A DNA stretch of 64,000 nt from Streptomyces sp. R302 (lineage in GTDB: Bacteria; Actinomycetota; Actinomycetes; Streptomycetales; Streptomycetaceae): positions 310,001 to 374,000 of the forward strand of contig NZ_JABBGE010000002.1 of assembly GCF_012927245.1 (NCBI RefSeq). The letters run 5' to 3'. Shown here in pieces: positions 1 to 64,000 of the stretch (positions are counted from its first letter, which is position 1; each line of letters opens with the position of its first letter). A program made the position numbers and the translations under genes. The notes beneath the pieces were generated by a model. It was given only the letters and a program-made list of their open reading frames with translations. It had not been told where the DNA came from and did no database searches.

Positions 1-1
1 G

Positions 2-934
2 ACCGCCGAGGACATCCACGAGCGAGTCCGCGCCCGCTTCCCGGAACTCCTCGACGAGCGGGGCGGCCACTCGCTGCCGAAGGACGGCCGGCTGACGAAG
101 GCCCTGAAGGCCGCCGGTTTCGACCTGGAGCTGTCGACCCGGGCGGGCACCCCCCGTATCTCCCGCTATCTGCCGCGGCAGACCAAGGACGACTCGAGCT
201 TCCTGTCCCTCGGGAACCTGCGGAAGCCGACCGCCTTCCTGTCCGAGCACCGTTACGCCGACGACGTACAGCTCGCGGGCGCGGTGACGGCGGAGGAGCG
301 GCTGCTCGCCTCGGCGCCCCGGGACGGCTTCCGGGTCCTGACCGTCCGGACCGGTCTCGCGACGGAGGCGGTGGAGGAGGTCACGGGTTCGCGCTTCGGG
401 GCGGAGCCCGTCTCGGTGACCGAGCTGTTCCTCGACGCCCTGCACGAGCTGGTGGACCGGCGGCCCAAGCCGACGTGGGAGACGATCCTTCGCGCGGATG
501 TGGCCGAGCCGGGTTCGAAGGCAGCGATGAAGTTCGCCGAGTACGCGGGGACGGCGTGGGGCGCCGTGGAGCCCCGGCTGGGCGAGCTGCTCACGGGCGG
601 GGCGCGGGTCCCGCTGTTCCTGACGGACGCGGGTGCGCTGGCGCGGTACGACGCGATGGGCGTCCTGAACCGGCTCGCGGAGCGGTCACGCGGCGGCGGA
701 CGCGGCCTGTGGCTGCTGTGCCCGCAGGACGACCCGGCGCGGCCGCCTAGGCTGGGAACGGTGGCCGTGCCGTATCAGGCGGGGCTCGGCGAATGGGTGG
801 TGCTCCCGGACGCGTGGGTGGAGAACGCCCACCGGTCGGGTGGGCAGCGCCGCGACGGTTTCGGAACGACGAGTACGACGGATACGACGAGTCCTATGGG
901 TACGACGGGGAACTGGGGAGACGAGGCGAAGTGA
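2..934 (+). CDS. pglW: BREX-2 kinase PglW, C-terminal part (5' truncated by window)
   Basis: The frame is open from base 2 and ends at TGA 932-934, so only about 310 C-terminal residues are visible. PglW in Streptomyces is a serine/threonine kinase of roughly 1,500 residues belonging to the phage growth limitation (BREX type 2) system. The kinase domain itself lies outside the window. The visible part holds a region with helicase-accessory-like character and a low-complexity tail rich in Thr, Ser and Gly just before the stop. The identification rests mainly on the next gene: the stop overlaps the pglX start (GTGA at 931-934), the usual translationally coupled pglW-pglX arrangement. Sequence alone would not name this fragment; the context does. 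Confidence 0.82.
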   Translation, partial: TAEDIHERVRARFPELLDERGGHSLPKDGRLTKALKAAGFDLELSTRAGTPRISRYLPRQTKDDSSFLSLGNLRKPTAFLSEHRYADDVQLAGAVTAEERLLASAPRDGFRVLTVRTGLATEAVEEVTGSRFGAEPVSVTELFLDALHELVDRRPKPTWETILRADVAEPGSKAAMKFAEYAGTAWGAVEPRLGELLTGGARVPLFLTDAGALARYDAMGVLNRLAERSRGGGRGLWLLCPQDDPARPPRLGTVAVPYQAGLGEWVVLPDAWVENAHRSGGQRRDGFGTTSTTDTTSPMGTTGNWGDEAK

Positions 935-3900
935 TCGACCGCGATGCGTTGAAGGCCGACCTGATCAAGCAGGTCAAGGCGGTCGAGGCGGATCTCGGCA
1001 GGCAGGTGAAGGACGGCGAGGGCGTCGCCAAGCCGCTGCTGGCCGAGTACAAGAAGGCGCTGAAGGCCGACCCCCGGGGGACGGTCGAGTGGGACGCCTG
1101 GCTGGAGCCCCGCCTCGCCGAGTACGCGGACGACCGCGCCGAGCGCATTCGCGTGGCCGGACGGCTGCTGAACGAGCACGACCGGGCGTTCTCGCTGGGG
1201 CGTACGGCGGAGTCGTGGAACTCGTGGCTGTACGGCACCCCGCAGATCTCCGGCCGCATCACGCAGGTGGCGGTGGCGTGGGTCCTCGGCACGGTGTTCG
1301 TCCGCTTCTGCGAGGACAACCTGCTGATCCCCGAGCCGTACCTGGCGGGCCCGGACGAGGAGCGCCGCGACCTGGCGGAGGCGCGGTACGCGCAGTACGT
1401 GGAGGAGGAGCAGGACCCGACGTTCCGTGGCTGGCTGGAGCGGGCCTTCAAGGAGATCGGTGAGGGCGAGGCCGGCAAGCTGCTGTTCAACCGGCAGCGC
1501 AACCCGCTGTACCAGATCCCGATCTCGCACGACGGCGCGCGGGCGCTGGTGGAGTTCTGGCGGGAGCGGGACGAGGCGGGCCGGCTGGTCCACGACTTCA
1601 CCGACCCTCTGAACGAGGACGGCACGGAGGGGTGGGACACCCGGTTCCTGGGGGACCTGTACCAGGACCTGTCAGAGGCCGCGCGGAAGACGTACGCGCT
1701 GCTGCAGACGCCGGAGTTCGTGGAGGAGTTCATCCTCGACCGGACGATGGGGCCGGTGGTGCGGGAGATGGGCGGGCGCGTCGGCGAGCTGAAGATGATC
1801 GACCCCACGTGCGGGTCGGGTCACTTCGTGCTCGGCGCATTCCGGAGGATGGTGCGGCTGCTGGCCGAGCGGCAGCCGGGCATGGAGCTGCACGCGCGGG
1901 TGCGGATGGCGCTGGACGCGGTGCACGGTGTCGATATCAACCCGTTCGCGGTGGCCATCGCGCGATTCCGGTTGCTGATGGCGGCGATGGCGGCGGCGAA
2001 TGTGCGGACGCTGGGGGAAGCGTCGCAGTACGACTGGCCGGTGCACCTGGCAGTGGGCGACTCGCTGATCAAGGTGCGTCAGACGGAGCTCGGCATCCTA
2101 GGGACAACGGGGCTGCAGGGTGAACTCGAGTTCGTTACGGATGAGACGGACAAGCTGGCGGAGTTCTCGTATGCGACAGAGGACATCCACGAGGAGGAAT
2201 TCAAGGGGATCTTGGAGCAGGGGCGGTATGACGTGGTGGTGGGGAACCCGCCCTACATCACCGTCAAGGATAAGAAGCTGAACGCACTGTACCGGGACTT
2301 GTACAAGTCCTGCGCGGGCAAGTACGCATTGTCGGTACCCTTTGCCGAGCGGTTCTTCCAGTTGGCGAAGGCGGGAGAGCCTAACGGGCGCGGGTACGGG
2401 ATGGTCGGACAGATCACCGCCAACTCGTTCATGAAGAGAGAGTTCGGCACCAAGCTGATCGAAGAATACTTCGCGCACAAAGTTGAACTTATGGAGGTTA
2501 TCGACACCTCTGGCGCCTACATTCCAGGCCACGGAACACCAACCGTGATCTTGGTTGGCCGACGGCGTGCTGGCAGTAGGCGAGGCGAGACGATCCGCAC
2601 TGTACGTAGCGTGCAGGGCGAGCCGTCCACACCAGAGAGGGGGCAGGAAGGGTTGGTCTGGAAGGCGATCAAGAGTCACATCGACACCCCTGACCATCCA
2701 TCCAATCGCTGGGTTTCCGTGAGCGACCTAAACCGCGAGACCAGCTTTGGCAAGCAGCCATGGATTCTCACCGACGGCGGCTTGGAGATGATTCATAGAA
2801 TCGACCAGGCGAAGCAGGGGAGGCTGAATCGAGATATCGCCCGGATAGGGTTCTACGGCATCATGGGGGCAGACGACGCCATGGCTGCACCGCCGCGAGC
2901 CTTTCAGCGGATCAACGCGGAGAGCGCTGCGGTGAGACAACTCGTAGTCGGGGATGAAGTACGGGACTTTGACTTCGCTGCCGGCGATCTCGCGTTCCAT
3001 CCCTACGACATGAACCGTAACCTCTCACAACTAGCATCCTTCCCCCGACTGGCTCGATGGCTTTGGCCCAACCGCACAGAGCTAGGAAATCGCGCCACCT
3101 TCTCTAGAGGAACCTACTTCGGAGATGGACGCCCTTGGTGGGAGTGGCATCAGCTTCCCAAGGATGAGGCAGCACATAATTGGTCGATCGCGTTCTCATT
3201 CGTATCTACACACAACCACTTTACGTTGGATCGAGACGGGAAGGCATTTAACAGGTCGGCGCCACTTATCAAGCTGCGGAAGGAGGCAAGCAAAGACGAG
3301 CATCTGCGACTGCTTGGACTACTTAACAGCTCCACCGCTTGCTTCTGGCTTAAGCAGGTAAGCCACAACAAGGGAAGCACCGTGGATTCTCAGGGTGCGC
3401 GACAGTCTACAATCCCGTTTGAAGACTTCTACGAGTTCACCGGTACAAAGCTCCAACAATTCCCACTTCCGCGGAACTATCCCACCCGCCTTGCTAGCTC
3501 TCTTGAATCCCTGGCACAAGAGCATGCGGCGGTCAGCCCTTCAGCGCTGACCGCCCTCTCTGTCCCCACTCCTACGAATAGCGACTTCCACAACGCCTGC
3601 GCTAAGTGGGCGGCTTGTCGAGCCCGGATGATCGCGCTCCAGGAGGAGCTGGATTGGCAGGTGTACTCGCTCTACAACCTGCATCCCGAGGACCTGCGGG
3701 CACCCGAAGCTGAGGTGCCTGAGCTTTCGCTTGGTGAGCGGGCCTTTGAGATCGTGCTGGCGCGGCGGGTCGAGGCCGGCGAGGCTTCGGGTGAGTGGTT
3801 CAAGCGGCATGGGTCGACCCCCATCACCGAGATGCCCGACCACTGGTCCGACGCGTACAAGGCCGTCGTGCAGAAGCGCATCGACGCCATCGAGAACAGC

Positions 3901-4746
3901 CGTGCCATCGGCATGATCGAGCGGCCCGAGTACAAGCGCCGCTGGGCAACCGAGGGCTGGGACGTGCTCCAGGAGCGGGCGCTCAAGGCATGGCTGCTCG
4001 ACCGGATCGAGACGCGCGAGTACTGGTTCGACGAGAACGGTCAGCCGACCATCCTCACCCTCAACCAGGTCACCGACGTGCTCTCGCGCGACGAGGACTT
4101 CGTGTCCGTTGCCGAGATCTACGCCCCCCGCCAGGAACTCGCGACCGTCGTATCCGACCTCCTCTCCGACGAGCACGTCCCCTTCCTCGCCGTCCTGCGC
4201 TACAAGCCCGCCGCCCTCAAGAAGCGCGCGGACTGGGAGCACGTCTGGGACCTGCAGCGGAAGGAGGACGCGGAGACCGACGAGTTCGAGAAGCGGAAGA
4301 TCCGCGACTCGATTCCCGTACCGCCCAAGTACACCTCGGCGGACTTCCTCAAGCCCTCCTACTGGCGTGCGCGCGGCAAGCTCGACGTGCCCAAGGAGCG
4401 GTTCATCTCGTACGCGACCGGGGCGACCTCCGGTACACCTCAGCTCTTCGGCTGGGCCGGCTGGGATCACCGTGAGCAGGCACAGGCACTGTCCACGTAC
4501 TTCACCGTCCACGACGAGCTGTCCGCCGAGGAACTGACCCCGCTCCTCGCCGGCCTCCTCGAACTGCAGCCCTGGCTCACCCAGTGGCACAACGAGTTCG
4601 ACGGCCTGTATGGCGGCTCCCCCGCGGCCTTCTTCGAGGGTTACCGAGCCGCCAAGCAGGGCGAACTCGGCCTGACCGACGACGACCTGCGGGCGTGGCG
4701 ACCCCCGGCTGCGGCCCGCCGAGGCCGACGGCCCGCCAAGGGCTGA
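931..4746 (+). CDS. pglX: BREX-2 adenine-specific DNA methyltransferase PglX
   Basis: An N6-adenine methyltransferase of about 1,271 residues. In BREX it marks host DNA, and it is also needed to restrict phage. The SAM-binding motif I reads DPTCGSGHF at residues 291-299 and the catalytic motif IV reads NPPY at 439-442. The GTG start at 931 overlaps the pglW stop and has GGAGACGAGG upstream; the open frame reaches back to 793 but there it overlaps pglW. The region around 2120-3620, mainly the target-recognition part, is visibly poorer in GC and uses codons rare in Streptomyces (AGA at 2437, 2797, 2935 and 3106), while both flanks are normal. That suggests the specificity domain was exchanged by transfer. 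I saw no homopolymer tract longer than six, so phase variation is not obvious. Confidence 0.95.
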   Translation: MIDRDALKADLIKQVKAVEADLGRQVKDGEGVAKPLLAEYKKALKADPRGTVEWDAWLEPRLAEYADDRAERIRVAGRLLNEHDRAFSLGRTAESWNSWLYGTPQISGRITQVAVAWVLGTVFVRFCEDNLLIPEPYLAGPDEERRDLAEARYAQYVEEEQDPTFRGWLERAFKEIGEGEAGKLLFNRQRNPLYQIPISHDGARALVEFWRERDEAGRLVHDFTDPLNEDGTEGWDTRFLGDLYQDLSEAARKTYALLQTPEFVEEFILDRTMGPVVREMGGRVGELKMIDPTCGSGHFVLGAFRRMVRLLAERQPGMELHARVRMALDAVHGVDINPFAVAIARFRLLMAAMAAANVRTLGEASQYDWPVHLAVGDSLIKVRQTELGILGTTGLQGELEFVTDETDKLAEFSYATEDIHEEEFKGILEQGRYDVVVGNPPYITVKDKKLNALYRDLYKSCAGKYALSVPFAERFFQLAKAGEPNGRGYGMVGQITANSFMKREFGTKLIEEYFAHKVELMEVIDTSGAYIPGHGTPTVILVGRRRAGSRRGETIRTVRSVQGEPSTPERGQEGLVWKAIKSHIDTPDHPSNRWVSVSDLNRETSFGKQPWILTDGGLEMIHRIDQAKQGRLNRDIARIGFYGIMGADDAMAAPPRAFQRINAESAAVRQLVVGDEVRDFDFAAGDLAFHPYDMNRNLSQLASFPRLARWLWPNRTELGNRATFSRGTYFGDGRPWWEWHQLPKDEAAHNWSIAFSFVSTHNHFTLDRDGKAFNRSAPLIKLRKEASKDEHLRLLGLLNSSTACFWLKQVSHNKGSTVDSQGARQSTIPFEDFYEFTGTKLQQFPLPRNYPTRLASSLESLAQEHAAVSPSALTALSVPTPTNSDFHNACAKWAACRARMIALQEELDWQVYSLYNLHPEDLRAPEAEVPELSLGERAFEIVLARRVEAGEASGEWFKRHGSTPITEMPDHWSDAYKAVVQKRIDAIENSRAIGMIERPEYKRRWATEGWDVLQERALKAWLLDRIETREYWFDENGQPTILTLNQVTDVLSRDEDFVSVAEIYAPRQELATVVSDLLSDEHVPFLAVLRYKPAALKKRADWEHVWDLQRKEDAETDEFEKRKIRDSIPVPPKYTSADFLKPSYWRARGKLDVPKERFISYATGATSGTPQLFGWAGWDHREQAQALSTYFTVHDELSAEELTPLLAGLLELQPWLTQWHNEFDGLYGGSPAAFFEGYRAAKQGELGLTDDDLRAWRPPAAARRGRRPAKG

Positions 4747-4752
4747 GCCCTG

Positions 4753-4794
4753 ACGGTGGTTCCTCCTCCCCCGAGCGGGAGGAGGAACCACCGT
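4753..4794. terminator. Perfect-stem bidirectional terminator after pglX
   Basis: An 18-bp perfect inverted repeat, arms 4753-4770 and 4777-4794 (left arm ACGGTGGTTCCTCCTCCC), with a 6-nt loop. It lies seven bases after the pglX stop and three bases from the stop of the convergent Uma2 gene, so it probably ends transcription from both sides. There is no clear U-tract, which is common in Streptomyces. Confidence 0.85.
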
Positions 4795-4796
4795 CG

Positions 4797-5390
4797 TCAG
4801 CGCCCCGGCTGCGCGCCGTAGAGCGGTAGGCCCATCGTGGTGAGGTCGCCTCCCAGCTCCTCCGGGAGCGGCACCTCCTCGCCGTACTTCCCGTGGGCAA
4901 CCGCCCTGTACTCGCCCTCTCCCGGACGGGTGGACAACGACCGCGTGCCCGTACGCGGATCGATCCGCAGCAGCCGGGCAACACGCGCGACCGCGTACCA
5001 GGCGGTCATCTCGTTGATGCCCTTCAGCCGCTCGCCCCGCGAAATCACCTCCACCGCCAGCTCGACAGCGTCCGCGTCCAGCAACCAGCCGTCCTCGTCC
5101 TTGAACGAGCGCGGCCCGATGGACAGGTCCGGGATCGAGTAGTCGTCCGGATCCCCGGGCATGGGGACGGAGACGTTCTCGTACGCCTCGTACGTGGCGG
5201 CGAGGCCGGGACGGATGGCGTCGCGCAGGTCGATGACGATCCCAGCGTGCTTGCCGCTGGGGCTCGGGGACACCACGAGCTGTCCCCCGATGATCTCCAC
5301 GCGCACGCCCGTCGCCTGCTCGATCTTCTCTGCGACTACGCGCAGGTGTCCGCGACGGACAGGGATGGGGTGGGAGGTCGGTCCGGCCAA
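4797..5390 (-). CDS. Uma2-family (DUF820) putative endonuclease
   Basis: A protein of 197 residues resembling the Uma2 family, which has a PD-(D/E)XK nuclease fold. PDLSI around residues 87-91 and VEVIS at 113-117 fit the family pattern PD...EVxS, but the later lysine is not clear, so activity is uncertain. The TTG start at 5390 has GGAGAAG eight bases upstream; no better ATG lies in frame. It runs leftward against pglX. Uma2 genes are very numerous in Streptomyces and mostly of unknown role, so its place in the BREX locus does not prove a defence function. Confidence 0.75.
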   Translation of the reverse strand: MAGPTSHPIPVRRGHLRVVAEKIEQATGVRVEIIGGQLVVSPSPSGKHAGIVIDLRDAIRPGLAATYEAYENVSVPMPGDPDDYSIPDLSIGPRSFKDEDGWLLDADAVELAVEVISRGERLKGINEMTAWYAVARVARLLRIDPRTGTRSLSTRPGEGEYRAVAHGKYGEEVPLPEELGGDLTTMGLPLYGAQPGR

Positions 5391-5461
5391 GATGGCTTCT
5401 CCATCGCCTGCGTGGAGCGAGTACGGGGCAGGATGTGATCGAGACGACTGCGCGTTTCACG

Positions 5462-6076
5462 CTACGGCAGCATCCGTACCGCCAGCGGCTCCGCCGCAGG
5501 CACCCTCAGCAGTGGCCCGTCGTCCAGTCGCAGCACGACCGCCAGCCCGCCCGTCGCGTACCGCTCCGTTTCCACGCTCTGAACCGTGCGCCACTGGCCC
5601 CACACCCGTACGGACTGCCCCGCCCGCACGGTGACGGCCGCGACCTCTGTCGTCCTCGGCGGAGGTGTCAGCTCCGGAGCCTTCAGCTCCGCCCAGACCG
5701 TCTTCCCGATTCCGCCGGCGCGGGGGCTGACGCCCCACCTGTACGTGAGTGCGTCCACGATCTGGAGACCTCGCCCCTGGGTGTCGTACTCCCCGGGCTC
5801 TTGGATCTCCGGGCACCCCTCCCCCGCGTCGCTCACCTCCAGGCGGAGGAGCCCGTCCGTCGTGGTGTGCGCGATCCGGATGCCCACCTGCCGGTCGCTG
5901 GGCACGCGCACGCACAGCGCGTTCGTGACGAGCTCGGAGAGGACGAGCACCGCGGTTTCCGCGATGTCCTGGCCCGCGCCCCAGTCCCCCAGCACCGCGT
6001 GCAGCACCGCCCTCGCTCTGGGCGCGCTGCGGGGGCGGCGGGAAAGGCGGAAGGCGACTTCGTTGAGTGTGGTCAT
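5462..6076 (-). CDS. ATP-binding protein, anti-sigma/HATPase_c_2 type
   Basis: A protein of 204 residues with a GHKL-type ATPase fold like the RsbW/SpoIIAB anti-sigma factors. The N box reads ELVTNA at 48-53, the G1 box DAGEG at 83-87 and the G2 box GRGLQIV at 101-107. The C-terminal 70 residues form an extra beta-rich segment of unknown role. The ATG at 6074-6076 has AGGGGG eight bases upstream. It is divergent from the WhiJ-like regulator at 6252; HTH, DUF397 and ATP-binding genes of this kind recur together in Streptomyces as developmental regulatory sets. The partner sigma or regulator is not known from sequence. Confidence 0.85.
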   Translation of the reverse strand: MTTLNEVAFRLSRRPRSAPRARAVLHAVLGDWGAGQDIAETAVLVLSELVTNALCVRVPSDRQVGIRIAHTTTDGLLRLEVSDAGEGCPEIQEPGEYDTQGRGLQIVDALTYRWGVSPRAGGIGKTVWAELKAPELTPPPRTTEVAAVTVRAGQSVRVWGQWRTVQSVETERYATGGLAVVLRLDDGPLLRVPAAEPLAVRMLP

Positions 6077-6157
6077 GGTGCAACCCCCTGAGGGTCAACG
6101 GTCCACCGACATCGAGTAGCCGGTGCCATGACCAGGAGGATGGCCCGACATCACACG

Positions 6158-6177
6158 AATCTGCAACGTTGCAGATT
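6158..6177. promoter_or_regulatory. Perfect 20-bp palindrome, likely operator of the WhiJ-like regulator
   Basis: AATCTGCAACGTTGCAGATT is a perfect palindrome in the 175-bp divergent gap between the ATP-binding gene (start 6076) and the HTH gene (start 6252). The gap is unusually AT-rich for this genome. The position suits a site where the HTH protein controls both directions. The binding protein is inferred from position only. Confidence 0.7.
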
Positions 6178-6251
6178 GAGTTGGAATCAAAGTTCGCCTT
6201 TTCGAGTTAATCCAACCCCCTAGAGGCTCTCGCTCTGCTAGACGTGTTGCC

Positions 6252-7136
6252 ATGCTTGCGAAGAGCGCCACCACGAACGCGTCAACGGTCCTTGGCCGCC
6301 AACTCGGCGATGAGCTGCGCCGTTTGCGGGAGGCTTCCGGACTCACAACCGCCCAAGCGGCGGAGGCGCTCGATTGCACCAAGGGCAAGATCAGCCGTAT
6401 CGAGAACGGCCGGGTGGCTGTCCGACTGCCGGACCTCACTGCGATGTTGCACGCCTATCGGGTGTCCGACGAAGACGTACGGACTCGACTGAGCGCCCTG
6501 GCCAGGAAGGCCAACCGGCGCCGCAGGGAGGGATGGTGGAACCAGTACGGGTCCGTACTGGCGGACACCTATCGCGACTACATCGCCTTGGAAGCCATGG
6601 CGGGCTCCATCCGCACCTTCCAGGCGCAGCTGATCCCTGGGCTCCTCCAGATTCCGGACTACATCCGGGCCGTGACCGTGGCCTCCCAGCAATGGCAGAC
6701 AGGCGACGAGATCGAGAAGTTCGTCCAAGTGCGCCTCGCTCGCCAGGAGCGGCTCACGGGTGACTCTCCGCTGGAGCTCTGGGCCGTCCTCTCCGAGGGT
6801 GTGCTGCTGCAGCAAGTCGGTGGAGGGCAGGTTATGCGGGAACAGCTGGAGCACCTGCTGGCCGCCGCCGAGTTCCCCAACGTGACCATCCAGGTGCTGC
6901 CGTTCTCCCGCGGAGCGCATGCGAGTATGTTCGGGCCGTACGTAGTGCTGGGGTTCCGTGAGGAGGGGGCGCTCGACGTGGTGCTGGCGGACAACCCGAC
7001 CGGCTCCATCTGGTTGGAGAGGGAGGCCGAGGTCTCTCGCTACCAGGACCTGTTCGATGCCGCGCGCACATCCGCTCTTTCTCCTGTGGAATCCCGTGCT
7101 GTCATCCAGCGCAGGGCCAAGGAGCACAGACCATGA
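6252..7136 (+). CDS. WhiJ/Scr1-like HTH regulator (XRE HTH plus DUF5753)
   Basis: A protein of 294 residues. Residues about 16-72 form an XRE-type helix-turn-helix (LGDELRRLREASGLTTAQAA and a following KGKISRIENG). Residues about 100-285 match the DUF5753 region found in WhiJ-like and Scr1-family regulators of actinomycetes. These proteins pair with a small DUF397 protein, thought to act as antagonist or antitoxin-like partner. Here the DUF397 gene starts within the stop codon (ATGA at 7133-7136), which implies coupled translation. The regulon is unknown; its position just upstream of pglY makes control of that operon possible but untested. Confidence 0.88.
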   Translation: MLAKSATTNASTVLGRQLGDELRRLREASGLTTAQAAEALDCTKGKISRIENGRVAVRLPDLTAMLHAYRVSDEDVRTRLSALARKANRRRREGWWNQYGSVLADTYRDYIALEAMAGSIRTFQAQLIPGLLQIPDYIRAVTVASQQWQTGDEIEKFVQVRLARQERLTGDSPLELWAVLSEGVLLQQVGGGQVMREQLEHLLAAAEFPNVTIQVLPFSRGAHASMFGPYVVLGFREEGALDVVLADNPTGSIWLEREAEVSRYQDLFDAARTSALSPVESRAVIQRRAKEHRP

Positions 7137-7336
7137 TCAGCGGACGCCACGGAACGCCGGACCTGACGGGCGCGAAGTGGCGCACCAGCACGTACAGCGG
7201 TGGGAACAACGAGTGCGTAGAGGTCGCCCCCAACCTCCCCCACCTAGTCCCCGTCCGCGACAGCAAGCGTCCCGCCGGCCCCGCCCTCGCCTTCACCCCC
7301 CAGGCATGGCGCGTCTTCCTCTCTCACCTGGGCTGA
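7133..7336 (+). CDS. DUF397 small protein, partner of the WhiJ-like regulator
   Basis: A protein of 67 residues with the DUF397 hallmarks WRTSTYSGGNNECVEVA and VRDSK near the middle. It overlaps the preceding regulator gene by four bases, so the two are very probably co-translated. In known actinomycete sets the DUF397 protein binds its cognate HTH regulator; the specific role here is inferred from that. The next gene, pglY, starts 206 bases downstream, and I see no strong hairpin between them, so read-through into pglY is possible. Confidence 0.87.
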   Translation: MISGRHGTPDLTGAKWRTSTYSGGNNECVEVAPNLPHLVPVRDSKRPAGPALAFTPQAWRVFLSHLG

Positions 7337-7542
7337 CCCGCCGCCCCTTACACCCCCGCCGTGTCACCCCCACCGGTTACGATCGAGGCGGGCCACAGGC
7401 CGTGACAGCAGGAACGCCGGTCGACAGGCACTCCCCGAGACCGTACGCGCACCGCGCGTGAAGCTCGGGGTGCCGCCCGCGCCATCCGTCACCCTGTCGC
7501 CCGTACGTACACGCCGGAGACAACAGGAGACGCGAGACAGAC

Positions 7543-10500
7543 ATGGCCCCGACCGCCGCCACGGCCCCCATGCTCCGCGATGTCATCGACATCAAGACGT
7601 CGATCTCCACCTCCGACTTCGTCCTGAAGCTCGCCGAGGCGGTCACCGAGGAGGGCACCGAGCGTGCGCTGCGCGACTACGTCGTCACCGAGCGGCTCCT
7701 GGAGAACTTCGACGAGGCCCTCGGGCTGATCAAGGCCGCCCTCGACGGACACACCTCGAAGGCCGCCTACCTCCACGGATCCTTTGGTTCCGGTAAGTCG
7801 CACTTCATGGCCGTCTTGCACGCCCTCCTCCGAGGCGCCCCGGCGGCCCGCGCCCGAGCCGACTTCGATCCCGTCCTCGCGAAGCACGAGTGGCTGGGCA
7901 CCGAGCGGAAGCGGTTCCTGCTCGTCCCGTACCACATGCTCGGCGCCAAGTCCCTCGAGCAGCGCGTCCTCGGCGGGTACGTCAGCCACGTGCGGGCGCT
8001 GCACCCGGACGCGCCCATCCCCCAGGTCTACCGGACCGACGCCCTCTTCGAGGACATCCGGTCGCACCGTCTCCGCATGGGCGACGACGCCTTCATCAAC
8101 GGTCTCAGCGGCGCCGAGACGGAAGTCGATTCCGCCGCAGCCGACGACGAGGACGAGTGGGGCGACTCCTTCGCCTGGACGCCCGCCCACCTCGACACCG
8201 CCCTCTCCGCCGAGGAGCTGGACGGCGGCGAGGTCAACCTCAACCTGGTCAACCCGACCACCCCTGCCGAGTTGCGCGCCAAGCTCGTCCACGACGCCAG
8301 CGCCACCTGGTTCCCCGGCTTCGCCAAGAACGCCGCCGAGGACGAGCACGGGTTCATCTCGCTCGACGCCGGCCTCGCCGTGATCGCCGAGCACGCGAAG
8401 TCGCTCGGGTACGACGGGCTGATCCTCTTCATGGACGAGCTGATCCTCTGGCTCGCCAACCGCATCCACGACCAGAAGTTCGTCTCCCGCGAAGCGGACA
8501 AGATCACGAACTTCGTCGAGGGCGCCGACTCGCGCCGGGCGATCCCGATCGTCTCCTTCATCGCCCGCCAGCGCGACCTGCGTGAGCTCGTCGGCGAGGA
8601 GACCTCCGGCGCGGCCGAGACCGCGATCCAGGACAGCCTCAACCTTGCCTCCGGTCGCTTCGACAAGATCACCCTCGAGGACCGCAACCTCCCGCAGATC
8701 GCCCACGCCCGGCTCCTCAGGCCGAAGAACGCCGAGGCCGCCGCCAAGCTCGACGCGGCCTTCGCGAAGATCAAGCGGGTCGGGCCGCAGGTGTGGGACG
8801 TGCTGCTCGGGTCCGAGGAGGGCACGACCGGTGCGGACGAGGACTCGTTCCGGCTGACGTACCCCTTCTCCCCCGCTTTCATGGACACCCTCGTCCACAT
8901 CTCCTCGGCCCTGCAGCGTTCCCGCACCGGTCTGAAGCTCATGGGCCAGCTGCTCGCCAACCACCGCGACGACGCCACGCTCGAACAGCTGATCCCTCTC
9001 GGCGATCTCTATCCGGTGATCGCGGACGGCGGCGACAAGCCGTTCGTGGACGCGCTGAAGGTGGAGTTCAAGGCTGCCGACAAGCTGTACCGGTCCAAGC
9101 TGCGCCCGCACCTCCTCGCCACGTACGAGGTCACCGAGGAGGACATCGAGCGCTACCGGCACCGGCCCGGCAGTATCACCGATCCGCAGCTGCTCAACCG
9201 CTGCAAGGGCTTCATCGGCGACAACCGGCTGATGTGCACCCTGCTGCTGTCCGCTCTCGCGCCGAGCGTTCCGGCGCTGCGCGACCTCACGATCCGGCGG
9301 CTCGGCGCGCTCAACCACGGTTCGGTGGTCTCGCCCATCCCCGGCGCCGAGGTCGGCGTCATCAAGGCGAAGGTCGACGAGTGGGCCGCCAACTTCGCCG
9401 AGATCAAGCCGACGGGCACCACCGCCAATCCGGGCGTGCGCCTCGAGCTGGCCGGCGTGGACGTGGACTCCGTCATTGCCAACGCCAAGGCCAACAACAA
9501 CCGGAACAACCGACTCGCGCTCGCCCGGCGGCTCCTCGAGGAGGAGCTGGGAGTCGAGCGGCAGGAACAGCTCAGCGACGCGGACGATCTCCGGCTCGTC
9601 TGGCGAGGCTCGAACCGGACCGTCGAGGTCGTCTTCGGCTACATCGCCGACACCGACCAGCTGCCGGACCACGATCTCGCCCCCAGCCAGGAGGGGCTGT
9701 GGCGACTGGTGGTCGATCTGCCTTACGACGAGGGCGAGTTCGGCCCCCGCGACGACGTCAACCGGATGCAGAAGCTCCGCGAGCGGCCCGGCATGCCGCC
9801 CCGGACCGTGGCCTGGATCCCCACGCACCTCTCGGCGGCCCGCTACAAGGACTTCGAGCGCCTGGTCACCATCGACTACGCGCTCGCCGATCCGCGCCGC
9901 TTCGACACGATGTACGCGCAGCACCTCAACGCCGACAACCGGGCGCGCGCCAAGGGCCTGCTCGAGGGGCAGCGGAATTCGCTCGTCAAGTCGGTGAAGG
10001 CGGCCTTCAAGCAGGCGTACGGGCTGGCGGCCAAGGCGCCGGCGGATGTCAACGTGTCGTTCAACGATCACTTCGAGTCGCTGCGTGAGGTGCCCGACCT
10101 GCGGGTCTCCATCGGGCAGTCTCTCAGTGACGCCGCCCGTCACATCGCGTCGAAGCTGCTCGCTCAGCAGTTCCCCGCCCACCCCGATCTTGACCCGGAA
10201 GGCAGGAAGACCGCGGTCCGGCCCGCCGACGCGCGAACCGTCTTCGGTTACATCCGGGCCGCCGTCGAAGCCGGCGACCGGCAGGCCGAGATCCCGAACA
10301 AGGACCGCGACGCCATGCGGCGGATCGCCGCGCCCCTCGGCCTCGGCCAGCAGAAGGAGGCGTACTTCCGGCTGTCCAACCGCTGGGTCGAGCACTTCGC
10401 GCTGCAGGCCCGTACCGACGGCGGGCCCGGCGACCTCAGCGTCGTACAGCTCACCGACTGGATCGACCGGCCCGAGCCGATGGGCCTCGAAACCTTCCTC

Positions 10501-11472
10501 GCCAACCTGGTGATCGCCTCGTACGCCGAGATGGACGACCGGGTCTGGGTGCGGTCCGGGGCCCTGCTCGACCCTGCGCCGGAACTGTCGTCCATCAAGC
10601 CGATCGACGCCCTGCGCTCGCAGCCGCTGCCGGACGAGTCGGTCTGGGAGGAGGCGGGGCGCCGGTACTGGGACATGTTCGGGGAGAAGCCGCCCACGCT
10701 GCGCCGCGGCCGGATCGTCGGCCAGTTCGCACGCCAGATCCTGGGCAAGGCCCGGGAGTACCAGCAGCCCGCGGACACACTGGTCACGGAGCTGGAGAAG
10801 CACGCCATACTTCTCGGCCTGGACGGCTCCGACGAGGCCGGCCGGCTCGCGCTGGCCCGGCGCTCGCGCGACCTGCTCGACGAGTTGAAGGGCATGGACC
10901 GGGGGGCGGCCGGTGGCGCGGCGGCGGCCAAGCAGGTCATCACGGCCTTCGCCGGCTTCGACCTGGGCGAGGTGTCCGCAGGCCGCTACGGGGCCTCGAT
11001 CAAGCAGGCGCAGACCGTCGCCTCCGCTCTGGCCACCACGGTGTGGGACATGCTCAAGCTCGCGCCCAGCTACGGCCCCGAGGGCGAGGCAGTCCTCGAG
11101 CGGCTGCGCCGCGCGGCCCAGGCCGACCAGCGCACCGAGAACCTGAAGGACGAGCTGGAGCGGGCCGGAAAGTCGATCATCGAGGTGATCCGGCGCAGCC
11201 AGGCCGCCGCCGCTCCCGCGCCGCAGCCGCCGGTCCCGGTCGCACCGGAGCCCGTCGGTCCCCGCACGCCCAACGAGGTGGACCTCAGCACCGAGACCAG
11301 CCACCCGCCGGTGCCCACCAGCCACCCGGCGCCCGGCCGTGCCACGCGCCGCTCGGGTGGCGGCCGGACCAAGGCGTCGCAGGCGCTCGCCGAGCTTCGT
11401 GCGGAGCTGGCCGAGCTGATGGAGTCCGAGCCGGACGCGACCGTCGAGATCTCCTGGCGGGTGGTGGAGTGA
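7543..11472 (+). CDS. pglY: BREX-2 ATPase PglY
   Basis: A large P-loop protein of 1,309 residues and a core BREX-2 component, equivalent in position to BrxC of type 1 BREX. The Walker A motif is GSFGSGKS at residues 79-86. A hydrophobic strand ending ILFMDELI near residue 295 is the likely Walker B. The C-terminal 100 residues are Pro/Ala-rich and then helical. The ATG at 7543 follows CAGGAGAC at a suitable distance. The stop overlaps the pglZ start. It probably works with PglZ on phage-DNA sensing or processing; the exact mechanism is not known for this family. Confidence 0.94.
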
Positions 11473-14360
11473 CCTCTGCGGCTGCCTCGACCAGCGCGGT
11501 ACGGCTGTACCCGGCCACCGTCACGCAGTATCTGGCGTCCGCGTCGAGTCTCCGGCCGGGCAAGCGGCGGGCCGTGTTGCTGCGAGGCGCCCCGCAGTGG
11601 GACGGCCCTGCCGAGCTCACCTGGGGCGAGAGCCGGCGTGCGCGGGTCGTGGCGGCGCCGTCGCCGCTGGCCGTGTACGAATTCGTCCTGGACCATCTGG
11701 CGCCGAAGGCCGCCGGGCCCGATGTGCTGGTCGTCCTGACCGACCGCGAGGAGGCGGAGCTCGGGCCGGATCTGCTGGCCAAGGTGCACAAGCAGCGCGT
11801 CAACGCCGTCGACACCTGGGACGTCGTACGCCAGTCCTTCGGGGCGATCGACACCGACGGTCGGCTGCTCGACGACAACTGGGCCGCCGAGGCACTGCTC
11901 GACGCCGCCCCGCCTGGTGGCTGGCCGACCCGCGGCGGCGGTGTGCTGTCCCGGAACGAGGCGCTGGCTGCGCTCACACTGCGGCGGCTCGGCATCGGCC
12001 GATACGACCCCGACCGGGATCCCGCCGTGGCGCTGACGGACGCCGACGACGTCCTCGATGTGCCCGCGCTTCTGCGCTGGTCGCTGCGGCCGGGTGGACC
12101 GGACCGTTTTCTGGCCCTGCGGGCGGCGGAACGCCGGGGGCTGGCTCGCTTCCTCGCCGGGGAGGAGCAGGCGGGAGAGGCAGGCAAGGCGCTGCTCTCC
12201 CTGGTGGAGGCCGAGCACGGGCCGGACGCCGTGGCCTTCGGGCTGCTGTGCGCGGCGCTGTGGGAACACGTCGACGCGGAGGCGGATCCCGAGATCTACC
12301 GGGCACGCGGGCGGGCCGAGCGCTGGTTCGGGGAGAGGCCGCCCGCGCAGGGTGATGCCTTCGACCGGCTGGCCGCCGCCTTCGGGCGGGCCTGCGAGGA
12401 GTTCGTGTCCGGGCTGCTGCTCGCCGGGCGCTCGAGGCATGCCGAGTTCGGCGAGTCGGCGGCGGACGCGCGGAGGATCACCGGCACGGTCCTGGACCGG
12501 GCCGCGACACTGGTACGGCAGTTCGGCGCGGAGGCGGCCGAGCGCAGGAGCCCGGTGCTGCGGGCAGGTCTGGAGGCCCGGTTCTCGGAGGTCGGCGAGG
12601 CCCTGCGGTCGGGAGCGACCGAGCGGACCCTGCAGGCCCTCGACCTTCTGGGCGGGCATCGGCTGGCTGCCGACACGGACGAGCAGGTCCGCATCGGGCG
12701 GGCCCGCATGGCGCAGCGGCTGGCCCAGTGGCTGGCATCCGAGCCCGAGACCCGGGCGCCGAATCTGTCGGGCGCGCTCGAGCGGCACGTCGACGAGACC
12801 GGCTGGGTCGACATGGCGCTCGAGCACGTACAGGCCGGTGGCGATCCCGATCCCATGCTGAAGTCCGCGTACGACTCGCTGTGTGCCGCTGTCCGGGAGA
12901 AGCGACGGGAGATCGACCGGGAGTTCGCCGGCATGCTGGCGGTCTGGACCGAGGGTGGCCGGGACGCGGGCGAGATGCTGACGGTGGAGAGCTTCCTGCC
13001 GAGGGTCGTCGCTCCCTTGGTGAAGTCCGGGGAGCGGCGGATCCTTCTGCTGGTCCTCGACGGAATGAGCGCTGCCATCGCCGCGGAACTCGGCGAGGAG
13101 CTGCGCGAGCACTGGGCGGAATACGACCCGCTGCCCGGGGCGAAGGAGGCGCCTCGACGGCGAGCGATGGCAGCCGCGCTGCCGACCGTGACCGCGGTGT
13201 CGCGTACGTCGCTGTTCGCCGCCCGGCTCATGCGAGGCGACCAGGCTGACGAGAAGCGACTGTTCCCGGCGCACAGGTTCTGGGGCGGCACGCGGGCGGC
13301 GGTCTTCCACAAGGACGATCTGCGTGCCGACAGCGGGGGCGACTGGCTCGGCCCCGAACTCCTCGAGGCGCTCGCCGGCGAGCAGACCCATGTCGCCGTC
13401 GTGCTCAACACCGTCGACGACCGGCTGGCGAGCGAGCAGAAGCTCGGTGACGGCGCGTGGCGTCTCGACCAGATAGGAGCACTGCGGTCGCTGCTGCGGC
13501 ATGCCGCGGCCGAGGGCCGGGCCGTGCTGATGACCAGCGACCACGGTCATGTCGTCGACCGCTATGGCGTACGTGTGCATGCCACGGGGGTGGAGTCGGC
13601 GCGGCATCGCCTGCCCGGGCAGCCGCTGTCCGAGGCGGAGATCGCGCTGTCCGGGCCTCGTGTCGTCGACCCGGAGCCGGGCGGCGAGATCGTGGCGCTC
13701 TGGAACGCGGACGCACGCTACAGCGCTCAGCGGGCCGGGTATCACGGTGGGGCCGCGCTGGCCGAGGTCACGATTCCGGTGATGGCGTTCCTGCCCTTCG
13801 GCGCCACGCCGCCGAAGGGCTGGCGGGAGCTCGGACACCCGCAGCCGTCGTGGTGGCACCTGGGCGGCGACGCCCCCGTACGGTCGCAGCAGCGGCCGGT
13901 GGCCAAGCAGGTCCCGGCCCCCAAGCCGTCGACCAGGCGCGCGAAGGACGAGGCGGCGCTGGCCAAGAGCCACGACTCGCTGTTCGATGTGGCGCTGGTC
14001 CCGTCGCCGGACGACGAGACGCTGCTGGCCGTACAGCCGGTGTCACCGGACGATGCCCTCGTCACCGCTCTGCTCGCGTCCGAGGTCTTCACGTCCCAGG
14101 TGGACATGCTGGCGCGGAAGCCGGACCTCGGGCGGGTGGAGCAGGCCGTACGCGCGTTGATCGACGCGGGCGGCACGCTGCCGATGACCGCGTTGGCACA
14201 GCGGGTCAGCCTTCCGGCCTCGCGGAGGGTGGAGGGTTTCGCCGCGGTGCTGCGCCAGTTGCTCAACTACGACGGGGTGCAGGTCCTGGAGACCCTGCCG
14301 GACGGGCGCACCCTGCGGTTGAACCTGGGGCTTCTGAGAGAGCAGTTCGGACTGCGGTGA
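11469..14360 (+). CDS. pglZ: BREX-2 phosphatase-like protein PglZ
   Basis: A protein of about 963 residues with the PglZ domain, a member of the alkaline-phosphatase superfamily and the signature protein of all BREX systems. LVLDGMSAA places the first metal-ligand Asp at 531, and TSDHGH at 689-694 gives the second Asp/His cluster. The GTG start at 11469 overlaps the pglY stop (GTGA). The frame is open further upstream to 11043, but that stretch lies wholly inside pglY in another frame. It ends just before a strong terminator, so pglY-pglZ is a closed transcription unit. Confidence 0.94.
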
Positions 14361-14396
14361 CCTGGTGGGTTCGGGGCCGGCCCCGAACCCACCAGG
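14361..14396. terminator. 36-bp perfect palindrome terminator after pglZ
   Basis: A perfect inverted repeat begins at the base after the pglZ stop: left half CCTGGTGGGTTCGGGGCC (14361-14378) and its exact complement to 14396. It lies between pglZ and the convergent CBS-HEPN gene, four bases before that gene's stop, so it should act in both directions. Confidence 0.88.
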
Positions 14397-14400
14397 GACC

Positions 14401-15453
14401 TCACACGTCTGTGACGTACTGACGCAGCAGCAGGCAGAACCTGTGCAGTTCCTCGTGCATGTGGTCCGGAAGCGGCTGGGGATCGAAGTGCGCGATCTTG
14501 TTGCGGATGTCCTTCACTCGCTTCAGCCGACGCACGAACTGCACCCGATCCGCGCCGCTCCACTTCAGGGCCAGCCAGTTCTGGTCCGCCAGGGGCCGCA
14601 ACGACTCCTTCCGCTGCTCACCGTCGATCAGCATCACGTATTCGCCGAACGTGAGGTCCGAGATCTGCCCGGTCTGCTGGTACTTGCGCTGAACGGCCCT
14701 GATCGCGTCGGGACCGATGGCCGTGCCCAGGCATTTGCGGAGCCGCAGCTCGATCTCTCCGACGAGGAAGAACGGTCGGGCGGTACCCGCGAACCTCTCC
14801 GTGATGTCCGCGGCCGTGACGATTCCGCCGATCGTGCCGTCGTTGCGCCGGATGAGCGCGTAGCCGTACTCACTGATCATCGGGAGCAGCGCGAAGAAGT
14901 CCTGGGACTCCTGGGCCACCGCCCAGTCGCTCGGGGCTTCCGAGGCGTTGGCCAGTGTCGGCACGCTGCCCTGTTCGTACATCCTTGCCACGGAGCGCCA
15001 GGTGACGACTCCCCGCAGGGTGGACTTCCCCTCGATGATGGGCAGCTGGGAGTAGTTGTTGTGACGCATGACGTGCGTGACCGTGTTGAGCGGGGAGTTC
15101 GGCGGCAGAGAATCGACCCCGTCGCCGTTGAGGACATCGCCGATGCTCAGGGGTCGCTCGGGCAAGGAACCGGCGGGGTCCTCCGGCTCCTCCGCGTCTT
15201 CCTCGTCCTCATCGGCTTGAGGATCAGGCTCGATGGTGGCGCTGTCCAGCGCCACCATGTGCACTGAGGCCCGGCGGGCGCAGGTGCCGAAGTATGGGAC
15301 CGTCGACAGTCCGGCGGCATTCAGGGTCTGCTGGATGCGTAGGCAGGTGGGGTTGTCACGTACCCGTTCGTCGAAAAGGTCCAGGAGTTCCAGAACCGGG
15401 ACGTCCTGGCCCTTGAGGTCCAGGAGCTGCTGCGCCGAGGGGGTCTTCGCCAT
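14401..15453 (-). CDS. CBS-pair protein with C-terminal HEPN-like ribonuclease domain
   Basis: A protein of about 350 residues. Residues 1-75 are helical; an acidic linker spans about 78-96; two CBS repeats lie at about 102-162 and 180-222, the kind of pair that binds adenine nucleotides. The C-terminal segment (about 226-350) is helical and carries RNKIAH at 317-322 (codons 14488-14505), an exact match to the RNxxxH catalytic motif of HEPN ribonucleases. The architecture suggests an RNase held in check by nucleotide sensing. The ATG at 15453 lies one base after the stop of the DUF262 gene upstream, so the two form an operon; a GTG at 15465 is an alternative start. Function is inferred from domains; I know no characterised homologue. 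Confidence 0.72.
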   Translation of the reverse strand: MAKTPSAQQLLDLKGQDVPVLELLDLFDERVRDNPTCLRIQQTLNAAGLSTVPYFGTCARRASVHMVALDSATIEPDPQADEDEEDAEEPEDPAGSLPERPLSIGDVLNGDGVDSLPPNSPLNTVTHVMRHNNYSQLPIIEGKSTLRGVVTWRSVARMYEQGSVPTLANASEAPSDWAVAQESQDFFALLPMISEYGYALIRRNDGTIGGIVTAADITERFAGTARPFFLVGEIELRLRKCLGTAIGPDAIRAVQRKYQQTGQISDLTFGEYVMLIDGEQRKESLRPLADQNWLALKWSGADRVQFVRRLKRVKDIRNKIAHFDPQPLPDHMHEELHRFCLLLRQYVTDV

Positions 15454-15454
15454 G

Positions 15455-17323
15455 TCAGCTCTCACCCGCCGGCTCGCCGCGGAAGACGGTCCGCTTGCCC
15501 ATCGTCGCCTGGACGAGCTCGAGGAGCTGGCTCGCGCGGTCCTCGTAGAACTTGTCGAAGTCCGACTCGTGGAGCGCGACCGGGTCGACGAGGTGGGTAG
15601 CGATGATGTCGTCGAACCACTCCTCGCGCACGCCGGACTCGAGCTGGAGCGCCTTGAGGTAGGAGGCCGGCGGACCCGCGATGCTGCGGCTGGCGCGGAA
15701 GGACAACGGCGTCTTGTTGACGATGGAGTTGACCTTCTTGAAGTGCAGGCTGGAGTTCTTCTCCGCCCAGTTCTTGGGGAAGATCTGACGGATGTCGACG
15801 TTGTTGGACACGATCTTGTCGGCGTTGAGCGGCGCCTCGGTGAAGTACCAGTCCACCGCCCCTTGCTTGATCAGCAGCGCGTAGATCCCCTTGTAGGCGG
15901 CGCTGTTGCGCGTGGTGAGCGAGTCGAGTCGATCGGTGAGGAACACGGCGTCCGAGACCGTGTCGGGGACGACTCCCGGCTCCCGGCGAATCCAGGCGAC
16001 AAGCTGTTCCACGTCACGGGTGAAGCGGCTTTCGAGCGAACCGCTGTACATCTCGCCGAGAACACCGTTCCAGTACCACTGGGCGATCTTCTCCTCGCCG
16101 TCCGCGGTGTCCGTCGCCTCTCCGACGATGGCCCGGACCGCGGCCAGCGGCACAAGCTGCGTCCGGTACGGCAGGTCGGCGCCGCGCACGATGCACTGGC
16201 TGTGCAGGAAGGAGCCGACCCACTCGAAGGCGTCGGCGATGCGCGGGGCCAGGCGGCGGAAGTCCGCGAGGGGCAGCTCCAGCAGGTCCCGGCGCTTGCA
16301 GGAGACGGCGGTGCGCGGGTTGGACTGCTTCAGCTCCCAGGTGCGCAGCAGGGCCACGGCCTGGAGGAAGTCGCTGCTGCTGAGGCCGTCGTCCAGGCCG
16401 GCCTCGAGGTTTCCGAGCACCTGGTATCGGGACGCGAGCCGCGTCTTGAGGCGCTCCCACTCCGTCGGAAGCTGGTAGTAGGTGCCGAACTCCGCCACGT
16501 GCTTCTGGTTCCCCGCGTACGTCGCGGTGAGCAGCTCGAACACGTTCAGGGGCACGCCACCGGTGTTGACGCGCTCGAAGACCGCGCAGACGGCGTCCAT
16601 GCTGGTCTGGGCCGGAAGGTTGATCATGGGCACGTTGAATGCCTGGACATGGAGGAGCACGTGTTCCGCGAACAGTGACCAGTGGTCCCAGTTGGCGCCG
16701 TCGAGCTGCACGTAGGAGCGCTGCCAGTCGTTCACGCGCTTCGTGTCGAAGACGATGTTCAGTGGGAAGTACCCCGCCGCGCATTCCTTCCCCATCGTGC
16801 TCAGGTCGAGGACGACGCTGCGCGCGAAATTCGTCTTAAGGACACGGTCCTCGGGTACGGACACGATGGCTTCATCGCGCTCGGAAGGCGAGCCGATCGC
16901 CTTCGCGATGTCGATGTAGTACCAGCGCTTCAGTTCCTTGCCCCGGCCGTCGACCGTTTCCACCGGCTGATCCCTGTGGAGCGCCTGGAAGAGCGAGGTC
17001 AGTCGCTGCTGGCCGTCCAGGAGCAGCAGCTCCGGTGTCTCGGCGGACGCCTCTTCGGCGCCGCTGAGCGTCCGGGCCTTGAACTTGGGCTCACCGCCCG
17101 TCTGGAGTGTCATGGCCACGCCCAGCGGGTAGTTGAGGGTCACGGTTGCGATCAGTGCCCTGATGCGCTCGTCGTCCCACTTCCACTCGCGCTGGAAGTC
17201 GGGGAGCTGCAACGCTCCGGTGGCGACCTTCTTGAGAAGGTCCCTGAGCTTCGGATTGTCAAGGGACACTCTGACTATTCCCTCACCTGGCGCATGAATG
17301 GTGTAACGGGCAATCTCACCCAT
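15455..17323 (-). CDS. DUF262 (GmrS-like) protein with degenerate DUF1524/HNH region
   Basis: A protein of about 622 residues. The N-terminal DUF262 domain shows LPDFQREWKW at about 40-49 and LLDGQQRLTS at about 101-110, the ParB-like nucleotide-hydrolysing signature of the GmrSD and BrxU type IV restriction families. Near the C terminus, DIRQIFPK (510-517) and NSIVNKTPLS align with the DUF1524 nuclease pattern DIHHIFP...N..N, but both histidines are replaced by Arg-Gln, so the nuclease may be dead. The ATG at 17323 is chosen; a TTG at 17341 is possible. It is the first gene of a leftward pair with the CBS-HEPN gene, inside the BREX locus between pglZ and brxD. A sensor role with the HEPN as effector is an inference. 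Confidence 0.82.
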   Translation of the reverse strand: MGEIARYTIHAPGEGIVRVSLDNPKLRDLLKKVATGALQLPDFQREWKWDDERIRALIATVTLNYPLGVAMTLQTGGEPKFKARTLSGAEEASAETPELLLLDGQQRLTSLFQALHRDQPVETVDGRGKELKRWYYIDIAKAIGSPSERDEAIVSVPEDRVLKTNFARSVVLDLSTMGKECAAGYFPLNIVFDTKRVNDWQRSYVQLDGANWDHWSLFAEHVLLHVQAFNVPMINLPAQTSMDAVCAVFERVNTGGVPLNVFELLTATYAGNQKHVAEFGTYYQLPTEWERLKTRLASRYQVLGNLEAGLDDGLSSSDFLQAVALLRTWELKQSNPRTAVSCKRRDLLELPLADFRRLAPRIADAFEWVGSFLHSQCIVRGADLPYRTQLVPLAAVRAIVGEATDTADGEEKIAQWYWNGVLGEMYSGSLESRFTRDVEQLVAWIRREPGVVPDTVSDAVFLTDRLDSLTTRNSAAYKGIYALLIKQGAVDWYFTEAPLNADKIVSNNVDIRQIFPKNWAEKNSSLHFKKVNSIVNKTPLSFRASRSIAGPPASYLKALQLESGVREEWFDDIIATHLVDPVALHESDFDKFYEDRASQLLELVQATMGKRTVFRGEPAGES

Positions 17324-17461
17324 GCGATCACGCCACGTCAACCGACATTCAGGACTCTGTCACAACGGCCTCCAATGGTATTCAGCCACGGCAGCCGAGC
17401 GCCGGTTCTCCCCAGCGGGGACCGGCCCGGCAGGCAGCGCGCGAATGGAACACTGAGGGGT

Positions 17462-18796
17462 GTGAGCACCGACCAGCCCCAGCCCCCCGCCTCCGTGAGC
17501 GCCGCCCGGCGGCGCGATGTCATCGACGCCCTGCGCCGCGGAGCCGTACCCGAGAGCGGGCTCGATCTGCTGGCGACAGGCCTCGACAGGTTCGAGACCG
17601 CCCTCGACGCCGAACTGGACGCCGTCGCGTCGGGATCCTCCGTCTTCAAGGCTGTGCGAGGCGAGTACGGGTCCGGCAAGACCTTCTTCACCCGCTGGCT
17701 GGGCGAGCGCGCCAAGCGCCGGAACTTCGCCGTCGCCGAGATCCAGATCTCCGAGACCGAGACGCCCCTGCACAAGCTGGAGACCGTCTACCGCCGCCTC
17801 ACCGAACGACTGGCGACCCCCGGTTTCCCGCCGAGTGCTCTCCGTCCGGTCGTGGACGCGTGGTTCTACGCGCTGGAGGAAGACGCCCTGGCCGCCGGTG
17901 TGCCGGAGGAGAAGTTGCCCGACGAGGTCGACCGGCTGACCGAGGACCGGCTGACCGAGGTGTCGCGGCACGCCCCCTCGTTCGCCGCCGCGCTGCGTGG
18001 ATACCGCAAGGCGCAGGAGGAGGGCGACGAGGCCACCGCGTCGGCCGTCATGGCCTGGCTGGGCGGGCAGCCGCATGTCGCGGCCTCGGCGCGCAGGGCC
18101 GCGGGGGTGCGCGGCGACCTGGACCATTTCGGCGCGTTCGGATTCCTCCAGGGGCTGCTGACCGTGCTGCGCGACTCCGGGCACGCCGGCCTCTTCGTCG
18201 TCCTGGACGAAGTGGAGACCCTGCAGCGGGTCCGCTCCGACGCCCGTGACAAAGCGCTCAACGCGCTGCGGCAGCTCATCGACGAGGTGCACTCGGGGCG
18301 GTTCCCCGGCCTCTATCTGGTCATCACGGGCACGCCCGCGTTCTTCGACGGGCAGCAGGGCGTCCAGCGGCTCGCGCCGCTCGCGCAGCGTCTGGCAACC
18401 GACTTCACCACCGATCCTCGCTTCGACAATCCGCGCGCGGTACAGCTTCGTCTGCCGGGCTTCACCCTGGATTCCCTGGTGGCCCTCGGTCTCACCATCC
18501 GCGACCTCTACGCGGGCGGATCCGCTACCCCGGAGCGGGTGACCGCGGCCGCCGACGACGCGTACATCTCCGATCTGGCCCGGGCCGTCGGCGGGGCGCT
18601 GGGGGGCAAGGTCGGCGTGGCACCACGGCTGTTCCTGAAGAAGCTGGTGGGTGACGTCCTCGACCGGATCGATCAGTTCGAGGACTTCGACCCGCGCCGG
18701 CACTACGCGCTGACCGTGAGCACGTCGGAGCTGAGCGAGGTCGAGCGCAACGCGGCCGCGGGCAGCGCCGACGAGGTCGAGCTGGAGCTCCCGTGA
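17462..18796 (+). CDS. brxD: BREX-2 ATP-binding protein BrxD
   Basis: An AAA-type ATPase of about 444 residues. Walker A is GEYGSGKT at 67-74 and Walker B ends VVLDE with the acidic pair at 249-250. BrxD is one of the two genes that, with brxHI, extend the Pgl set to a full type 2 BREX system. I chose GTG 17462 because it gives the usual family length; the purine-rich GAGGGG directly abuts it, so the message may be leaderless or nearly so. An in-frame ATG near 17374 would add about 30 residues of poor quality. The stop overlaps the brxHI start. It is divergent from the DUF262 gene across about 140 bases, so the two may share a control region. Confidence 0.9.
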   Translation: MSTDQPQPPASVSAARRRDVIDALRRGAVPESGLDLLATGLDRFETALDAELDAVASGSSVFKAVRGEYGSGKTFFTRWLGERAKRRNFAVAEIQISETETPLHKLETVYRRLTERLATPGFPPSALRPVVDAWFYALEEDALAAGVPEEKLPDEVDRLTEDRLTEVSRHAPSFAAALRGYRKAQEEGDEATASAVMAWLGGQPHVAASARRAAGVRGDLDHFGAFGFLQGLLTVLRDSGHAGLFVVLDEVETLQRVRSDARDKALNALRQLIDEVHSGRFPGLYLVITGTPAFFDGQQGVQRLAPLAQRLATDFTTDPRFDNPRAVQLRLPGFTLDSLVALGLTIRDLYAGGSATPERVTAAADDAYISDLARAVGGALGGKVGVAPRLFLKKLVGDVLDRIDQFEDFDPRRHYALTVSTSELSEVERNAAAGSADEVELELP

Positions 18797-20925
18797 CCGC
18801 AGGCGCCGATCCTCTCGACCTCCTCCACCCCGGCCTGGTCCACCACATCGTCAACACCCTGGGGTGGCCCGGGCTCCGCCCGCTCCAGGAGGAGTCGATC
18901 ACCCCGCTGATGAACGGCTCCGATGCCGTGCTGCTCGCGCCGACGGCAGGCGGGAAGACCGAGGCCGCGTCCTTCCCGCTGCTGTCGAGGATGGAGCGGG
19001 AACGGTGGAGCGGCACGTCCCTCCTGTACGTCTGCCCGCTGAAGGCGCTCCTGAACAACCTGCTTCCCCGGCTGGAGACGTACGCCTCCTGGCTGGGCCG
19101 GACGGCGGCACTGTGGCACGGTGACGTGGCGCAGTCCCGGCGCGGACGCGTTCTGCGCGAGCGGCCGGACATCCTGCTGACCACCCCGGAATCCCTCGAG
19201 GCGATGCTGGTCAGTGCGAAAGTCGACCACCATGCCTTCTTCTCGGGACTGCGAGCGATCGTCGTCGACGAGGTGCATGCGTTCGCCGGAGACGACCGGG
19301 GGTGGCACCTGCTAGCCGTGCTGGAACGTCTGGAACGTGTCGCCGGACGACCCGTCCAACGTGTCGGACTCTCCGCCACCGTCGGCAATCCCGACCAGCT
19401 CCTCGAGTGGCTCCAGGGAGCGGGCGCCGGCAAGCGGCCCGCCCGGGTCGTGGCCCCGCACCTGCGTGAGACCTCTCCGGCGCTCCCACCGCCGGGCGAG
19501 GTACAACTCGACTACGTCGGCTCCCTGGCCAACGCGGCGACGGTCATCGCGGCTCTGCACCAGGGTGAGAAGCGTCTGGTGTTCTGCGAGTCGCGCAAGC
19601 AGGTGGAGGAGCTCGGCGCGAGTCTCCGCGCCAAGGGCGTGACCACCTTCCTCTCCCACGCCTCCCTCTCCGCAGACGAGCGCCGACGAGCGGAGGACGC
19701 CTTCGCCGAGGCCCGTGACTGCGTCATCGTCTCCACCAGCACCCTGGAGCTGGGCATCGACGTGGGAGACCTGGACCGGGTCGTCCAGATCGACGCGCCC
19801 GGCACCGTCGCCTCGTTCCTCCAGCGCCTCGGACGCACGGGCCGTCGGCCGGGATCCGTACGGAACTGCCTGTTCCTCGCCACCGACGAGGCCGGACTGC
19901 TGTCGGCCGCGTCTCTGCTACTGCTCTGGGGCCGTGGCTGGGTCGAACCCGTGACCCCGCCCCCCGAGCCCCGGCACATCGCGGCTCAGCAGGTGCTCGC
20001 GCTGTGCCTTCAGGAACATCGGGTCGGGGACCGGCTGTGGCAGGAGTGGTGGGGAGGACTCGGCCCGTTCGGTCCGCCCGCCGCCCCGGTCGTACGTCAT
20101 CTGGTCGCGGAGGGCTTCCTGGACCAGGACGGCGGCCTGCTGTTCATCGGCCCGGAGGCCGAGAAGCGCTTCGGGTACCGGCATTTCATGGATCTCACGG
20201 CGGTGTTCACCGCGGCTCCGGAGTTCACCGTTCTGGCCGGCCGTACGGAGATCGGTTCGACGGACCCCGCCCTGCTGACGGACGAGATCGTCGGACCCCG
20301 GCGGCTGCTGCTCGCCGGGCGCAGCTGGCAGGTCACCTCCATCGACTGGTCCCGGCGCCGCTGTTTCGTCGAGCCGGCGGACGGAGGCGGGCGGGCCCGC
20401 TGGGGTGGCGTCGGCTTCCCTCAAGGGTCTTCGTACGATCTCACCCGGGCCGTTCGCGACGTGCTGCTCGGCTCGGATCCCCCTGTGGCCCTCACCCGGC
20501 GCGCCGAGAACGCCCTCGCGCAAGCGCGCGAGTCGAACGCCGAACTGGTGCATCCCGGCGGTTCGCTGATCATCCGCGGGCGAAGGGACACCAACGTCCG
20601 TTGGTGGACGTGGGCCGGCTATCGCGCCAACGCGACCCTGGCCGCCAGCCTCGGGACGGTGACGGACCCCCTGCAACGCCCCACCTCCGCCTACCTCCGG
20701 CTGCGCGAGGACCTGACCGCGGAGGAGTGGCGCAAGGCCGTCGCGGAGGCCGCCCGTCAGCTTTGTTTGCCTGCCGTTGATCCTCGTGCGGTGACCGGCC
20801 TCAAGTTCAGTGCCGCTCTGCCTCCACGGCTGGCTGAGGCCACGCTCGCCGCCCGGCTGGCCGATCTCGAGGGCGCCTCTGCGGTTCTACGGGAGCCGAC
20901 CAGGTTCACGTGGAGCCTGGCATGA
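18793..20925 (+). CDS. brxHI: BREX-2 Lhr-like DEVH helicase BrxHI
   Basis: A superfamily 2 helicase of 710 residues. Motif I is APTAGGKT at 49-56, motif II DEVH at 159-162, motif III SAT follows, and motif VI reads QRLGRTGRR. The C-terminal 250 residues correspond to the Lhr-type accessory region. The GTG start overlaps the brxD stop (GTGA at 18793-18796). A hairpin follows immediately, which closes the BREX locus. In BREX-2 this helicase is a standard component; whether it acts on phage DNA or on complex assembly is not resolved. Confidence 0.92.
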   Translation: MTAGADPLDLLHPGLVHHIVNTLGWPGLRPLQEESITPLMNGSDAVLLAPTAGGKTEAASFPLLSRMERERWSGTSLLYVCPLKALLNNLLPRLETYASWLGRTAALWHGDVAQSRRGRVLRERPDILLTTPESLEAMLVSAKVDHHAFFSGLRAIVVDEVHAFAGDDRGWHLLAVLERLERVAGRPVQRVGLSATVGNPDQLLEWLQGAGAGKRPARVVAPHLRETSPALPPPGEVQLDYVGSLANAATVIAALHQGEKRLVFCESRKQVEELGASLRAKGVTTFLSHASLSADERRRAEDAFAEARDCVIVSTSTLELGIDVGDLDRVVQIDAPGTVASFLQRLGRTGRRPGSVRNCLFLATDEAGLLSAASLLLLWGRGWVEPVTPPPEPRHIAAQQVLALCLQEHRVGDRLWQEWWGGLGPFGPPAAPVVRHLVAEGFLDQDGGLLFIGPEAEKRFGYRHFMDLTAVFTAAPEFTVLAGRTEIGSTDPALLTDEIVGPRRLLLAGRSWQVTSIDWSRRRCFVEPADGGGRARWGGVGFPQGSSYDLTRAVRDVLLGSDPPVALTRRAENALAQARESNAELVHPGGSLIIRGRRDTNVRWWTWAGYRANATLAASLGTVTDPLQRPTSAYLRLREDLTAEEWRKAVAEAARQLCLPAVDPRAVTGLKFSAALPPRLAEATLAARLADLEGASAVLREPTRFTWSLA

Positions 20926-20932
20926 CATGCGA

Positions 20933-20968
20933 GACCCTGTCCCCGGTGGAGACTCTGGGGACAGGGTC
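20933..20968. terminator. Terminator at the end of the BREX locus
   Basis: A 12-bp perfect stem, GACCCTGTCCCC at 20933-20944 and its complement at 20957-20968, with a 12-nt loop. It lies between brxHI and the convergent M4 protease gene and likely serves both. Confidence 0.8.
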
Positions 20969-20977
20969 CTTCGTGCG

Positions 20978-22549
20978 CTACTTGACGTTGACGGCCTTCC
21001 AGGCGGCGTTGACCGCGTTGTATTCGGGGGAGGTTGCGCCGTAGAGGTCGGTGGCCGCCGAGAGGGTGGCGGTGCGGGCGCCGGCGTAGGTGGTGCTGGA
21101 GGTCATGTAGGTGGTGAGGGCCTTGTACCAGATCTGGTAGGCCTTCTGGCGGCCTATGCCGGTGAGGGTGGAGTTGTCGTAGGTCGGGGAGTTGTAGGTG
21201 ACTCCGTTGATGGTCTTGGTGCCGCTGCCTTCGGCCAGGAGGTAGAAGAAGTGGTTGGCCGGGCCCGAGGAGTAGTGGACGTCCAGGCGGCCGAGGCTGT
21301 TGGACCAGTAGTCGGCGGAGTTGCCGTCCCTGCTGGGCTTGTCCATGTAGCGGAGCGGGGTGCCGTTGCCGCGGATGTCGATCTTCTCGCCGATGAGGTA
21401 GTCGCCCGCGTCGGAGGCGTTGTCGGCGTAGAACTCGACGGAGGTGCCGAGGATGTCGGAGGTGGCCTCGTTGAGGCCGCCGGACTCCTTGTTGTAGCGG
21501 AGGTTCGCCGTGGAGGCGGTGAGGCCGTGGGTCATCTCGTGGCCGGCGACGTCGAGGGAGGTCAGCGGCTTGGCGTTGCCGGCGCCGTCGCCGTACGTCA
21601 TGCAGAAGCAGGAGTCGGACCAGAAGGCGTTGACGTACGCGTTGCCGTAGTGGACGCGGGAGTAGGCGGCGACGCCGTCGCCGCGGATGCCGTTGCGGCC
21701 GAGCTCGTTCTTGTAGAAGTCCCAGGTGACGGCCGCGCCGTAGTGGGCGTCGGCGGCCGCGGTCTCGCGGTTGCTCGCGAGGCCGTTGCCCCACGTGTCG
21801 GTGGAGTTGGTGAAGAGGGTGCCGGTGCCGCTGGTGGCGCCCTTCAGGTCGTACGTCTTGTGACCGCCGCGAGCCGCGTCCGTGAGGCTGTAGCCGGGGG
21901 CCGTGCCGAGGGTGACCTGGCCGCTGTACTGGGTGTTGCCGACGCCCGTCTCGATCGCCTCGTAGGAGTACAGCTCCTTGCCGGTGGCGGCGTCCGTGAC
22001 GATGTGGCGCTCGCTCGGCGTGCCGTCGTGCTGGAGCCCCTTCTCCACGGTCTCCCAGGCGAGGACCGGCTTGCCGGTCGCCGCCCAGATCACCTTGCGG
22101 GCGCCTTCGCGGGCCTTCTCCGCCGTGGCCGTGGCCGGGAGGGCTATGCGGGCCTTCGTCGCCTTGGTGGTGGTGCGGGTGCCGTTCTTCTTGTGGTGGA
22201 CGACGAGGTCGCCGCCGAGGACCGGGAGGCCGTCGTAGGTCCGCTCGTAGCGGGTGTGGACGGTGCCGTCCGCGTCCTTGACGACGTCGCGGACGACCAG
22301 CTTCTCCCGGTCGGTGAGGCCGATCGCACGGGCGGTGGCGGCGGCGGACGCCTGGGCCTGCTGGATCGCGGCGGCCCGCTGGGGGGCGCTGAGGACGAGG
22401 GCGGTGGCCCCGGCCTCGATGCCGGTCTCGTTGACCGCCGCGGCTCCGGCGGTTCCGGTCTGGACTCCGACGACGGCCATGGCGGCCGTGGCGACGAGGG
22501 CGGCGGTGCGGACGGCGGTCCGGCGGTGCGAGGACTGCTGGCGGATCAC
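20978..22549 (-). CDS. Secreted M4-family (thermolysin-like) neutral metalloprotease
   Basis: A preproenzyme of 523 residues. A twin-positive N terminus and hydrophobic stretch (about 1-38) form a signal peptide, followed by an FTP/PepSY-type propeptide. The zinc site is HEMTH at 337-341 with the catalytic Glu 338, and the third ligand is Glu 361 in GGLNEATSD. A downstream DVHYSSG is the substrate-binding His region. The GTG start at 22549 has AAGGAG seven bases upstream. It should be exported and degrade extracellular protein for nutrition. The gene is single and ends facing brxHI. Confidence 0.95.
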   Translation of the reverse strand: MIRQQSSHRRTAVRTAALVATAAMAVVGVQTGTAGAAAVNETGIEAGATALVLSAPQRAAAIQQAQASAAATARAIGLTDREKLVVRDVVKDADGTVHTRYERTYDGLPVLGGDLVVHHKKNGTRTTTKATKARIALPATATAEKAREGARKVIWAATGKPVLAWETVEKGLQHDGTPSERHIVTDAATGKELYSYEAIETGVGNTQYSGQVTLGTAPGYSLTDAARGGHKTYDLKGATSGTGTLFTNSTDTWGNGLASNRETAAADAHYGAAVTWDFYKNELGRNGIRGDGVAAYSRVHYGNAYVNAFWSDSCFCMTYGDGAGNAKPLTSLDVAGHEMTHGLTASTANLRYNKESGGLNEATSDILGTSVEFYADNASDAGDYLIGEKIDIRGNGTPLRYMDKPSRDGNSADYWSNSLGRLDVHYSSGPANHFFYLLAEGSGTKTINGVTYNSPTYDNSTLTGIGRQKAYQIWYKALTTYMTSSTTYAGARTATLSAATDLYGATSPEYNAVNAAWKAVNVK

Positions 22550-22739
22550 GCGGGCTCCTTCGCTGAAACGCGTGGGGGTTCATGTGGGGGGTGACGCGGT
22601 GGGGAGCGTGCCAGGAGAACCAGCTATTTGACAGGTATGCAACAAGAATTTGACCATCTGTTGTCCGAAGGACGGCGCGGGGTGTCCGCTATGCGGCATC
22701 CCAACCCGGCTTGGAGTGGGGGTGGTTCGGGCATGACTC

Positions 22740-22774
22740 GGGCCCCCTGCCTCCGGGAGGGAGGCAGGGGGCCC
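22740..22774. terminator. Strong hairpin downstream of ku
   Basis: A 15-bp perfect stem, GGGCCCCCTGCCTCC at 22740-22754 and its complement at 22760-22774, with a 5-nt loop. It lies in the 336-bp gap between the M4 protease start (22549) and the ku stop (22886), on the 3' side of ku. The rest of that gap, 22550-22739, holds only the protease promoter region; I see no gene there. Confidence 0.8.
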
Positions 22775-22803
22775 GTGGGGGGGGGTGGGGGGCGTCTCGG
22801 GTC

Positions 22804-22851
22804 GGGGTGGTGGCGGGGTGGGGTGGTGGCGGGGTGGGGTGGTGGCGGGGT
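22804..22851. repeat. Three perfect 16-bp G-rich tandem repeats
   Basis: The unit GGGGTGGTGGCGGGGT occurs three times without change (22804-22819, 22820-22835, 22836-22851), with decayed copies on both sides from about 22775 to 22883. The plus strand has many runs of three to four G, so it could form G-quadruplexes. It lies directly after the ku stop, between the gene and its terminator. Confidence 0.9.
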
Positions 22852-22885
22852 GGGGGCGGGTCCGGGTGGTGGCGGGGCGGGTTCG

Positions 22886-23890
22886 TCAGGCTGTGCGCTT
22901 CTTCGGTGCCGCCTTCTTCGGTGCCGCCTTCTTGGGCGTCGCCTTCTTCGTCGCCGACTTCGTCTTCGCCGTCGCCTTCTTCGCCGTCGTCTTCGCGGGC
23001 GTCTTCGCGGGCGTCTTCTTCGCGGCCGCCGTCTTCTTCGCCGGGGCCTTCTTCGCCGTCTTCTTCGCCCGGCCGCTCTCGATGTCCGTGACCTCCGCCG
23101 GCTCGCCCCGGGCCTCCTTCGCCTCGCGGACGCTCTTCTCCAGCGCCGCCATCAGGTCGATCACCTGGCCGCCGCCGCCCTCCTCGCCCGGCTCCGGGGG
23201 TGCCACGCCCTCGCCGCCGGCCGCCTTCGCGGCGATCATCTCCTCGACCGCCTCGCGGTAGTCGTCGTGGAGGGTGCTGATGTCGACCTCGCCGAGCGTG
23301 GCCATCAGGGCGTCCGCCAGGTCGAGTTCGGCGTCACGGACCGTCACCGGCGTCTCGGGGGCGACGCCTTCGGGGGCCCTGATCTCGTCGGGCCAGAGCA
23401 GGCCGTGCATGGCGATCACGTCGTCCACCACCCGGAGCATGCCCAGGCGTTCGCGGCCCCGGAGGGCGTACTTCGCCACCGCCACCTTCTCGCTGCGCTT
23501 CAGCGCCTCGCGGAGGAGGGTGTACGGCTTGGCGGCCGGCACGCCGTTGGCGGAGAGGTAGTACGCGGCGTCCATCTGGAGCGGGTCGATGTCGCCCGCC
23601 GGGACGAAGGCGACGATCTCGATCGTCTTGGCCGTGGGCAGCGGCAGCGCGGCCAGGTCCTCGTCGGTGATCGGGATCATGGTCCCGTCGGCGTCCTCGT
23701 ACGCCTTCCCGATCTCGGACTGCGCGACCTCCTCGCCGTCCAGCTCGCAGACCTTCCGGTAGCGGATCCGGCCGCCGTCCTCGACGTGGATCTGGCGGAA
23801 GGAGACGGAACGGCTCTCGGTGGCGTTCACGAGCTTGATCGGGATGCTGACCAGGCCGAAGGATATGGCGCCGTTCCAGATCGATCGCAC
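22886..23890 (-). CDS. ku: Ku, DNA end-binding protein of bacterial NHEJ
   Basis: A protein of 334 residues. Residues about 1-255 form the Ku core that encircles DNA ends (opening RSIWNGAISFGLVSIPIKL, a bacterial Ku hallmark). From about 275 to the end runs a Lys/Ala/Pro-rich tail of repeated KKAPAK-like units, resembling histone H1 tails; such tails in actinomycete Ku aid DNA binding and ligase recruitment. The GTG start at 23890 has AAGGGG seven bases upstream. It is divergent from the LigD polymerase gene across 50 bases, so the end-joining genes share a promoter region. Confidence 0.96.
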   Translation of the reverse strand: MRSIWNGAISFGLVSIPIKLVNATESRSVSFRQIHVEDGGRIRYRKVCELDGEEVAQSEIGKAYEDADGTMIPITDEDLAALPLPTAKTIEIVAFVPAGDIDPLQMDAAYYLSANGVPAAKPYTLLREALKRSEKVAVAKYALRGRERLGMLRVVDDVIAMHGLLWPDEIRAPEGVAPETPVTVRDAELDLADALMATLGEVDISTLHDDYREAVEEMIAAKAAGGEGVAPPEPGEEGGGGQVIDLMAALEKSVREAKEARGEPAEVTDIESGRAKKTAKKAPAKKTAAAKKTPAKTPAKTTAKKATAKTKSATKKATPKKAAPKKAAPKKRTA

Positions 23891-23940
23891 GGTTCATCCC
23901 CTTCATGCCGGTATAGCGGGAAACGTGGGAGTCTCATCGT

Positions 23941-24825
23941 ATGACGCCCATCACAGAGGTGGCGGGGCGGCGCATCACGCTCAGTAACCTCGGCAAGGTC
24001 ATCCACCCGGCCACCGGCACCACCAAGGGCGAGCTGCTGCACTACTACGCCACCGTGGAGGCCGCGATACTGCCGCATCTGCGCGACCGGCCCGTCTCCT
24101 TCCTGCGCTATCCGGACGGGCCGGGGGGCCAGCTCTTCTTCACCAAGAATCCGCCGCCCGGTACGCCCGCCTGGGTGGCCACCACCCCCGTGCCGCGCAC
24201 CGAGGATCCGCGGGCCCGGCAGGTGATGATCCAGGACCTGCCGTCGCTGGTGTGGGCGTCCAACCTGGTCCCGGAGTTCCACACCCCGCAGTGGACGGCC
24301 TCCGCCCCGGCCGTCGCCGACCGGCTCGTGCTCGATCTCGACCCGGGGGCGCCCGCGACCGTCGTCGACTGCTGCCGGGTCGCGCTCCACCTGCGGGAAC
24401 GGCTCGCCGCGGACGGTCTGGAGGCCTTCGCCAAGACCTCAGGGGCGAAGGGGCTCCATCTGCTCGTCCCGGTGGTGCCGACGCCGTCCGAGTCCGTCTC
24501 CGCCTACGCGAAACGGCTCGCCCTCGACGCGGAGGCGGAGCTGCCGCGGCTCGTGACGCACCGGATGGCGAAGGCCCTGCGCGCCGGGAAGGTCTTCGTC
24601 GACCACAGCCAGAACGCCGCCGCCAAGACCACCGCCACCCCCTACACCCTCCGCGCCCGCGCGCGGCCCACCGTCTCCGCGCCGGTCACCTGGGAGGAGG
24701 TCGAGGCCTGCGCCGCCGCCGACGACCTGGTCTTCATGATGGGCGACATCGCGCCACGTCTGGAGCGGTACGGGGAACTCCTCGGGCCCCTGTTCGACGC
24801 CGGGCGGGCCGGAGGTGTGCCGTGA
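23941..24825 (+). CDS. LigD polymerase domain (primase-type NHEJ polymerase)
   Basis: A protein of 294 residues comprising only the LigD polymerase (archaeo-eukaryotic primase fold) domain, which fills in gaps at broken ends. The metal-binding pair is in DLDPG at 132-136; KTSGAKGLH and a later VDHSQN are the other family motifs. The phosphoesterase domain of one-piece LigD is absent, and the ligase is encoded by the next gene, which overlaps this stop by GTGA. This split arrangement is common in Streptomyces. The ATG at 23941 leaves 50 bases to the divergent ku gene. Confidence 0.93.
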   Translation: MTPITEVAGRRITLSNLGKVIHPATGTTKGELLHYYATVEAAILPHLRDRPVSFLRYPDGPGGQLFFTKNPPPGTPAWVATTPVPRTEDPRARQVMIQDLPSLVWASNLVPEFHTPQWTASAPAVADRLVLDLDPGAPATVVDCCRVALHLRERLAADGLEAFAKTSGAKGLHLLVPVVPTPSESVSAYAKRLALDAEAELPRLVTHRMAKALRAGKVFVDHSQNAAAKTTATPYTLRARARPTVSAPVTWEEVEACAAADDLVFMMGDIAPRLERYGELLGPLFDAGRAGGVP

Positions 24826-25781
24826 GCGGCGGAAGCGGCGGGAGCAGCAGCGGGAGCAACGGGAGCAGCGGGAGTGGGGGCGGTCGCGGAGTCGTGCTCG
24901 TGCCGCCCGTGGACGTCATGCGGCCGCGGGCCGCCGACGAGATCCCCCCGCAGGCGCCGGCGCCGCGGGAGCTCCAGTACTCCCTCAAGCTCGACGGGTT
25001 CCGGGCGCTCGCGTTCGTCCTGGAGGGCGGGCGGGTGGTGCTCCAGTCGCGGTCCCGGCGCGACCTCTCCCCCGAGTTCCCGGACATCGCGGCCGCCCTG
25101 GCCGGGCGGCTGCCGCCCGGGATCGTGCTCGACGGCGAGCTGTGCGCGTACCGAGAGGGGCGGATCAGCTTCCCCGACCTACTGCGCTCGCACGCCGACC
25201 GGGTACGGGGCGGGGTCCCCGTCTCGTACATCGCCTTCGACCTGCTCGCCGTGCCCGGCCGGGACGTACGGGCGCTGCCGCTGCGCGACCGCTGGGAGCT
25301 GCTCGGTGCGGCGCTGAGCGAGGCGGGCCCGCCGCTCCAGCGGGTGCTGGCCACCGAGGACGAGGAGACCGCGCGCGGCTGGTTCCGCGACCTGCGGCAC
25401 GCGGGCGTGGAGGGGATCGTCGCCAAGCGCCTGGACTCGGCGTACCGCCCCGGCTCCACCTGGTCCTGGCGGAAGGTCCGGCACGCGGAGACGGTGGACG
25501 CGGAGCTGATCGGGCTCGTGGGGCCGGCCGACCGGCCCCGGGCGCTGCTCGTGCGGCTCGCGGACGGGCGGACCCTGACGACCACGCCCCGGCTCACCCC
25601 GACGCAGGCCCGGAAGGTCGCCGCCGCGGTCGCCGCGAGCGGGGGCGACGTGACCGCGGGCACCGATCCCGAACACGGGCCCGTGCTGCGGATCGCGCGG
25701 CCTGCGGCGGTGGAGCTGCGGCAGGTCGCGGGGCGGCACGGGGCGCCGGCGTTCGTACGGTTCCGGCGGGAGGGGGTGTGA
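24822..25781 (+). CDS. ATP-dependent DNA ligase of the NHEJ set
   Basis: A ligase of about 319 residues. The catalytic lysine is Lys 56 in the motif KLDGFR; further motifs are VLDGELCA, FDLLAV and EGIVAKR, then a C-terminal OB-fold region. The GTG start at 24822 overlaps the polymerase stop and gives an odd N terminus of about 22 Gly/Ser residues, which may act as a flexible tether to the polymerase. It seals ends held by Ku. No phosphoesterase domain is present. Confidence 0.92.
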   Translation: MSGGSGGSSSGSNGSSGSGGGRGVVLVPPVDVMRPRAADEIPPQAPAPRELQYSLKLDGFRALAFVLEGGRVVLQSRSRRDLSPEFPDIAAALAGRLPPGIVLDGELCAYREGRISFPDLLRSHADRVRGGVPVSYIAFDLLAVPGRDVRALPLRDRWELLGAALSEAGPPLQRVLATEDEETARGWFRDLRHAGVEGIVAKRLDSAYRPGSTWSWRKVRHAETVDAELIGLVGPADRPRALLVRLADGRTLTTTPRLTPTQARKVAAAVAASGGDVTAGTDPEHGPVLRIARPAAVELRQVAGRHGAPAFVRFRREGV

Positions 25782-25864
25782 AGGTCTGTGAGGGGGCGAG
25801 GAGGTGCGAGGGGGTACGAGGGGGTACGAGGGGTGAAGGGTCCGACGGATACGACAGATGTGAT

Positions 25865-26053
25865 GGATGCGAGGGGTGTGGCCTGTGTGACGGATGCGAG
25901 GGATGTGGCCTGTGGGGCCGGGAGCCCGGTGGTGTCCTTCGGCCCACGCGCGCGTGCCTCCTCCCGCCCCCGCGCCACGCGCGCGTACCGTCCGTCGTCA
26001 CCTCCCACGCGCGCGTACCGTCCGTCACCTCGACCCCGCATGCGTACCGTCCG
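25865..26053. repeat. Two sets of direct repeats in the gap before the HEAT gene
   Basis: The gap 25782-26200 holds no gene I can support. It contains a near-identical 23-bp pair (25865-25887 and 25892-25914, one mismatch) and, further on, a 22-bp pair CCACGCGCGCGTACCGTCCG plus TC at 25975-25996 and 26005-26026, 30 bases apart, with a shorter third copy around 26038-26053. The second set lies 150-230 bases upstream of the HEAT start and could be a protein-binding array. Confidence 0.7.
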
Positions 26054-26200
26054 CAACGGCCGGACCACGGCCCGTACATGGCGCAAACCGAGCGCAACGT
26101 CAGCCCTCGGCACGGTGCGTGACGCCTGTTCGGCGTCGATGTCCTTCCGTTGGTGCACACTTGCTGCCTGGTAAGCGCTCACGGGGAAGGCGGCCTGGCC

Positions 26201-28342
26201 ATGCTGACGGGGATCGAGGAGGTCGACTGGGCGTCGTTGGGACACGCCTACGGCCCGGCGGACGACGTGCCGGAGCTGTTGCGCGGTCTCGCCTCGCCCG
26301 ACCCCGCGGAGCGCGAGGCGGCCCTCGACGGCATGTACGGCGCGGTCCACCACCAGGGCGACGTCTACGACTCCACCCTCGCCTGCATCCCCTTCCTCCT
26401 GGAACTCGTCGCCGACCCCGCCGTGCAGGACCGCGGCGCCATCGTCGAACTGCTCACCAGCATCGGCGGGATCGAGCTGGACGACGAGGACGGCGACCTG
26501 GACGAACCGGCCGGACCGGGGCCGGACGACGCCGAGTTCGTCCCGGCGGCGAACTTCGCGATGGCGGCCGCCGCGGTGGCGGCCGGCGCCGACGTCTTCC
26601 TCGGGCTGCTCGGCGGCCCCGACCCCGAGGCACGCCTTGCCGCGCCGGTGGCGCTGGCGTCGCTGCACCCGGATCCGGCGCTCGTCCTGGCCCTGCTGCG
26701 GGAGCGGCTCACCGTGGAGCCGGACACGGAGGTGCGGCTCGCGCTGGTCGCGGCGGTGGGGCGGATCGCGCTGCGGCACGCCTCGCTGCGCGCGGAGACC
26801 GTCGACTGGCTGGCGTGGCTGGCGCGGGCGGCGCAGGACCCGGGGCTGCGCCTCGCGGCCCTCGCGCAGCTCGCGCGCTGCGCGCCGGGGCGGATCCCGC
26901 AGGACATCGTGCGGTGGGTGACCGAGCTCCTGGAGGAGATCCGGACGGCGCCGCGCCCGGAGCCGGAGGACGGGGGCTGCGAGCAGGGGCCCGCGCGGAT
27001 GCCGGTGACGCTGGTCGGGCAGGTGCGCGAGCTGCTCGAAGACCAGGTGGCGGGGCGGCGGACGCCGTGGACGGAGGAGCTGCTGCGCACCCTGCACGGG
27101 GCGCTCGACGACCGGGTGGACGACCGGATCGCGCTGATCCTGGCGCAGCTGCGCAGCCCCGACCCGGGGCAGCGGTCGGACGCGATCTGGCTGTGCGGGG
27201 GGCTGATACGGCTCTGGCGGGGGCGGTACGAGGAGGTCGTGGAGCTCGTCGGCGCACAGCTCGCCGATCCGGACGCCCGGCTCCGGGACGCCGCCACGTC
27301 CTTCCTGGAGCGTCTCTTCGAGCTGGGTGCGCCGGCCGCCGACGGGCTCGCGGCCGTCCTCACGGCACGGGCCGCCGGGGCGCCGGCCGCCGCCGGCGGG
27401 CTCGGGCGGCTGACGGGCCGGACCGGGCGGGACGGCGCGCTGCTCGCGCTCGCGCGGTCCGGCGACAGCCGGGCGGTGCCGCTGCTCGCGCGGGCGCTCG
27501 AAGGGCCGGGCGAGGTGCGGCGCGAGCTGCTGTACGCGGTCGACGGGCTCGGCCCGGCCGCGGTGGTCCTCGCGCCGCTGCTGCGGCGGCGGCTCGCGGC
27601 GGTGGAGCTGGACGAGGACCTGTACGACCGGGCGGGCCCGCTGCTGTACGCGCTGGCGGCGGTGCGCGGCGCCCAGGCGCTGCCGGAGGTGCTGCGGGTG
27701 CTGCGCGGGGCGCCGGAGTACCGGCGGGAGTGTGTGCGGGAGGCGGTGGCGCGGGCCCTCGGCGCGTTCGGGCCCGCGGCCCGGGAGGCCGTGCCGGAGC
27801 TGCGGGAGCTGCTCGGCTCCTGCACGGCGGCGGTCTCGACGGCGGCGGCGCGTGCCCTGTGGGCGGTCGAGGGCGACGCGGAGGCGGTGGTGCCGGTGCT
27901 CGTGCGGTGGCTGCGGCCCGGTTCGTCGGGGGCGGACCGGTGCGCGGCGGCCCAGGCGCTGGGCGCGATCGGCCCGGCGGCGGCCGGGGCGGCGCGGGCG
28001 CTGCGGCCGGGGCTGACGTCCCGGGACCTGTGGGAGCGGGTGCGGTGCGCGGCGGCGCTGTGGCGGGTGTCCGGGGAGACGGAGCGGACGCTTCCGGTGC
28101 TCCTTGCGGCGTGGGAGGAGAACCGGCACGCGCGCGTGGAGATCGTCGAGTGCCTCGCCGAGATGGGCCCGGCGGCGTCGGCGGCGCAGTTGCCGATCCT
28201 CACCGAGCTGACCCGCCGGCGGCGGCACAACGCCCGCGAGGGTGCCTCCGGCAGCCACGACGTCCACCAGGACGAGAAGCTCCTGACCCTGTGCCGGGCG
28301 GCGCTGACCCGGATGGAGCTGCGGGGCCTCCGGGGGAGCTAG
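26201..28342 (+). CDS. Large HEAT-repeat protein
   Basis: A protein of about 713 residues made almost wholly of degenerate HEAT-like helical repeats (recurrent LAALAQLARC, ALGAIGPAAAGA and similar segments), with an acidic patch near 90-110 (DDEDGDLDEP). Such proteins usually act as scaffolds; no enzyme motif is visible. I chose ATG 26201, preceded by GGGGAAGGCGG; the frame is open to 26150 and a GTG lies upstream. The gene stands alone between the NHEJ set and a lipoprotein gene. Very high GC suggests typical host composition. Confidence 0.82.
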   Translation: MLTGIEEVDWASLGHAYGPADDVPELLRGLASPDPAEREAALDGMYGAVHHQGDVYDSTLACIPFLLELVADPAVQDRGAIVELLTSIGGIELDDEDGDLDEPAGPGPDDAEFVPAANFAMAAAAVAAGADVFLGLLGGPDPEARLAAPVALASLHPDPALVLALLRERLTVEPDTEVRLALVAAVGRIALRHASLRAETVDWLAWLARAAQDPGLRLAALAQLARCAPGRIPQDIVRWVTELLEEIRTAPRPEPEDGGCEQGPARMPVTLVGQVRELLEDQVAGRRTPWTEELLRTLHGALDDRVDDRIALILAQLRSPDPGQRSDAIWLCGGLIRLWRGRYEEVVELVGAQLADPDARLRDAATSFLERLFELGAPAADGLAAVLTARAAGAPAAAGGLGRLTGRTGRDGALLALARSGDSRAVPLLARALEGPGEVRRELLYAVDGLGPAAVVLAPLLRRRLAAVELDEDLYDRAGPLLYALAAVRGAQALPEVLRVLRGAPEYRRECVREAVARALGAFGPAAREAVPELRELLGSCTAAVSTAAARALWAVEGDAEAVVPVLVRWLRPGSSGADRCAAAQALGAIGPAAAGAARALRPGLTSRDLWERVRCAAALWRVSGETERTLPVLLAAWEENRHARVEIVECLAEMGPAASAAQLPILTELTRRRRHNAREGASGSHDVHQDEKLLTLCRAALTRMELRGLRGS

Positions 28343-28346
28343 CGAC

Positions 28347-28403
28347 CGGTGTCCGCCGGGCCGCGGGCCCGTGGCACCTGCGCGGCGGGCGGAGGGGACA
28401 CCG
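28347..28403. terminator. Weak hairpin after the HEAT gene
   Basis: Short inverted arms CGGTGTCC (28347-28354) and GGACACCG (28396-28403) enclose a GC-rich centre able to fold further. It lies just after the HEAT stop. It may be a terminator, but the long loop makes this uncertain. Confidence 0.4.
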
Positions 28404-28454
28404 CCTATCGTTCTGACCAAGAACGGTCGCGATCGGTCATTTTCGAGGAGCAGC

Positions 28455-29195
28455 GTGAGACCCCGTCCCGTCCGGCTCGCCGCCGTCCTCGCGCTGGGCG
28501 CCCTTCCGGTGCTCGCCGGGTGCGCCGGGCAGGGCGGCCTGGTGAGCGACGGGCCGGCGGAGGCGGCGGTGGGGCCCGTACGGCTCTGGCCGGCGCTGCC
28601 GCCCGCCTCGGACCCGCCGGTCGACTACGGCGAGACCGACACCGAGCGGGTGCCCGGGATCACCGTGCGGGGCGCCGACGTGCGGACCGTGGACCCGGTC
28701 GCGGTGGTGCGGGCGGAGGTGGCGGCGAATCCCGACACGTACACCGGGGCGGACGGGCTGTACGAGGAGACCTCGCGGGCGGTGCTCGCCTGCGACACCG
28801 CGCCGGCGAAGTGCCCGGTGCTCTCGCCGTACTACCGGGACCTCACGGGGAACGGCCGGGACGAGCTGATCGTCGGGATCCGGATGCCGGAGCAGCAGGT
28901 CGCCCTGCGGGTGTACCTCGCCGAGGACGGCGGGCTCACCCGGGTCATGTCCACCGTCGACCAGGTGGTCAGCGTGGAGCTGGCCGGGCGGGACCTGGTC
29001 GTGCGGGCCGCGTCCGCGGGGATCCCCGGGTACGAGTACCGCACCGCCTGGTCGTGGGACGAGCGGCAGCACAGCATGCTGCCGGCCCGGGACGAGATCG
29101 TGCCCGTACGAGGGGAGCCTTCGGGCCCGCCCCGCCCGCCCCGCCCGCCCCGTACCGCCGTGCCCGCTCCGACCCCGTCCGAGCCGCCGTCGTGA
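28455..29195 (+). CDS. Lipoprotein co-encoded with a sensor kinase
   Basis: About 246 residues. The N terminus is a lipoprotein signal with lipobox LAGC, so the mature protein should be anchored to the outer face of the membrane. The middle contains a DLTGNGRDELIVGI segment of the kind found in secreted proteins with FG-GAP or integrin-like repeats. The C terminus is Pro-rich. The GTG at 28455 is preceded by GAGGAG; the frame is open from 28371 but that would bury the signal. The stop overlaps the kinase start. It is possibly a sensor or accessory input for that kinase, as CseA is for CseBC, but that is analogy. Confidence 0.8.
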   Translation: MRPRPVRLAAVLALGALPVLAGCAGQGGLVSDGPAEAAVGPVRLWPALPPASDPPVDYGETDTERVPGITVRGADVRTVDPVAVVRAEVAANPDTYTGADGLYEETSRAVLACDTAPAKCPVLSPYYRDLTGNGRDELIVGIRMPEQQVALRVYLAEDGGLTRVMSTVDQVVSVELAGRDLVVRAASAGIPGYEYRTAWSWDERQHSMLPARDEIVPVRGEPSGPPRPPRPPRTAVPAPTPSEPPS

Positions 29196-30481
29196 CGCCG
29201 CCGCGCCGTCCGCGCCGTCCGCGCGCGCCCGCCTGGACCGCGACGCTCACCTGGAAGGCCGCGGTCTTCATCGCCGTGATGTGCTGCGCGCTCGCCGCCC
29301 TGCTCGGCACGCTGGTGCACGTCTCGGTGACCGGGCAGACCGTGCGGGACGCGCGGGAGAAGGCGCTGTCGCGCCTTGTGGAGGTCACCCGGTCGTACGA
29401 GGCGGGCGAGCCGCTGCCGCCGTTCGCCGGGCTCGACCCGGCCGGGCTGCCGGAGCCGTTGCGGCGGCTGACCGCGCGGGGCGAGCGCGGCACGATGATC
29501 GCCGACCACGAGGGCCGGCCGACGATGTGGGCGGCGGGCCCGGCGGACGGGCACGCCCTCGCCGTCCGCGTCGACCACAGCGTGGGCGCGGGGACGATCG
29601 ACGCGCTCGACCGGTCGATCGTCGGCTCCTCCGTCCTGGCCATCGCGGCGACCCTGGCCGTCGGCGTCACCGCCGTCACCCGGGTCACCCGGCGGCTCCA
29701 CGCCACCGCGCAGGTGGCGCGCCGGATCACCGCGGGCGACCTGGACGCGCGCGTGGACGACCCGCGGACGCAGGACCCCCGGCGCCCGCAGGACGAGGTG
29801 GCGACGGTCTCCGGCGCCCTCGACACGATGGCCTCCTCGCTGCAGAGCAAGCTCCAGAGCGAGCAGCGGTTCACCGCGGACGTGGCGCATGAGCTGCGCA
29901 CCCCGCTGACGGGCCTGTCGGCCGCCGCCGAACTGCTGCCGGAGGGCCGGCCGGCGGAGCTCGTACGGGACCGGGTGCGGGCGATGCGCGGGCTGACCGA
30001 GGACCTCCTGGAGATCTCCCGGCTCGACGCCCGCAACGAGACGGTCGACCTGGCCGTGCACGAACTCGGACCGCTGGTCGAGCGGGTGGTGCGCGCCTCG
30101 GGCACGGAGACGGAGGTGCGGATCGTGCGGGACGCGGCGGTGGAGACGGACCGGCGGCGCCTCGAACGGGTCCTGGGCAATCTGGTCGCCAACGCCCACC
30201 GGCACGGCCGGCCGCCGGTGGTGGTGACCGTGGACGGGGCGACGGTGACGGTGCGGGACCACGGGCCCGGCTATCCGGAGTACCTCCTCGGCTCCGGCCC
30301 GCAGCGCTTCCGCACCGAGAGCGGCGGCAAGGGGCACGGTCTGGGCCTGACGATCGCGGCGGGGCAGGCGGAGGTCATCGGCGCGGAGCTGGAGTTCGGC
30401 CGGGCGGCGGAGGGCGGGGCCGAGGCGCGGATCCGGCTGCCGGAGTACGTGCGGTTCACCGAGGACAGCCCCGAGCGGTGA
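29192..30481 (+). CDS. Membrane sensor histidine kinase (orphan)
   Basis: About 429 residues. A transmembrane segment near 22-45, an extracytoplasmic loop, a second near 143-163, a HAMP-like linker, then the H box FTADVAHELRTPL with His 233, an N box (LVANAHRHG), a G1 box (DHGPG) and GLGLTIA. It is a class I kinase. No response regulator is adjacent: the upstream gene is a lipoprotein and the downstream genes are wall synthesis proteins. The GTG start overlaps the lipoprotein stop. The partner regulator must be elsewhere or shared. Confidence 0.9.
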   Translation: MTPPRRPRRPRAPAWTATLTWKAAVFIAVMCCALAALLGTLVHVSVTGQTVRDAREKALSRLVEVTRSYEAGEPLPPFAGLDPAGLPEPLRRLTARGERGTMIADHEGRPTMWAAGPADGHALAVRVDHSVGAGTIDALDRSIVGSSVLAIAATLAVGVTAVTRVTRRLHATAQVARRITAGDLDARVDDPRTQDPRRPQDEVATVSGALDTMASSLQSKLQSEQRFTADVAHELRTPLTGLSAAAELLPEGRPAELVRDRVRAMRGLTEDLLEISRLDARNETVDLAVHELGPLVERVVRASGTETEVRIVRDAAVETDRRRLERVLGNLVANAHRHGRPPVVVTVDGATVTVRDHGPGYPEYLLGSGPQRFRTESGGKGHGLGLTIAAGQAEVIGAELEFGRAAEGGAEARIRLPEYVRFTEDSPER

Positions 30482-30547
30482 ACGGCCGGCACGGCACACC
30501 GTCACACAAAAGGGACATACGGCATACGGCTTGCTACGTTGCCGAGC

Positions 30548-31939
30548 ATGACCGCACCTCGGATCCCGGACGCGTCCCCGGCCGTGTCGCCGCCCGGTGT
30601 CCGGGGCCCGAAGCGGCGCGGGGTGGAGCTGGTCCTGCTCCTGGGCGCCGTCCTGATCTCCGTCTGCGGCTACGCCGAGGTGGGCCTCGCCCATGACGGG
30701 GCCGTGCCCCCGGACGCCGCGCGGTACGGCGCGGGGCTCGGCCTCCTCGCGCTCCTCGCGCACCTCGCCGTACGGTTCCGGGCCCCGTACGCGGACCCCC
30801 TCCTGCTGCCGATCGCCGTGCTGCTCAACGGGCTCGGCCTGGTGCTGATCTACCGGCTCGACCTGGAGACCCCCCGCGACCAGGCGGCGACCACGCAGCT
30901 GGTGTGGTCGACGCTCGGGGTGGCGCTCTTCATCGTGGTCGTCCTGCTGCTGCGCGACCACCGCGCGCTCCGGGGGTACGCGTACGTCTGCGTGGCCGCC
31001 GCGCTCGCGCTGATGATCCTGCCGATCTTCTTCCCGGCGGTGAACGGGGCCCGGATCTGGATCCGGCTCGGCGGACTCTCCTTCCAGCCGGGCGAGTTCG
31101 CGAAGATCCTGCTCGCGGTCTTCTTCGCCGCGTACCTCTCCGCCAACCTCAGCGCGCTCGCCTACGCCGGGCGCCGGATCTGGAGGTTCCAGTTCCCGAC
31201 CTGGCGGGTGCTCGGGCCGATCGTGGCGATCTGGCTGCTGAGCGTCGGCGTCCTCGTCCTGGAGCGGGACCTCGGCACTTCGCTGCTCTTCTTCGGCCTC
31301 TTCGTGATCATGCTGTACGTGGCGACCGGCCGCACCGGCTGGATCGCCATCGGGCTGCTGCTCGCCGCCGCCGGGGCCTTCCTCATCGGCTCCGTCGAAC
31401 CGCACGTGCACAGCCGGGTGCAGGACTGGCTGGATCCGTACGCCTCCATCCGGGCGGGCGACGGGCCCGGGCAGCTCGCCCAGTCGCTCTTCGCCTTCGC
31501 CGCCGGCGGGATGCTCGGCACCGGGCTCGGGCTCGGGCACTCGGTGCTCATCGGCTTCGCCACCAAGTCGGACTTCATCCTGGCGACGGCCGGCGAGGAG
31601 CTCGGCTTCGTCGGACTCACCGCGCTCTTCCTGCTGTACGCGCTCTTCGTGGCGCGCGGCTACCGTGCCGGGTTCTCGCTGCGGGACCCCTTCGGGCGGC
31701 TGCTCGCGGTCGGGCTCGCGTCGATCGTGGCGCTCCAGGTCTTCGTGATCGCGGGCGGGGTGATGGGGCTGATCCCGCTGACGGGCATGGCGATGCCGTT
31801 CCTCGCGCAGGGCGGTTCGTCGGTGGTGACCAACTGGGTGATCGTCGCGCTCCTCGTGCGCGTCAGCGACTCGGCGCGGGCGCCGCAGCCGGACGGCGCG
31901 GACACCGGGGAGCTGGCACGGGTGGAGGCGGGCCGGTGA
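30548..31939 (+). CDS. FtsW/RodA/SpoVE-family glycosyltransferase
   Basis: About 463 residues with about ten transmembrane segments, a SEDS-family peptidoglycan polymerase. Family signatures are present: GARIWIRLGGLSFQPGEFAK, the loop after the central helices, and TGMAMPFLAQGGSSV near the C terminus. These enzymes add glycan strands at the septum or lateral wall together with a cognate class B PBP. That PBP gene follows directly and overlaps by GTGA. I chose ATG 30548; a TTG at 30539 is an alternative. Being separate from the division cluster, it is probably a second, growth- or sporulation-related pair. Confidence 0.92.
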   Translation: MTAPRIPDASPAVSPPGVRGPKRRGVELVLLLGAVLISVCGYAEVGLAHDGAVPPDAARYGAGLGLLALLAHLAVRFRAPYADPLLLPIAVLLNGLGLVLIYRLDLETPRDQAATTQLVWSTLGVALFIVVVLLLRDHRALRGYAYVCVAAALALMILPIFFPAVNGARIWIRLGGLSFQPGEFAKILLAVFFAAYLSANLSALAYAGRRIWRFQFPTWRVLGPIVAIWLLSVGVLVLERDLGTSLLFFGLFVIMLYVATGRTGWIAIGLLLAAAGAFLIGSVEPHVHSRVQDWLDPYASIRAGDGPGQLAQSLFAFAAGGMLGTGLGLGHSVLIGFATKSDFILATAGEELGFVGLTALFLLYALFVARGYRAGFSLRDPFGRLLAVGLASIVALQVFVIAGGVMGLIPLTGMAMPFLAQGGSSVVTNWVIVALLVRVSDSARAPQPDGADTGELARVEAGR

Positions 31940-33570
31940 TCCGGTACATCCGGCGGGCCGCCGCGCTCTGCCTCCTGCTGCTCGTCGCGCTCCTGGTCAA
32001 CGCGGTGCGGGTGATGCTCGTCGAGGCCGAGGAGCTGGACGCGAATCCGGCCAACCGGCGGAGCGCGATCGCCCGCTGGGCCGAACCGCGCGGCGCGATC
32101 GTCGTCGACGGGCGGCCGGTGACCGGCTCCCGGGACAGCGGACAGCAGCTGCGCTGGGAACGGACCTACCGGCGGGGCCCGTTGTACGCGCCGGTGACCG
32201 GCTACGCCTCCCAGACGTACGGCACCACGATGCTCGAACACGCCGAGGACGCGCTGCTCGCCGGCACCGACCCGATGCTGCAGCCGCTGCCGCTGTGGAA
32301 CGACCTCACCCGGGGCCGCTCCCCCGGCGGCGACGTCGTCACCACCGTCCGGGCGTCCCTGCAGGAGGCGGCCTACCGGGGGCTCGACGGGAAACGCGGC
32401 GCCGTCGTCGCGCTCGAACCGTCGAGCGGCCGGATCCTGGCGCTCGTCTCCTCCCCCTCGTACGAGCCCGGGGTGCTCTCCGGCACCGGGGCGGACGTGA
32501 AGGACGCCTGGGCCCGGCTGACCACCTCGCCCAACCAGCCGATGCTCAACCGGGCGCTGCGGCAGACCTATCCGCCCGGCTCCACCTTCAAGATCGTGAC
32601 GGCGGCGGCGGCGCTCGACGCCGGGGTCGTACGGGACGTGGACGCGCCGACGGACACCCCCGACCCCTTCGTGCTGCCCGGCACCCGGCAGGTGCTGCCG
32701 AACGAGGCCCGGGGCTGCGAGGACGCCTCGCTCGCGTACGCCCTCCAGTGGTCCTGCAACACGGTGATGGCCGGACTCGGCGTGGACGTCGGCCTGGAGG
32801 GCATGGTCGACACGGCGGAACGGTTCGGCTTCGACGACACCACGCTGCGGGTGCCGTCGTGGGTGGCGAAGTCCAACTTCGACCGGGAGATGAGCCCGGA
32901 CCAGCTGGCGCTGTCGTCGATCGGACAGTTCGACACGACGGCGACGCCGCTCCAGATGGCGATGGTGGCGGCGGCCGTCGCCAACACCGGGGAGATCGCG
33001 CGGCCGTACCTGGTCGACCGGACGACCACCTCCGGCGGGACGACCGTGGACCGCACCCCGCGCCGCCCCTACCGGCAGGCGATGAGCCCCTCGACCGCGC
33101 TCCAGCTCCAGCGGCTGATGGTGAAGGCGGTGGAGGAGGGCACGGGCACGAACGCGGCGATCCCCGGGGCGCGGGTCGGCGGCAAGACCGGCACGGCGCA
33201 GCACGGCTTCGGCAACACGGGGACCCCGTACGCCTGGTTCATCGCCTGGGCCCAGGCCGAGGACTCCGGCCGCCCCGCGGTCGCGGTGGCCGTCGTCGTC
33301 GAGGACGCGGAGGCCGCCCGCACCGACATCAGCGGCGGCGGCAGTGCGGCCCCGATCGCCCGCGACGTGATGCGCGAGGCGCTGCGCCTCGAAGCGGAGG
33401 CACGGGGCACGCCGGGCGCGCCCGACACCCCCCGCACCTCCGGCACGACAGCCCCGCCCCGCCCGCGCGGCGCGCCGGGGTCGCGGGACGCGAGGACGGC
33501 GGAGCCGACGCCGCCCACCGGCCCGCGCGGCGCCCCGGGGTCTGTTGCCCGAACCCGGGGCACGGGCTGA
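31936..33570 (+). CDS. Class B penicillin-binding protein (transpeptidase)
   Basis: About 544 residues. One N-terminal transmembrane anchor (about 8-28), then the PBP dimerisation region, then the transpeptidase with STFK at 216-219 (nucleophile Ser 216), SCN at 273-275 and KTG at 417-419. It crosslinks peptidoglycan outside the membrane, working with the SEDS protein encoded just upstream. The last 60 residues are a disordered Pro/Gly/Arg/Thr-rich tail containing a repeated PRGAPGS. The GTG start overlaps the RodA/FtsW stop. Confidence 0.94.
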   Translation: MIRYIRRAAALCLLLLVALLVNAVRVMLVEAEELDANPANRRSAIARWAEPRGAIVVDGRPVTGSRDSGQQLRWERTYRRGPLYAPVTGYASQTYGTTMLEHAEDALLAGTDPMLQPLPLWNDLTRGRSPGGDVVTTVRASLQEAAYRGLDGKRGAVVALEPSSGRILALVSSPSYEPGVLSGTGADVKDAWARLTTSPNQPMLNRALRQTYPPGSTFKIVTAAAALDAGVVRDVDAPTDTPDPFVLPGTRQVLPNEARGCEDASLAYALQWSCNTVMAGLGVDVGLEGMVDTAERFGFDDTTLRVPSWVAKSNFDREMSPDQLALSSIGQFDTTATPLQMAMVAAAVANTGEIARPYLVDRTTTSGGTTVDRTPRRPYRQAMSPSTALQLQRLMVKAVEEGTGTNAAIPGARVGGKTGTAQHGFGNTGTPYAWFIAWAQAEDSGRPAVAVAVVVEDAEAARTDISGGGSAAPIARDVMREALRLEAEARGTPGAPDTPRTSGTTAPPRPRGAPGSRDARTAEPTPPTGPRGAPGSVARTRGTG

Positions 33571-33635
33571 GCCCGCACACCCCACGACCGCCCTCCGCCC
33601 CTGCGTCCCCCCGCCCCTGCGCGCGGTGACGGCTG

Positions 33636-34751
33636 CTACTCCTGCGCGCCCTCCGCGATCGCCTCCGCCACCTCGGCGACCCGGGCGTGTTCCTCCTCCG
33701 CGAAGCGTTCCGCGTCGAGGCGGTCGGCGATCTCCTCGTCCTGGGTCATGAGGAGGTCGAGGTTGGAGTCGCCCAGGTCGAAGACGCCCATGTCGAGGTA
33801 GGCCTTCTGGAGGCGCTCGCCCCACAGGCCGATGTCCTTGACGCAGGGGACGATCCGGCTGAAGAGGAGCTTCCGGAAGAGGTGCAGGAAGTCGCTCCCC
33901 TCGCTGAACTCCTCCGCCTCCTTCCTCGGGACGCCGAAGTTCTCCAGGACCTCGACCCCGCGCAGCCGGTCGCGCATCAGGTGGCAGCCCTCGATGACGA
34001 ACTCCTCGCGCTCGCGCAGCTCCGCGTCGGTGAGCTGCTTGTAGTGGTCGCGCAGGGCCATCCGTCCGAAGGCGACGTGCCGGGCCTCGTCCTGCATGAC
34101 GTACGCGAGGATCTGCTTGGGCAGCGGCTTGTCGGTGGTGTCGCGGATCATGCCGAAGGCGGCGAGGGCGAGGCCCTCGATGAGCACCTGCATCCCGAGG
34201 TAGGGCATGTCCCAGCGGGAGTCGCGGAGGGTGTCGTCGAGGAGCGTCTGGAGGTCGTCGTTGATCGGATACAACATCCCGATCTTGTCGTGGAGGAAGC
34301 GGCCGTAGATCTCGGCGTGCCGGGCCTCGTCCATGGTCTGGGTCGCGGAGTAGAACTTCGCGTCGAGGTCGGGCGCGGACTCGACGATCCGCGCGGCGCA
34401 GACCATGGCGCCCTGCTCGCCGTGGAGGAACTGGCTGAAGTTCCACGCCGCGTAGTGGCGGCGCAGCTCGCCCTTGTCCTTCTCGGTGAGCTTCGCCCAG
34501 TACCGGGTGCCGTGCAGGGCGAGGGTCTCGTCGGGCGTGCCGAGCGGGTCGTACGGGTCGACCTCCAGGTCCCAGTCGATGCGGCGGGCGCCGTCCCACT
34601 GCTTGTCCTTGCCCTTCTGGTAGAGGGCGAGGAGCCGTTCGCGGCCGGCGTCGGCCATGTCGTACTCCCAGGAGAAGCGGGCCTCGCCGGTCGCCGGGAT
34701 CTGCCGGCCGGGTCCGGACGGGGGGTTCACGTAGAGCTCGTGCGTCGACAT
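33636..34751 (-). CDS. Ferritin-like diiron protein (R2-like fold)
   Basis: A protein of 371 residues with two sets of diiron ligands: Glu 112, then EARH at 142-145; and Glu 192, then EARH at 222-225. This matches the ribonucleotide-reductase-R2/ferritin-like oxidase superfamily. The ATG at 34751 is preceded by AAGGAGAG, a very good ribosome site; the open frame extends far upstream but without another good start. It is divergent from a second diiron gene (34923), so the two are probably regulated together. The substrate is unknown; it is not a standard class I R2 because there is no large-subunit gene nearby. Confidence 0.83.
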   Translation of the reverse strand: MSTHELYVNPPSGPGRQIPATGEARFSWEYDMADAGRERLLALYQKGKDKQWDGARRIDWDLEVDPYDPLGTPDETLALHGTRYWAKLTEKDKGELRRHYAAWNFSQFLHGEQGAMVCAARIVESAPDLDAKFYSATQTMDEARHAEIYGRFLHDKIGMLYPINDDLQTLLDDTLRDSRWDMPYLGMQVLIEGLALAAFGMIRDTTDKPLPKQILAYVMQDEARHVAFGRMALRDHYKQLTDAELREREEFVIEGCHLMRDRLRGVEVLENFGVPRKEAEEFSEGSDFLHLFRKLLFSRIVPCVKDIGLWGERLQKAYLDMGVFDLGDSNLDLLMTQDEEIADRLDAERFAEEEHARVAEVAEAIAEGAQE

Positions 34752-34841
34752 CGACCACTCTCCTTCGGCCACCGGCGTCCTGCCGCCTCCAGCAGGCTCA
34801 CACGTTGCTGTACGAAGCGTCAACAAGTCGCGCGCAGGGGA

Positions 34842-34870
34842 TTGACGGGCTTGCCGGCGGGCGGTCTGAT
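34842..34870 (+). promoter_or_regulatory. Candidate promoter for the AurF-like gene
   Basis: TTGACG (34842-34847) and TCTGAT (34865-34870) are separated by 17 bases, within the 171-bp divergent gap between the two diiron genes. The -10 hexamer is imperfect. It lies about 50 bases before the AurF-like start. Confidence 0.4.
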
Positions 34871-34922
34871 GACAAGTGACCGACGGTAACCCCGAGTTCG
34901 AGGCCAGCGAGGTGTACCCGCC

Positions 34923-35858
34923 ATGAGCCCCTTCACCGAGCCCGACTTCAGCCGGCTGCGGGACGCGCTCGGGCCGCTCCGCGACCGCGAGCGGCTCGCC
35001 GAAAGGCTCCTGGAGGCCTCCCGCAAGCACTCGTACGACCCCGACACGGAGCTCGACTGGGACGCGCCCTTCGAACCCGGCCACTGGCACTGGCCGCCGG
35101 AGCTGGTCTCCCTCTACGGCACCCCGCTGTGGCGCCGGATGTCCGAGGAGCAGCGGATCGACCTCTCCCGGCACGAGGCCGCGTCGCTCGCCTCGCTCGG
35201 GATCTGGTTCGAGGTCATCCTGATGCAGCTGCTCGTCCGGCACGTCTACGACAAGCCGCTGACCAGCCATCACGTGGGGTACGCGCTCACCGAGATCGCG
35301 GACGAGTGCCGGCACTCGATGATGTTCGCCCGGCTGATCAGGAAGAGCGGGACCGGCGAGTACCCGGTGCCGCGGGTCTACCACAACCTCGCCCGCGTCC
35401 TGAAGACCGTCTCCACCACCCCCGGCTCCTTCGCCGCGACCCTCCTCGGCGAGGAGATCCTGGACTGGATGCAGCGGCTGACCTTCCCGGACGAGCGGGT
35501 CCAGCCGCTGGTGCGCGGGGTGACCCGGATCCACGTGGTGGAGGAGGCCCGGCACGTCCGGTACGCCCGCGAGGAGCTGCGCCGCCAGATGGTGACGGCA
35601 CCGCGCTGGGAGCGGGAGTTCACCCGGCTGAGCTGCGGCGAGGCCGCGCGCGTCTTCTCCACCTGCTTCGTCAACCCCGCCGTGTACGAAGCGGTGGGCC
35701 TCGACCGCCGGCAGGCGGTCGCCGAGGTCCGGGCGAGCGGCCACCGCCGCGAGGTCATGCAGTCCGGCGCCAAACGCCTCACGGACTTCCTCGACGACAT
35801 CGGCGCCCTGCGCGGCCCCGGCCGCCGCCTCTGGCGCTCGTCGGGGCTTCTGGCCTGA
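34923..35858 (+). CDS. AurF-like diiron oxygenase
   Basis: A protein of 311 residues of the AurF (p-aminobenzoate N-oxygenase) family. Metal ligands are visible in the family spacing: Glu 97, then DECRH (Glu 128, His 131), Glu 177 or 178, and His 204 with EEARH (Glu 208, His 211). AurF oxidises arylamines to nitro compounds, but many relatives in Streptomyces lie outside biosynthetic clusters and their substrates are unknown. It is divergent from the ferritin-like gene and followed, 100 bases later, by a TetR regulator that could control it. Confidence 0.85.
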   Translation: MSPFTEPDFSRLRDALGPLRDRERLAERLLEASRKHSYDPDTELDWDAPFEPGHWHWPPELVSLYGTPLWRRMSEEQRIDLSRHEAASLASLGIWFEVILMQLLVRHVYDKPLTSHHVGYALTEIADECRHSMMFARLIRKSGTGEYPVPRVYHNLARVLKTVSTTPGSFAATLLGEEILDWMQRLTFPDERVQPLVRGVTRIHVVEEARHVRYAREELRRQMVTAPRWEREFTRLSCGEAARVFSTCFVNPAVYEAVGLDRRQAVAEVRASGHRREVMQSGAKRLTDFLDDIGALRGPGRRLWRSSGLLA

Positions 35859-35958
35859 ACACGCACGACGCAGGGGAGGGGCGGAGCCCCGGACGGAAGG
35901 CCAGGGGCTGCGCGAGAAGGGGATCCGGAGGTGGAGGCGGCGGGGTTACGCTGCCCGC

Positions 35959-36681
35959 ATGACGAGCGCTGCCTCTCCCGCGTATCGCCGGCTCAGTGTC
36001 GAGGAGCGGCGTGGCCAGTTGCTGGAGGCCGCGCTGGGGCTGTTCGCGCACCGGGCGCCCGAGGACGTGTCGCTCGACGACGTCGCCGAGGCGGCGGGGG
36101 TGTCGCGGCCGCTGGTCTACCGCTACTTCCCGGGCGGCAAGCAGCAGCTGTACGAGGCCGCGCTCCGTTCTTCCGCCGACGCGCTCGACCGGTGCTTCGC
36201 CGAGCCCGAGGACGGGGCGCCCACCGAGCGGCTCGGCCGGGTCCTCGACCGGTACCTCGCCTTCGTGGACGGTCACGACGCCGGTTTCAGCGCGCTGCTG
36301 CGCGGCGGCAGCGTCGTCGAGACCTCCAACACCACGTCGATCGTGGACGAGGTGCGGCGGGCCGCCGCCGGGCAGATCTTCCTGCACCTGGGCGCGGAGC
36401 GGCCGGGCGCGCGGCTCGCGATGCTGGTCCGCACCTGGATCGCGGCGGTCGAGGCGGCCTCGCTCATCTGGCTCGACGACGGCAAGACGCCGGCCGCCGA
36501 CGAGCTGCGCGACTGGCTGGTCGACCAGCTGGTCGCCCTGCTCGTGACCGGTTCCGCGCGCGACCCGGAGACCGCCGGGGTCGTCCGGCGGCTGCTCGCC
36601 CAGGAGCGGGCCGACGGGCCCGTCGCCGACCTGGCCCGGCGGCTCGTGCCGCTCGTCGGCGAGGCCGCGCACCTGCTGTGA
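35959..36681 (+). CDS. TetR-family transcriptional regulator
   Basis: A protein of 240 residues. The N-terminal helix-turn-helix spans about 18-65, with the typical VSLDDVAEAAGVSRPLVYRY recognition region. The C-terminal ligand domain is helical and not assignable. It lies downstream of the AurF-like gene in the same direction, so it may repress that gene or the divergent diiron pair. The start ATG at 35959 follows GGAGGTGGAGG. Confidence 0.9.
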   Translation: MTSAASPAYRRLSVEERRGQLLEAALGLFAHRAPEDVSLDDVAEAAGVSRPLVYRYFPGGKQQLYEAALRSSADALDRCFAEPEDGAPTERLGRVLDRYLAFVDGHDAGFSALLRGGSVVETSNTTSIVDEVRRAAAGQIFLHLGAERPGARLAMLVRTWIAAVEAASLIWLDDGKTPAADELRDWLVDQLVALLVTGSARDPETAGVVRRLLAQERADGPVADLARRLVPLVGEAAHLL

Positions 36682-36718
36682 CCTCCCGTGCCGGGCGCGG
36701 CCGGGGGAGACTGGTGGG

Positions 36719-36988
36719 GTGAGAAGCGAGAACATCCCCTTCCGCGGCGGCCCCCTCGACGGGCGGGTGCTGCCCATCCTGCTGGGCGCGACCGGACACC
36801 CGCCGAAGTGGTACGAGGTGCCGGTCCCGGCCCACGACGGCCGCCCGCCCGTGCTCTACACGTACCGCCGCGAACCCGCCGGCCACACCCGGCGGCTCGG
36901 GCTCCAGCGCGGCTGGGTCTACGAGTACGCCCCCGAGGGCCGTGAGCGGCGCGAGCTGAAGTGGCCGTGGTCGAAGCCGAACGGGTGA
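36719..36988 (+). CDS. Small conserved hypothetical protein
   Basis: A protein of 89 residues from a GTG start just after GGGGGAGACTGG. It is basic and rich in Pro, Arg and Tyr (RGGPLDGRVLP near the start, WVYEYAP later). I do not recognise a named domain. It lies between the TetR gene and a cell-wall hydrolase in the same direction. Confidence 0.65.
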   Translation: MRSENIPFRGGPLDGRVLPILLGATGHPPKWYEVPVPAHDGRPPVLYTYRREPAGHTRRLGLQRGWVYEYAPEGRERRELKWPWSKPNG

Positions 36989-37077
36989 TGCCGGGCGCCG
37001 CGCCCCGATCCGTACGGTAATCGGATGAACCGACACGCCATGATGCCTCCGGAGCCCGCTCTGGAGGTGGTGGTGAC

Positions 37078-38388
37078 GTGTCGCGAAGGCTGCTGCGCAC
37101 GGTCTGTACGGGAGCCCTGGCCGCCCTGGCCACCTTGACCGGGCCGGCCGCGGCCGCACCTGAGCCACCAGGGCCTCCCGCTCCCCTCGCGCCCCTCGCC
37201 CTCGCGGACCCCGCCGCGGAACCCGTCGGACCGGTGGACCCCGACAGCGTGGCGGATGCCGAGGCCCAGGCGGCGGAGCCCGAGGTGCCGGCGGCCGACG
37301 ACGCCGCCGCGCTGCCGCCCGCCGGCGGGGGCTCCGTCGCCACGCTGCTCACCCGGCTCCGCACCCTCTACCAGGAGGCCGAGGAGGCCACGGAGCGGTT
37401 CAACGCGGCCGAGGAGGCGCTGAAGGTCCAGCAGGCCGACACCCGGCGGCTCGCCGCCGACCTGGAGACCGCCCGCACCGCCCTCGCGCGCGGGCGGGCC
37501 GAGGCGGGGCGGCTCGCCCGGGAGCAGTACCAGGGCCGGAGCTCGTACGCCTCACCGCTGCGGCTGCTCTTCGCCCCCGACCCCCGGTCCGCGCTCGACG
37601 CGCGCCACCTCCTCGACCGGACCGCCCGCGACCGGGCCTCCGCCCTCCCCCGGCTGCGCGCCGCCGAGCGCCGGGCCGCCGGGCTCGCCGGCGCCTCGCG
37701 GACCGCGCTCGACCGGCAGCGGAGCCTCGCCGCACGGCAGCGGACCCGCCGGGACGAGGTACGGAAGAAGCTCGCCGAGGTCGAGGCGCTGCTCGCCGCG
37801 CTCACCCCCGAGCAGCTGGCGCGCCTCACCGAGCTGGAGCGGGAGCAGACGGCCGGCGCCCAGCGCGAACTCCTCGACTCCGGGGTCCTCGGCCCCACCC
37901 GCACCCCGTCCCCGGCGGGCGCGGAGGCGCTGCGCTTCGCGGTCGGGCAGCTCGGGAAGCCGTACGAGTGGGGGGCCGAGGGGCCGGAGTCGTACGACTG
38001 CTCGGGGCTCACCCAGCGGGCGTGGGCGGCGGCCGGCCGGGAGATCCCGCGCACCAGCCAGGAGCAGTGGGCGGAGCTGCCCCGGGTCGGCCTCGGCGAG
38101 CTGCGGCCCGGGGACCTGGTGGTGTACTTCCCCGGCGCCACCCATGTGGCCCTCTACCTGGGCGAGGGCCTGGTCGTGCAGGCCCCGCGCCCCGGCGCCC
38201 GTGTGAAGGTCTCCCTCGTCGCCGCGAACCCGCTGCTCGGGGCCGTACGGCCGGACCCGGGCGGCACGCCCCTGGAGTCGTACACCCCGCCCGTCCTCCC
38301 GGACGGTGCTCGGGAGGGTTCGGACGAGGGGTACGACGGCCGGGGGGTGCCCCCGGATCAGGCGCCGGAGGCCACCGAGGCCAGGTAG
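37078..38388 (+). CDS. Secreted NlpC/P60 peptidoglycan hydrolase with coiled coil
   Basis: A protein of 436 residues. Signal peptide about 1-27, a disordered Pro/Ala region, a long coiled coil about 88-265, then the NlpC/P60 domain with Cys 308 (YDCSG) and His 356 (THVALY) as the catalytic pair. This is the common RipA-like layout: coiled coil followed by a gamma-D-glutamyl-diamino acid endopeptidase that cuts stem peptides outside the cell. It overlaps the convergent flavoprotein gene by 31 bases (38358-38388). The GTG start at 37078 follows GGAGGTGGTG. Confidence 0.92.
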   Translation: MSRRLLRTVCTGALAALATLTGPAAAAPEPPGPPAPLAPLALADPAAEPVGPVDPDSVADAEAQAAEPEVPAADDAAALPPAGGGSVATLLTRLRTLYQEAEEATERFNAAEEALKVQQADTRRLAADLETARTALARGRAEAGRLAREQYQGRSSYASPLRLLFAPDPRSALDARHLLDRTARDRASALPRLRAAERRAAGLAGASRTALDRQRSLAARQRTRRDEVRKKLAEVEALLAALTPEQLARLTELEREQTAGAQRELLDSGVLGPTRTPSPAGAEALRFAVGQLGKPYEWGAEGPESYDCSGLTQRAWAAAGREIPRTSQEQWAELPRVGLGELRPGDLVVYFPGATHVALYLGEGLVVQAPRPGARVKVSLVAANPLLGAVRPDPGGTPLESYTPPVLPDGAREGSDEGYDGRGVPPDQAPEATEAR

Positions 38389-39596
38389 GCGGAGGCCTTC
38401 TCCGGGTCGAAGAAGAAGTTCTCGAAGTCGGCCGGGTCGTTGAATCCGTTGGCGAAGCGGTCGGCGATCGGCTGGAGCTCGCCGGCCGCGCCGATCAGGT
38501 TCAGGACGTGCTCCGGCGGCGGCGCCAGCATCGCGTTGGTCCACTTGGTGACGGGCTCGGCGGTCCGCCAGTAGCGGTCGAAGGCGGAACGCATCCACGC
38601 CTCGTCGAAGGGCCGGTCGCCGTGCTCGACGATGGCGGCGAGGTACGCCGCGGCGCACTTGGCGGCGGAGTTGGAGCCCTGCCCGGTGATCGGGTCGTTG
38701 GCGACGACGACGTCCGCGACGCCGAGGACCAGGCCGCCGCCCGGCAGGTGGCCGACGGGGTTGCGGACGGTGGGGGCGTAACGGCCCGCCAGCGTGCCGC
38801 AGGCGTCGGTGAGTTCGACCCTGGTGGCGCGCGCGTACTCCCAGGGGGTGTACTTCTCCATCAGCTCCAGCGTGAGCGCCAGGTGCTCGGAGGGGTCCTT
38901 GACGCCCCGGAAGGCGTCGACGGGACCGCCGGGGATCCCCTCCCAGAAGAGGATGTCGGCGCGGCCGCCGGTGGTGAGCGTCGGCATCACGAACAGCTCG
39001 CCGACCCCGGGCACGAGGTTGCAGCGGACCGCGTCGAAGTCAGGGTGCTCGGGGCGCGGGCCGAGGCCGTTGACGTACGCGACGGCGAGGGCGCGCTGCG
39101 GCTCGGTGTGCGGGGAGCGCTCGGCGTCCCGGCCGAACATGGAGACCAGCTCGCCCTTGCCGGCGGCGACGAGCACCAGGTCGTAGCGGCGGGCGAAGAA
39201 GTCGAGGTCGCCGACGGCCACACCGTGGATGACGAGCTGTCCGCCGCGCTGGGCGAAGGTCTCCATCCAGCCGGCCATCTTCACGCGCTGGTCGACGGAC
39301 TGGGCGAAGCCGTCGAGCTTCCCGACCCAGTCGATGACGCGGGCCGACTCCGGCCCCGAGACGGAGACGCCGAGGCCCTGGATCCGCGGGGCCTGGGACT
39401 CCCAGAAGTTCAGGCCGAGGTCGCGCTCGTGCTGGAGCGCGGTGTCGAACATGCACTGCGTGGACATGACGCGGCCGGAGCGGATCTCGTCCGCCGTCCG
39501 GTTCGACATCAGGGTGACCTCGTATCCCTGGGACTGGAGGCCGAGGGCGAGCTGGAGACCGGACTGTCCGGCGCCGACTATGAGTATCTTCCGCAT
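38358..39596 (-). CDS. Styrene/indole monooxygenase-like FAD enzyme of the conservon
   Basis: A protein of 412 residues. The FAD-binding Rossmann motif GAGQSGLQLALGL begins at residue 8, and the later GVADVVVANDPITGQGSN is the second FAD-binding segment. The family is StyA-like two-component flavin monooxygenases that take reduced FAD from a separate reductase; no reductase gene is adjacent. It lies 40 bases after the conservon GTPase in the same direction, the place where other conservons encode a cytochrome P450. A role as redox output of the conservon is an inference. Confidence 0.85.
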   Translation of the reverse strand: MRKILIVGAGQSGLQLALGLQSQGYEVTLMSNRTADEIRSGRVMSTQCMFDTALQHERDLGLNFWESQAPRIQGLGVSVSGPESARVIDWVGKLDGFAQSVDQRVKMAGWMETFAQRGGQLVIHGVAVGDLDFFARRYDLVLVAAGKGELVSMFGRDAERSPHTEPQRALAVAYVNGLGPRPEHPDFDAVRCNLVPGVGELFVMPTLTTGGRADILFWEGIPGGPVDAFRGVKDPSEHLALTLELMEKYTPWEYARATRVELTDACGTLAGRYAPTVRNPVGHLPGGGLVLGVADVVVANDPITGQGSNSAAKCAAAYLAAIVEHGDRPFDEAWMRSAFDRYWRTAEPVTKWTNAMLAPPPEHVLNLIGAAGELQPIADRFANGFNDPADFENFFFDPEKASAYLASVASGA

Positions 39597-39636
39597 GGGT
39601 GGTGCTCCTGGCGAGAACGGGGAGGGAGGGGGACGG

Positions 39637-40359
39637 CTACTCGGGCGTCGTGGAGAGCGCGTGCTCGACCATGGCGAGGAGCGTCTCGACGACGCTGTAG
39701 CGCTTGCGCGCGTCCATGATCACCACGGGGACCTCGGCGGTGATCGTCAGGGCCTCCCTGACGTCCTCCGGCTCGAACCGCTCGGTGCCCTCGAAGTGGT
39801 TGACGGCGACGACGTACGGCAGGCCGCAGCTCTCGAAGTAGTCGAGCGCGGGGAAGCAGTCGGTGAGCCGGCGGGTGTCGGCGAGCACGATCGCGCCGAT
39901 CGCGCCGCGCACCAGGTCGTCCCACATGAACCAGAAGCGCTGCTGCCCCGGCGTGCCGAAGACGTACAGGACCAGGTCGTTGTCGAGGGTGATCCGGCCG
40001 AAGTCCATCGCCACGGTGGTGGTGAGCTTGTCCGGGGTGGCGGTGAGGTCGTCGGTCTCCTCACTGGCCCGGGTCATCAGCGCCTCGGTCTGGAGCGGGG
40101 TGATCTCCGAGACCGCGCGGACGAAGGTGGTCTTGCCGACGCCGAAGCCGCCCGCGACGACGATCTTCGTGGCGATCGGGGCGCGGGAGTGGTCGAGCTG
40201 CCAGTCCTGCGCGCCGTCCTCGGGATCGGGTCCCCCGGCGGGATCCGGTTCTCCGGCGGGATCCGGTTCCCCGGCGGGCCCGGGCTGGACGGGGATCGCG
40301 GCGGCGGGGGTGTCGACGGCGGTGTCGACGGCGGTGGCGTCAGAGACGGCGGAGTCCAC
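39637..40359 (-). CDS. Conservon GTPase CvnD
   Basis: A protein of 240 residues, a small MglA/Ras-like ATP/GTP-binding protein. The P loop is GGFGVGKTTF at 70-79; FGTPGQQRFWFMWDDL is the switch II region, and VAVNHFE replaces the usual NKxD. The first 60 residues contain a short repeat (AGEPDP). The GTG start lies inside the end of cvnC (20-base overlap) with GAAAGGG upstream. With CvnB as its likely activating Roadblock partner and CvnA at the membrane, it forms the heterotrimeric-like switch that defines conservons. Confidence 0.92.
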   Translation of the reverse strand: MDSAVSDATAVDTAVDTPAAAIPVQPGPAGEPDPAGEPDPAGGPDPEDGAQDWQLDHSRAPIATKIVVAGGFGVGKTTFVRAVSEITPLQTEALMTRASEETDDLTATPDKLTTTVAMDFGRITLDNDLVLYVFGTPGQQRFWFMWDDLVRGAIGAIVLADTRRLTDCFPALDYFESCGLPYVVAVNHFEGTERFEPEDVREALTITAEVPVVIMDARKRYSVVETLLAMVEHALSTTPE

Positions 40360-40756
40360 TCAGCACCCTTTCGAGGAGCGCGCGGTCGGGCTGGCCGGTG
40401 TCGTGACCGGTCCCGTACACGCGGATCTTTCCCTGGTCGGCCAGGTCGCTGAGGAGCACCCGGACGACACCCAACGGCATCTTGAGGAGGGCCGAGATCT
40501 CCGCCACCGTCCGCATCCGGCGGCATATCTCGACGATGGCGCGCATCTCGGGCATGAGCCCGCGCGCGCCGGGGCCGCCGTCGGTGAGGACCTTGCGGGC
40601 GAGCGGCGCCTCCAGGGCGGCCACGAAGGTCTCGACGAGCAGCACGTGTCCGAAGCGGGTGCGGCCGCCGGTCAGCGAGTACGGGCGCACGCGCGCGGGG
40701 CGCCGTCCTTCGCCGCGTACCGGCAGCCGGTGGCCCGCGGCGGTCAGCGAGGTCAC
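40340..40756 (-). CDS. Conservon DUF742 protein CvnC
   Basis: A protein of 138 residues of the DUF742 family; the C-terminal half resembles a winged helix (AEISALLKMPLGVVRVLLSD followed by a conserved ADQGKI). It starts with GTG overlapping the cvnB stop (GTGA at 40753-40756). In conservons it sits between the Roadblock protein and the GTPase; its exact role is unclear, possibly linking the complex to DNA or to CvnA. Confidence 0.9.
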   Translation of the reverse strand: MTSLTAAGHRLPVRGEGRRPARVRPYSLTGGRTRFGHVLLVETFVAALEAPLARKVLTDGGPGARGLMPEMRAIVEICRRMRTVAEISALLKMPLGVVRVLLSDLADQGKIRVYGTGHDTGQPDRALLERVLSGLRRL

Positions 40757-41274
40757 CGGGGGCTCTCCATCGACTTGCGCAGCTCGCTGCGGACCTCGGG
40801 GGTGAGGACGTGTCCGGCCCGGCCCACGAAGAGCGCCATGTGGTACGCGACGACGCTCATGTCGCAGTCGGGTTCGGCGTGCACGCCGAGCAGCGAGCCG
40901 TCGCTGATCGACATGACGAAGACGCTGCCCTCCTCCATGGCGACCATGGTCTGCTTCACCCCGCCGCCGTCCATCAGGCGCGCGGCGCCGACGGTGAGGC
41001 TGCCGATGCCGGAGACGATGGTGGCCAGGTCGGCGCTGGAGCCGCGCGGGCCCCGGGCGCGGGCGTGCCCGTCACCGGCGGCGCCGGGCCGCTCCTCGGG
41101 GTCGGAGGAGAGCAGCAGGAGCCCGTCGGAGGAGACGACGGCGACCGAGCGGACGCCCGGCACCTCCTCCACGAGGTTGCCCAGCAGCCATTGCAGGTTG
41201 CGGGCCTCCGTGCTCAATCCGTAGGCGCCGGCCGGCGCGGTCGTGCTCGTGGTGCTCGTTCCCGTGGCGGTCAA
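40753..41274 (-). CDS. Conservon Roadblock/LC7 protein CvnB
   Basis: A protein of about 173 residues. The Roadblock/LC7 domain (NLQWLLGNLVEEVPGVRSVA, then VSSDGLLLLSS) covers most of it. Roadblock proteins regulate small GTPases of the MglA/CvnD type. I chose the TTG at 41274: it overlaps the cvnA stop and is preceded by GAGGAGG at seven bases. Longer frames upstream run inside cvnA. Confidence 0.9.
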   Translation of the reverse strand: MTATGTSTTSTTAPAGAYGLSTEARNLQWLLGNLVEEVPGVRSVAVVSSDGLLLLSSDPEERPGAAGDGHARARGPRGSSADLATIVSGIGSLTVGAARLMDGGGVKQTMVAMEEGSVFVMSISDGSLLGVHAEPDCDMSVVAYHMALFVGRAGHVLTPEVRSELRKSMESPR

Positions 41275-44189
41275 CTGCGTGCCTCCTCGACTGTGTCCCC
41301 CGTCATCTCCTCTGTACGCGTGGTGCTCCCGGCGGCTATCTCCGCCTCGACGTCCCGGCGTCCGGCCACGGCGCCCCGGTGGAAGCCGCCGAGCCGGCGG
41401 CGGAGCGCCTCGGCGTCGACCGAGCCCTGTCGGGGCGCGGAGGGCGCGGCGGGCGCCCTGACCACCTGGGGGGTCCGCTTGGGCAGGCCCTTGTCGGTCA
41501 CCCGCTCCCACTGCGCGGGGCGCGGCCCCGGCACCTGTGCCTCGTCGACCGGTCCCGCCTGCTCCGGCACGGCCGCGACCGACGCCTCGGCGGCCCGCTC
41601 GTGACGGTCCGGCTCGGGCGGCGGGTCGGGGAGCCGCACCTGGAGGGTCGTCTCGGAGACGGACTCGAAGGACTCGACGGGCTCGACGGACTCGGCGGGC
41701 GCGGCGGGCGCGGCGGGCGCGGCGGGCTGGATGGGCTCGAAGGACTCGAACGGCTCCGGGGCGGGCGCTGCGGCCTCGTACACCGGCTCGGGTTCGGGCT
41801 CCGTCGCCACCGGTTCGGTCTGCGCCTCGCGGAAGGCGCGTTCCGCCGCTTCCACGAGCGGGTCGCGGGTGCGGGACGGGAGGGCGTTGGAGTTGGCCTC
41901 GGCCTCGGAGCCGGGGAGGTGGAGGACCGGTACGGGGCCGGTGGCGGCGATCCGCACCGGCTCGGCGACGGCGGCCGGCGGCGCGGTCGGCAGCAGCGGC
42001 AGCGGCAGCACCACGACGGCGGCCGTGCCGCCCGGCTTCTGCTCGCGCAGCTCGACGCCGACGCCGTGGCGGGCGGCGAGCAGGGAGACGACCCGCATGC
42101 CGAGGCCCTCGCCCTCGAAGGCCTCCGGGTCGGCGGCGGCGAGCCGGGCGTTGAGGTCGGCGCGCCGGTGCTCGGGGATCCCTATGCCGGAGTCCTGGAC
42201 GGAGAGCATGACCTCGCCGGTCTCCAGGAGCCAGCCGGAGAGCTGGACCTCGGCGTCCGGCGGGGAGAACGAGGTGGCGTTCTCCAGGAGTTCGGCGACG
42301 AGGTGGCTGAGGTCGTCGGCGGCGAAGCCGGCGAGCTGGGCGTGCGGCGGCAGCGACTGGATGGTGACCCGCTCGTACCGCTCGATCTCGCTGACGGCGG
42401 CGCGCAGCACGTCGACGAGCGGGACCGGCCCCGCGTGGCCGTGGACGTGCTCGTGGCCGGCGAGGACCAGCAGGTTCTCGCTGTGGCGGCGCATGACGGT
42501 CGCCATGTGGTCGAGCTTGAAGAGGGTGGCGAGGCGGTCCGGGTCCTGCTCGCGCTCCTCCAGCTTCTCGATGACGGCGAGCTGGCGGTCGACGAGGCCG
42601 AGGCTGCGCAGCGAGAGGTTGACGAAGGTGTGGTGGACGGTGTCCCGGAGCCGTTCGAGGTCGGCGGTGAGGACGGCGATCCGGCCCTGGAGCTCGGCGC
42701 GCTGGGCGGCGAGTCCGGCCTCGGCGGCCTCCTGCGCGGCGACCAGGCCGGCCCGCTCGCCGGTGAGCCGGCCGGTGTGCGCGGAGAGGGCGGCGAGCCG
42801 GCCGTGGAGGGTGTTGAGGGAGCGGACGGCCTGCGCGAACTCGTCGTTGCGGCCGGTGAAGCGGACGGCTTCCTCGGTGGCCGGATCGGACGCGGCGGCG
42901 AGCCGGGCGGCGCCGCGGCGGAGCACGGAGAGCGGCCGGGTGAGGCTGCGGGCGACGTAGGTGGAGACGCCGACGGCGAGCAGCAGGCAGCCGCCGAGGA
43001 GGGCGAGGCGCAGTTCGAGCGCGGTGACGTCGTCGTCGCGCAGGGCGGTGAGCCGCTCGACCCGCTTGGCGGCGAGGGAGGACTCGACGCCGCGCATCTG
43101 CTCGATGCGGGCGGAGAGCGCGGCGTCCAGGGCGGACGGCGAGGTGCGGGTCTCGGCCTCGGTGAGGGCGGGCTGGTCGGTGAGCCGGCCGAGGGCCAGC
43201 TCGGCGGTCTTGACCTCGGGCCCCGTGACGGTCGCGGCGAGGGAGTCGCGGGCGGCGGGCCCGGCGGAGCGGTCGAAGTCGCCCAGGGCGGCGAGTTCGC
43301 GGACCCGGGCCTGCTGGGCGGCGGCGCTGAGCAGGTCGCGGGCGTGCTCGGCCTCCTCCTTGCCCTCGGGCTCCTCGGCGACGTAGGTGCCGGTGGTGGC
43401 GTCGTAGCGGAGCTCGCCGGTTGCCTCGGGCTGCGGGGTGACGAGCGCGGCGAGCAGCAGGCCCCGGGTGGAGGAGGCCTGTTCGACGGCGCGGCCGAGG
43501 TCTGCGGGGGCCCGGGTGGTGCCGGTGACGCCGGGGTCGGCGGCGCGCGGCGGGGTGCGCTCGGCGAGCTGGTCGGCGAGCGCCTGGAGGGAGGCGATGA
43601 CGTCGCTGTACGCCTTGTGGGCCTCCAGGGGCGTGCCCTTGCCGGTGACGGCGGCGCGGCGGACGGAGGCGACGTCGGCGAGCTCGCGGCGCAGCGCGTC
43701 GGAGGCGGCGGGGCGGATCTCGTCGATCTGCCGGTCGACGCGGGCCGACTTGGCCGCGGTGAGGGCCCGCCGGTTCTTCTTGGGTCCGGTCTGCTCCTCG
43801 CGGCCCGCGGCGACGAAGGCGACGACCTCGTCGCGCTCGTCGGCGAGGGAGTGCGCGAGGGTGACGGCCTGCCGGTCGAGCTCGGCGAGGGTGACCAGGC
43901 GCCGGGACTCGTCGAGCCCGTCGTAGGCGGTGAGGACGGCGGGGGCGCCGGCGCCGAGGACGATGACGCCGACGAGGGCGACACCGGCGACGAGGCGGTT
44001 GCGGACGCGCTTGTCGCGGCCGCCGGGGGTCTGCGCGGGGGCGGGCGCTCCTGTGGTGAGGGTGCTTCCCGAGTTCGGCGGGGTGCCGGGGGTGGTCGGC
44101 GGGGTGCCGGGGTTCGGCGGCTCACCGGGGGTCTGGCTCCGCGCGCCGTTCATGCTCCGAGGCCGCTTCTTCTGCACCGGTGCTCGCAT
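41271..44189 (-). CDS. Conservon sensor kinase-like protein CvnA
   Basis: About 972 residues. One transmembrane segment near 67-90, a large extracytoplasmic nitrate/sulfonate-sensing type domain to about 390, a second transmembrane segment, HAMP and coiled coil, then a GHKL ATPase (N box LVAELLENATSFSPP, G1 DSGIGIPEH). The last 200 residues are Ala/Pro/Glu-rich and probably disordered. Conservon CvnA proteins are kinase-like and act with CvnB-CvnD as a membrane complex. The start ATG at 44189 is likely; 44153 is an alternative. The gene is divergent from a PP2C-like phosphatase. Confidence 0.9.
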   Translation of the reverse strand: MRAPVQKKRPRSMNGARSQTPGEPPNPGTPPTTPGTPPNSGSTLTTGAPAPAQTPGGRDKRVRNRLVAGVALVGVIVLGAGAPAVLTAYDGLDESRRLVTLAELDRQAVTLAHSLADERDEVVAFVAAGREEQTGPKKNRRALTAAKSARVDRQIDEIRPAASDALRRELADVASVRRAAVTGKGTPLEAHKAYSDVIASLQALADQLAERTPPRAADPGVTGTTRAPADLGRAVEQASSTRGLLLAALVTPQPEATGELRYDATTGTYVAEEPEGKEEAEHARDLLSAAAQQARVRELAALGDFDRSAGPAARDSLAATVTGPEVKTAELALGRLTDQPALTEAETRTSPSALDAALSARIEQMRGVESSLAAKRVERLTALRDDDVTALELRLALLGGCLLLAVGVSTYVARSLTRPLSVLRRGAARLAAASDPATEEAVRFTGRNDEFAQAVRSLNTLHGRLAALSAHTGRLTGERAGLVAAQEAAEAGLAAQRAELQGRIAVLTADLERLRDTVHHTFVNLSLRSLGLVDRQLAVIEKLEEREQDPDRLATLFKLDHMATVMRRHSENLLVLAGHEHVHGHAGPVPLVDVLRAAVSEIERYERVTIQSLPPHAQLAGFAADDLSHLVAELLENATSFSPPDAEVQLSGWLLETGEVMLSVQDSGIGIPEHRRADLNARLAAADPEAFEGEGLGMRVVSLLAARHGVGVELREQKPGGTAAVVVLPLPLLPTAPPAAVAEPVRIAATGPVPVLHLPGSEAEANSNALPSRTRDPLVEAAERAFREAQTEPVATEPEPEPVYEAAAPAPEPFESFEPIQPAAPAAPAAPAESVEPVESFESVSETTLQVRLPDPPPEPDRHERAAEASVAAVPEQAGPVDEAQVPGPRPAQWERVTDKGLPKRTPQVVRAPAAPSAPRQGSVDAEALRRRLGGFHRGAVAGRRDVEAEIAAGSTTRTEEMTGDTVEEARS

Positions 44190-44550
44190 TCTTGACTCGT
44201 CCGCCCACACAGCAGAGGTGACGGCCGGTCACGAGGTTCCGCCCCCCACCCCTGGTACGGCTTCCGACCATTCCAGCGCTTCTCGGCAGGGGACGGGCAT
44301 CGGCCGCTCCGCCACCCGAACGAGTGAACAACACTCCGGAGTTGGCGAACAACTTCCGGCGGGCGCCGCCGGCGGGCGCCGGCGGCCCCCGGCTGGATCT
44401 TCGGGGCGGGCTTTGGCAGGATGCCCGCCCGCAGCTCGCCGGAGCTCGCGATTCCGCCTCCTCCGGCACTCATGGCCGGTTGGTACAGGCCATTTTCGGC
44501 CCTTTGCAGGTGTTGTGAAGACGTCGCGCGAGCCGGGCACACTGGACATC
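44190..44550. other. Divergent control region between cvnA and the PP2C-like gene
   Basis: A stretch of 361 bases without a supportable gene. It contains a direct repeat GGCGGGCGCC at 44358-44367 and 44371-44380 and a GAACAAC repeat nearby. It must hold the promoters of both divergent genes. I could not assign -35/-10 elements. Confidence 0.55.
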
Positions 44551-45324
44551 ATGCGCAGCGAGGTCGCCACCCTTCCCGGCAGTCCCGAACGGCCCAACGA
44601 GGACTGGGCCGCCGCAGCTCTGCCCGCCTCGGGCGGCGGCGGGACGCTCGTCCTCCTGGACGGCGTGACACCCCCCGCGGGCGAGGTGGGCTGTGTGCAC
44701 ACGGTGCCGTGGTTCACCGCGCGCCTCGGTGGGACTTTGACCGAACTGTCCGCTTCCCGCGCCGATCTGACGCTGTCCGAGATCCTGGCGCTGGCAATCC
44801 GGCGCACCGCGGAGCTCCACGCGGACACCTGTGACCTTTCTCACGTGCGTACGCCTCAGGCGACCGTGGTGCTCGCGCGGTGGGACGCGACCGCGGTCGA
44901 ACACCTGGTGCTCTCCGACTCGGTGCTGCTGCTCCGGGCGCCGGACGGTGCGGTCCGGGCGGTGCGGGACGACCGGCTGGACCGGATCCCGCGGGAGGCG
45001 CTGCGCTCGCACGAGGCGGCGGACCGGCTGCGCAACCGCGAGGGCGGCTTCTTCACGGCGGCGGCGGACCCTTCGGTGGCGGATCGGGCGGTGACCGGTA
45101 CGACCCCGCTCGCGGAGGTGCGGGCGCTCGCGGCGCTCACGGACGGGGCGAGCCGCTGGGTGGAGCGGTTCGGCGCGGGCGACTGGGCGGAGTGCGCGGG
45201 CGTCCTCGCGAAGGAGGGCCCGGCGGGGCTGCTCCAGCGGGTCCGGGCGCTGGAGTCGGCGGACGCCGGCCGGCGCCCCGGGAAGCTCCACGACGACGCG
45301 ACGGCGGTGTACGTGGAGTTCTGA
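44551..45324 (+). CDS. PP2C-like protein phosphatase domain protein
   Basis: A protein of about 257 residues with the layout of a PP2C/PPM phosphatase: NEDWAAAALP near 17-26, LVLLDGVT near 33-40, and a later LTDGASRWVE and LHDDATAVYVEF close to the end. Metal-binding aspartates Asp 37 (DG) and the DD near the C terminus are present. It may remove phosphate from serine/threonine targets, or be a degenerate relative. The neighbouring conservon is divergent, so a regulatory link is possible but unproven. I chose the ATG at 44551; upstream the frame is open without a better start. Confidence 0.75.
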   Translation: MRSEVATLPGSPERPNEDWAAAALPASGGGGTLVLLDGVTPPAGEVGCVHTVPWFTARLGGTLTELSASRADLTLSEILALAIRRTAELHADTCDLSHVRTPQATVVLARWDATAVEHLVLSDSVLLLRAPDGAVRAVRDDRLDRIPREALRSHEAADRLRNREGGFFTAAADPSVADRAVTGTTPLAEVRALAALTDGASRWVERFGAGDWAECAGVLAKEGPAGLLQRVRALESADAGRRPGKLHDDATAVYVEF

Positions 45325-45336
45325 GGCCCGGCGGGC

Positions 45337-46137
45337 TCAGCCCTCGGAGCGCTGGTTGAAGTGGTGGAGCAGCCGGGCCAGTTCGGCGACCTCGGCGCGG
45401 TCCCAGTCGGCGAGCTTGCGGACGTACCGCTCGCGGCGGGCGTCCCTGACGTGCCGGAAGCGGTCGCGGCCCTCGTCGGTGAGCCGCACCAGGGAGGCGC
45501 GCCCGTCGGCGGGGTCGGGGTCGCGGGCGACCAGGCCGAGCTGTTCGAGGGCGCGCAGCTGGCGGCTCAGGGTGGCCTTGCCGACGCCGAAGTAGGCGGA
45601 GAGCTCGGTGGCCCGCTGCGGCCCGGCGTCGTCGAGCCGTACGAACAGCCCGTACGCGGACGACTCCAGCTCCGGGTGCACCTCCCGCGCCATCTCCCCC
45701 GACTGCGCCCGCGCCCGCCGCAGGAACACCGCGAGCTCCCGCTCGAGCGCGAGGAACTCCCGCTCGGCGGCCACGGGCGCCGAGCCTGACACGGGCGCAG
45801 GGCCCTCGGTGAGGCCCGAGCCAGAAGCCAACTCTTCCTCAGGAGCCGCCTCTTCCTCGGGTGCTGCCCCGGCCTCAGGCGCCGCCTCTCCCTCAGGTGC
45901 TGCCCCGGCCTCAGGCGCCGCCCCGGCCTCGGGGGTCGCCCCTTCCTCAGGCGCCGCCTCTCCCTCAGGTGCTGCCCCGGCCTCGGGAGCCGCCCCGGCC
46001 TCAGGCGCCGCCCCGGCCTCGGGAGCCGCCCCTTCCCCAGGCGCCTCCCCCGCCTCGGGGCCCCCTCCGGGCCGGGTCCCGCCGGCGCCCGGACCCAGCG
46101 GGATGTCGTCTTCGCCGGTCGTGCCGCCTGCGCGCAC
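45337..46137 (-). CDS. MarR-family regulator with a repeated Ala/Pro/Glu N-terminal extension
   Basis: About 266 residues from a GTG at 46137 that follows GGAGG at seven bases. The last 145 residues are an ordinary MarR winged helix (ATELSAYFGVGKATLSRQLR, then GLVARDPDPADGRASLVRLT). The first 100 residues are unusual: eleven hexapeptide repeats of the type AGAAPE occupy residues 35-100. MarR proteins normally lack this. It may be a flexible spacer. It is divergent from the lysozyme gene, with a 14-bp palindrome in between that could be its operator. Confidence 0.85.
   Translation of the reverse strand: MRAGGTTGEDDIPLGPGAGGTRPGGGPEAGEAPGEGAAPEAGAAPEAGAAPEAGAAPEGEAAPEEGATPEAGAAPEAGAAPEGEAAPEAGAAPEEEAAPEEELASGSGLTEGPAPVSGSAPVAAEREFLALERELAVFLRRARAQSGEMAREVHPELESSAYGLFVRLDDAGPQRATELSAYFGVGKATLSRQLRALEQLGLVARDPDPADGRASLVRLTDEGRDRFRHVRDARRERYVRKLADWDRAEVAELARLLHHFNQRSEG
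45838..46035. repeat. Eleven 18-bp units inside the MarR gene
   Basis: A run of 198 bases encodes eleven hexapeptides (minus strand: AGAAPE, GEAAPE, EGATPE and similar). The units keep frame, so changes in copy number would alter only the length of the extension. The copies are similar but not identical at base level. Confidence 0.88.
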
Positions 46138-46263
46138 CCCGCACCTCCCACGCGTGTTTCGTCGGCTGAAAGTTTCCCGCCGCCGCGGGCATCGCCGCAG
46201 CTCCTTCAGTATTTCGCAGGAGTAGACCAACGGCGGAACCCGGGCCCTCTTCCACCGCCCCGG

Positions 46264-46277
46264 TCTACGTGCGTAGA
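46264..46277. promoter_or_regulatory. Palindrome in the MarR-lysozyme gap
   Basis: TCTACGTGCGTAGA is an inverted repeat with a two-base centre, halfway between the MarR start (46137) and the lysozyme start (46338). Its position fits a MarR operator controlling both genes; no binding data are implied. Confidence 0.5.
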
Positions 46278-46337
46278 GTCGCCGACGAGCACGTGACTGA
46301 CATGTCCACACCACTTCCACCCCCTGGGAGTCACGCC

Positions 46338-47171
46338 ATGCGTGTGCGCAGATCCGTCCCCCTCTCCCTGCTCGCCGGCCTCGCGGCCACCGCCCTCGTC
46401 CTGCCCCTCGCCGGCCCGGCGGGCGCCGCCGACCCCGGCGCCCGGGCCGCCACCCCCGCGCGCGGCACCGCCCACATGGGCATGGGCGTCCTCAAGCACG
46501 ACGGCCGCGGCGCGGCCCCCTCCGGCGGCGTCTCCGCCCTCGCCACCTGGACGGAGGGCGTCGACGTCTCCAGCCACCAGGGCAACGTCGCCTGGACGAC
46601 CCTCTGGAACAGCGGCGTCAAGTGGGCCTACGTCAAGGCGACGGAGGGCACCTACTACAAGAACACGTACTTCACCCAGCAGTACAACGGCTCGTACAAC
46701 GTCGGCATGATCCGGGGCACGTACCACTTCGCCACCCCGGACACGACGACCGGCACCGCCCAGGCCGACTACTTCGTCAACAACGGCGGCGGCTGGTCCA
46801 AGGACGGCAAGACCCTGCCCGGCGTCCTCGACATCGAGTGGAACCCGTACGGCGCCACCTGCTACGGCAAGAGCCAGTCCGGGATGGTCGCCTGGATCCG
46901 CGACTTCCTCAACCGGTACAAGGCCCGCACCGGCCGCGACGCCGTCATCTACACGGCGACCAGCTGGTGGAAGCAGTGCACCGGCAACTACTCCGGCTTC
47001 GCCTCGACCAACCCGCTGTGGATCGCGCGGTACTCCTCCACGGTCGGCGAACTCCCGGCCGGCTGGCCGTACTACACGATGTGGCAGTACACCTCGTCCG
47101 GCCCGACGGTCGGCGACCACAACCACTTCAACGGCGACCTCTCCCGCGTCCGGGCGCTCGCCAACGGCTGA
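46338..47171 (+). CDS. Secreted GH25 lysozyme (N,O-diacetylmuramidase type)
   Basis: About 277 residues. Signal peptide about 1-31 (RVRR, hydrophobic core, ending in AGAA). The GH25 barrel opens with GVDVSSHQGNVAW and contains the catalytic pair in VLDIEWN, then a WQYTSSG near the end, all family hallmarks. It cuts the glycan backbone of peptidoglycan outside the cell. The ATG at 46338 is used; the frame is open to 46269 but that would precede the signal. A hairpin follows. Confidence 0.94.
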   Translation: MRVRRSVPLSLLAGLAATALVLPLAGPAGAADPGARAATPARGTAHMGMGVLKHDGRGAAPSGGVSALATWTEGVDVSSHQGNVAWTTLWNSGVKWAYVKATEGTYYKNTYFTQQYNGSYNVGMIRGTYHFATPDTTTGTAQADYFVNNGGGWSKDGKTLPGVLDIEWNPYGATCYGKSQSGMVAWIRDFLNRYKARTGRDAVIYTATSWWKQCTGNYSGFASTNPLWIARYSSTVGELPAGWPYYTMWQYTSSGPTVGDHNHFNGDLSRVRALANG

Positions 47172-47180
47172 CGTCCGCGC

Positions 47181-47230
47181 GGAGACGGCGGTCCCAAGGG
47201 TGCGGCGGCACCCCCGGGGCCGCCGTCTCC
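47181..47230 (+). terminator. Terminator after the lysozyme gene
   Basis: Arms GGAGACGGCGG (47181-47191) and CCGCCGTCTCC (47220-47230) form an 11-bp perfect stem; the loop can fold further. It is ten bases after the stop. Confidence 0.78.
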
Positions 47231-47242
47231 CGTAGTCGGGGC

Positions 47243-47276
47243 TTTTTCGGCACACCCCCTTTTTCGGCACACCCCC
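47243..47276. repeat. Perfect 17-bp tandem duplication
   Basis: TTTTTCGGCACACCCCC occurs twice back to back (47243-47259 and 47260-47276), between the lysozyme terminator and the LPMO control region. The T-runs after the hairpin could aid termination. Confidence 0.92.
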
Positions 47277-47282
47277 TTGCCG

Positions 47283-47298
47283 ATTGGTATGGACCAAT
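47283..47298. promoter_or_regulatory. Likely DasR operator (dre) upstream of the LPMO gene
   Basis: ATTGGTATGGACCAAT matches 12 of 16 positions of the dre consensus ACTGGTCTAGACCACT, including both TGGT/ACCA half sites. It lies about 96 bases before the LPMO start. DasR represses chitin and N-acetylglucosamine genes in Streptomyces, so a site here fits the gene. The identification is by eye. Confidence 0.68.
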
Positions 47299-47393
47299 GC
47301 GAGTCTCTACCCGGCCGCGCGGATTTCAACTTCCGTGCGCCCCGCGCGCGTTGCTCGTTCCGTACTCCCCCACGCACGAGAGAGAGCCCCCGC

Positions 47394-48305
47394 ATGCCGT
47401 CCTCCCGCCGTACCGCCGCCGGCGTCGCCGCCCTGTCCGCCGCTGCCGCCCTCGTCGCCCTCACCCCCACCGGCGCCGCCGCCCACGGAGCCGTCTTCAA
47501 CCCCGTGAGTCGGATCGCCGCCTGTTTCGCCGAGGGCCCCGAGAGCCCCGACTCGCAGGTCTGCAAGGACCTCGTCTCCGACTCCGGCACCCAGCCGCTC
47601 TACGACTGGAACGAGGTCAACATCGCCAACGCGGACGGCAACCACAAGGCCGTCATCCCCGACGGCAAGCTCTGCTCGGCGAACCGCGAGAAGTACCGGG
47701 CCCTGGACTGGGCGCGCACCGACTGGGCCGCCACCCCCGTGAAGCCCGGCCCCTACGACTTCCGGATCCGTGCCACGGCCGCCCACTCCGGCACGATGAC
47801 GATGTACGTCACCAAGGACGGCTTCGACCCGACGCAGCCGCTGAAGTGGTCGGACCTCGACGCCACCCCGGCGGCCGTGCACCACACCACCCGCACCGCC
47901 ACCGACGGCTACTACGCCTTCACCGGCAACCTGCCCGAGCGCACCGGCCGCCACGTCGTCTACATGGTGTGGCAGCGCAACGACAGCCCCGAGGCGTTCT
48001 ACAGCTGCTCGGACGTCACCTTCGGCACCGCCGCCGCCGCGCCCACCGCCGCCACCGCCGCCAAGGCCGAGGCGCCCACCGAGGCCGAACTGGCCGCCGG
48101 CGCGGAGCTGTCCACGGTCAGCCACGCGGGCCACGGCGGCGACGAGCTGCCGCCGGCGCTCTCCGCCGAGGCCTCCGCCGCCCCCGCCTCCCCGCTGCCG
48201 ATGGCCCTGGCAGGGGCGGGCGCGCTCGCCGCCTTCGGCGCGGGCAGCCTGCTCCTGGGCCGCCGCCGCGGCTCCTCCGCCCCCTCCGCTCCTTCCGGCT
48301 CCTAG
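47394..48305 (+). CDS. AA10 lytic polysaccharide monooxygenase, C-terminally anchored
   Basis: About 303 residues. The signal peptide ends at AAA, leaving His 31 as the mature N terminus; with His 131 (ATAAHSGT) it forms the copper His brace of AA10 enzymes, which cleave chitin or cellulose oxidatively. After the catalytic domain (to about 215) comes an Ala/Glu linker and a C-terminal transmembrane stretch followed by RRR, so the enzyme may stay bound to the cell surface rather than be free. There is no carbohydrate-binding module. The upstream dre-like site suggests chitin-linked control. Confidence 0.93.
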   Translation: MPSSRRTAAGVAALSAAAALVALTPTGAAAHGAVFNPVSRIAACFAEGPESPDSQVCKDLVSDSGTQPLYDWNEVNIANADGNHKAVIPDGKLCSANREKYRALDWARTDWAATPVKPGPYDFRIRATAAHSGTMTMYVTKDGFDPTQPLKWSDLDATPAAVHHTTRTATDGYYAFTGNLPERTGRHVVYMVWQRNDSPEAFYSCSDVTFGTAAAAPTAATAAKAEAPTEAELAAGAELSTVSHAGHGGDELPPALSAEASAAPASPLPMALAGAGALAAFGAGSLLLGRRRGSSAPSAPSGS

Positions 48306-48445
48306 GTCTCCTAGGTCTCCTCCGGCTCCCAGGGCTCCCGGGTCTCCCGGGGCCGGAGGACCCGGCGGGAGGCGAGGGCGGGGCGAGGGTCCGCTCCGCC
48401 CCTCCGGCGGCCCCCGATGGGAAGCCCGCCCTCCTCTCCCGGCCC

Positions 48446-48477
48446 GTCGCCCCCCGGAGTCCGCTCCGGGGGGCGAC
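48446..48477 (+). terminator. Hairpin in the LPMO-YbdK gap
   Basis: A 14-bp perfect stem, GTCGCCCCCCGGAG (48446-48459) and its complement (48464-48477), with a 4-nt loop TCCG. It lies 140 bases after the LPMO stop in a 289-bp gap that otherwise holds short CTCCTAGGT repeats (around 48301-48318). Confidence 0.8.
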
Positions 48478-48594
48478 TTCGCGCCATCTGCGCCGGGACG
48501 GGTGGAAGACGGGACGTTCGTGGACAGCCTTGGTGAAAGCTCTGTTCGAACGGCCGTCAGCGCACCACCGTCCGCCCGTGAAGGAGAGCGCTCC

Positions 48595-49749
48595 ATGCGG
48601 AACCAGCAGCGGTGGGTCTACCACCGCGGGGAAGGGCTGCGCACGTTCGGGGTGGAGGAGGAGCTCCTCCTGGTCGATCCCGACAGCGGACTCCCCCAGC
48701 CCCTCTCCGGCACCGTCACCGAGATCGCCGCCTGGCACGCCGACACCGGGCCGCGTCACGCCGAGGCACCGGAACCGGCGAAGCCCGAGTTGTACGCCGA
48801 ACAGCTGGAGATCGGCACCACCCCCTGCACCACCACGCCCCAGCTCGCCGACCAGCTGCGCCGGGCCAGGCTCGCGGCGGCCGCCGCCGCCAAGGAGGCC
48901 GGGGTGGCCGTCGCGGCCCTCGCGACCGCGCCCATGGACTTCGGTCCGCTGCTCACCCCCGACGACCGGTACCGGCGGATCCACGACCGGTACGCCCACC
49001 TCGTCGACGAGGAGTTCGCCTGCGCCTGCCACGTCCACGTCCACCTCTCCTCGGCCGAGGAGGGCGTGGGCGTCCTGGACCGGATCCGCCCCTGGCTCGC
49101 CCCGCTCCTCGCGCTCAGCGCCAACTCCCCCTACTTCCAGGGCGTCGACACCGGCTACGCCAGCTGGCGCCACCAGCTGTGGCAGCGCTGGCCGATGTCC
49201 GGTCCGAGCGAGCTGTACGGGGACGTGGCGACGTACGAGCGGACCACCCGCGAGATGCTCGCCAGCGACGTGCTGATCGACGACCACATGGTGTACTTCG
49301 ACGCCCGGCTCTCCCGTCGCTACCCGACCGTGGAGATCCGCGTCGGCGACGTCTGCCTGGACCTGGAGGACACGGTCCTCCTCGCGGTGCTGAGCCGCGC
49401 CCTGGTGGAAACCGCGGCCCGGGAGTGGCGGCGGGGCGGGCTCCCCGACCCGGTGTCGACGGTCGTGCTGCGGCTCGCCGCCTGGCGGGCCAGCCGGTAC
49501 GGCCTCGGCGGCGAGCTGCTCGACCCGCTCAGCTGGCGGCCGCGCCCGGCCGGCGAGGTCCTGCACACCCTGCTCGACCACGTGCGCCCCGCCCTGGAGG
49601 ACGCGGGCGACCGGGAGCGTGCCGAGGCGGGGGTGGCGCGGCTGCTCGCCCGGGGCACCGGCGCGGACCTCCAGCGAGCCGCCCACGCCGGGGACCCGAC
49701 GCTGGCCTCGGTGATCGTCGAGGCCGTTCGCCGTACGACCCCGGCCTGA
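48595..49749 (+). CDS. YbdK-type carboxylate-amine ligase (glutamate-cysteine ligase family 2)
   Basis: About 384 residues. The opening TFGVEEELLLVD is the family signature (ATP-grasp-like GCS2 fold), and ACHVHVHL near residue 145 is conserved. These enzymes join glutamate to an amine; in Streptomyces the true substrate is uncertain because the main thiol is mycothiol, not glutathione. The ATG at 48595 has AAGGAGAG eight bases upstream, a very good ribosome site; the longer frame to 48502 is rejected. Confidence 0.88.
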   Translation: MRNQQRWVYHRGEGLRTFGVEEELLLVDPDSGLPQPLSGTVTEIAAWHADTGPRHAEAPEPAKPELYAEQLEIGTTPCTTTPQLADQLRRARLAAAAAAKEAGVAVAALATAPMDFGPLLTPDDRYRRIHDRYAHLVDEEFACACHVHVHLSSAEEGVGVLDRIRPWLAPLLALSANSPYFQGVDTGYASWRHQLWQRWPMSGPSELYGDVATYERTTREMLASDVLIDDHMVYFDARLSRRYPTVEIRVGDVCLDLEDTVLLAVLSRALVETAAREWRRGGLPDPVSTVVLRLAAWRASRYGLGGELLDPLSWRPRPAGEVLHTLLDHVRPALEDAGDRERAEAGVARLLARGTGADLQRAAHAGDPTLASVIVEAVRRTTPA

Positions 49750-49753
49750 ACGC

Positions 49754-49791
49754 GCGAGGCCCTGGGTGCGCGCGCGTACCCAGGGCCTCGC
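49754..49791. terminator. Bidirectional terminator between YbdK gene and lon
   Basis: GCGAGGCCCTGGGT (49754-49767) and its complement (49778-49791) form a 14-bp perfect stem with a 10-nt GC loop. It lies between two convergent genes. Confidence 0.85.
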
Positions 49792-49806
49792 CACTGCCGG
49801 TGTGGC

Positions 49807-52218
49807 TCAGGCGGCGACGGTCACCGGGACCTCCGCCGGGGCCAGGGCGATCTCCAGGACCTGACGGACATCGGTCACCGGGTGGACCTCCAGCTTCTCC
49901 AGGACCTCGGCCGGGACGTCGTCCAGGTCGGCCTCGTTCCGCTTGGGGATGACCACGGTGGTGATGCCGGCCCGGTGCGCGGCGAGCAGCTTCTGCTTCA
50001 GGCCGCCGATGGGCAGCACCCGGCCGGTGAGGGAGACCTCGCCGGTCATGGCCACGTCGGTGCGGACGAGCCGGCCGCTGAGCAGCGAGGCCAGCGCGGT
50101 CGTCATCGTGATGCCCGCGCTCGGGCCGTCCTTCGGGACCGCGCCCGCCGGGAAGTGGATGTGCACGCCCCGGTCCTTGAGGCCGGTGACGGGCAGCTCC
50201 AGCTCCGCGCCGTGCGAGCGGAGGAAGGAGAGCGCGATCTGCGCGGACTCCTTCATCACGTCGCCCAGCTGGCCGGTGAGGGTGAGGCCGGCGCCGCCGG
50301 TCTCCGGGTCGGCGAGGGACGCCTCCACGAAGAGGACGTCGCCGCCCGCGCCGGTCACCGCGAGTCCGGTGGCCACGCCGGGGACGGCGGTACGCCGCTC
50401 GGCCGGGTCCTGGGCGGACTCGGGCACGTGGTGCGGGCGCCCGATGAGGTCCCGCAGGTCCTCGGGCGTGACCGTGAACGGCAGCTCGCGGTCGCCGAGT
50501 TCGTGCTGGGCCGTCACCTTGCGGAGCAGCCGGGCGACGGCCCGCTCCAGGGTGCGGACGCCGGCCTCGCGGGTGTACTCGCCGGCCAGCTTGCGCAGCG
50601 CGGCCTCGTCGATGGTGACCTCGCCGGTCTCCAGACCGGCCCGCTCCAGCTGCCGGGGCAGCAGGTGGTCGCGGGCGATGACGACCTTCTCGTCCTCGGT
50701 GTAGCCGTCGAGGCGGACCAGCTCCATGCGGTCGAGCAGGGCCTCGGGGATGGCTTCGAGGACGTTGGCGGTGGCGAGGAAGACGACGTCGCTGAGGTCG
50801 AGCTCGACCTCCAGGTAGTGGTCGCGGAAGGTGTGGTTCTGCGCCGGGTCGAGGACTTCGAGGAGGGCCGCGGCGGGGTCGCCGCGGAAGTCGGAGCCGA
50901 CCTTGTCGATCTCGTCGAGGAGGACGACGGGGTTCATGGACCCGGCCTCCTTGATCGCGCGGACGATCCGGCCGGGCAGGGCGCCGACGTACGTCCGCCG
51001 GTGGCCGCGGACCTCGGCCTCGTCCCGTACGCCGCCGAGGGCGACGCGCACGAACTTCCGCCCCATGGCGTGGGCGACGGACTCACCGAGGCTGGTCTTG
51101 CCGACACCGGGCGGCCCGACGAGCGCGAGCACGGCACCGCCCCGCCGCCCGCCGACGACGCCGAGCCCGCGCTCGGAGCGCCGCTTGCGCACGGCCAGGT
51201 ACTCGGTGATGCGCTCCTTCACGTCGTCCAGGCCGGCGTGCTCGGCGTCCAGGACGGCCTTGGCGCCCTGGATGTCGTACCGGTCCTCGGTCCGTTCGTT
51301 CCACGGCAGTTCGAGGACGGTGTCGAGCCAGGTCCGGATCCAGGATCCCTCGGGCGACTGGTCGCTGGACCGCTCCAGCTTGTCGACCTCCTTGAGGGCG
51401 GCCTCGCGGACGGACTCGGGCAGGTCGGCGGCCTCCACGCGGGCGCGGTAGTCGTCGGACTCCTCGCCGTCCTTCTCGCCGTTGAGCTCGCGCAGCTCCT
51501 TGCGGACGGCTTCGAGCTGGCGGCGGAGCAGGAACTCGCGCTGCTGCTTGTCGACGCCCTCCTGGACGTCCTTGGCGATGGTCTCGGCGACGTCCTGCTC
51601 GGCGAGGTGCTCGCGGAGCTGGGCGGTGGCCAGCTTGAGGCGGGCGACGGGGTCGGTGGTCTCCAGGAGCGCCACCTTCTGCTCGACGGTGAGGAAGGGC
51701 GAGTACCCGGAGTTGTCGGCGAGCGCGCCGACGCCGTCGATCTGCTGCACCCGGTCCACGACCTGCCAGGCGCCGCGCTTCTTGAGCCAGCTGGTGGCGA
51801 GCGCCTTGTACTCGGTGACCAGCTCGGTCACGGCCCCCGGCAGCGGTTCCGGCACGACCTCCTCGACGACGGTCCCCTCGACCCACAGCGCCCCGCCGGG
51901 CCCGGTCGTCCCGGCCCCGATCCGCACCCGGCCGATCCCCCGGATGAGCGCCCCCGGATCCCCGTCGGACAGCCGCCCGACCTGCTCGACGATCCCGAGC
52001 ACACCGGTCCCGGCGTACGTCCCGTCCACCCGCGGCACAAGCAGCACCCGCGGCTTGCCGCCACCACCCCGCACGGCGGCCTGCGCGGCCTCGACCGCGG
52101 CCCGCACGTCGTTGTCGGAAAGGTCGAGCGGAACCACCATCCCGGGCAGCACGACCTCGTCGTCGAGCGGCAGCACAGGCAGCGTCAGCGGCACGGACGG
52201 CTTGGACTCAGAAGCCAT
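49807..52218 (-). CDS. lon: ATP-dependent protease Lon
   Basis: About 803 residues. N-terminal LON substrate domain (PVLPLDDEVVLPGMVVPL), AAA module with Walker A GPPGVGKTSL and Walker B VVLLDEIDK, sensor region, and a C-terminal peptidase with the Ser 700 (PKDGPSAG) and Lys 743 (GGLKQK) dyad. It degrades misfolded and regulatory proteins in the cytoplasm. The ATG at 52218 follows AAGGGGAG. Just upstream lies a HAIR element, so heat-shock control by HspR is likely, as known for lon in S. lividans. Confidence 0.96.
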   Translation of the reverse strand: MASESKPSVPLTLPVLPLDDEVVLPGMVVPLDLSDNDVRAAVEAAQAAVRGGGGKPRVLLVPRVDGTYAGTGVLGIVEQVGRLSDGDPGALIRGIGRVRIGAGTTGPGGALWVEGTVVEEVVPEPLPGAVTELVTEYKALATSWLKKRGAWQVVDRVQQIDGVGALADNSGYSPFLTVEQKVALLETTDPVARLKLATAQLREHLAEQDVAETIAKDVQEGVDKQQREFLLRRQLEAVRKELRELNGEKDGEESDDYRARVEAADLPESVREAALKEVDKLERSSDQSPEGSWIRTWLDTVLELPWNERTEDRYDIQGAKAVLDAEHAGLDDVKERITEYLAVRKRRSERGLGVVGGRRGGAVLALVGPPGVGKTSLGESVAHAMGRKFVRVALGGVRDEAEVRGHRRTYVGALPGRIVRAIKEAGSMNPVVLLDEIDKVGSDFRGDPAAALLEVLDPAQNHTFRDHYLEVELDLSDVVFLATANVLEAIPEALLDRMELVRLDGYTEDEKVVIARDHLLPRQLERAGLETGEVTIDEAALRKLAGEYTREAGVRTLERAVARLLRKVTAQHELGDRELPFTVTPEDLRDLIGRPHHVPESAQDPAERRTAVPGVATGLAVTGAGGDVLFVEASLADPETGGAGLTLTGQLGDVMKESAQIALSFLRSHGAELELPVTGLKDRGVHIHFPAGAVPKDGPSAGITMTTALASLLSGRLVRTDVAMTGEVSLTGRVLPIGGLKQKLLAAHRAGITTVVIPKRNEADLDDVPAEVLEKLEVHPVTDVRQVLEIALAPAEVPVTVAA

Positions 52219-52240
52219 GATCTCCCCTTCGGCAGTCAAG

Positions 52241-52259
52241 TTGAGTTATGCCGACTCAA
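52241..52259. promoter_or_regulatory. HAIR element (HspR operator) upstream of lon
   Basis: TTGAGT-N7-ACTCAA lies 23 bases before the lon start. It matches the HspR binding consensus CTTGAGT-N7-ACTCAAG except for the outermost base on each side. HspR represses dnaK, clpB and lon in Streptomyces under normal temperature. Confidence 0.85.
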
Positions 52260-52560
52260 TGCATGTGAGCTCACGAATGTTCCCCGGGGCCTGTTCGCTG
52301 TGAGCGATCACCGCATCGCCCCGCCTCCGGAGCGGCGAGCGGCGAGCGGCGACGGCCGCGGGCCCGCCGACCTGTTTCGTCCGCTCTCCGGGGCCCGAGG
52401 AGGCGCGGCCGGCGCGGTTCGCCGGCGCGCTGGAGGGACCGGGCGCGGGGACGATCTGCTTCGAGCGCGACCGGCCGTCGCGGCTGCGGGACCTGACGTG
52501 GTGTCGGCGCATGGCGTGTTCCGGCTGCACGGGGGCCCCGAGGCGGGCATGCTCGGGTGC
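52260..52560. other. Gap between lon and the lipoprotein gene
   Basis: About 300 bases with no gene I can support. A short plus-strand frame around 52390-52520 looks faintly protein-like (LEGPGAGTICFERDRPSRL) but has no start or domain I recognise, and could be a remnant. Confidence 0.4.
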
Positions 52561-53070
52561 ATGGAGCATGCGGTGGGGCGGCGGGTGTGGGGTGCGGTGC
52601 CGGGGGTCGTGGCGGTGCTGGTGCTCGGGGTGGGCGGGTGCGCGGATGCCGATGCGCCGCCGGCTCCGGGCGGCGGGACGACTGCCACCAGCGCGGGCGA
52701 ATCGACCGGGACCTCGGAGCCGCGCTCCGGGGCCGTGCTGGTGGAGGTCGCGGTGAGCGGCGGCTTCGCCGGCGTGGACAACCGGCTCGTGGTGCGGGAG
52801 GACGGGTCCTGGACGCTGCGGTCCCGGGACAAGGAGCCGCGGACCGGACGGATGGACGCCGACGGGCTCGCCGAGCTGCGGGCCGCGCTCGAAGACCCCG
52901 CCTACGCGCGCGTGCCCGAGCGGCCGAGCGGGCGGCCGGTCGCCGACGGGTTCCAGTACACCGTGACGTATCACGACCGGACGGTCGTGGCCGGAGAGGG
53001 CGAGCGCCCCACCGCCCTCCAGCGCGTCTTCGACGCCCTTCCCGAGGGCGGGCCGCCGACCGCTCCCTGA
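52561..53070 (+). CDS. Lipoprotein with emfourin-like (M4 protease inhibitor) domain
   Basis: About 169 residues. Signal with lipobox GVGGC near residue 27, a short Thr/Ser-rich spacer, then a compact domain beginning VEVAVSGGFAGVDNRLVV. That GGFAG segment and the following layout resemble protealysin inhibitor emfourin, a small inhibitor of M4 proteases. The window also encodes an M4 protease (20978-22549), but the genes are 30 kb apart and the pairing is only a suggestion. The ATG at 52561 fits the signal; one at 52552 is close by. Confidence 0.65.
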   Translation: MEHAVGRRVWGAVPGVVAVLVLGVGGCADADAPPAPGGGTTATSAGESTGTSEPRSGAVLVEVAVSGGFAGVDNRLVVREDGSWTLRSRDKEPRTGRMDADGLAELRAALEDPAYARVPERPSGRPVADGFQYTVTYHDRTVVAGEGERPTALQRVFDALPEGGPPTAP

Positions 53071-53186
53071 TGCCCATCTCGGCGCCACTCCGCGACTCCG
53101 GTATGTGTTTGTCCCGGTCTCCCGCGCTCCGCCAGGATGGCCGGGACGACCCGTATCCGACACGACGAGACACGGAGTGACCGCCC

Positions 53187-53870
53187 ATGAACAGCCCCGT
53201 CACCCTCGACCGCCGCGAGGGCCCGTACGGCGAAGTCGTCCTGCGGCGCCGCGACACCGGGGACCGTACCGACTTCGAGATCATCGCCAACGGCACCTTC
53301 CTGATGGACACCTCCGACGGACGCTCCGAGCGGCTGCTCGTCGACGCGGCCATGGAGGCGCTGCCCGAGCACGCGCGCGTGGGCGCGTCCGTCCTGATCG
53401 GCGGGCTCGGCGTCGGCTTCTCGCTCGCGCACGCCGCCGCCGACCCGCGCTGGAGGCGGATCGCGGTGGCCGAGCGGGAAGGGGCGATCATCGACTGGCA
53501 CCGGGGCGGCCCGCTCGCCTCGCTGTCCGGCCGCGCCCTCGCCGACGAGCGGACCGTGATCCTTCACACGGATCTCGTGGCGTATCTGGAGACCTCCTCC
53601 GACACGTACGACGCGCTCTGTCTGGACATCGACAACGGTCCGGACTGGACCGTCACCGAGGACAACGAATCCCTTTACGGCACAAGGGGTTTGGCCTCCT
53701 GCGCGGCCCGTCTGAACCCCGGCGGCGTCCTCGCCGTCTGGTCGGCCCGGCCGTCCGCCGATTTCGAGGAGTCCTTGCGGAATGCCGGATTCAGCGGGGT
53801 ACGGACCGAAGAGGTCGCCGTTGCCCGGGGCGTCCCCGACGTGGTCCACCTCGGCATCCGGCCTGCGTAG
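53187..53870 (+). CDS. Spermidine-synthase-like methyltransferase-fold protein
   Basis: A protein of 227 residues with the Rossmann-type SAM-binding fold of the spermidine synthase family: VLIGGLGVGFSLAHA is the nucleotide loop and LCLDIDNGPDW follows the aspartate strand. It lacks the N-terminal beta domain of full aminopropyltransferases, so the substrate is unclear. It lies 60 bases upstream of a two-component system in the same direction. Confidence 0.85.
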   Translation: MNSPVTLDRREGPYGEVVLRRRDTGDRTDFEIIANGTFLMDTSDGRSERLLVDAAMEALPEHARVGASVLIGGLGVGFSLAHAAADPRWRRIAVAEREGAIIDWHRGGPLASLSGRALADERTVILHTDLVAYLETSSDTYDALCLDIDNGPDWTVTEDNESLYGTRGLASCAARLNPGGVLAVWSARPSADFEESLRNAGFSGVRTEEVAVARGVPDVVHLGIRPA

Positions 53871-53930
53871 CCGGGACGCCGCGGCTACCTCTAGGCTGCT
53901 GCACCGACATCGGCGACGCGAGGCGGGGCA

Positions 53931-54665
53931 ATGGAGCAGACACACACCACTCACCAGGGTGCGGCGACTCCGGGGGCCCAGCGGCGCGTCCTGGTCGTCG
54001 AGGACGACCCGACGATCGTGGAGGCGGTCTCCGCCCGGCTGCGCGCGGAGGGCTTCCTCGTGCAGACGGCCACCGACGGCCCCGCGGCCGTGGAGGCCGC
54101 CGAGGCCTGGCAGCCGGACCTGATGGTCCTCGACGTGATGCTGCCCGGCTTCGACGGCCTGGAGGTCTGCCGGCGCGTGCAGGCCCAGCGTCCGGTGCCG
54201 GTGCTGATGCTCACCGCCCGGGACGACGAGACCGACATGCTGGTCGGACTCGGCGTCGGCGCCGACGACTACATGACGAAGCCTTTCTCCATGCGCGAAC
54301 TGGCCGCCCGGGTCCACGTGCTGCTGCGCCGGGTGGAGCGGGCCGCGCTCGCCGCCGTGACCCCGCGCAGCGGGATCCTGCGCCTGGGCGAGCTGGAGAT
54401 CGACCACGCGCAGCGCCGGGTCCGGGTGCGCACCGAGGACGTGCACCTGACCCCGACCGAGTTCGACCTGCTGGTCTGTCTGGCCGGCACCCCGCGCGCG
54501 GTGCTCTCCCGGGAGCAGCTGCTCGCCGAGGTGTGGGACTGGGCGGACGCCTCCGGCACCCGGACCGTGGACAGCCACATCAAGGCGCTGCGCCGGAAGA
54601 TCGGCGCCGAGCGGATCCGCACGGTGCACGGCGTCGGGTACGCGCTGGAGACCCCGGCGTCGTGA
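53931..54665 (+). CDS. OmpR-family response regulator
   Basis: A protein of 244 residues. Receiver domain about 18-130 with the phosphoacceptor Asp 68 (VLDVMLPG), Thr 95 and Lys 117; a winged-helix DNA-binding domain follows, ending TVHGVGYALE. It overlaps the kinase gene start (GTGA at 54662-54665), so the two are co-translated as one two-component system. The signal is unknown; the adjacency to KGD is a conserved order as I recall. Confidence 0.94.
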   Translation: MEQTHTTHQGAATPGAQRRVLVVEDDPTIVEAVSARLRAEGFLVQTATDGPAAVEAAEAWQPDLMVLDVMLPGFDGLEVCRRVQAQRPVPVLMLTARDDETDMLVGLGVGADDYMTKPFSMRELAARVHVLLRRVERAALAAVTPRSGILRLGELEIDHAQRRVRVRTEDVHLTPTEFDLLVCLAGTPRAVLSREQLLAEVWDWADASGTRTVDSHIKALRRKIGAERIRTVHGVGYALETPAS

Positions 54666-55756
54666 ACCGGCCGGCGCGGCGCCCGGGGGGGTCCAGGCGC
54701 CGGATCGTGATCTCGATCAAGACGAAACTGGGGGCGCTGGTCGTCGGCGCGGTGCTGCTGACCTCGGGACTGGCCCTGGTGGCGATCCGTACGTCCACCG
54801 AGTTCCGGTACATCACGATCTTCGCGATGATCGCGACGCTGCTGATCACGCAGTTCGTGGCGCAGTCGCTGACGGCGCCGCTCGACGAGATGAACACGGT
54901 GGCGGGGTCGATCTCGCGCGGCGACTTCTCGCGGCGGGTGCGGGGCGCGGACCGACGCGACGAACTGGGCGACCTGGCCTCGACGATCAATCGCATGGCG
55001 GACGACCTGGAGGCGGTGGACCGGCACCGCAAGGAGCTGGTCGCCAATGTCTCGCACGAGCTGCGGACACCGATCGCGGCGCTGCGGGCCGTCCTGGAGA
55101 ACGTGGTCGACGGGGTCTCGGAGGCCGATCCGGAGACGATGCGCTCGGCGCTGAAGCAGACGGAGCGGCTGGGCCGGCTCGTGGAGACGCTGCTCGACCT
55201 GTCGCGGCTCGACAACGGTGTCGTACAGCTGCGGGCGCGCCGTTTCGAGGTGTGGCCCTATCTGTCCGGGGTGCTGCGGGAGGCGAATCTGGCCGCCGCG
55301 CAGCGCGGGCTGCCGTCGACGTCCGGTCTGCACCGGCGTACGGACGTGCATCTGCATCTGGACGTGTCGCCGTCCGACCTGACGGCCTACGCGGACGTGG
55401 AGCGGCTGCACCAGGTGATGGCGAACCTGATCGACAACGCGGTGAAGCATTCGCCGCCGCACGGGCGCGTGACGGTGCGGGCCCGGCGCGGCCCGTACCC
55501 GGAGTCGCTGGAGCTGGTGGTCGAGGACGAGGGTCCCGGCATCCCGGAGTCGGAGCGGCACAAGGTGTTCGAGCGGTTCAACCGGGGTACGGCTCCGGAC
55601 CGGCAGGGGCCCGGGAGCGACGGCGGCACGGGGCTCGGCCTGGCGATCGCGCGCTGGGCGGTGGATCTTCACGGTGGCGGGATCGGCGTGGCCGAATCTT
55701 CACGTGGATGCAGGATCCGGGTCACTCTTCCAGGCAGCCTTCCCCTTCTCGATTGA
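54662..55756 (+). CDS. Sensor histidine kinase of the OmpR-type pair
   Basis: About 364 residues. A transmembrane region between about 22 and 68 (two closely spaced segments with a very short outer loop), a HAMP linker, then H box LVANVSHELRTPIAA with His 132, N box NLIDNAVKHSPP, G1 DEGPGIPE and GTGLGLAIARW. The tiny extracytoplasmic part suggests that it senses the membrane or something within it. It starts with a GTG overlapping the regulator stop. Confidence 0.93.
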   Translation: MNRPARRPGGSRRRIVISIKTKLGALVVGAVLLTSGLALVAIRTSTEFRYITIFAMIATLLITQFVAQSLTAPLDEMNTVAGSISRGDFSRRVRGADRRDELGDLASTINRMADDLEAVDRHRKELVANVSHELRTPIAALRAVLENVVDGVSEADPETMRSALKQTERLGRLVETLLDLSRLDNGVVQLRARRFEVWPYLSGVLREANLAAAQRGLPSTSGLHRRTDVHLHLDVSPSDLTAYADVERLHQVMANLIDNAVKHSPPHGRVTVRARRGPYPESLELVVEDEGPGIPESERHKVFERFNRGTAPDRQGPGSDGGTGLGLAIARWAVDLHGGGIGVAESSRGCRIRVTLPGSLPLLD

Positions 55757-56024
55757 CGTAGGGTTCGAACCGGAAGCGAACGTTCTGCGTGTTCATGTGC
55801 AGACGTGGTCAGGGAGCGGCCGAAGGAGGCCGTGGCCCGGGCTTTTCCGTACCCTCACAGAAGCGGAACCGGGTTTGTTTCCCGCCATTCACGGCATCGA
55901 AACACGCCGTCAAGTGTGACTTGCACGACGTTGGACTGCCCGGCCTGCACGTCCCGGCCGGACAGGCGTAGCCTTTATTTCCGCTGTCCATCACCTTGCG
56001 AAGCGGAAGAGGGCGGTTGCCGCC

Positions 56025-59000
56025 GTGTCGTCTCAGTCCCCCAGTACCCCGAGCTCCCCGGCCGACCAAGACGGGCGTGGCGTGAGCCCCGCAGCCGCCT
56101 TCGGTGCCAATGAGTGGCTCGTCGACGAGATCTACCAGCAGTACCTCCAGGACCCGAATTCGGTCGATCGTGCCTGGTGGGACTTCTTCGCCGACTACAA
56201 GCCGGGTGCGGCGGAGACCCCGTCCGCCCCGGCCGCCACCACCGCGGCCGCGCCCGCGGCGTCGCAGGCGGGCCCCGCACAGGCCGCGCCCGCCGCCCCG
56301 GCCGCCGTACCCGCGCCCGCCGCCCCGGCCACGCCGGCTCCGGCCGCCGCCCCGGCTCCGGCCCCGGCAGCCGCTCCGGCTCCGGCTCCGGCGAAGCCCG
56401 CCGCGGCCGCTCCGGCCGCCGTGAAGGCGGCCCCGGCCGCCGCCGCCCCGGCCGCGAAGGCCGCCGAGGCGCCCGCCGGCCCCGAGCTGATCACGCTCCG
56501 CGGCCCGGCCGCCGCCGTCGCGAAGAACATGAACGCCTCGCTGGAGATGCCGACGGCCACGTCCGTCCGCGCCGTCCCGGTGAAGCTGCTCTTCGACAAC
56601 CGGATCGTCATCAACAACCACCTGAAGCGCGCCCGGGGCGGGAAGATCTCCTTCACCCACCTCATCGGCTACGCCATGGTGCAGGCCATCAAGGCCATGC
56701 CGTCGATGAACTACTCCTTCGCGGAGAAGGACGGCAAGCCGACCCTGGTCAAGCCGGAGCACGTGAACTTCGGTCTCGCCATCGACCTGGTGAAGCCGAA
56801 CGGCGACCGCCAGCTCGTCGTCGCGGGCATCAAGAAGGCCGAGACGCTCAACTTCTTCGAGTTCTGGCAGGCGTACGAGGACATCGTCAAGCGCGCCCGC
56901 GTGGGCAAGCTGACGATGGAGGACTTCACCGGCGTCACGGTCTCCCTGACCAACCCCGGCGGCCTCGGCACCGTCCACTCCGTCCCGCGTCTGATGCCCG
57001 GACAGTCGGTCATCATGGGCGTCGGCTCGATGGACTACCCGGCGGAGTTCCAGGGCACCTCCCAGGACACCCTGAACAAGCTCGGCATCTCCAAGGTCAT
57101 GACCCTGACGTCGACCTACGACCACCGGGTCATCCAGGGCGCCGCCTCCGGCGAGTTCCTGCGCATCGTCGCCAACTTCCTCCTCGGCGAGCAGGGCTTC
57201 TACGACGACATCTTCAAGTCGCTGCGCATCCCCTACGAGCCGGTCCGCTGGCTCAAGGACATCGACGCCTCGCACGACGACGACGTCACCAAGGCCGCCC
57301 GCGTCTTCGAGCTGATCCACTCCTACCGGGTCCGCGGCCACGTCATGGCCGACACCGACCCGCTGGAGTACAAGCAGCGCAAGCACCCCGACCTGGACAT
57401 CACCGAGCACGGCCTCACCCTGTGGGACCTGGAGCGGGAGTTCGCGGTCGGCGGCTTCGCCGGCAAGTCGATGATGAGGCTCCGCGACATCCTCGGCGTG
57501 CTCCGCGACTCGTACTGCCGCACCACCGGCATCGAGTTCATGCACATCCAGGACCCGAAGCAGCGCAAGTGGATCCAGGACCGCGTCGAGCGTCCCCACG
57601 CGCGCGTGGAGCGCGAGGAGCAGCTCCGCATCCTCCGCCGCCTGAACTCCGCCGAGGCCTTCGAGACCTTCCTGCAGACGAAGTACGTCGGCCAGAAGCG
57701 CTTCTCCCTGGAGGGCGGCGAGTCCGTCATCCCGCTGCTCGACGCGGTCATCGACTCCGCCGCCGAGTCCCGCCTGGACGAGGTCGTCATCGGCATGGCC
57801 CACCGCGGCCGCCTCAACGTCCTCGCGAACATCGTGGGCAAGTCGTACGCGCAGATCTTCCGCGAGTTCGAGGGCAACCTCGACCCGAAGTCGATGCACG
57901 GCTCCGGCGACGTCAAGTACCACCTGGGCGCCGAGGGCACCTTCACCGGTCTCGACGGCGAGCAGATCAAGGTCTCCCTGGTCGCCAACCCCTCCCACCT
58001 GGAGGCGGTCGACCCGGTCCTGGAAGGTGTCGTCCGCGCCAAGCAGGACGTCATCAACAAGGGCGGCACGGACTTCACCGTCCTGCCCGTCGCCCTGCAC
58101 GGCGACGCGGCCTTCGCGGGCCAGGGCGTGGTGGCCGAGACCCTGAACATGTCGCAGCTGCGCGGCTACCGCACCGGCGGCACGGTCCACATCGTCATCA
58201 ACAACCAGGTCGGCTTCACGGCGGCTCCCGAGTCGTCCCGCTCCTCCATGTACGCCACCGACGTGGCCCGCATGATCGAGGCGCCGATCTTCCACGTGAA
58301 CGGCGACGACCCGGAGGCCGTGGTCCGCGTCGCGCGGCTCGCCTTCGAGTTCCGCCAGACGTTCAACAAGGACGTCGTGATCGACCTCATCTGCTACCGC
58401 CGCCGCGGTCACAACGAGGGCGACAATCCGCAGTTCACCAACCCGCAGATGTACAACCTGATCGACAAGAAGCGCTCGGTGCGCAAGCTGTACACCGAGT
58501 CGCTCATCGGTCGCGGCGACATCACCCTGGAAGAGGCGGAGCAGGCGCTCCAGGACTTCCAGGGCCAGCTGGAGAAGGTCTTCGCGGAGGTCCGCGAGGC
58601 CACCTCGACGCCGGCTCCGACGCACGTCCCGGACGCCCGGCCGGAGTTCCCGGTCTCCGTCACCACCGCGGTCTCCCAGGAGGTCGTGAAGCGGATCGCC
58701 GAGTCGCAGGTCAACATCCCGGAGCGGATCACGGTCCACCCGCGCCTGATGCCGCAGATGCAGCGTCGCGCGGCCTCGATCGACGACGGCACCATCGACT
58801 GGGGCTTCGGCGAGACCCTCGCCATCGGCTCCCTGCTGATGGAGGGCACCCCGGTCCGCCTGTCGGGCCAGGACTCCCGCCGCGGCACCTTCGGCCAGCG
58901 CCACGCGGTCCTGGTCGACCAGGAGACCGGCGAGGACTACACCCCGCTGCTCTACCTGGCCGAGGACCAGGCGCACTACAACGTCTACGACTCGCTGCTC

Positions 59001-59843
59001 AGCGAGTACGCGGCGATGGGCTTCGAGTACGGCTACTCGCTGGCCCGCCCGAGCTCCCTGGTGGTCTGGGAGGCGCAGTTCGGCGACTTCGTCAACGGCG
59101 CGCAGACCGTCGTCGACGAGTTCATCTCCTCGGCCGAGCAGAAGTGGGGCCAGACCTCCGGCGTCACCCTGCTCCTGCCGCACGGCTACGAGGGCCAGGG
59201 CCCGGACCACTCGTCCGCCCGCCCGGAGCGCTTCCTCCAGATGTGCGCCCAGGACAACATGACGGTCGCCATGCCGACGCTGCCGTCGAACTACTTCCAC
59301 CTCCTGCGCTGGCAGGTGCACAACCCGCACCACAAGCCGCTCATCGTCTTCACCCCGAAGTCGATGCTGCGTCTGAAGGCCGCGGCGTCCAAGGTGGAGG
59401 AGTTCACCTCCGGCGGCTTCCGCCCGGTCATCGGCGACGACTCGGTCAACCCGGCCGACGTCCGCAAGGTCGTCTTCTGCGCCGGCAAGGTCTACTACGA
59501 CCTGGAGGCCGAGCGGCAGAAGCGCGGCGACACGGAGACCGCGATCATCCGTCTGGAGCGCCTGTACCCGCTGCCGGGTGCCGAGCTCCAGGCCGAGATC
59601 GCCAAGTACCCGAACGCGGCGAAGTACATCTGGGCGCAGGAGGAGCCGGCGAACCAGGGTGCGTGGCCGTTCATCGCGCTGAACCTGATCGACCACCTCG
59701 ACCTGGCGGTCGGCGCGGACATCCCGGCGGGCGAGCGCCTGCGCCGGATCTCCCGCCCGCACTCCTCGTCCCCGGCGGTCGGCTCGGCCAAGCGTCACCA
59801 GGCGGAGCAGCAGCAGCTGGTCGACGAGGTCTTCGACGCCTAA
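56025..59843 (+). CDS. kgd: Multifunctional 2-oxoglutarate dehydrogenase/decarboxylase (KGD, SucA)
   Basis: A protein of 1,272 residues and a fused enzyme typical of actinobacteria. Residues about 1-50 are the E1 N-terminal tail ([14 protein letters not shown]), then an Ala/Pro-rich linker (about 65-150), an E2-type succinyltransferase domain with the DHRVIQG motif at 366-372, and the thiamine-diphosphate E1 part with MAHRGRLNV around 591-599, GDVKYHLG and [12 protein letters not shown]. It oxidises 2-oxoglutarate in the TCA cycle. The E2 domain lacks a lipoyl domain, so it depends on the lipoylated pyruvate complex, as in mycobacteria. The GTG start at 56025 has only a weak ribosome site. 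Confidence 0.96.
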
Positions 59844-59859
59844 CGTCGACGCCTCGCGC

Positions 59860-59901
59860 GGAGGCCCGGCACCCCCCGGGATCGGGGGGTGCCGGGCCTC
59901 C
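59860..59901 (+). terminator. Strong terminator after kgd
   Basis: A 19-bp perfect stem (GGAGGCCCGGCACCCCCCG at 59860-59878, complement 59883-59901) with a 4-nt loop. It separates kgd from the next small gene. Confidence 0.85.
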
Positions 59902-59932
59902 GGCGTGTCCGGGCGGGCCTATCCTGGACGGC

Positions 59933-60115
59933 ATGTACTTCACCGACCGTGGCATCGAGGAACTGGAGAAGCGGCGCGGCGAGGAGGAGGTCACCTTCGA
60001 GTGGCTCGCCGAGCAGCTGCGGACCTTCGTCGATCTCAACCCCGACTTCGAGGTGCCGGTCGAGCGCCTCGCGACCTGGCTGGCCCGTCTGGACGACGAG
60101 GACGACGACGAGTAG
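59933..60115 (+). CDS. Small DUF6104-type protein
   Basis: A protein of 60 residues, acidic, beginning MYFTDRGIEELEKRRGEEEV and ending in a run of Asp/Glu. This matches the small conserved actinobacterial family DUF6104 found next to kgd. Function unknown. It lies between two strong hairpins, so it is its own unit. Confidence 0.8.
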   Translation: MYFTDRGIEELEKRRGEEEVTFEWLAEQLRTFVDLNPDFEVPVERLATWLARLDDEDDDE

Positions 60116-60126
60116 CGACGCGGACC

Positions 60127-60158
60127 GAAGGCCCCCTCCCGGGTGGGAGGGGGCCTTC
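60127..60158. terminator. Bidirectional terminator after the DUF6104 gene
   Basis: GAAGGCCCCCTCCC (60127-60140) and its complement (60145-60158), 4-nt loop. It lies between the small gene and a convergent hypothetical gene. Confidence 0.85.
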
Positions 60159-60172
60159 GGCGTTCCCGTGCG

Positions 60173-60988
60173 TCAGTGCTCGCGCAGCCGGTCGTAGGCG
60201 AGGCCGAAGGCGCCGTGGGCGACGAGGAGGGCTCCGGCGGCGGTCCAGCCGCCGGAGCGGCGGCGGAGCCCCCACAGGAGCAGCGGCACGCCCGCGGCGA
60301 GCTGGACGCCGCCCAGGAGGCGCGCCCGGGGGCCGCGTACGTACGGGCCGAGGGGGCCCTCCTCCACGGCGTCGAGCTCGTCGAGGACCGCACCGCGCCA
60401 GCCGGGCCATTCGAGCTGCTCGGCGCCGGCGGCGAGGGCGGCCGCGCGGAGCCGGTCGGGGGTCTCGCCGGGGTCGACGCCGGCGGGCAGGGCGAGGCCG
60501 GTGCGGGCGAGGACGGCGACGAGGCCGAGGAGGCGGGTACGGGAGTCGGCCTCGGGGTCGGGGAGGGTCAGCGGCTCAAGGGCCTGGACGTCGAGGACGG
60601 GGTCGAGGGCGAGCCGGTCGGCGAGGGTCCGCATGGCCTCGTCCTCGCCGACCGGGGTGCCGGCGGCGAGCCAGGTGTAGCCGACGGTGCGGCGGAATCC
60701 GGCGGCGAGGGTGATGCCGGCGCGGTCCGCGTCCCACCAGAGGGCGAGGACGGGCCAGCCGGCGGCGGAGACGGCGAGGGCGGTGGCCCAGCCGGTGACG
60801 ACCCGCTCGACCGGCTCACCGCCGTCCTGCCACGGCTTTCCCTCCGGTACGAGGACGCTCCAGCCGGCTCCGGCGGGGGCGAGGAGCAGCGGCTCGCGCA
60901 GGAGCTGGGCGGGCGGCCGGACCGTCGGGGGATCGGCTCGGCACAGCAGCAGCGCCCCGGCTGGGCTCGGTCCGGAAGTCGCGTTCAT
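60173..60988 (-). CDS. Hypothetical protein with two C-terminal membrane segments
   Basis: About 271 residues. The first 190 residues look like a soluble alpha/beta domain with conserved Trp/Gly; the last 50 contain two hydrophobic stretches (ARLLGGVQLAAGVPLLLWGL and the following TAAGALLVAHGAFGLAY). I do not recognise the family. I chose the ATG at 60988, with GGAGG close by; a TTG at 60997 would add three residues. Confidence 0.7.
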   Translation of the reverse strand: MNATSGPSPAGALLLCRADPPTVRPPAQLLREPLLLAPAGAGWSVLVPEGKPWQDGGEPVERVVTGWATALAVSAAGWPVLALWWDADRAGITLAAGFRRTVGYTWLAAGTPVGEDEAMRTLADRLALDPVLDVQALEPLTLPDPEADSRTRLLGLVAVLARTGLALPAGVDPGETPDRLRAAALAAGAEQLEWPGWRGAVLDELDAVEEGPLGPYVRGPRARLLGGVQLAAGVPLLLWGLRRRSGGWTAAGALLVAHGAFGLAYDRLREH

Positions 60989-61076
60989 GGCCTCCAACCT
61001 AGGCCAGTTTGTCCGTGTACGGAGGCGTTTGCCTCGACCCTGTCAGGGATGAATCAGGGTTGACTCGAAGGCACCG

Positions 61077-61112
61077 CGATATATCGTGAATCCCGGAAGT
61101 CGCGATATGTCG
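61077..61112. promoter_or_regulatory. Twin palindromic sites before the DUF4097-PadR operon
   Basis: CGATATATCG (61077-61086) and CGATATGTCG (61103-61112), spaced 26 bases start to start, lie 50-90 bases before the DUF4097 start in an otherwise GC-rich stretch. The position and symmetry fit an autoregulatory PadR operator. Assignment is by position. Confidence 0.65.
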
Positions 61113-61163
61113 AGTCGTGGCGCGGCGGGGAACGGCGCGCCGAGGAAGCGGGAGGACATCACC

Positions 61164-62051
61164 ATGACCGAGTGGTCCGTCACCGAACCGGTGAAACTCG
61201 CGCCCGCCGACCCCGTGACACGGCTGCGCGTCCGTGTCGTGGGCGGCGCGGTGAACGTGGTGGGCACGGAGGAGAGCACGGCGCGGGTGGAGGTATCGGA
61301 GATCGAGGGCCCGCCCCTGGTCGTCACCCAGGAGGGCTCCACGCTGACCGTCACCTACGAGGACCTGCACTGGAAGGGCATCCTCAAGTGGCTCGACAGC
61401 AAGGCCCACCGGCGGCGCGCGGTGGTCTCGGTCGCCGTCCCGGCCGGGGCCGAGGTCGAGGTGGGCGCGGTCTCCGCGGACACGGTGGTCTCGGGCCTGC
61501 GGGGCCGCACCGAGGTCCGCGGGGTGACCGGGGGGACGACGCTCGTGGGGCTCTCCGGCCCGGTCCGCGCCGAGACCGTCTCGGGCGCCCTGGAGGCCCA
61601 GTCGGTGACCGGTGCGCTGCGGGTCGTCTCGGTGACCGGTGACGTGACGGTGATCGAGGGCTCGGGCTCGGCGGTACGGGCGGAGACCGTCAGCGGGGAC
61701 CTGGTCCTGGACCTGGACCCGGCTCCGGCCGGGGCCCCGCCGGCCGACATCCGGCTCACCAGCGTCTCCGGCGAGGTCGCCGTCCGGCTGCCGCACCCGG
61801 CGGACGCCCGGGTCGAGGCGAGCACGACGAGCGGCGCGGTGTCGAACGCCTTCGAGGACCTGCGGGTGGGCGGCGAGTGGGGCACCAAGTCCATCACCGG
61901 GACGCTCGGCGCGGGCAGCGGCACGCTCAAGGCGACCACGGTCTCCGGATCGATCGCCCTGCTCCGCCGCCCGGAGCCCGCCGAGGACCCGGACACCGCT
62001 TCCGCCGCCCCCTCCGCCTCCTCCGCCCCCGCGTCAGGAAAGGTGCTCTGA
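61164..62051 (+). CDS. DUF4097 (adhesin-like) beta-helix protein
   Basis: About 295 residues with the repetitive DUF4097 pattern (TVSGLRGRTEVRGVTGG, ETVSGALEAQSVTGA, TVSGDLVLDL and similar), which predicts a beta-helix. No signal peptide or membrane segment, so it is probably cytoplasmic. Function unknown. It is directly followed by the PadR gene one base later, a recurring pair in actinobacteria, so the two form an operon under the twin site upstream. The ATG at 61164 follows GGGAGG. Confidence 0.88.
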   Translation: MTEWSVTEPVKLAPADPVTRLRVRVVGGAVNVVGTEESTARVEVSEIEGPPLVVTQEGSTLTVTYEDLHWKGILKWLDSKAHRRRAVVSVAVPAGAEVEVGAVSADTVVSGLRGRTEVRGVTGGTTLVGLSGPVRAETVSGALEAQSVTGALRVVSVTGDVTVIEGSGSAVRAETVSGDLVLDLDPAPAGAPPADIRLTSVSGEVAVRLPHPADARVEASTTSGAVSNAFEDLRVGGEWGTKSITGTLGAGSGTLKATTVSGSIALLRRPEPAEDPDTASAAPSASSAPASGKVL

Positions 62052-62052
62052 C

Positions 62053-62934
62053 ATGGCCCCCGTCTTCGCACACGGCCGTCTCCGTCTCTACCTCCTCAAG
62101 CTGCTCGACGAGGCCCCCCGGCACGGCTACGAGGTCATCAGGCTCCTGGAGGAGCGTTTCCAGGGCCTGTACGCCCCCTCGGCCGGCACGGTCTACCCGC
62201 GGCTGGCCAAGCTGGAGGCCGAGGGGCTCGTCACCCACACCAGCGAGGGCGGCCGGAAGGTCTACGCGCTGACCGACGCGGGCCGCGCCGAACTGGCCGG
62301 CCGGGAGGACGAGCTCGACGCCCTGGAGCGGGAGATCCGGGACTCCGTCGCGGCCCTGGCCTCCGAGATCCGGGAGGACGTGCGCGGCGCGGCCGGCCGG
62401 GTGCGCAGCGAGATGCGCGCGGCGGCGAGCCGGGCCCGGACGGCGGAGGAGGGCTCCTTCGCCGACGTCAAGGAGGAGCTGCGCAGGGCCAAGCGGGAGT
62501 GGAAGGAGCAGGCCCGGCAGGCGAAGGAGTTCCAGCGGATCGCCCAGCAGGTCCAGGACGAGGTCCAGAACCGCTTCGCGAAGGGCGAGTGGCCGCAGAC
62601 CGTCCGCGAGGGCCTGTCGGGGATCACCGCCCAGCTGGGCGACCTGGTCTCGGGCCACCCCAAGGGCCGTACGGGGGCCGGGAGTTCCCCGATGGACGTG
62701 TCGGTGCCGGGTGCGGACGAGGAGGCCGTGGTGCCGGAGTGGGCGCGGGAAGGGGCCGGCTCCGGTGACCCGGCGCGGGACCTGGACCGGCTGCTCGACC
62801 GCTTCCGGGACGAGGTGCGGGACGCGGCCCGGGACCACGGCGTGACGGACACCCAGCTCGCCGAGGCCCGCCACCACCTGTCCACGGCGGCGACCCGGAT
62901 CACCGGGATACTCCGCCCCCGCACGGAGCCCTGA
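62053..62934 (+). CDS. PadR-family regulator with a long C-terminal extension
   Basis: About 293 residues. The first 90 are a PadR winged helix (LLKLLDEAPRHGYEVIRLLE, then YPRLAKLEAEGLV). The remaining 200 are helical and charged, probably a coiled coil and linker, much longer than the usual PadR C-terminal arm. It starts one base after the DUF4097 stop, so translation is coupled. It likely represses its own operon through the CGATATRTCG pair. Confidence 0.9.
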   Translation: MAPVFAHGRLRLYLLKLLDEAPRHGYEVIRLLEERFQGLYAPSAGTVYPRLAKLEAEGLVTHTSEGGRKVYALTDAGRAELAGREDELDALEREIRDSVAALASEIREDVRGAAGRVRSEMRAAASRARTAEEGSFADVKEELRRAKREWKEQARQAKEFQRIAQQVQDEVQNRFAKGEWPQTVREGLSGITAQLGDLVSGHPKGRTGAGSSPMDVSVPGADEEAVVPEWAREGAGSGDPARDLDRLLDRFRDEVRDAARDHGVTDTQLAEARHHLSTAATRITGILRPRTEP

Positions 62935-63125
62935 CCGGAGCCGGAGCTGGCGGGCTGGACCGGGGCCGAGCCGGTGGCCGGAGCCAGGCCGGAACCCGGA
63001 GCCCATGCCGGGGCCGGGGCCGGAGCCCAGGCCGGGGCCGGAGCCGGTGGCCGGGTGACCGGTGGCCCGGGGGCCGGGGGCCTGGACCCAGGTCCCTGAC
63101 CGGGGTTTGGGCCAGGGCTCGGGCT

Positions 63126-63197
63126 TGGGCCCGGGCCAGGGCTCGGGCTTGGGCCCCGGCCAAGGCTCGGGCATGGGCCCCGGCCAAGGCTCGGGCA
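63126..63197. repeat. Three 24-bp tandem repeats downstream of PadR
   Basis: Units at 63126-63149, 63150-63173 and 63174-63197; the last two are identical (TGGGCCCCGGCCAAGGCTCG plus GGCA) and the first differs at a few bases. Partial copies extend to about 63102 and 63206. The 289-bp gap 62935-63223 holds no gene I can support, and the sequence is GGNCCGG-rich throughout. Confidence 0.88.
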
Positions 63198-63223
63198 TGG
63201 GCAGCGGGGCCCCCGGGGCAGGG

Positions 63224-64000
63224 TCAGTGGGCCGCCGGGCCGGTCCGGGTCACGGTGACGGTGACTCGGGCGTCGGGGGCGGCGAGGACGCGGACGCGTT
63301 CGTACCCCCGGCCGTGCCCCGCGCGACGGCCCTTGTCGTGGAGGACGAGGGCGCCGCGGGCCGTGACCTTCCAGTCGCCGGGCGGCAGGGCCAGTTCGGT
63401 GACGCGGGAGCCGCGGCGGCCGGCGGCGTCGTACTCCAGGCGGTAGACGCCGGCCGCCGGGTCGTAGGCGGAGGTGCGGACCCGGCCGGCGACGGCCTCC
63501 GCGTACGGCTCCGCGGTCAGCTCCTTGTTGGTGCGGAAGGCGCCGGCGGAGTCGACCGCGCAGTAGCCGCCGCCGTAGCACCAGACGTAGCCGGCCCAGC
63601 CCGAGGTGTAGCGGCCGAGGGAGGCCATGGCGTCGCGGTAGAAGCGGTTCATGTGCGGCAGGGAGTTGTTGAGCGGGCCCCACTCCCCCACCACCACGGG
63701 GACCTTGTACTCCTTGGGGTAGAGGGTGACGGCCTGCTCGTAGCTCTCGACCCAGCCGGCGGCGGGGTCGTAGTCGGCGCCGGCCTCCATGCCGGTGTTG
63801 TAGAAGTGCGGGGCGTAGACGATCTTCGGGTCGTCGATCCGGCCGAGGCCAGTGGGGACCCCTTCGCCGACGATCGGGGTGGGTTCGACGAAGATCCAGG
63901 CGTCCCGGTCGGCCGTGCGGATGGCGTCGGCGATCCGGTCGTACATGGGGGTGAGCTGTTCGCGCTCGATGCGGCGGGCGGCGGTGGGCAGGTCCTCGCC
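63224..64000 (-). CDS. GH5 endoglycoceramidase-like hydrolase, C-terminal part (5' cut by window end)
   Basis: About 258 residues are visible; the gene continues beyond 64000. VEPTPIVGEG and VVVGEWGPLNN are typical of GH5 endoglycosylceramidase-like enzymes, the Glu in GEWG being the nucleophile. The C-terminal 90 residues form a beta domain as in this family. Without the N terminus a signal peptide cannot be judged, but such enzymes are usually secreted. It ends convergent to PadR. Confidence 0.82.
   Translation of the reverse strand, partial: GEDLPTAARRIEREQLTPMYDRIADAIRTADRDAWIFVEPTPIVGEGVPTGLGRIDDPKIVYAPHFYNTGMEAGADYDPAAGWVESYEQAVTLYPKEYKVPVVVGEWGPLNNSLPHMNRFYRDAMASLGRYTSGWAGYVWCYGGGYCAVDSAGAFRTNKELTAEPYAEAVAGRVRTSAYDPAAGVYRLEYDAAGRRGSRVTELALPPGDWKVTARGALVLHDKGRRAGHGRGYERVRVLAAPDARVTVTVTRTGPAAH

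What the first reader, a model, noticed from the sequence alone, without database searches (positions are those of the whole stretch)
2120..3620. Mosaic specificity region in pglX
GC content falls visibly and AGA, CTA and ATA codons appear only in this middle stretch, corresponding to the region after NPPY where target recognition lies. Flanks are normal high-GC Streptomyces sequence. This suggests domain replacement that would change the methylated sequence, as happens in type I restriction specificity genes.
Basis: partly seen in the sequence, partly recalled or inferred. Interest (0 to 1): 0.6.

Follow-up and report, generated by a model that had tools for sequence, protein, structure and literature searches.

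The report
Exchanged target-reading modules in pglX
The AT-rich middle of this phage-defence methyltransferase gene is its DNA-target-reading part, which related bacteria have swapped in two separable pieces; but the relatives compared all have the same AT-rich middle, so it marks a constantly exchanged part, not a recent foreign insert.

Summary
pglX (likely start GTG at 931, stop 4746) drops from 70% GC to 57% in 2120-3620, the lowest 1500-base stretch in the window, and all ten AGA/CTA/ATA codons of the gene lie at 2098-3319. The gene is the methyltransferase of a type 2 BREX (Pgl) locus. The dip covers the end of the methyltransferase domain, the target recognition domain (TRD) and the first spacer helices.

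Across 128 distinct pglX genes both ends share one history (pairwise identities correlate 0.95), while the centre does not. It splits into two modules, T1 (2611-3180) and T2 (3301-3690), exchanged independently: 401 of 417 pairs at least 90% identical at both ends have T1 below 60%, and likelihood tests reject one tree for T1, T2 and ends. The dip is synonymous, absent from neighbouring pglW and pglY, and present in 17 of 21 type 1 BREX pglX (not in four from AT-rich hosts); Streptomyces hsdS genes are AT-shifted too. A small substitution count suggests it is maintained in place. New methylation motifs are inferred, not shown.

The parts
931..4746 (+). pglX, BREX type 2 adenine-specific DNA methyltransferase, 1271 aa, likely GTG start overlapping the pglW stop (932-934)
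   Evidence: NF033451 BREX_2_MTaseX equivalog, 1664 bits against a cut-off of 400; only match to this protein found in its own genome
1801..1824 (+). SAM-binding motif DPTCGSGH
   Evidence: translation, positions from the profile; motif name recalled
2245..2256 (+). catalytic motif NPPY (residues 439-442)
   Evidence: translation and profile; NPPY role in PglX from passages of PMC4365076
2461..3747 (+). best-fit low-GC3 segment of this gene (0.65 against 0.92 outside)
2611..3180 (+). module T1 (residues 561-750): first and largest part of the TRD, mean pairwise identity 0.40 in the family; most variable in residues 621-760
   Evidence: model match to CamA and M.TaqI
3193..3330 (+). more conserved hinge (residues 755-800) between T1 and T2, near which the internal junction falls
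   Evidence: entropy 1.2-1.3 in residues 761-800 against 2.0-3.0 in 621-760; junctions near residue 771-801
3301..3690 (+). module T2 (residues 791-920): end of the TRD and first spacer helices; exchanged independently of T1
   Evidence: residues 791-900 or 801-890 in the last two; helices in the model
3628..4731 (+). conserved C-terminal domain DUF7008
   Evidence: PF22654, 548 bits
2..934 (+). 3' end of pglW (its 5' end lies upstream of the window)
   Evidence: C-terminal end of NF033442 and PADLOC PglW (227 and 197 bits; the NCBIfam cut-off of 990 is for the whole protein)
7543..11472 (+). pglY (BrxC-type ATPase)
   Evidence: NF047891, 2217 bits, cut-off 1700
11043..14360 (+). open frame of pglZ (real start not fixed, probably near the pglY stop)
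   Evidence: NF033446, 934 bits, cut-off 200
16682..18796 (+). brxD
   Evidence: NF033438, 661 bits, cut-off 350
18793..20925 (+). DEAD/DEAH helicase, brxHI by position (inferred)
   Evidence: PF00270 and PF00271; no BREX helicase model among the 25 families shown of 30

Best explanation
pglX is the methyltransferase and site-reader of a type 2 BREX phage-defence locus. The AT-rich stretch is the end of its methyltransferase domain, its TRD and the first spacer helices. In this family the DNA coding for it is replaced between strains by recombination whose ends fall in conserved sequence: on the left in the methyltransferase domain (about residues 320-440), on the right near residues 890-980, and sometimes inside, near the hinge at residues 755-800. 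T1 and T2 can therefore be exchanged together or one at a time, giving new combinations on an unchanged body. Shown: the domain placement (model), the independent histories of ends, T1 and T2, and the AT-rich synonymous composition of the centre in every gene compared. Inferred: that homologous recombination between pglX alleles of different strains does it (no second copy or silent cassette was found in this genome) and that each exchange alters the recognised sequence and so which phages are excluded. The low GC marks a module that is always in exchange; it does not date an insertion in this gene.
For: Membership: NF033451 far above cut-off, with pglW, pglY, pglZ, brxD and a helicase around it. 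Fold: AlphaFold model (pLDDT 82) matches CamA (MTase plus TRD) over model 153-837, i.e. residues 233-917 (Z 31.4, 548 residues aligned, rmsd 3.0), E. coli BrxX with DNA (Z 28.5) and MmeI (Z 24.3). Exchange: over 8128 pairs of 128 genes, N and C end identities correlate 0.95, T1 with ends 0.33-0.34, T2 with ends 0.32-0.33, T1 with T2 0.22. 401 of 417 pairs with both ends at least 0.90 identical have T1 below 0.60, and 383 of 417 have T2 below 0.70. Steps along DNA: L144/L150 and L145/L147 differ in T1 and keep T2; L007/L013 and L090/L013 keep T1 and differ in T2. In 40 genes the T1 and T2 data reject the end trees and each other (log-likelihood losses 668-2490; SH p 0) while N and C are compatible by SH (0.18-0.20). 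12 of 128 genes share T1 with one gene and T2 with another; 5 pairs share both, of 68 sharing T1 and 53 sharing T2. This gene: Spearman of its identities N-C 0.80, N-T1 0.16, N-T2 0.12, T1-C 0.06, T2-C 0.01. One match in the own genome.
Against: No allele with near-identical ends to this gene was found (best N end 0.87, best C end 0.86), so no fresh junction can be shown in it. KH and AU tests reject the N tree for C data and vice versa (AU p 0.0004 and below), so the ends are not perfectly clonal either; trees were made with the fast setting and the program warned of too few replicates for AU. Very fast divergence could imitate part of the T1 signal, though not T2 being shared where ends and T1 are not (L064/L073: ends 0.51 and 0.60, T1 0.38, T2 0.79). 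Such sharing across clearly diverged bodies is rare here: 2 pairs for T2, 1 for T1. I saw no methylation motif of a type 2 PglX in the listings and passages, so change of specificity is untested.
Confidence: 0.82

Rival explanations
1. A single recent import: the centre of this gene came from a low-GC donor and has not yet adapted to the host.
For: Low GC and host-rare codons with step-like edges.
Against: All 128 genes compared have the dip, as do type 2 pglX from Proteobacteria. A search with T1 alone in 391 genomes of the same order matched 80; all listed matches but one (G029, 189 aa) lie in open frames of at least 965 aa, the size of pglX, the best foreign one 57% identical. That search did not look outside the order, so a closer T1 in a distant low-GC species is not excluded. 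Substitutions in the few close triplets give an equilibrium GC near the present low value, not near that of the flanks.
Confidence: 0.07
2. The centre simply evolves fast by point mutation under phage pressure, with no exchange; weak conservation relaxes codon choice and lowers GC3.
For: Entropy and GC3 are negatively correlated in pglX (-0.74), and also in pglW (-0.55) and pglY (-0.66).
Against: In pglW and pglY, 40-codon windows with entropy 1.3-1.8 keep GC3 of 0.84-0.92; the one lower value, 0.78 at entropy 1.9, is the first window of the pglW frame, whose start was not fixed. The conserved methyltransferase end of pglX (entropy 0.3-1.0) has mean GC3 of only 0.70. Trees conflict and T1 and T2 are shared separately.
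Confidence: 0.08
3. Programmed shuffling inside one genome: silent TRD cassettes or inverted repeats switch the module, as in some type I hsdS loci.
For: The type I analogy; pglX of S. coelicolor is phase variable through a G tract (passages of PMC4365076).
Against: One match only in the own genome, 25 contigs and 99.88% complete; repeats inside the gene are short and imperfect; the longest homopolymer is six C at 4124.
Confidence: 0.02
4. A hidden antisense gene (for example the minus-strand frame 2098-2697) constrains the sequence.
For: The frame is open in this gene.
Against: It is open in only 16 of 128 aligned genes, mean 2.3 stops.
Confidence: 0.01

Closest known systems
BREX type 2 / Pgl system PglX (Streptomyces coelicolor)
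   Same: Same family (NF033451), same gene set, NPPY methyltransferase.
   Different: No long G tract for phase variation here (longest homopolymer six C). The main text of PMC4365076 has no occurrence of 'target recognition'.
BrxX/PglX of BREX type 1 (E. coli, Salmonella; PDB 9ewz, 8c45)
   Same: Same overall fold; [quoted passage not shown] similar AT shift of the TRD in 17 of 21 genes.
   Different: Sequence similarity weak outside the motifs; two independently exchanged modules and the synonymous AT shift were not in the passages shown to me.
Type I restriction specificity subunit HsdS, and domain movement of TRDs in Helicobacter pylori
   Same: Exchangeable target-reading segments and combinatorial specificity (passages of PMC3983042); low GC3 in Streptomyces.
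   Different: HsdS is a separate subunit with two whole TRDs; here two segments of one TRD plus spacer inside the methyltransferase are exchanged. Whether sequences move between the two positions was not tested.
CamA / M.TaqI / MmeI type methyltransferases
   Same: MTase followed by a TRD of the same fold.
   Different: No BREX genes around them and, for CamA and M.TaqI, no such long C-terminal part (recalled; the structural matches end near model residue 837 and 771).

Membership tests
BREX type 2 methyltransferase PglX | Match to the curated equivalog model NF033451 | tested here: met
   1664 bits, cut-off 400
BREX type 2 methyltransferase PglX | Locus with pglW, pglY, pglZ and brxD | tested here: met
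   component list from a passage of PMC12839542
BREX type 2 methyltransferase PglX | BrxHI helicase in the locus | tested here: inconclusive
   a DEAD/DEAH helicase follows brxD, but no model specific to BrxHI was seen among the families shown
BREX type 2 methyltransferase PglX | SAM-binding and NPPY motifs, MTase plus TRD plus spacer fold | tested here: met
BREX type 2 methyltransferase PglX | Adenine methylation and phage exclusion | not testable with these tools
   needs an experiment
Phase-variable pglX | Long G/C tract inside the gene | tested here: not met
   longest homopolymer six C at 4124; 9 of 128 genes have a tract of 7 or 8
Exchangeable TRD (domain shuffling as in type I hsdS) | Conserved flanks and divergent centre among alleles, with discordant histories | tested here: met
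   for the family; for this gene by its relatives only
Exchangeable TRD (domain shuffling as in type I hsdS) | Change of recognised sequence after exchange | not testable with these tools
   no methylome data
Type I HsdS (PF01420) | Methylase_S domain | tested here: not met
   Pfam scan of pglX gives DUF7008, Eco57I and MmeI_Mtase only; no PF01420 match in the own genome
Cassette- or inversion-driven shufflon | Silent TRD copies or recombining repeats in the genome | tested here: not met
   single match in the own draft genome; only short imperfect repeats within the gene

The most novel reading that the evidence does not exclude
Target-reading modules of phage-defence enzymes keep an AT-shifted synonymous composition in place, in different systems and hosts, because they are too divergent to take part in ordinary homologous recombination (and so escape GC-raising gene conversion or its equivalent), while the ends of the same gene do take part. 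If so, an internal GC3 trough could be used to locate exchanged specificity modules in raw genomes without alleles to compare, and the pglX trough would be a within-gene test of what keeps high-GC genomes GC-rich.
Probability: 0.3. Interest if true: 0.72.

Novelty: new variant of a known kind. Interest (0 to 1): 0.5.

Why it matters
TRD exchange is a known way for restriction systems to change targets, and TRD variability in BREX type 1 is in print. What is added here is that type 2 BREX pglX exchanges two segments of a single TRD region independently on a stable body, which would let a strain change part of its motif at a time; and that the low GC which looks like a fresh foreign insert is a standing property of these target-reading modules. 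That warns against dating transfers by GC in defence genes and gives a simple search signal for such modules. It also makes a question testable: why one part of a gene, in the same message and the same hosts, is held at a different synonymous composition.

Tried and rejected
Recent low-GC import as the whole explanation: rejected because all 128 genes compared have the dip. A common donor pool of fixed intermediate GC: not supported by 21 type 1 pglX genes; TRD GC3 follows the flank (0.49 x flank + 0.10, r 0.86), and four genes from AT-rich hosts show no dip and little or no rise, so a mid-GC pool does not fit, but an AT-rich pool with partial adaptation is not excluded. Amino-acid composition: rejected as the main cause, because GC at fourfold sites falls from 0.87 to 0.55 (T1) while positions 1 and 2 go from 0.57 to 0.55; in the methyltransferase end and the hinge they do fall, to 0.49. 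Weak conservation alone: see rivals. Antisense gene, silent cassettes, G tract.

Limits and failures. The pglZ row used a wrong frame and is discarded. One search stopped with an error after its first group; those seven genes were redone with anchors. The first alignment (86 relatives) was replaced by 127 distinct relatives (146 near-full-length frames before duplicates were collapsed) plus this gene; there, 5 partial or broken frames were dropped (two of L081, and one each of L060, L074, L073; L073 still contributes its main frame). The relatives are the best 80 of 113 and the 30 plus 40 highest-ranked places (save one partial match that I passed over), not a full census. Region limits vary a little between calls: T1 561-750, 601-750; T2 791-920, 791-900, 801-890. 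One of 128 three-segment fits was inverted. The equilibrium-GC counts rest on one T1 triplet and 2 or 11 T2 triplets and could be disturbed by recombination within triplets; two triplets for the methyltransferase end gave 0.83, like the ends, though in genes whose present value there is already 0.88. The tree test used 40 of 128 genes chosen to differ by at least 15% over residues 121-1240, which favours genes with different centres. The hsdS comparison used the 30 best-scoring loci from 71 of 150 genomes with a match, measured the whole S frame rather than the TRDs, and could measure a partner hsdM in 19, found by a simple motif rule. The Sphaerotilus gene L185 also has low GC3 in its first two N-end bins. 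Of the 21 type 1 genes, 14 were chosen by me from 60 rows listed of 309 plasmid records and 7 are the full-length matches above cut-off. Papers were seen as listings or passages only, none whole. Searches for prior reports.

Full report
What was checked. The gene in question most likely runs from a GTG at 931, overlapping the pglW stop, to 4746. The frame can be read from 793, but most relatives begin at query residues 1-47, many at 42-47, and pglW ends at 934. It is a BREX type 2 PglX by the curated model NF033451 (1664 bits, cut-off 400), in a locus with pglW, pglY, pglZ, brxD and a DEAD/DEAH helicase. It is the only match to this protein found in its genome.

GC is 0.574 in 2120-3620, 0.700 before and 0.676 after; low windows form a run from 2001 to 3750, and the lowest 1500-base windows of the 64 kb start at 2051 and 2101 (0.575). 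All ten AGA, CTA and ATA codons of the gene lie at 2098-3319 (chance of so narrow a span 0.00025). A high-low-high fit to GC3 gives 2461-3747, GC3 0.65 against 0.92, log-likelihood gain 70 against at most 12 in 40 shuffles.

Where it lies in the protein. NPPY is at residues 439-442. The AlphaFold model of residues 81-1271 (44 aligned sequences, pLDDT 82, pTM 0.79) matches CamA, an MTase with TRD, over model 153-837 (residues 233-917; Z 31.4, 548 residues aligned, rmsd 3.0), M.TaqI up to model 771 (residue 851), E. coli BrxX bound to DNA (Z 28.5) and MmeI (Z 24.3). A long helix at model 803-834 (residues 883-914) is taken as the spacer. So the dip covers the end of the methyltransferase domain, the TRD and the first spacer helices.

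Is the low GC special to this gene? No. In 128 distinct genes (this one plus 127 relatives from 150 loci), GC3 averages 0.88 and 0.89 at the ends, 0.70 in the conserved methyltransferase end, 0.59 in T1 and 0.64 in T2; T1 and T2 are below the mean of the ends in 128 of 128. AGA, CTA, ATA and TTA make up 931 of 67,043 codons in residues 381-920 and 276 of 88,981 elsewhere. Type 2 pglX of Proteobacteria show the dip too; the Azospirillum gene steps from 0.86 to 0.39 at residue 440 and from 0.41 to 0.75 at residue 800, and several show two separate troughs. The neighbours do not: mean GC3 of pglW (70 genes) and pglY (33 genes) is 0.91, with lowest 40-codon windows of 0.78 (the first of the pglW frame, whose start was not fixed) and 0.84, although entropy and GC3 are negatively correlated there as well (-0.55, -0.66). 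The dip is synonymous: fourfold-site GC falls from 0.87 at the ends to 0.55 in T1 while positions 1 and 2 go from 0.57 to 0.55. Of 21 type 1 pglX genes, the 17 with flank GC3 above 0.4 have a lower TRD and the four with flank GC3 of about 0.2-0.3 do not; TRD GC3 = 0.49 x flank + 0.10 (r 0.86). In Streptomyces type I systems hsdS GC3 averages 0.69 against 0.88 in the partner hsdM, lower in 18 of 19 measurable loci of 30.

Is there replacement? Yes, in the family. Over 8128 gene pairs the identities of the N end (121-360) and C end (931-1240) correlate 0.95; T1 (561-750) and T2 (791-920) correlate 0.32-0.34 with the ends and 0.22 with each other. Of 417 pairs with both ends at least 0.90 identical, 401 have T1 below 0.60 and 383 have T2 below 0.70. 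DNA profiles show steps: L144/L150 and L145/L147 fall after residue 440 and recover at 801 with T2 kept; L007/L013 and L090/L013 keep T1 and differ mainly from 801 to about 980. In 40 genes, likelihood tests on T1 and T2 data reject the end trees and each other (losses 668-2490 log units, SH p 0); the N and C trees differ by 131-177 units and pass the SH test but not the KH and AU tests. With thresholds of 0.70 and 0.75, 93 T1 groups and 97 T2 groups occur in 128 genes; 68 pairs share T1, 53 share T2 and 5 share both; 12 genes share T1 with one gene and T2 with another. Across diverged bodies T2 is shared in L064/L073 and L143/L146, and T1 in L096/L128.

And in this gene? Its N and C ends rank the 127 relatives alike (Spearman 0.80), but T1 and T2 do not follow (N-T1 0.16, N-T2 0.12, T1-C 0.06, T2-C 0.01). 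Best partners are L088 for N, L005 for C, L003 for T1 and L014 for T2. The nearest ends are only 0.86-0.87 identical, so no fresh junction is visible. A search of 391 genomes of the order with T1 alone matched 80 genomes; all listed matches but one lie in frames of at least 965 aa, the size of pglX, the best foreign one 57% identical. Genomes outside the order were not searched with T1. Donors are therefore most simply other pglX alleles, and with one copy found in the genome they come from other strains (inference).

Why does the low GC persist? Substitutions at fourfold sites in close triplets give equilibrium GC of 0.56 for T1 (one triplet, 29 changes) and 0.63-0.66 for T2 (2 or 11 triplets), against 0.86-0.94 for the ends of the same genes. 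Adapting imports should show values near those of the ends. This is a small sample, but it favours maintenance in place. Against a simple picture, two triplets for the methyltransferase end gave 0.83, in genes already at 0.88 there. On average the conserved methyltransferase end shares the low composition although its protein is conserved, and the fitted left edges scatter widely (5th to 95th percentile: residues 250-549), as expected if exchange ends at varied points and carries neighbours along. I propose that divergent modules escape the process that keeps the ends GC-rich, for instance biased gene conversion during homologous recombination; that idea and the general AT bias of mutation are recalled, not taken from a call. 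Continued import from AT-rich sources is not excluded.

What is known. In the passages seen, the TRD is the most variable part of type 1 BrxX (PMC11842806); the E. coli and Salmonella systems diverge within pglX, which the authors relate to variable TRDs (PMC9009780); phase variation of pglX is said to be common (PMC11341690); TRDs are said to diverge fast (PMC12839542); domain swap and point changes identified the TRD of BrxX (review PMC12707154); and TRD movement between and within genes is described in H. pylori (PMC3983042). Eight searches listed nothing that I recognised as describing two exchanged modules in type 2 pglX or a standing AT shift of TRDs; I saw listings and passages only, and most subscription papers are not in that library.

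Verdict. Ordinary as a gene, real as a mosaic, and mistaken as a sign of a recent foreign insert. The two-module exchange is a modest new variant of TRD shuffling; the standing AT shift is the part a specialist might not expect.

Noticed in passing
window 6252-7136: A helix-turn-helix plus DUF5753 regulator gene lies between pglX and pglY, at a second low-GC spot (6001-6450, minimum 0.58); possible local regulator.
   Followed up: no
window 4797-5390 and 5462-6076, minus strand: A Uma2-family (putative restriction endonuclease) frame and a histidine-kinase-like ATPase frame on the opposite strand between the pglWX and pglYZ parts.
   Followed up: no
window 14365-16678: Two open frames between pglZ and brxD with no Pfam, PADLOC or NCBIfam match at E 0.001; possible accessory genes of the locus.
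   Followed up: no
L022, L014, L097, L017, L070, L101, L054, L143, L144: 9 of 128 pglX genes carry a G/C tract of 7 or 8, possible phase-variation sites; this gene does not.
   Followed up: partly
pglX relatives: 24 of 128 pglX genes hold TTA codons (22 codons in residues 381-920, 26 outside, which may include some frame upstream of real starts); in Streptomyces TTA is read by the developmental tRNA bldA (recalled), so exchange may bring developmental control.
   Followed up: no
G150:C437, G298:C27, G079:C1: Some genomes hold a second, diverged pglX-like gene (42-44% identical to this one) about 5-9 kb from the first.
   Followed up: no
L181 (Thiodictyon plasmid), 1361-5517: pglX annotated as two pieces with another open reading frame between them; apparently interrupted gene.
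   Followed up: no
window 23941-24825: LigD primase-polymerase domain gene a few kb downstream of the helicase of the locus.
   Followed up: no
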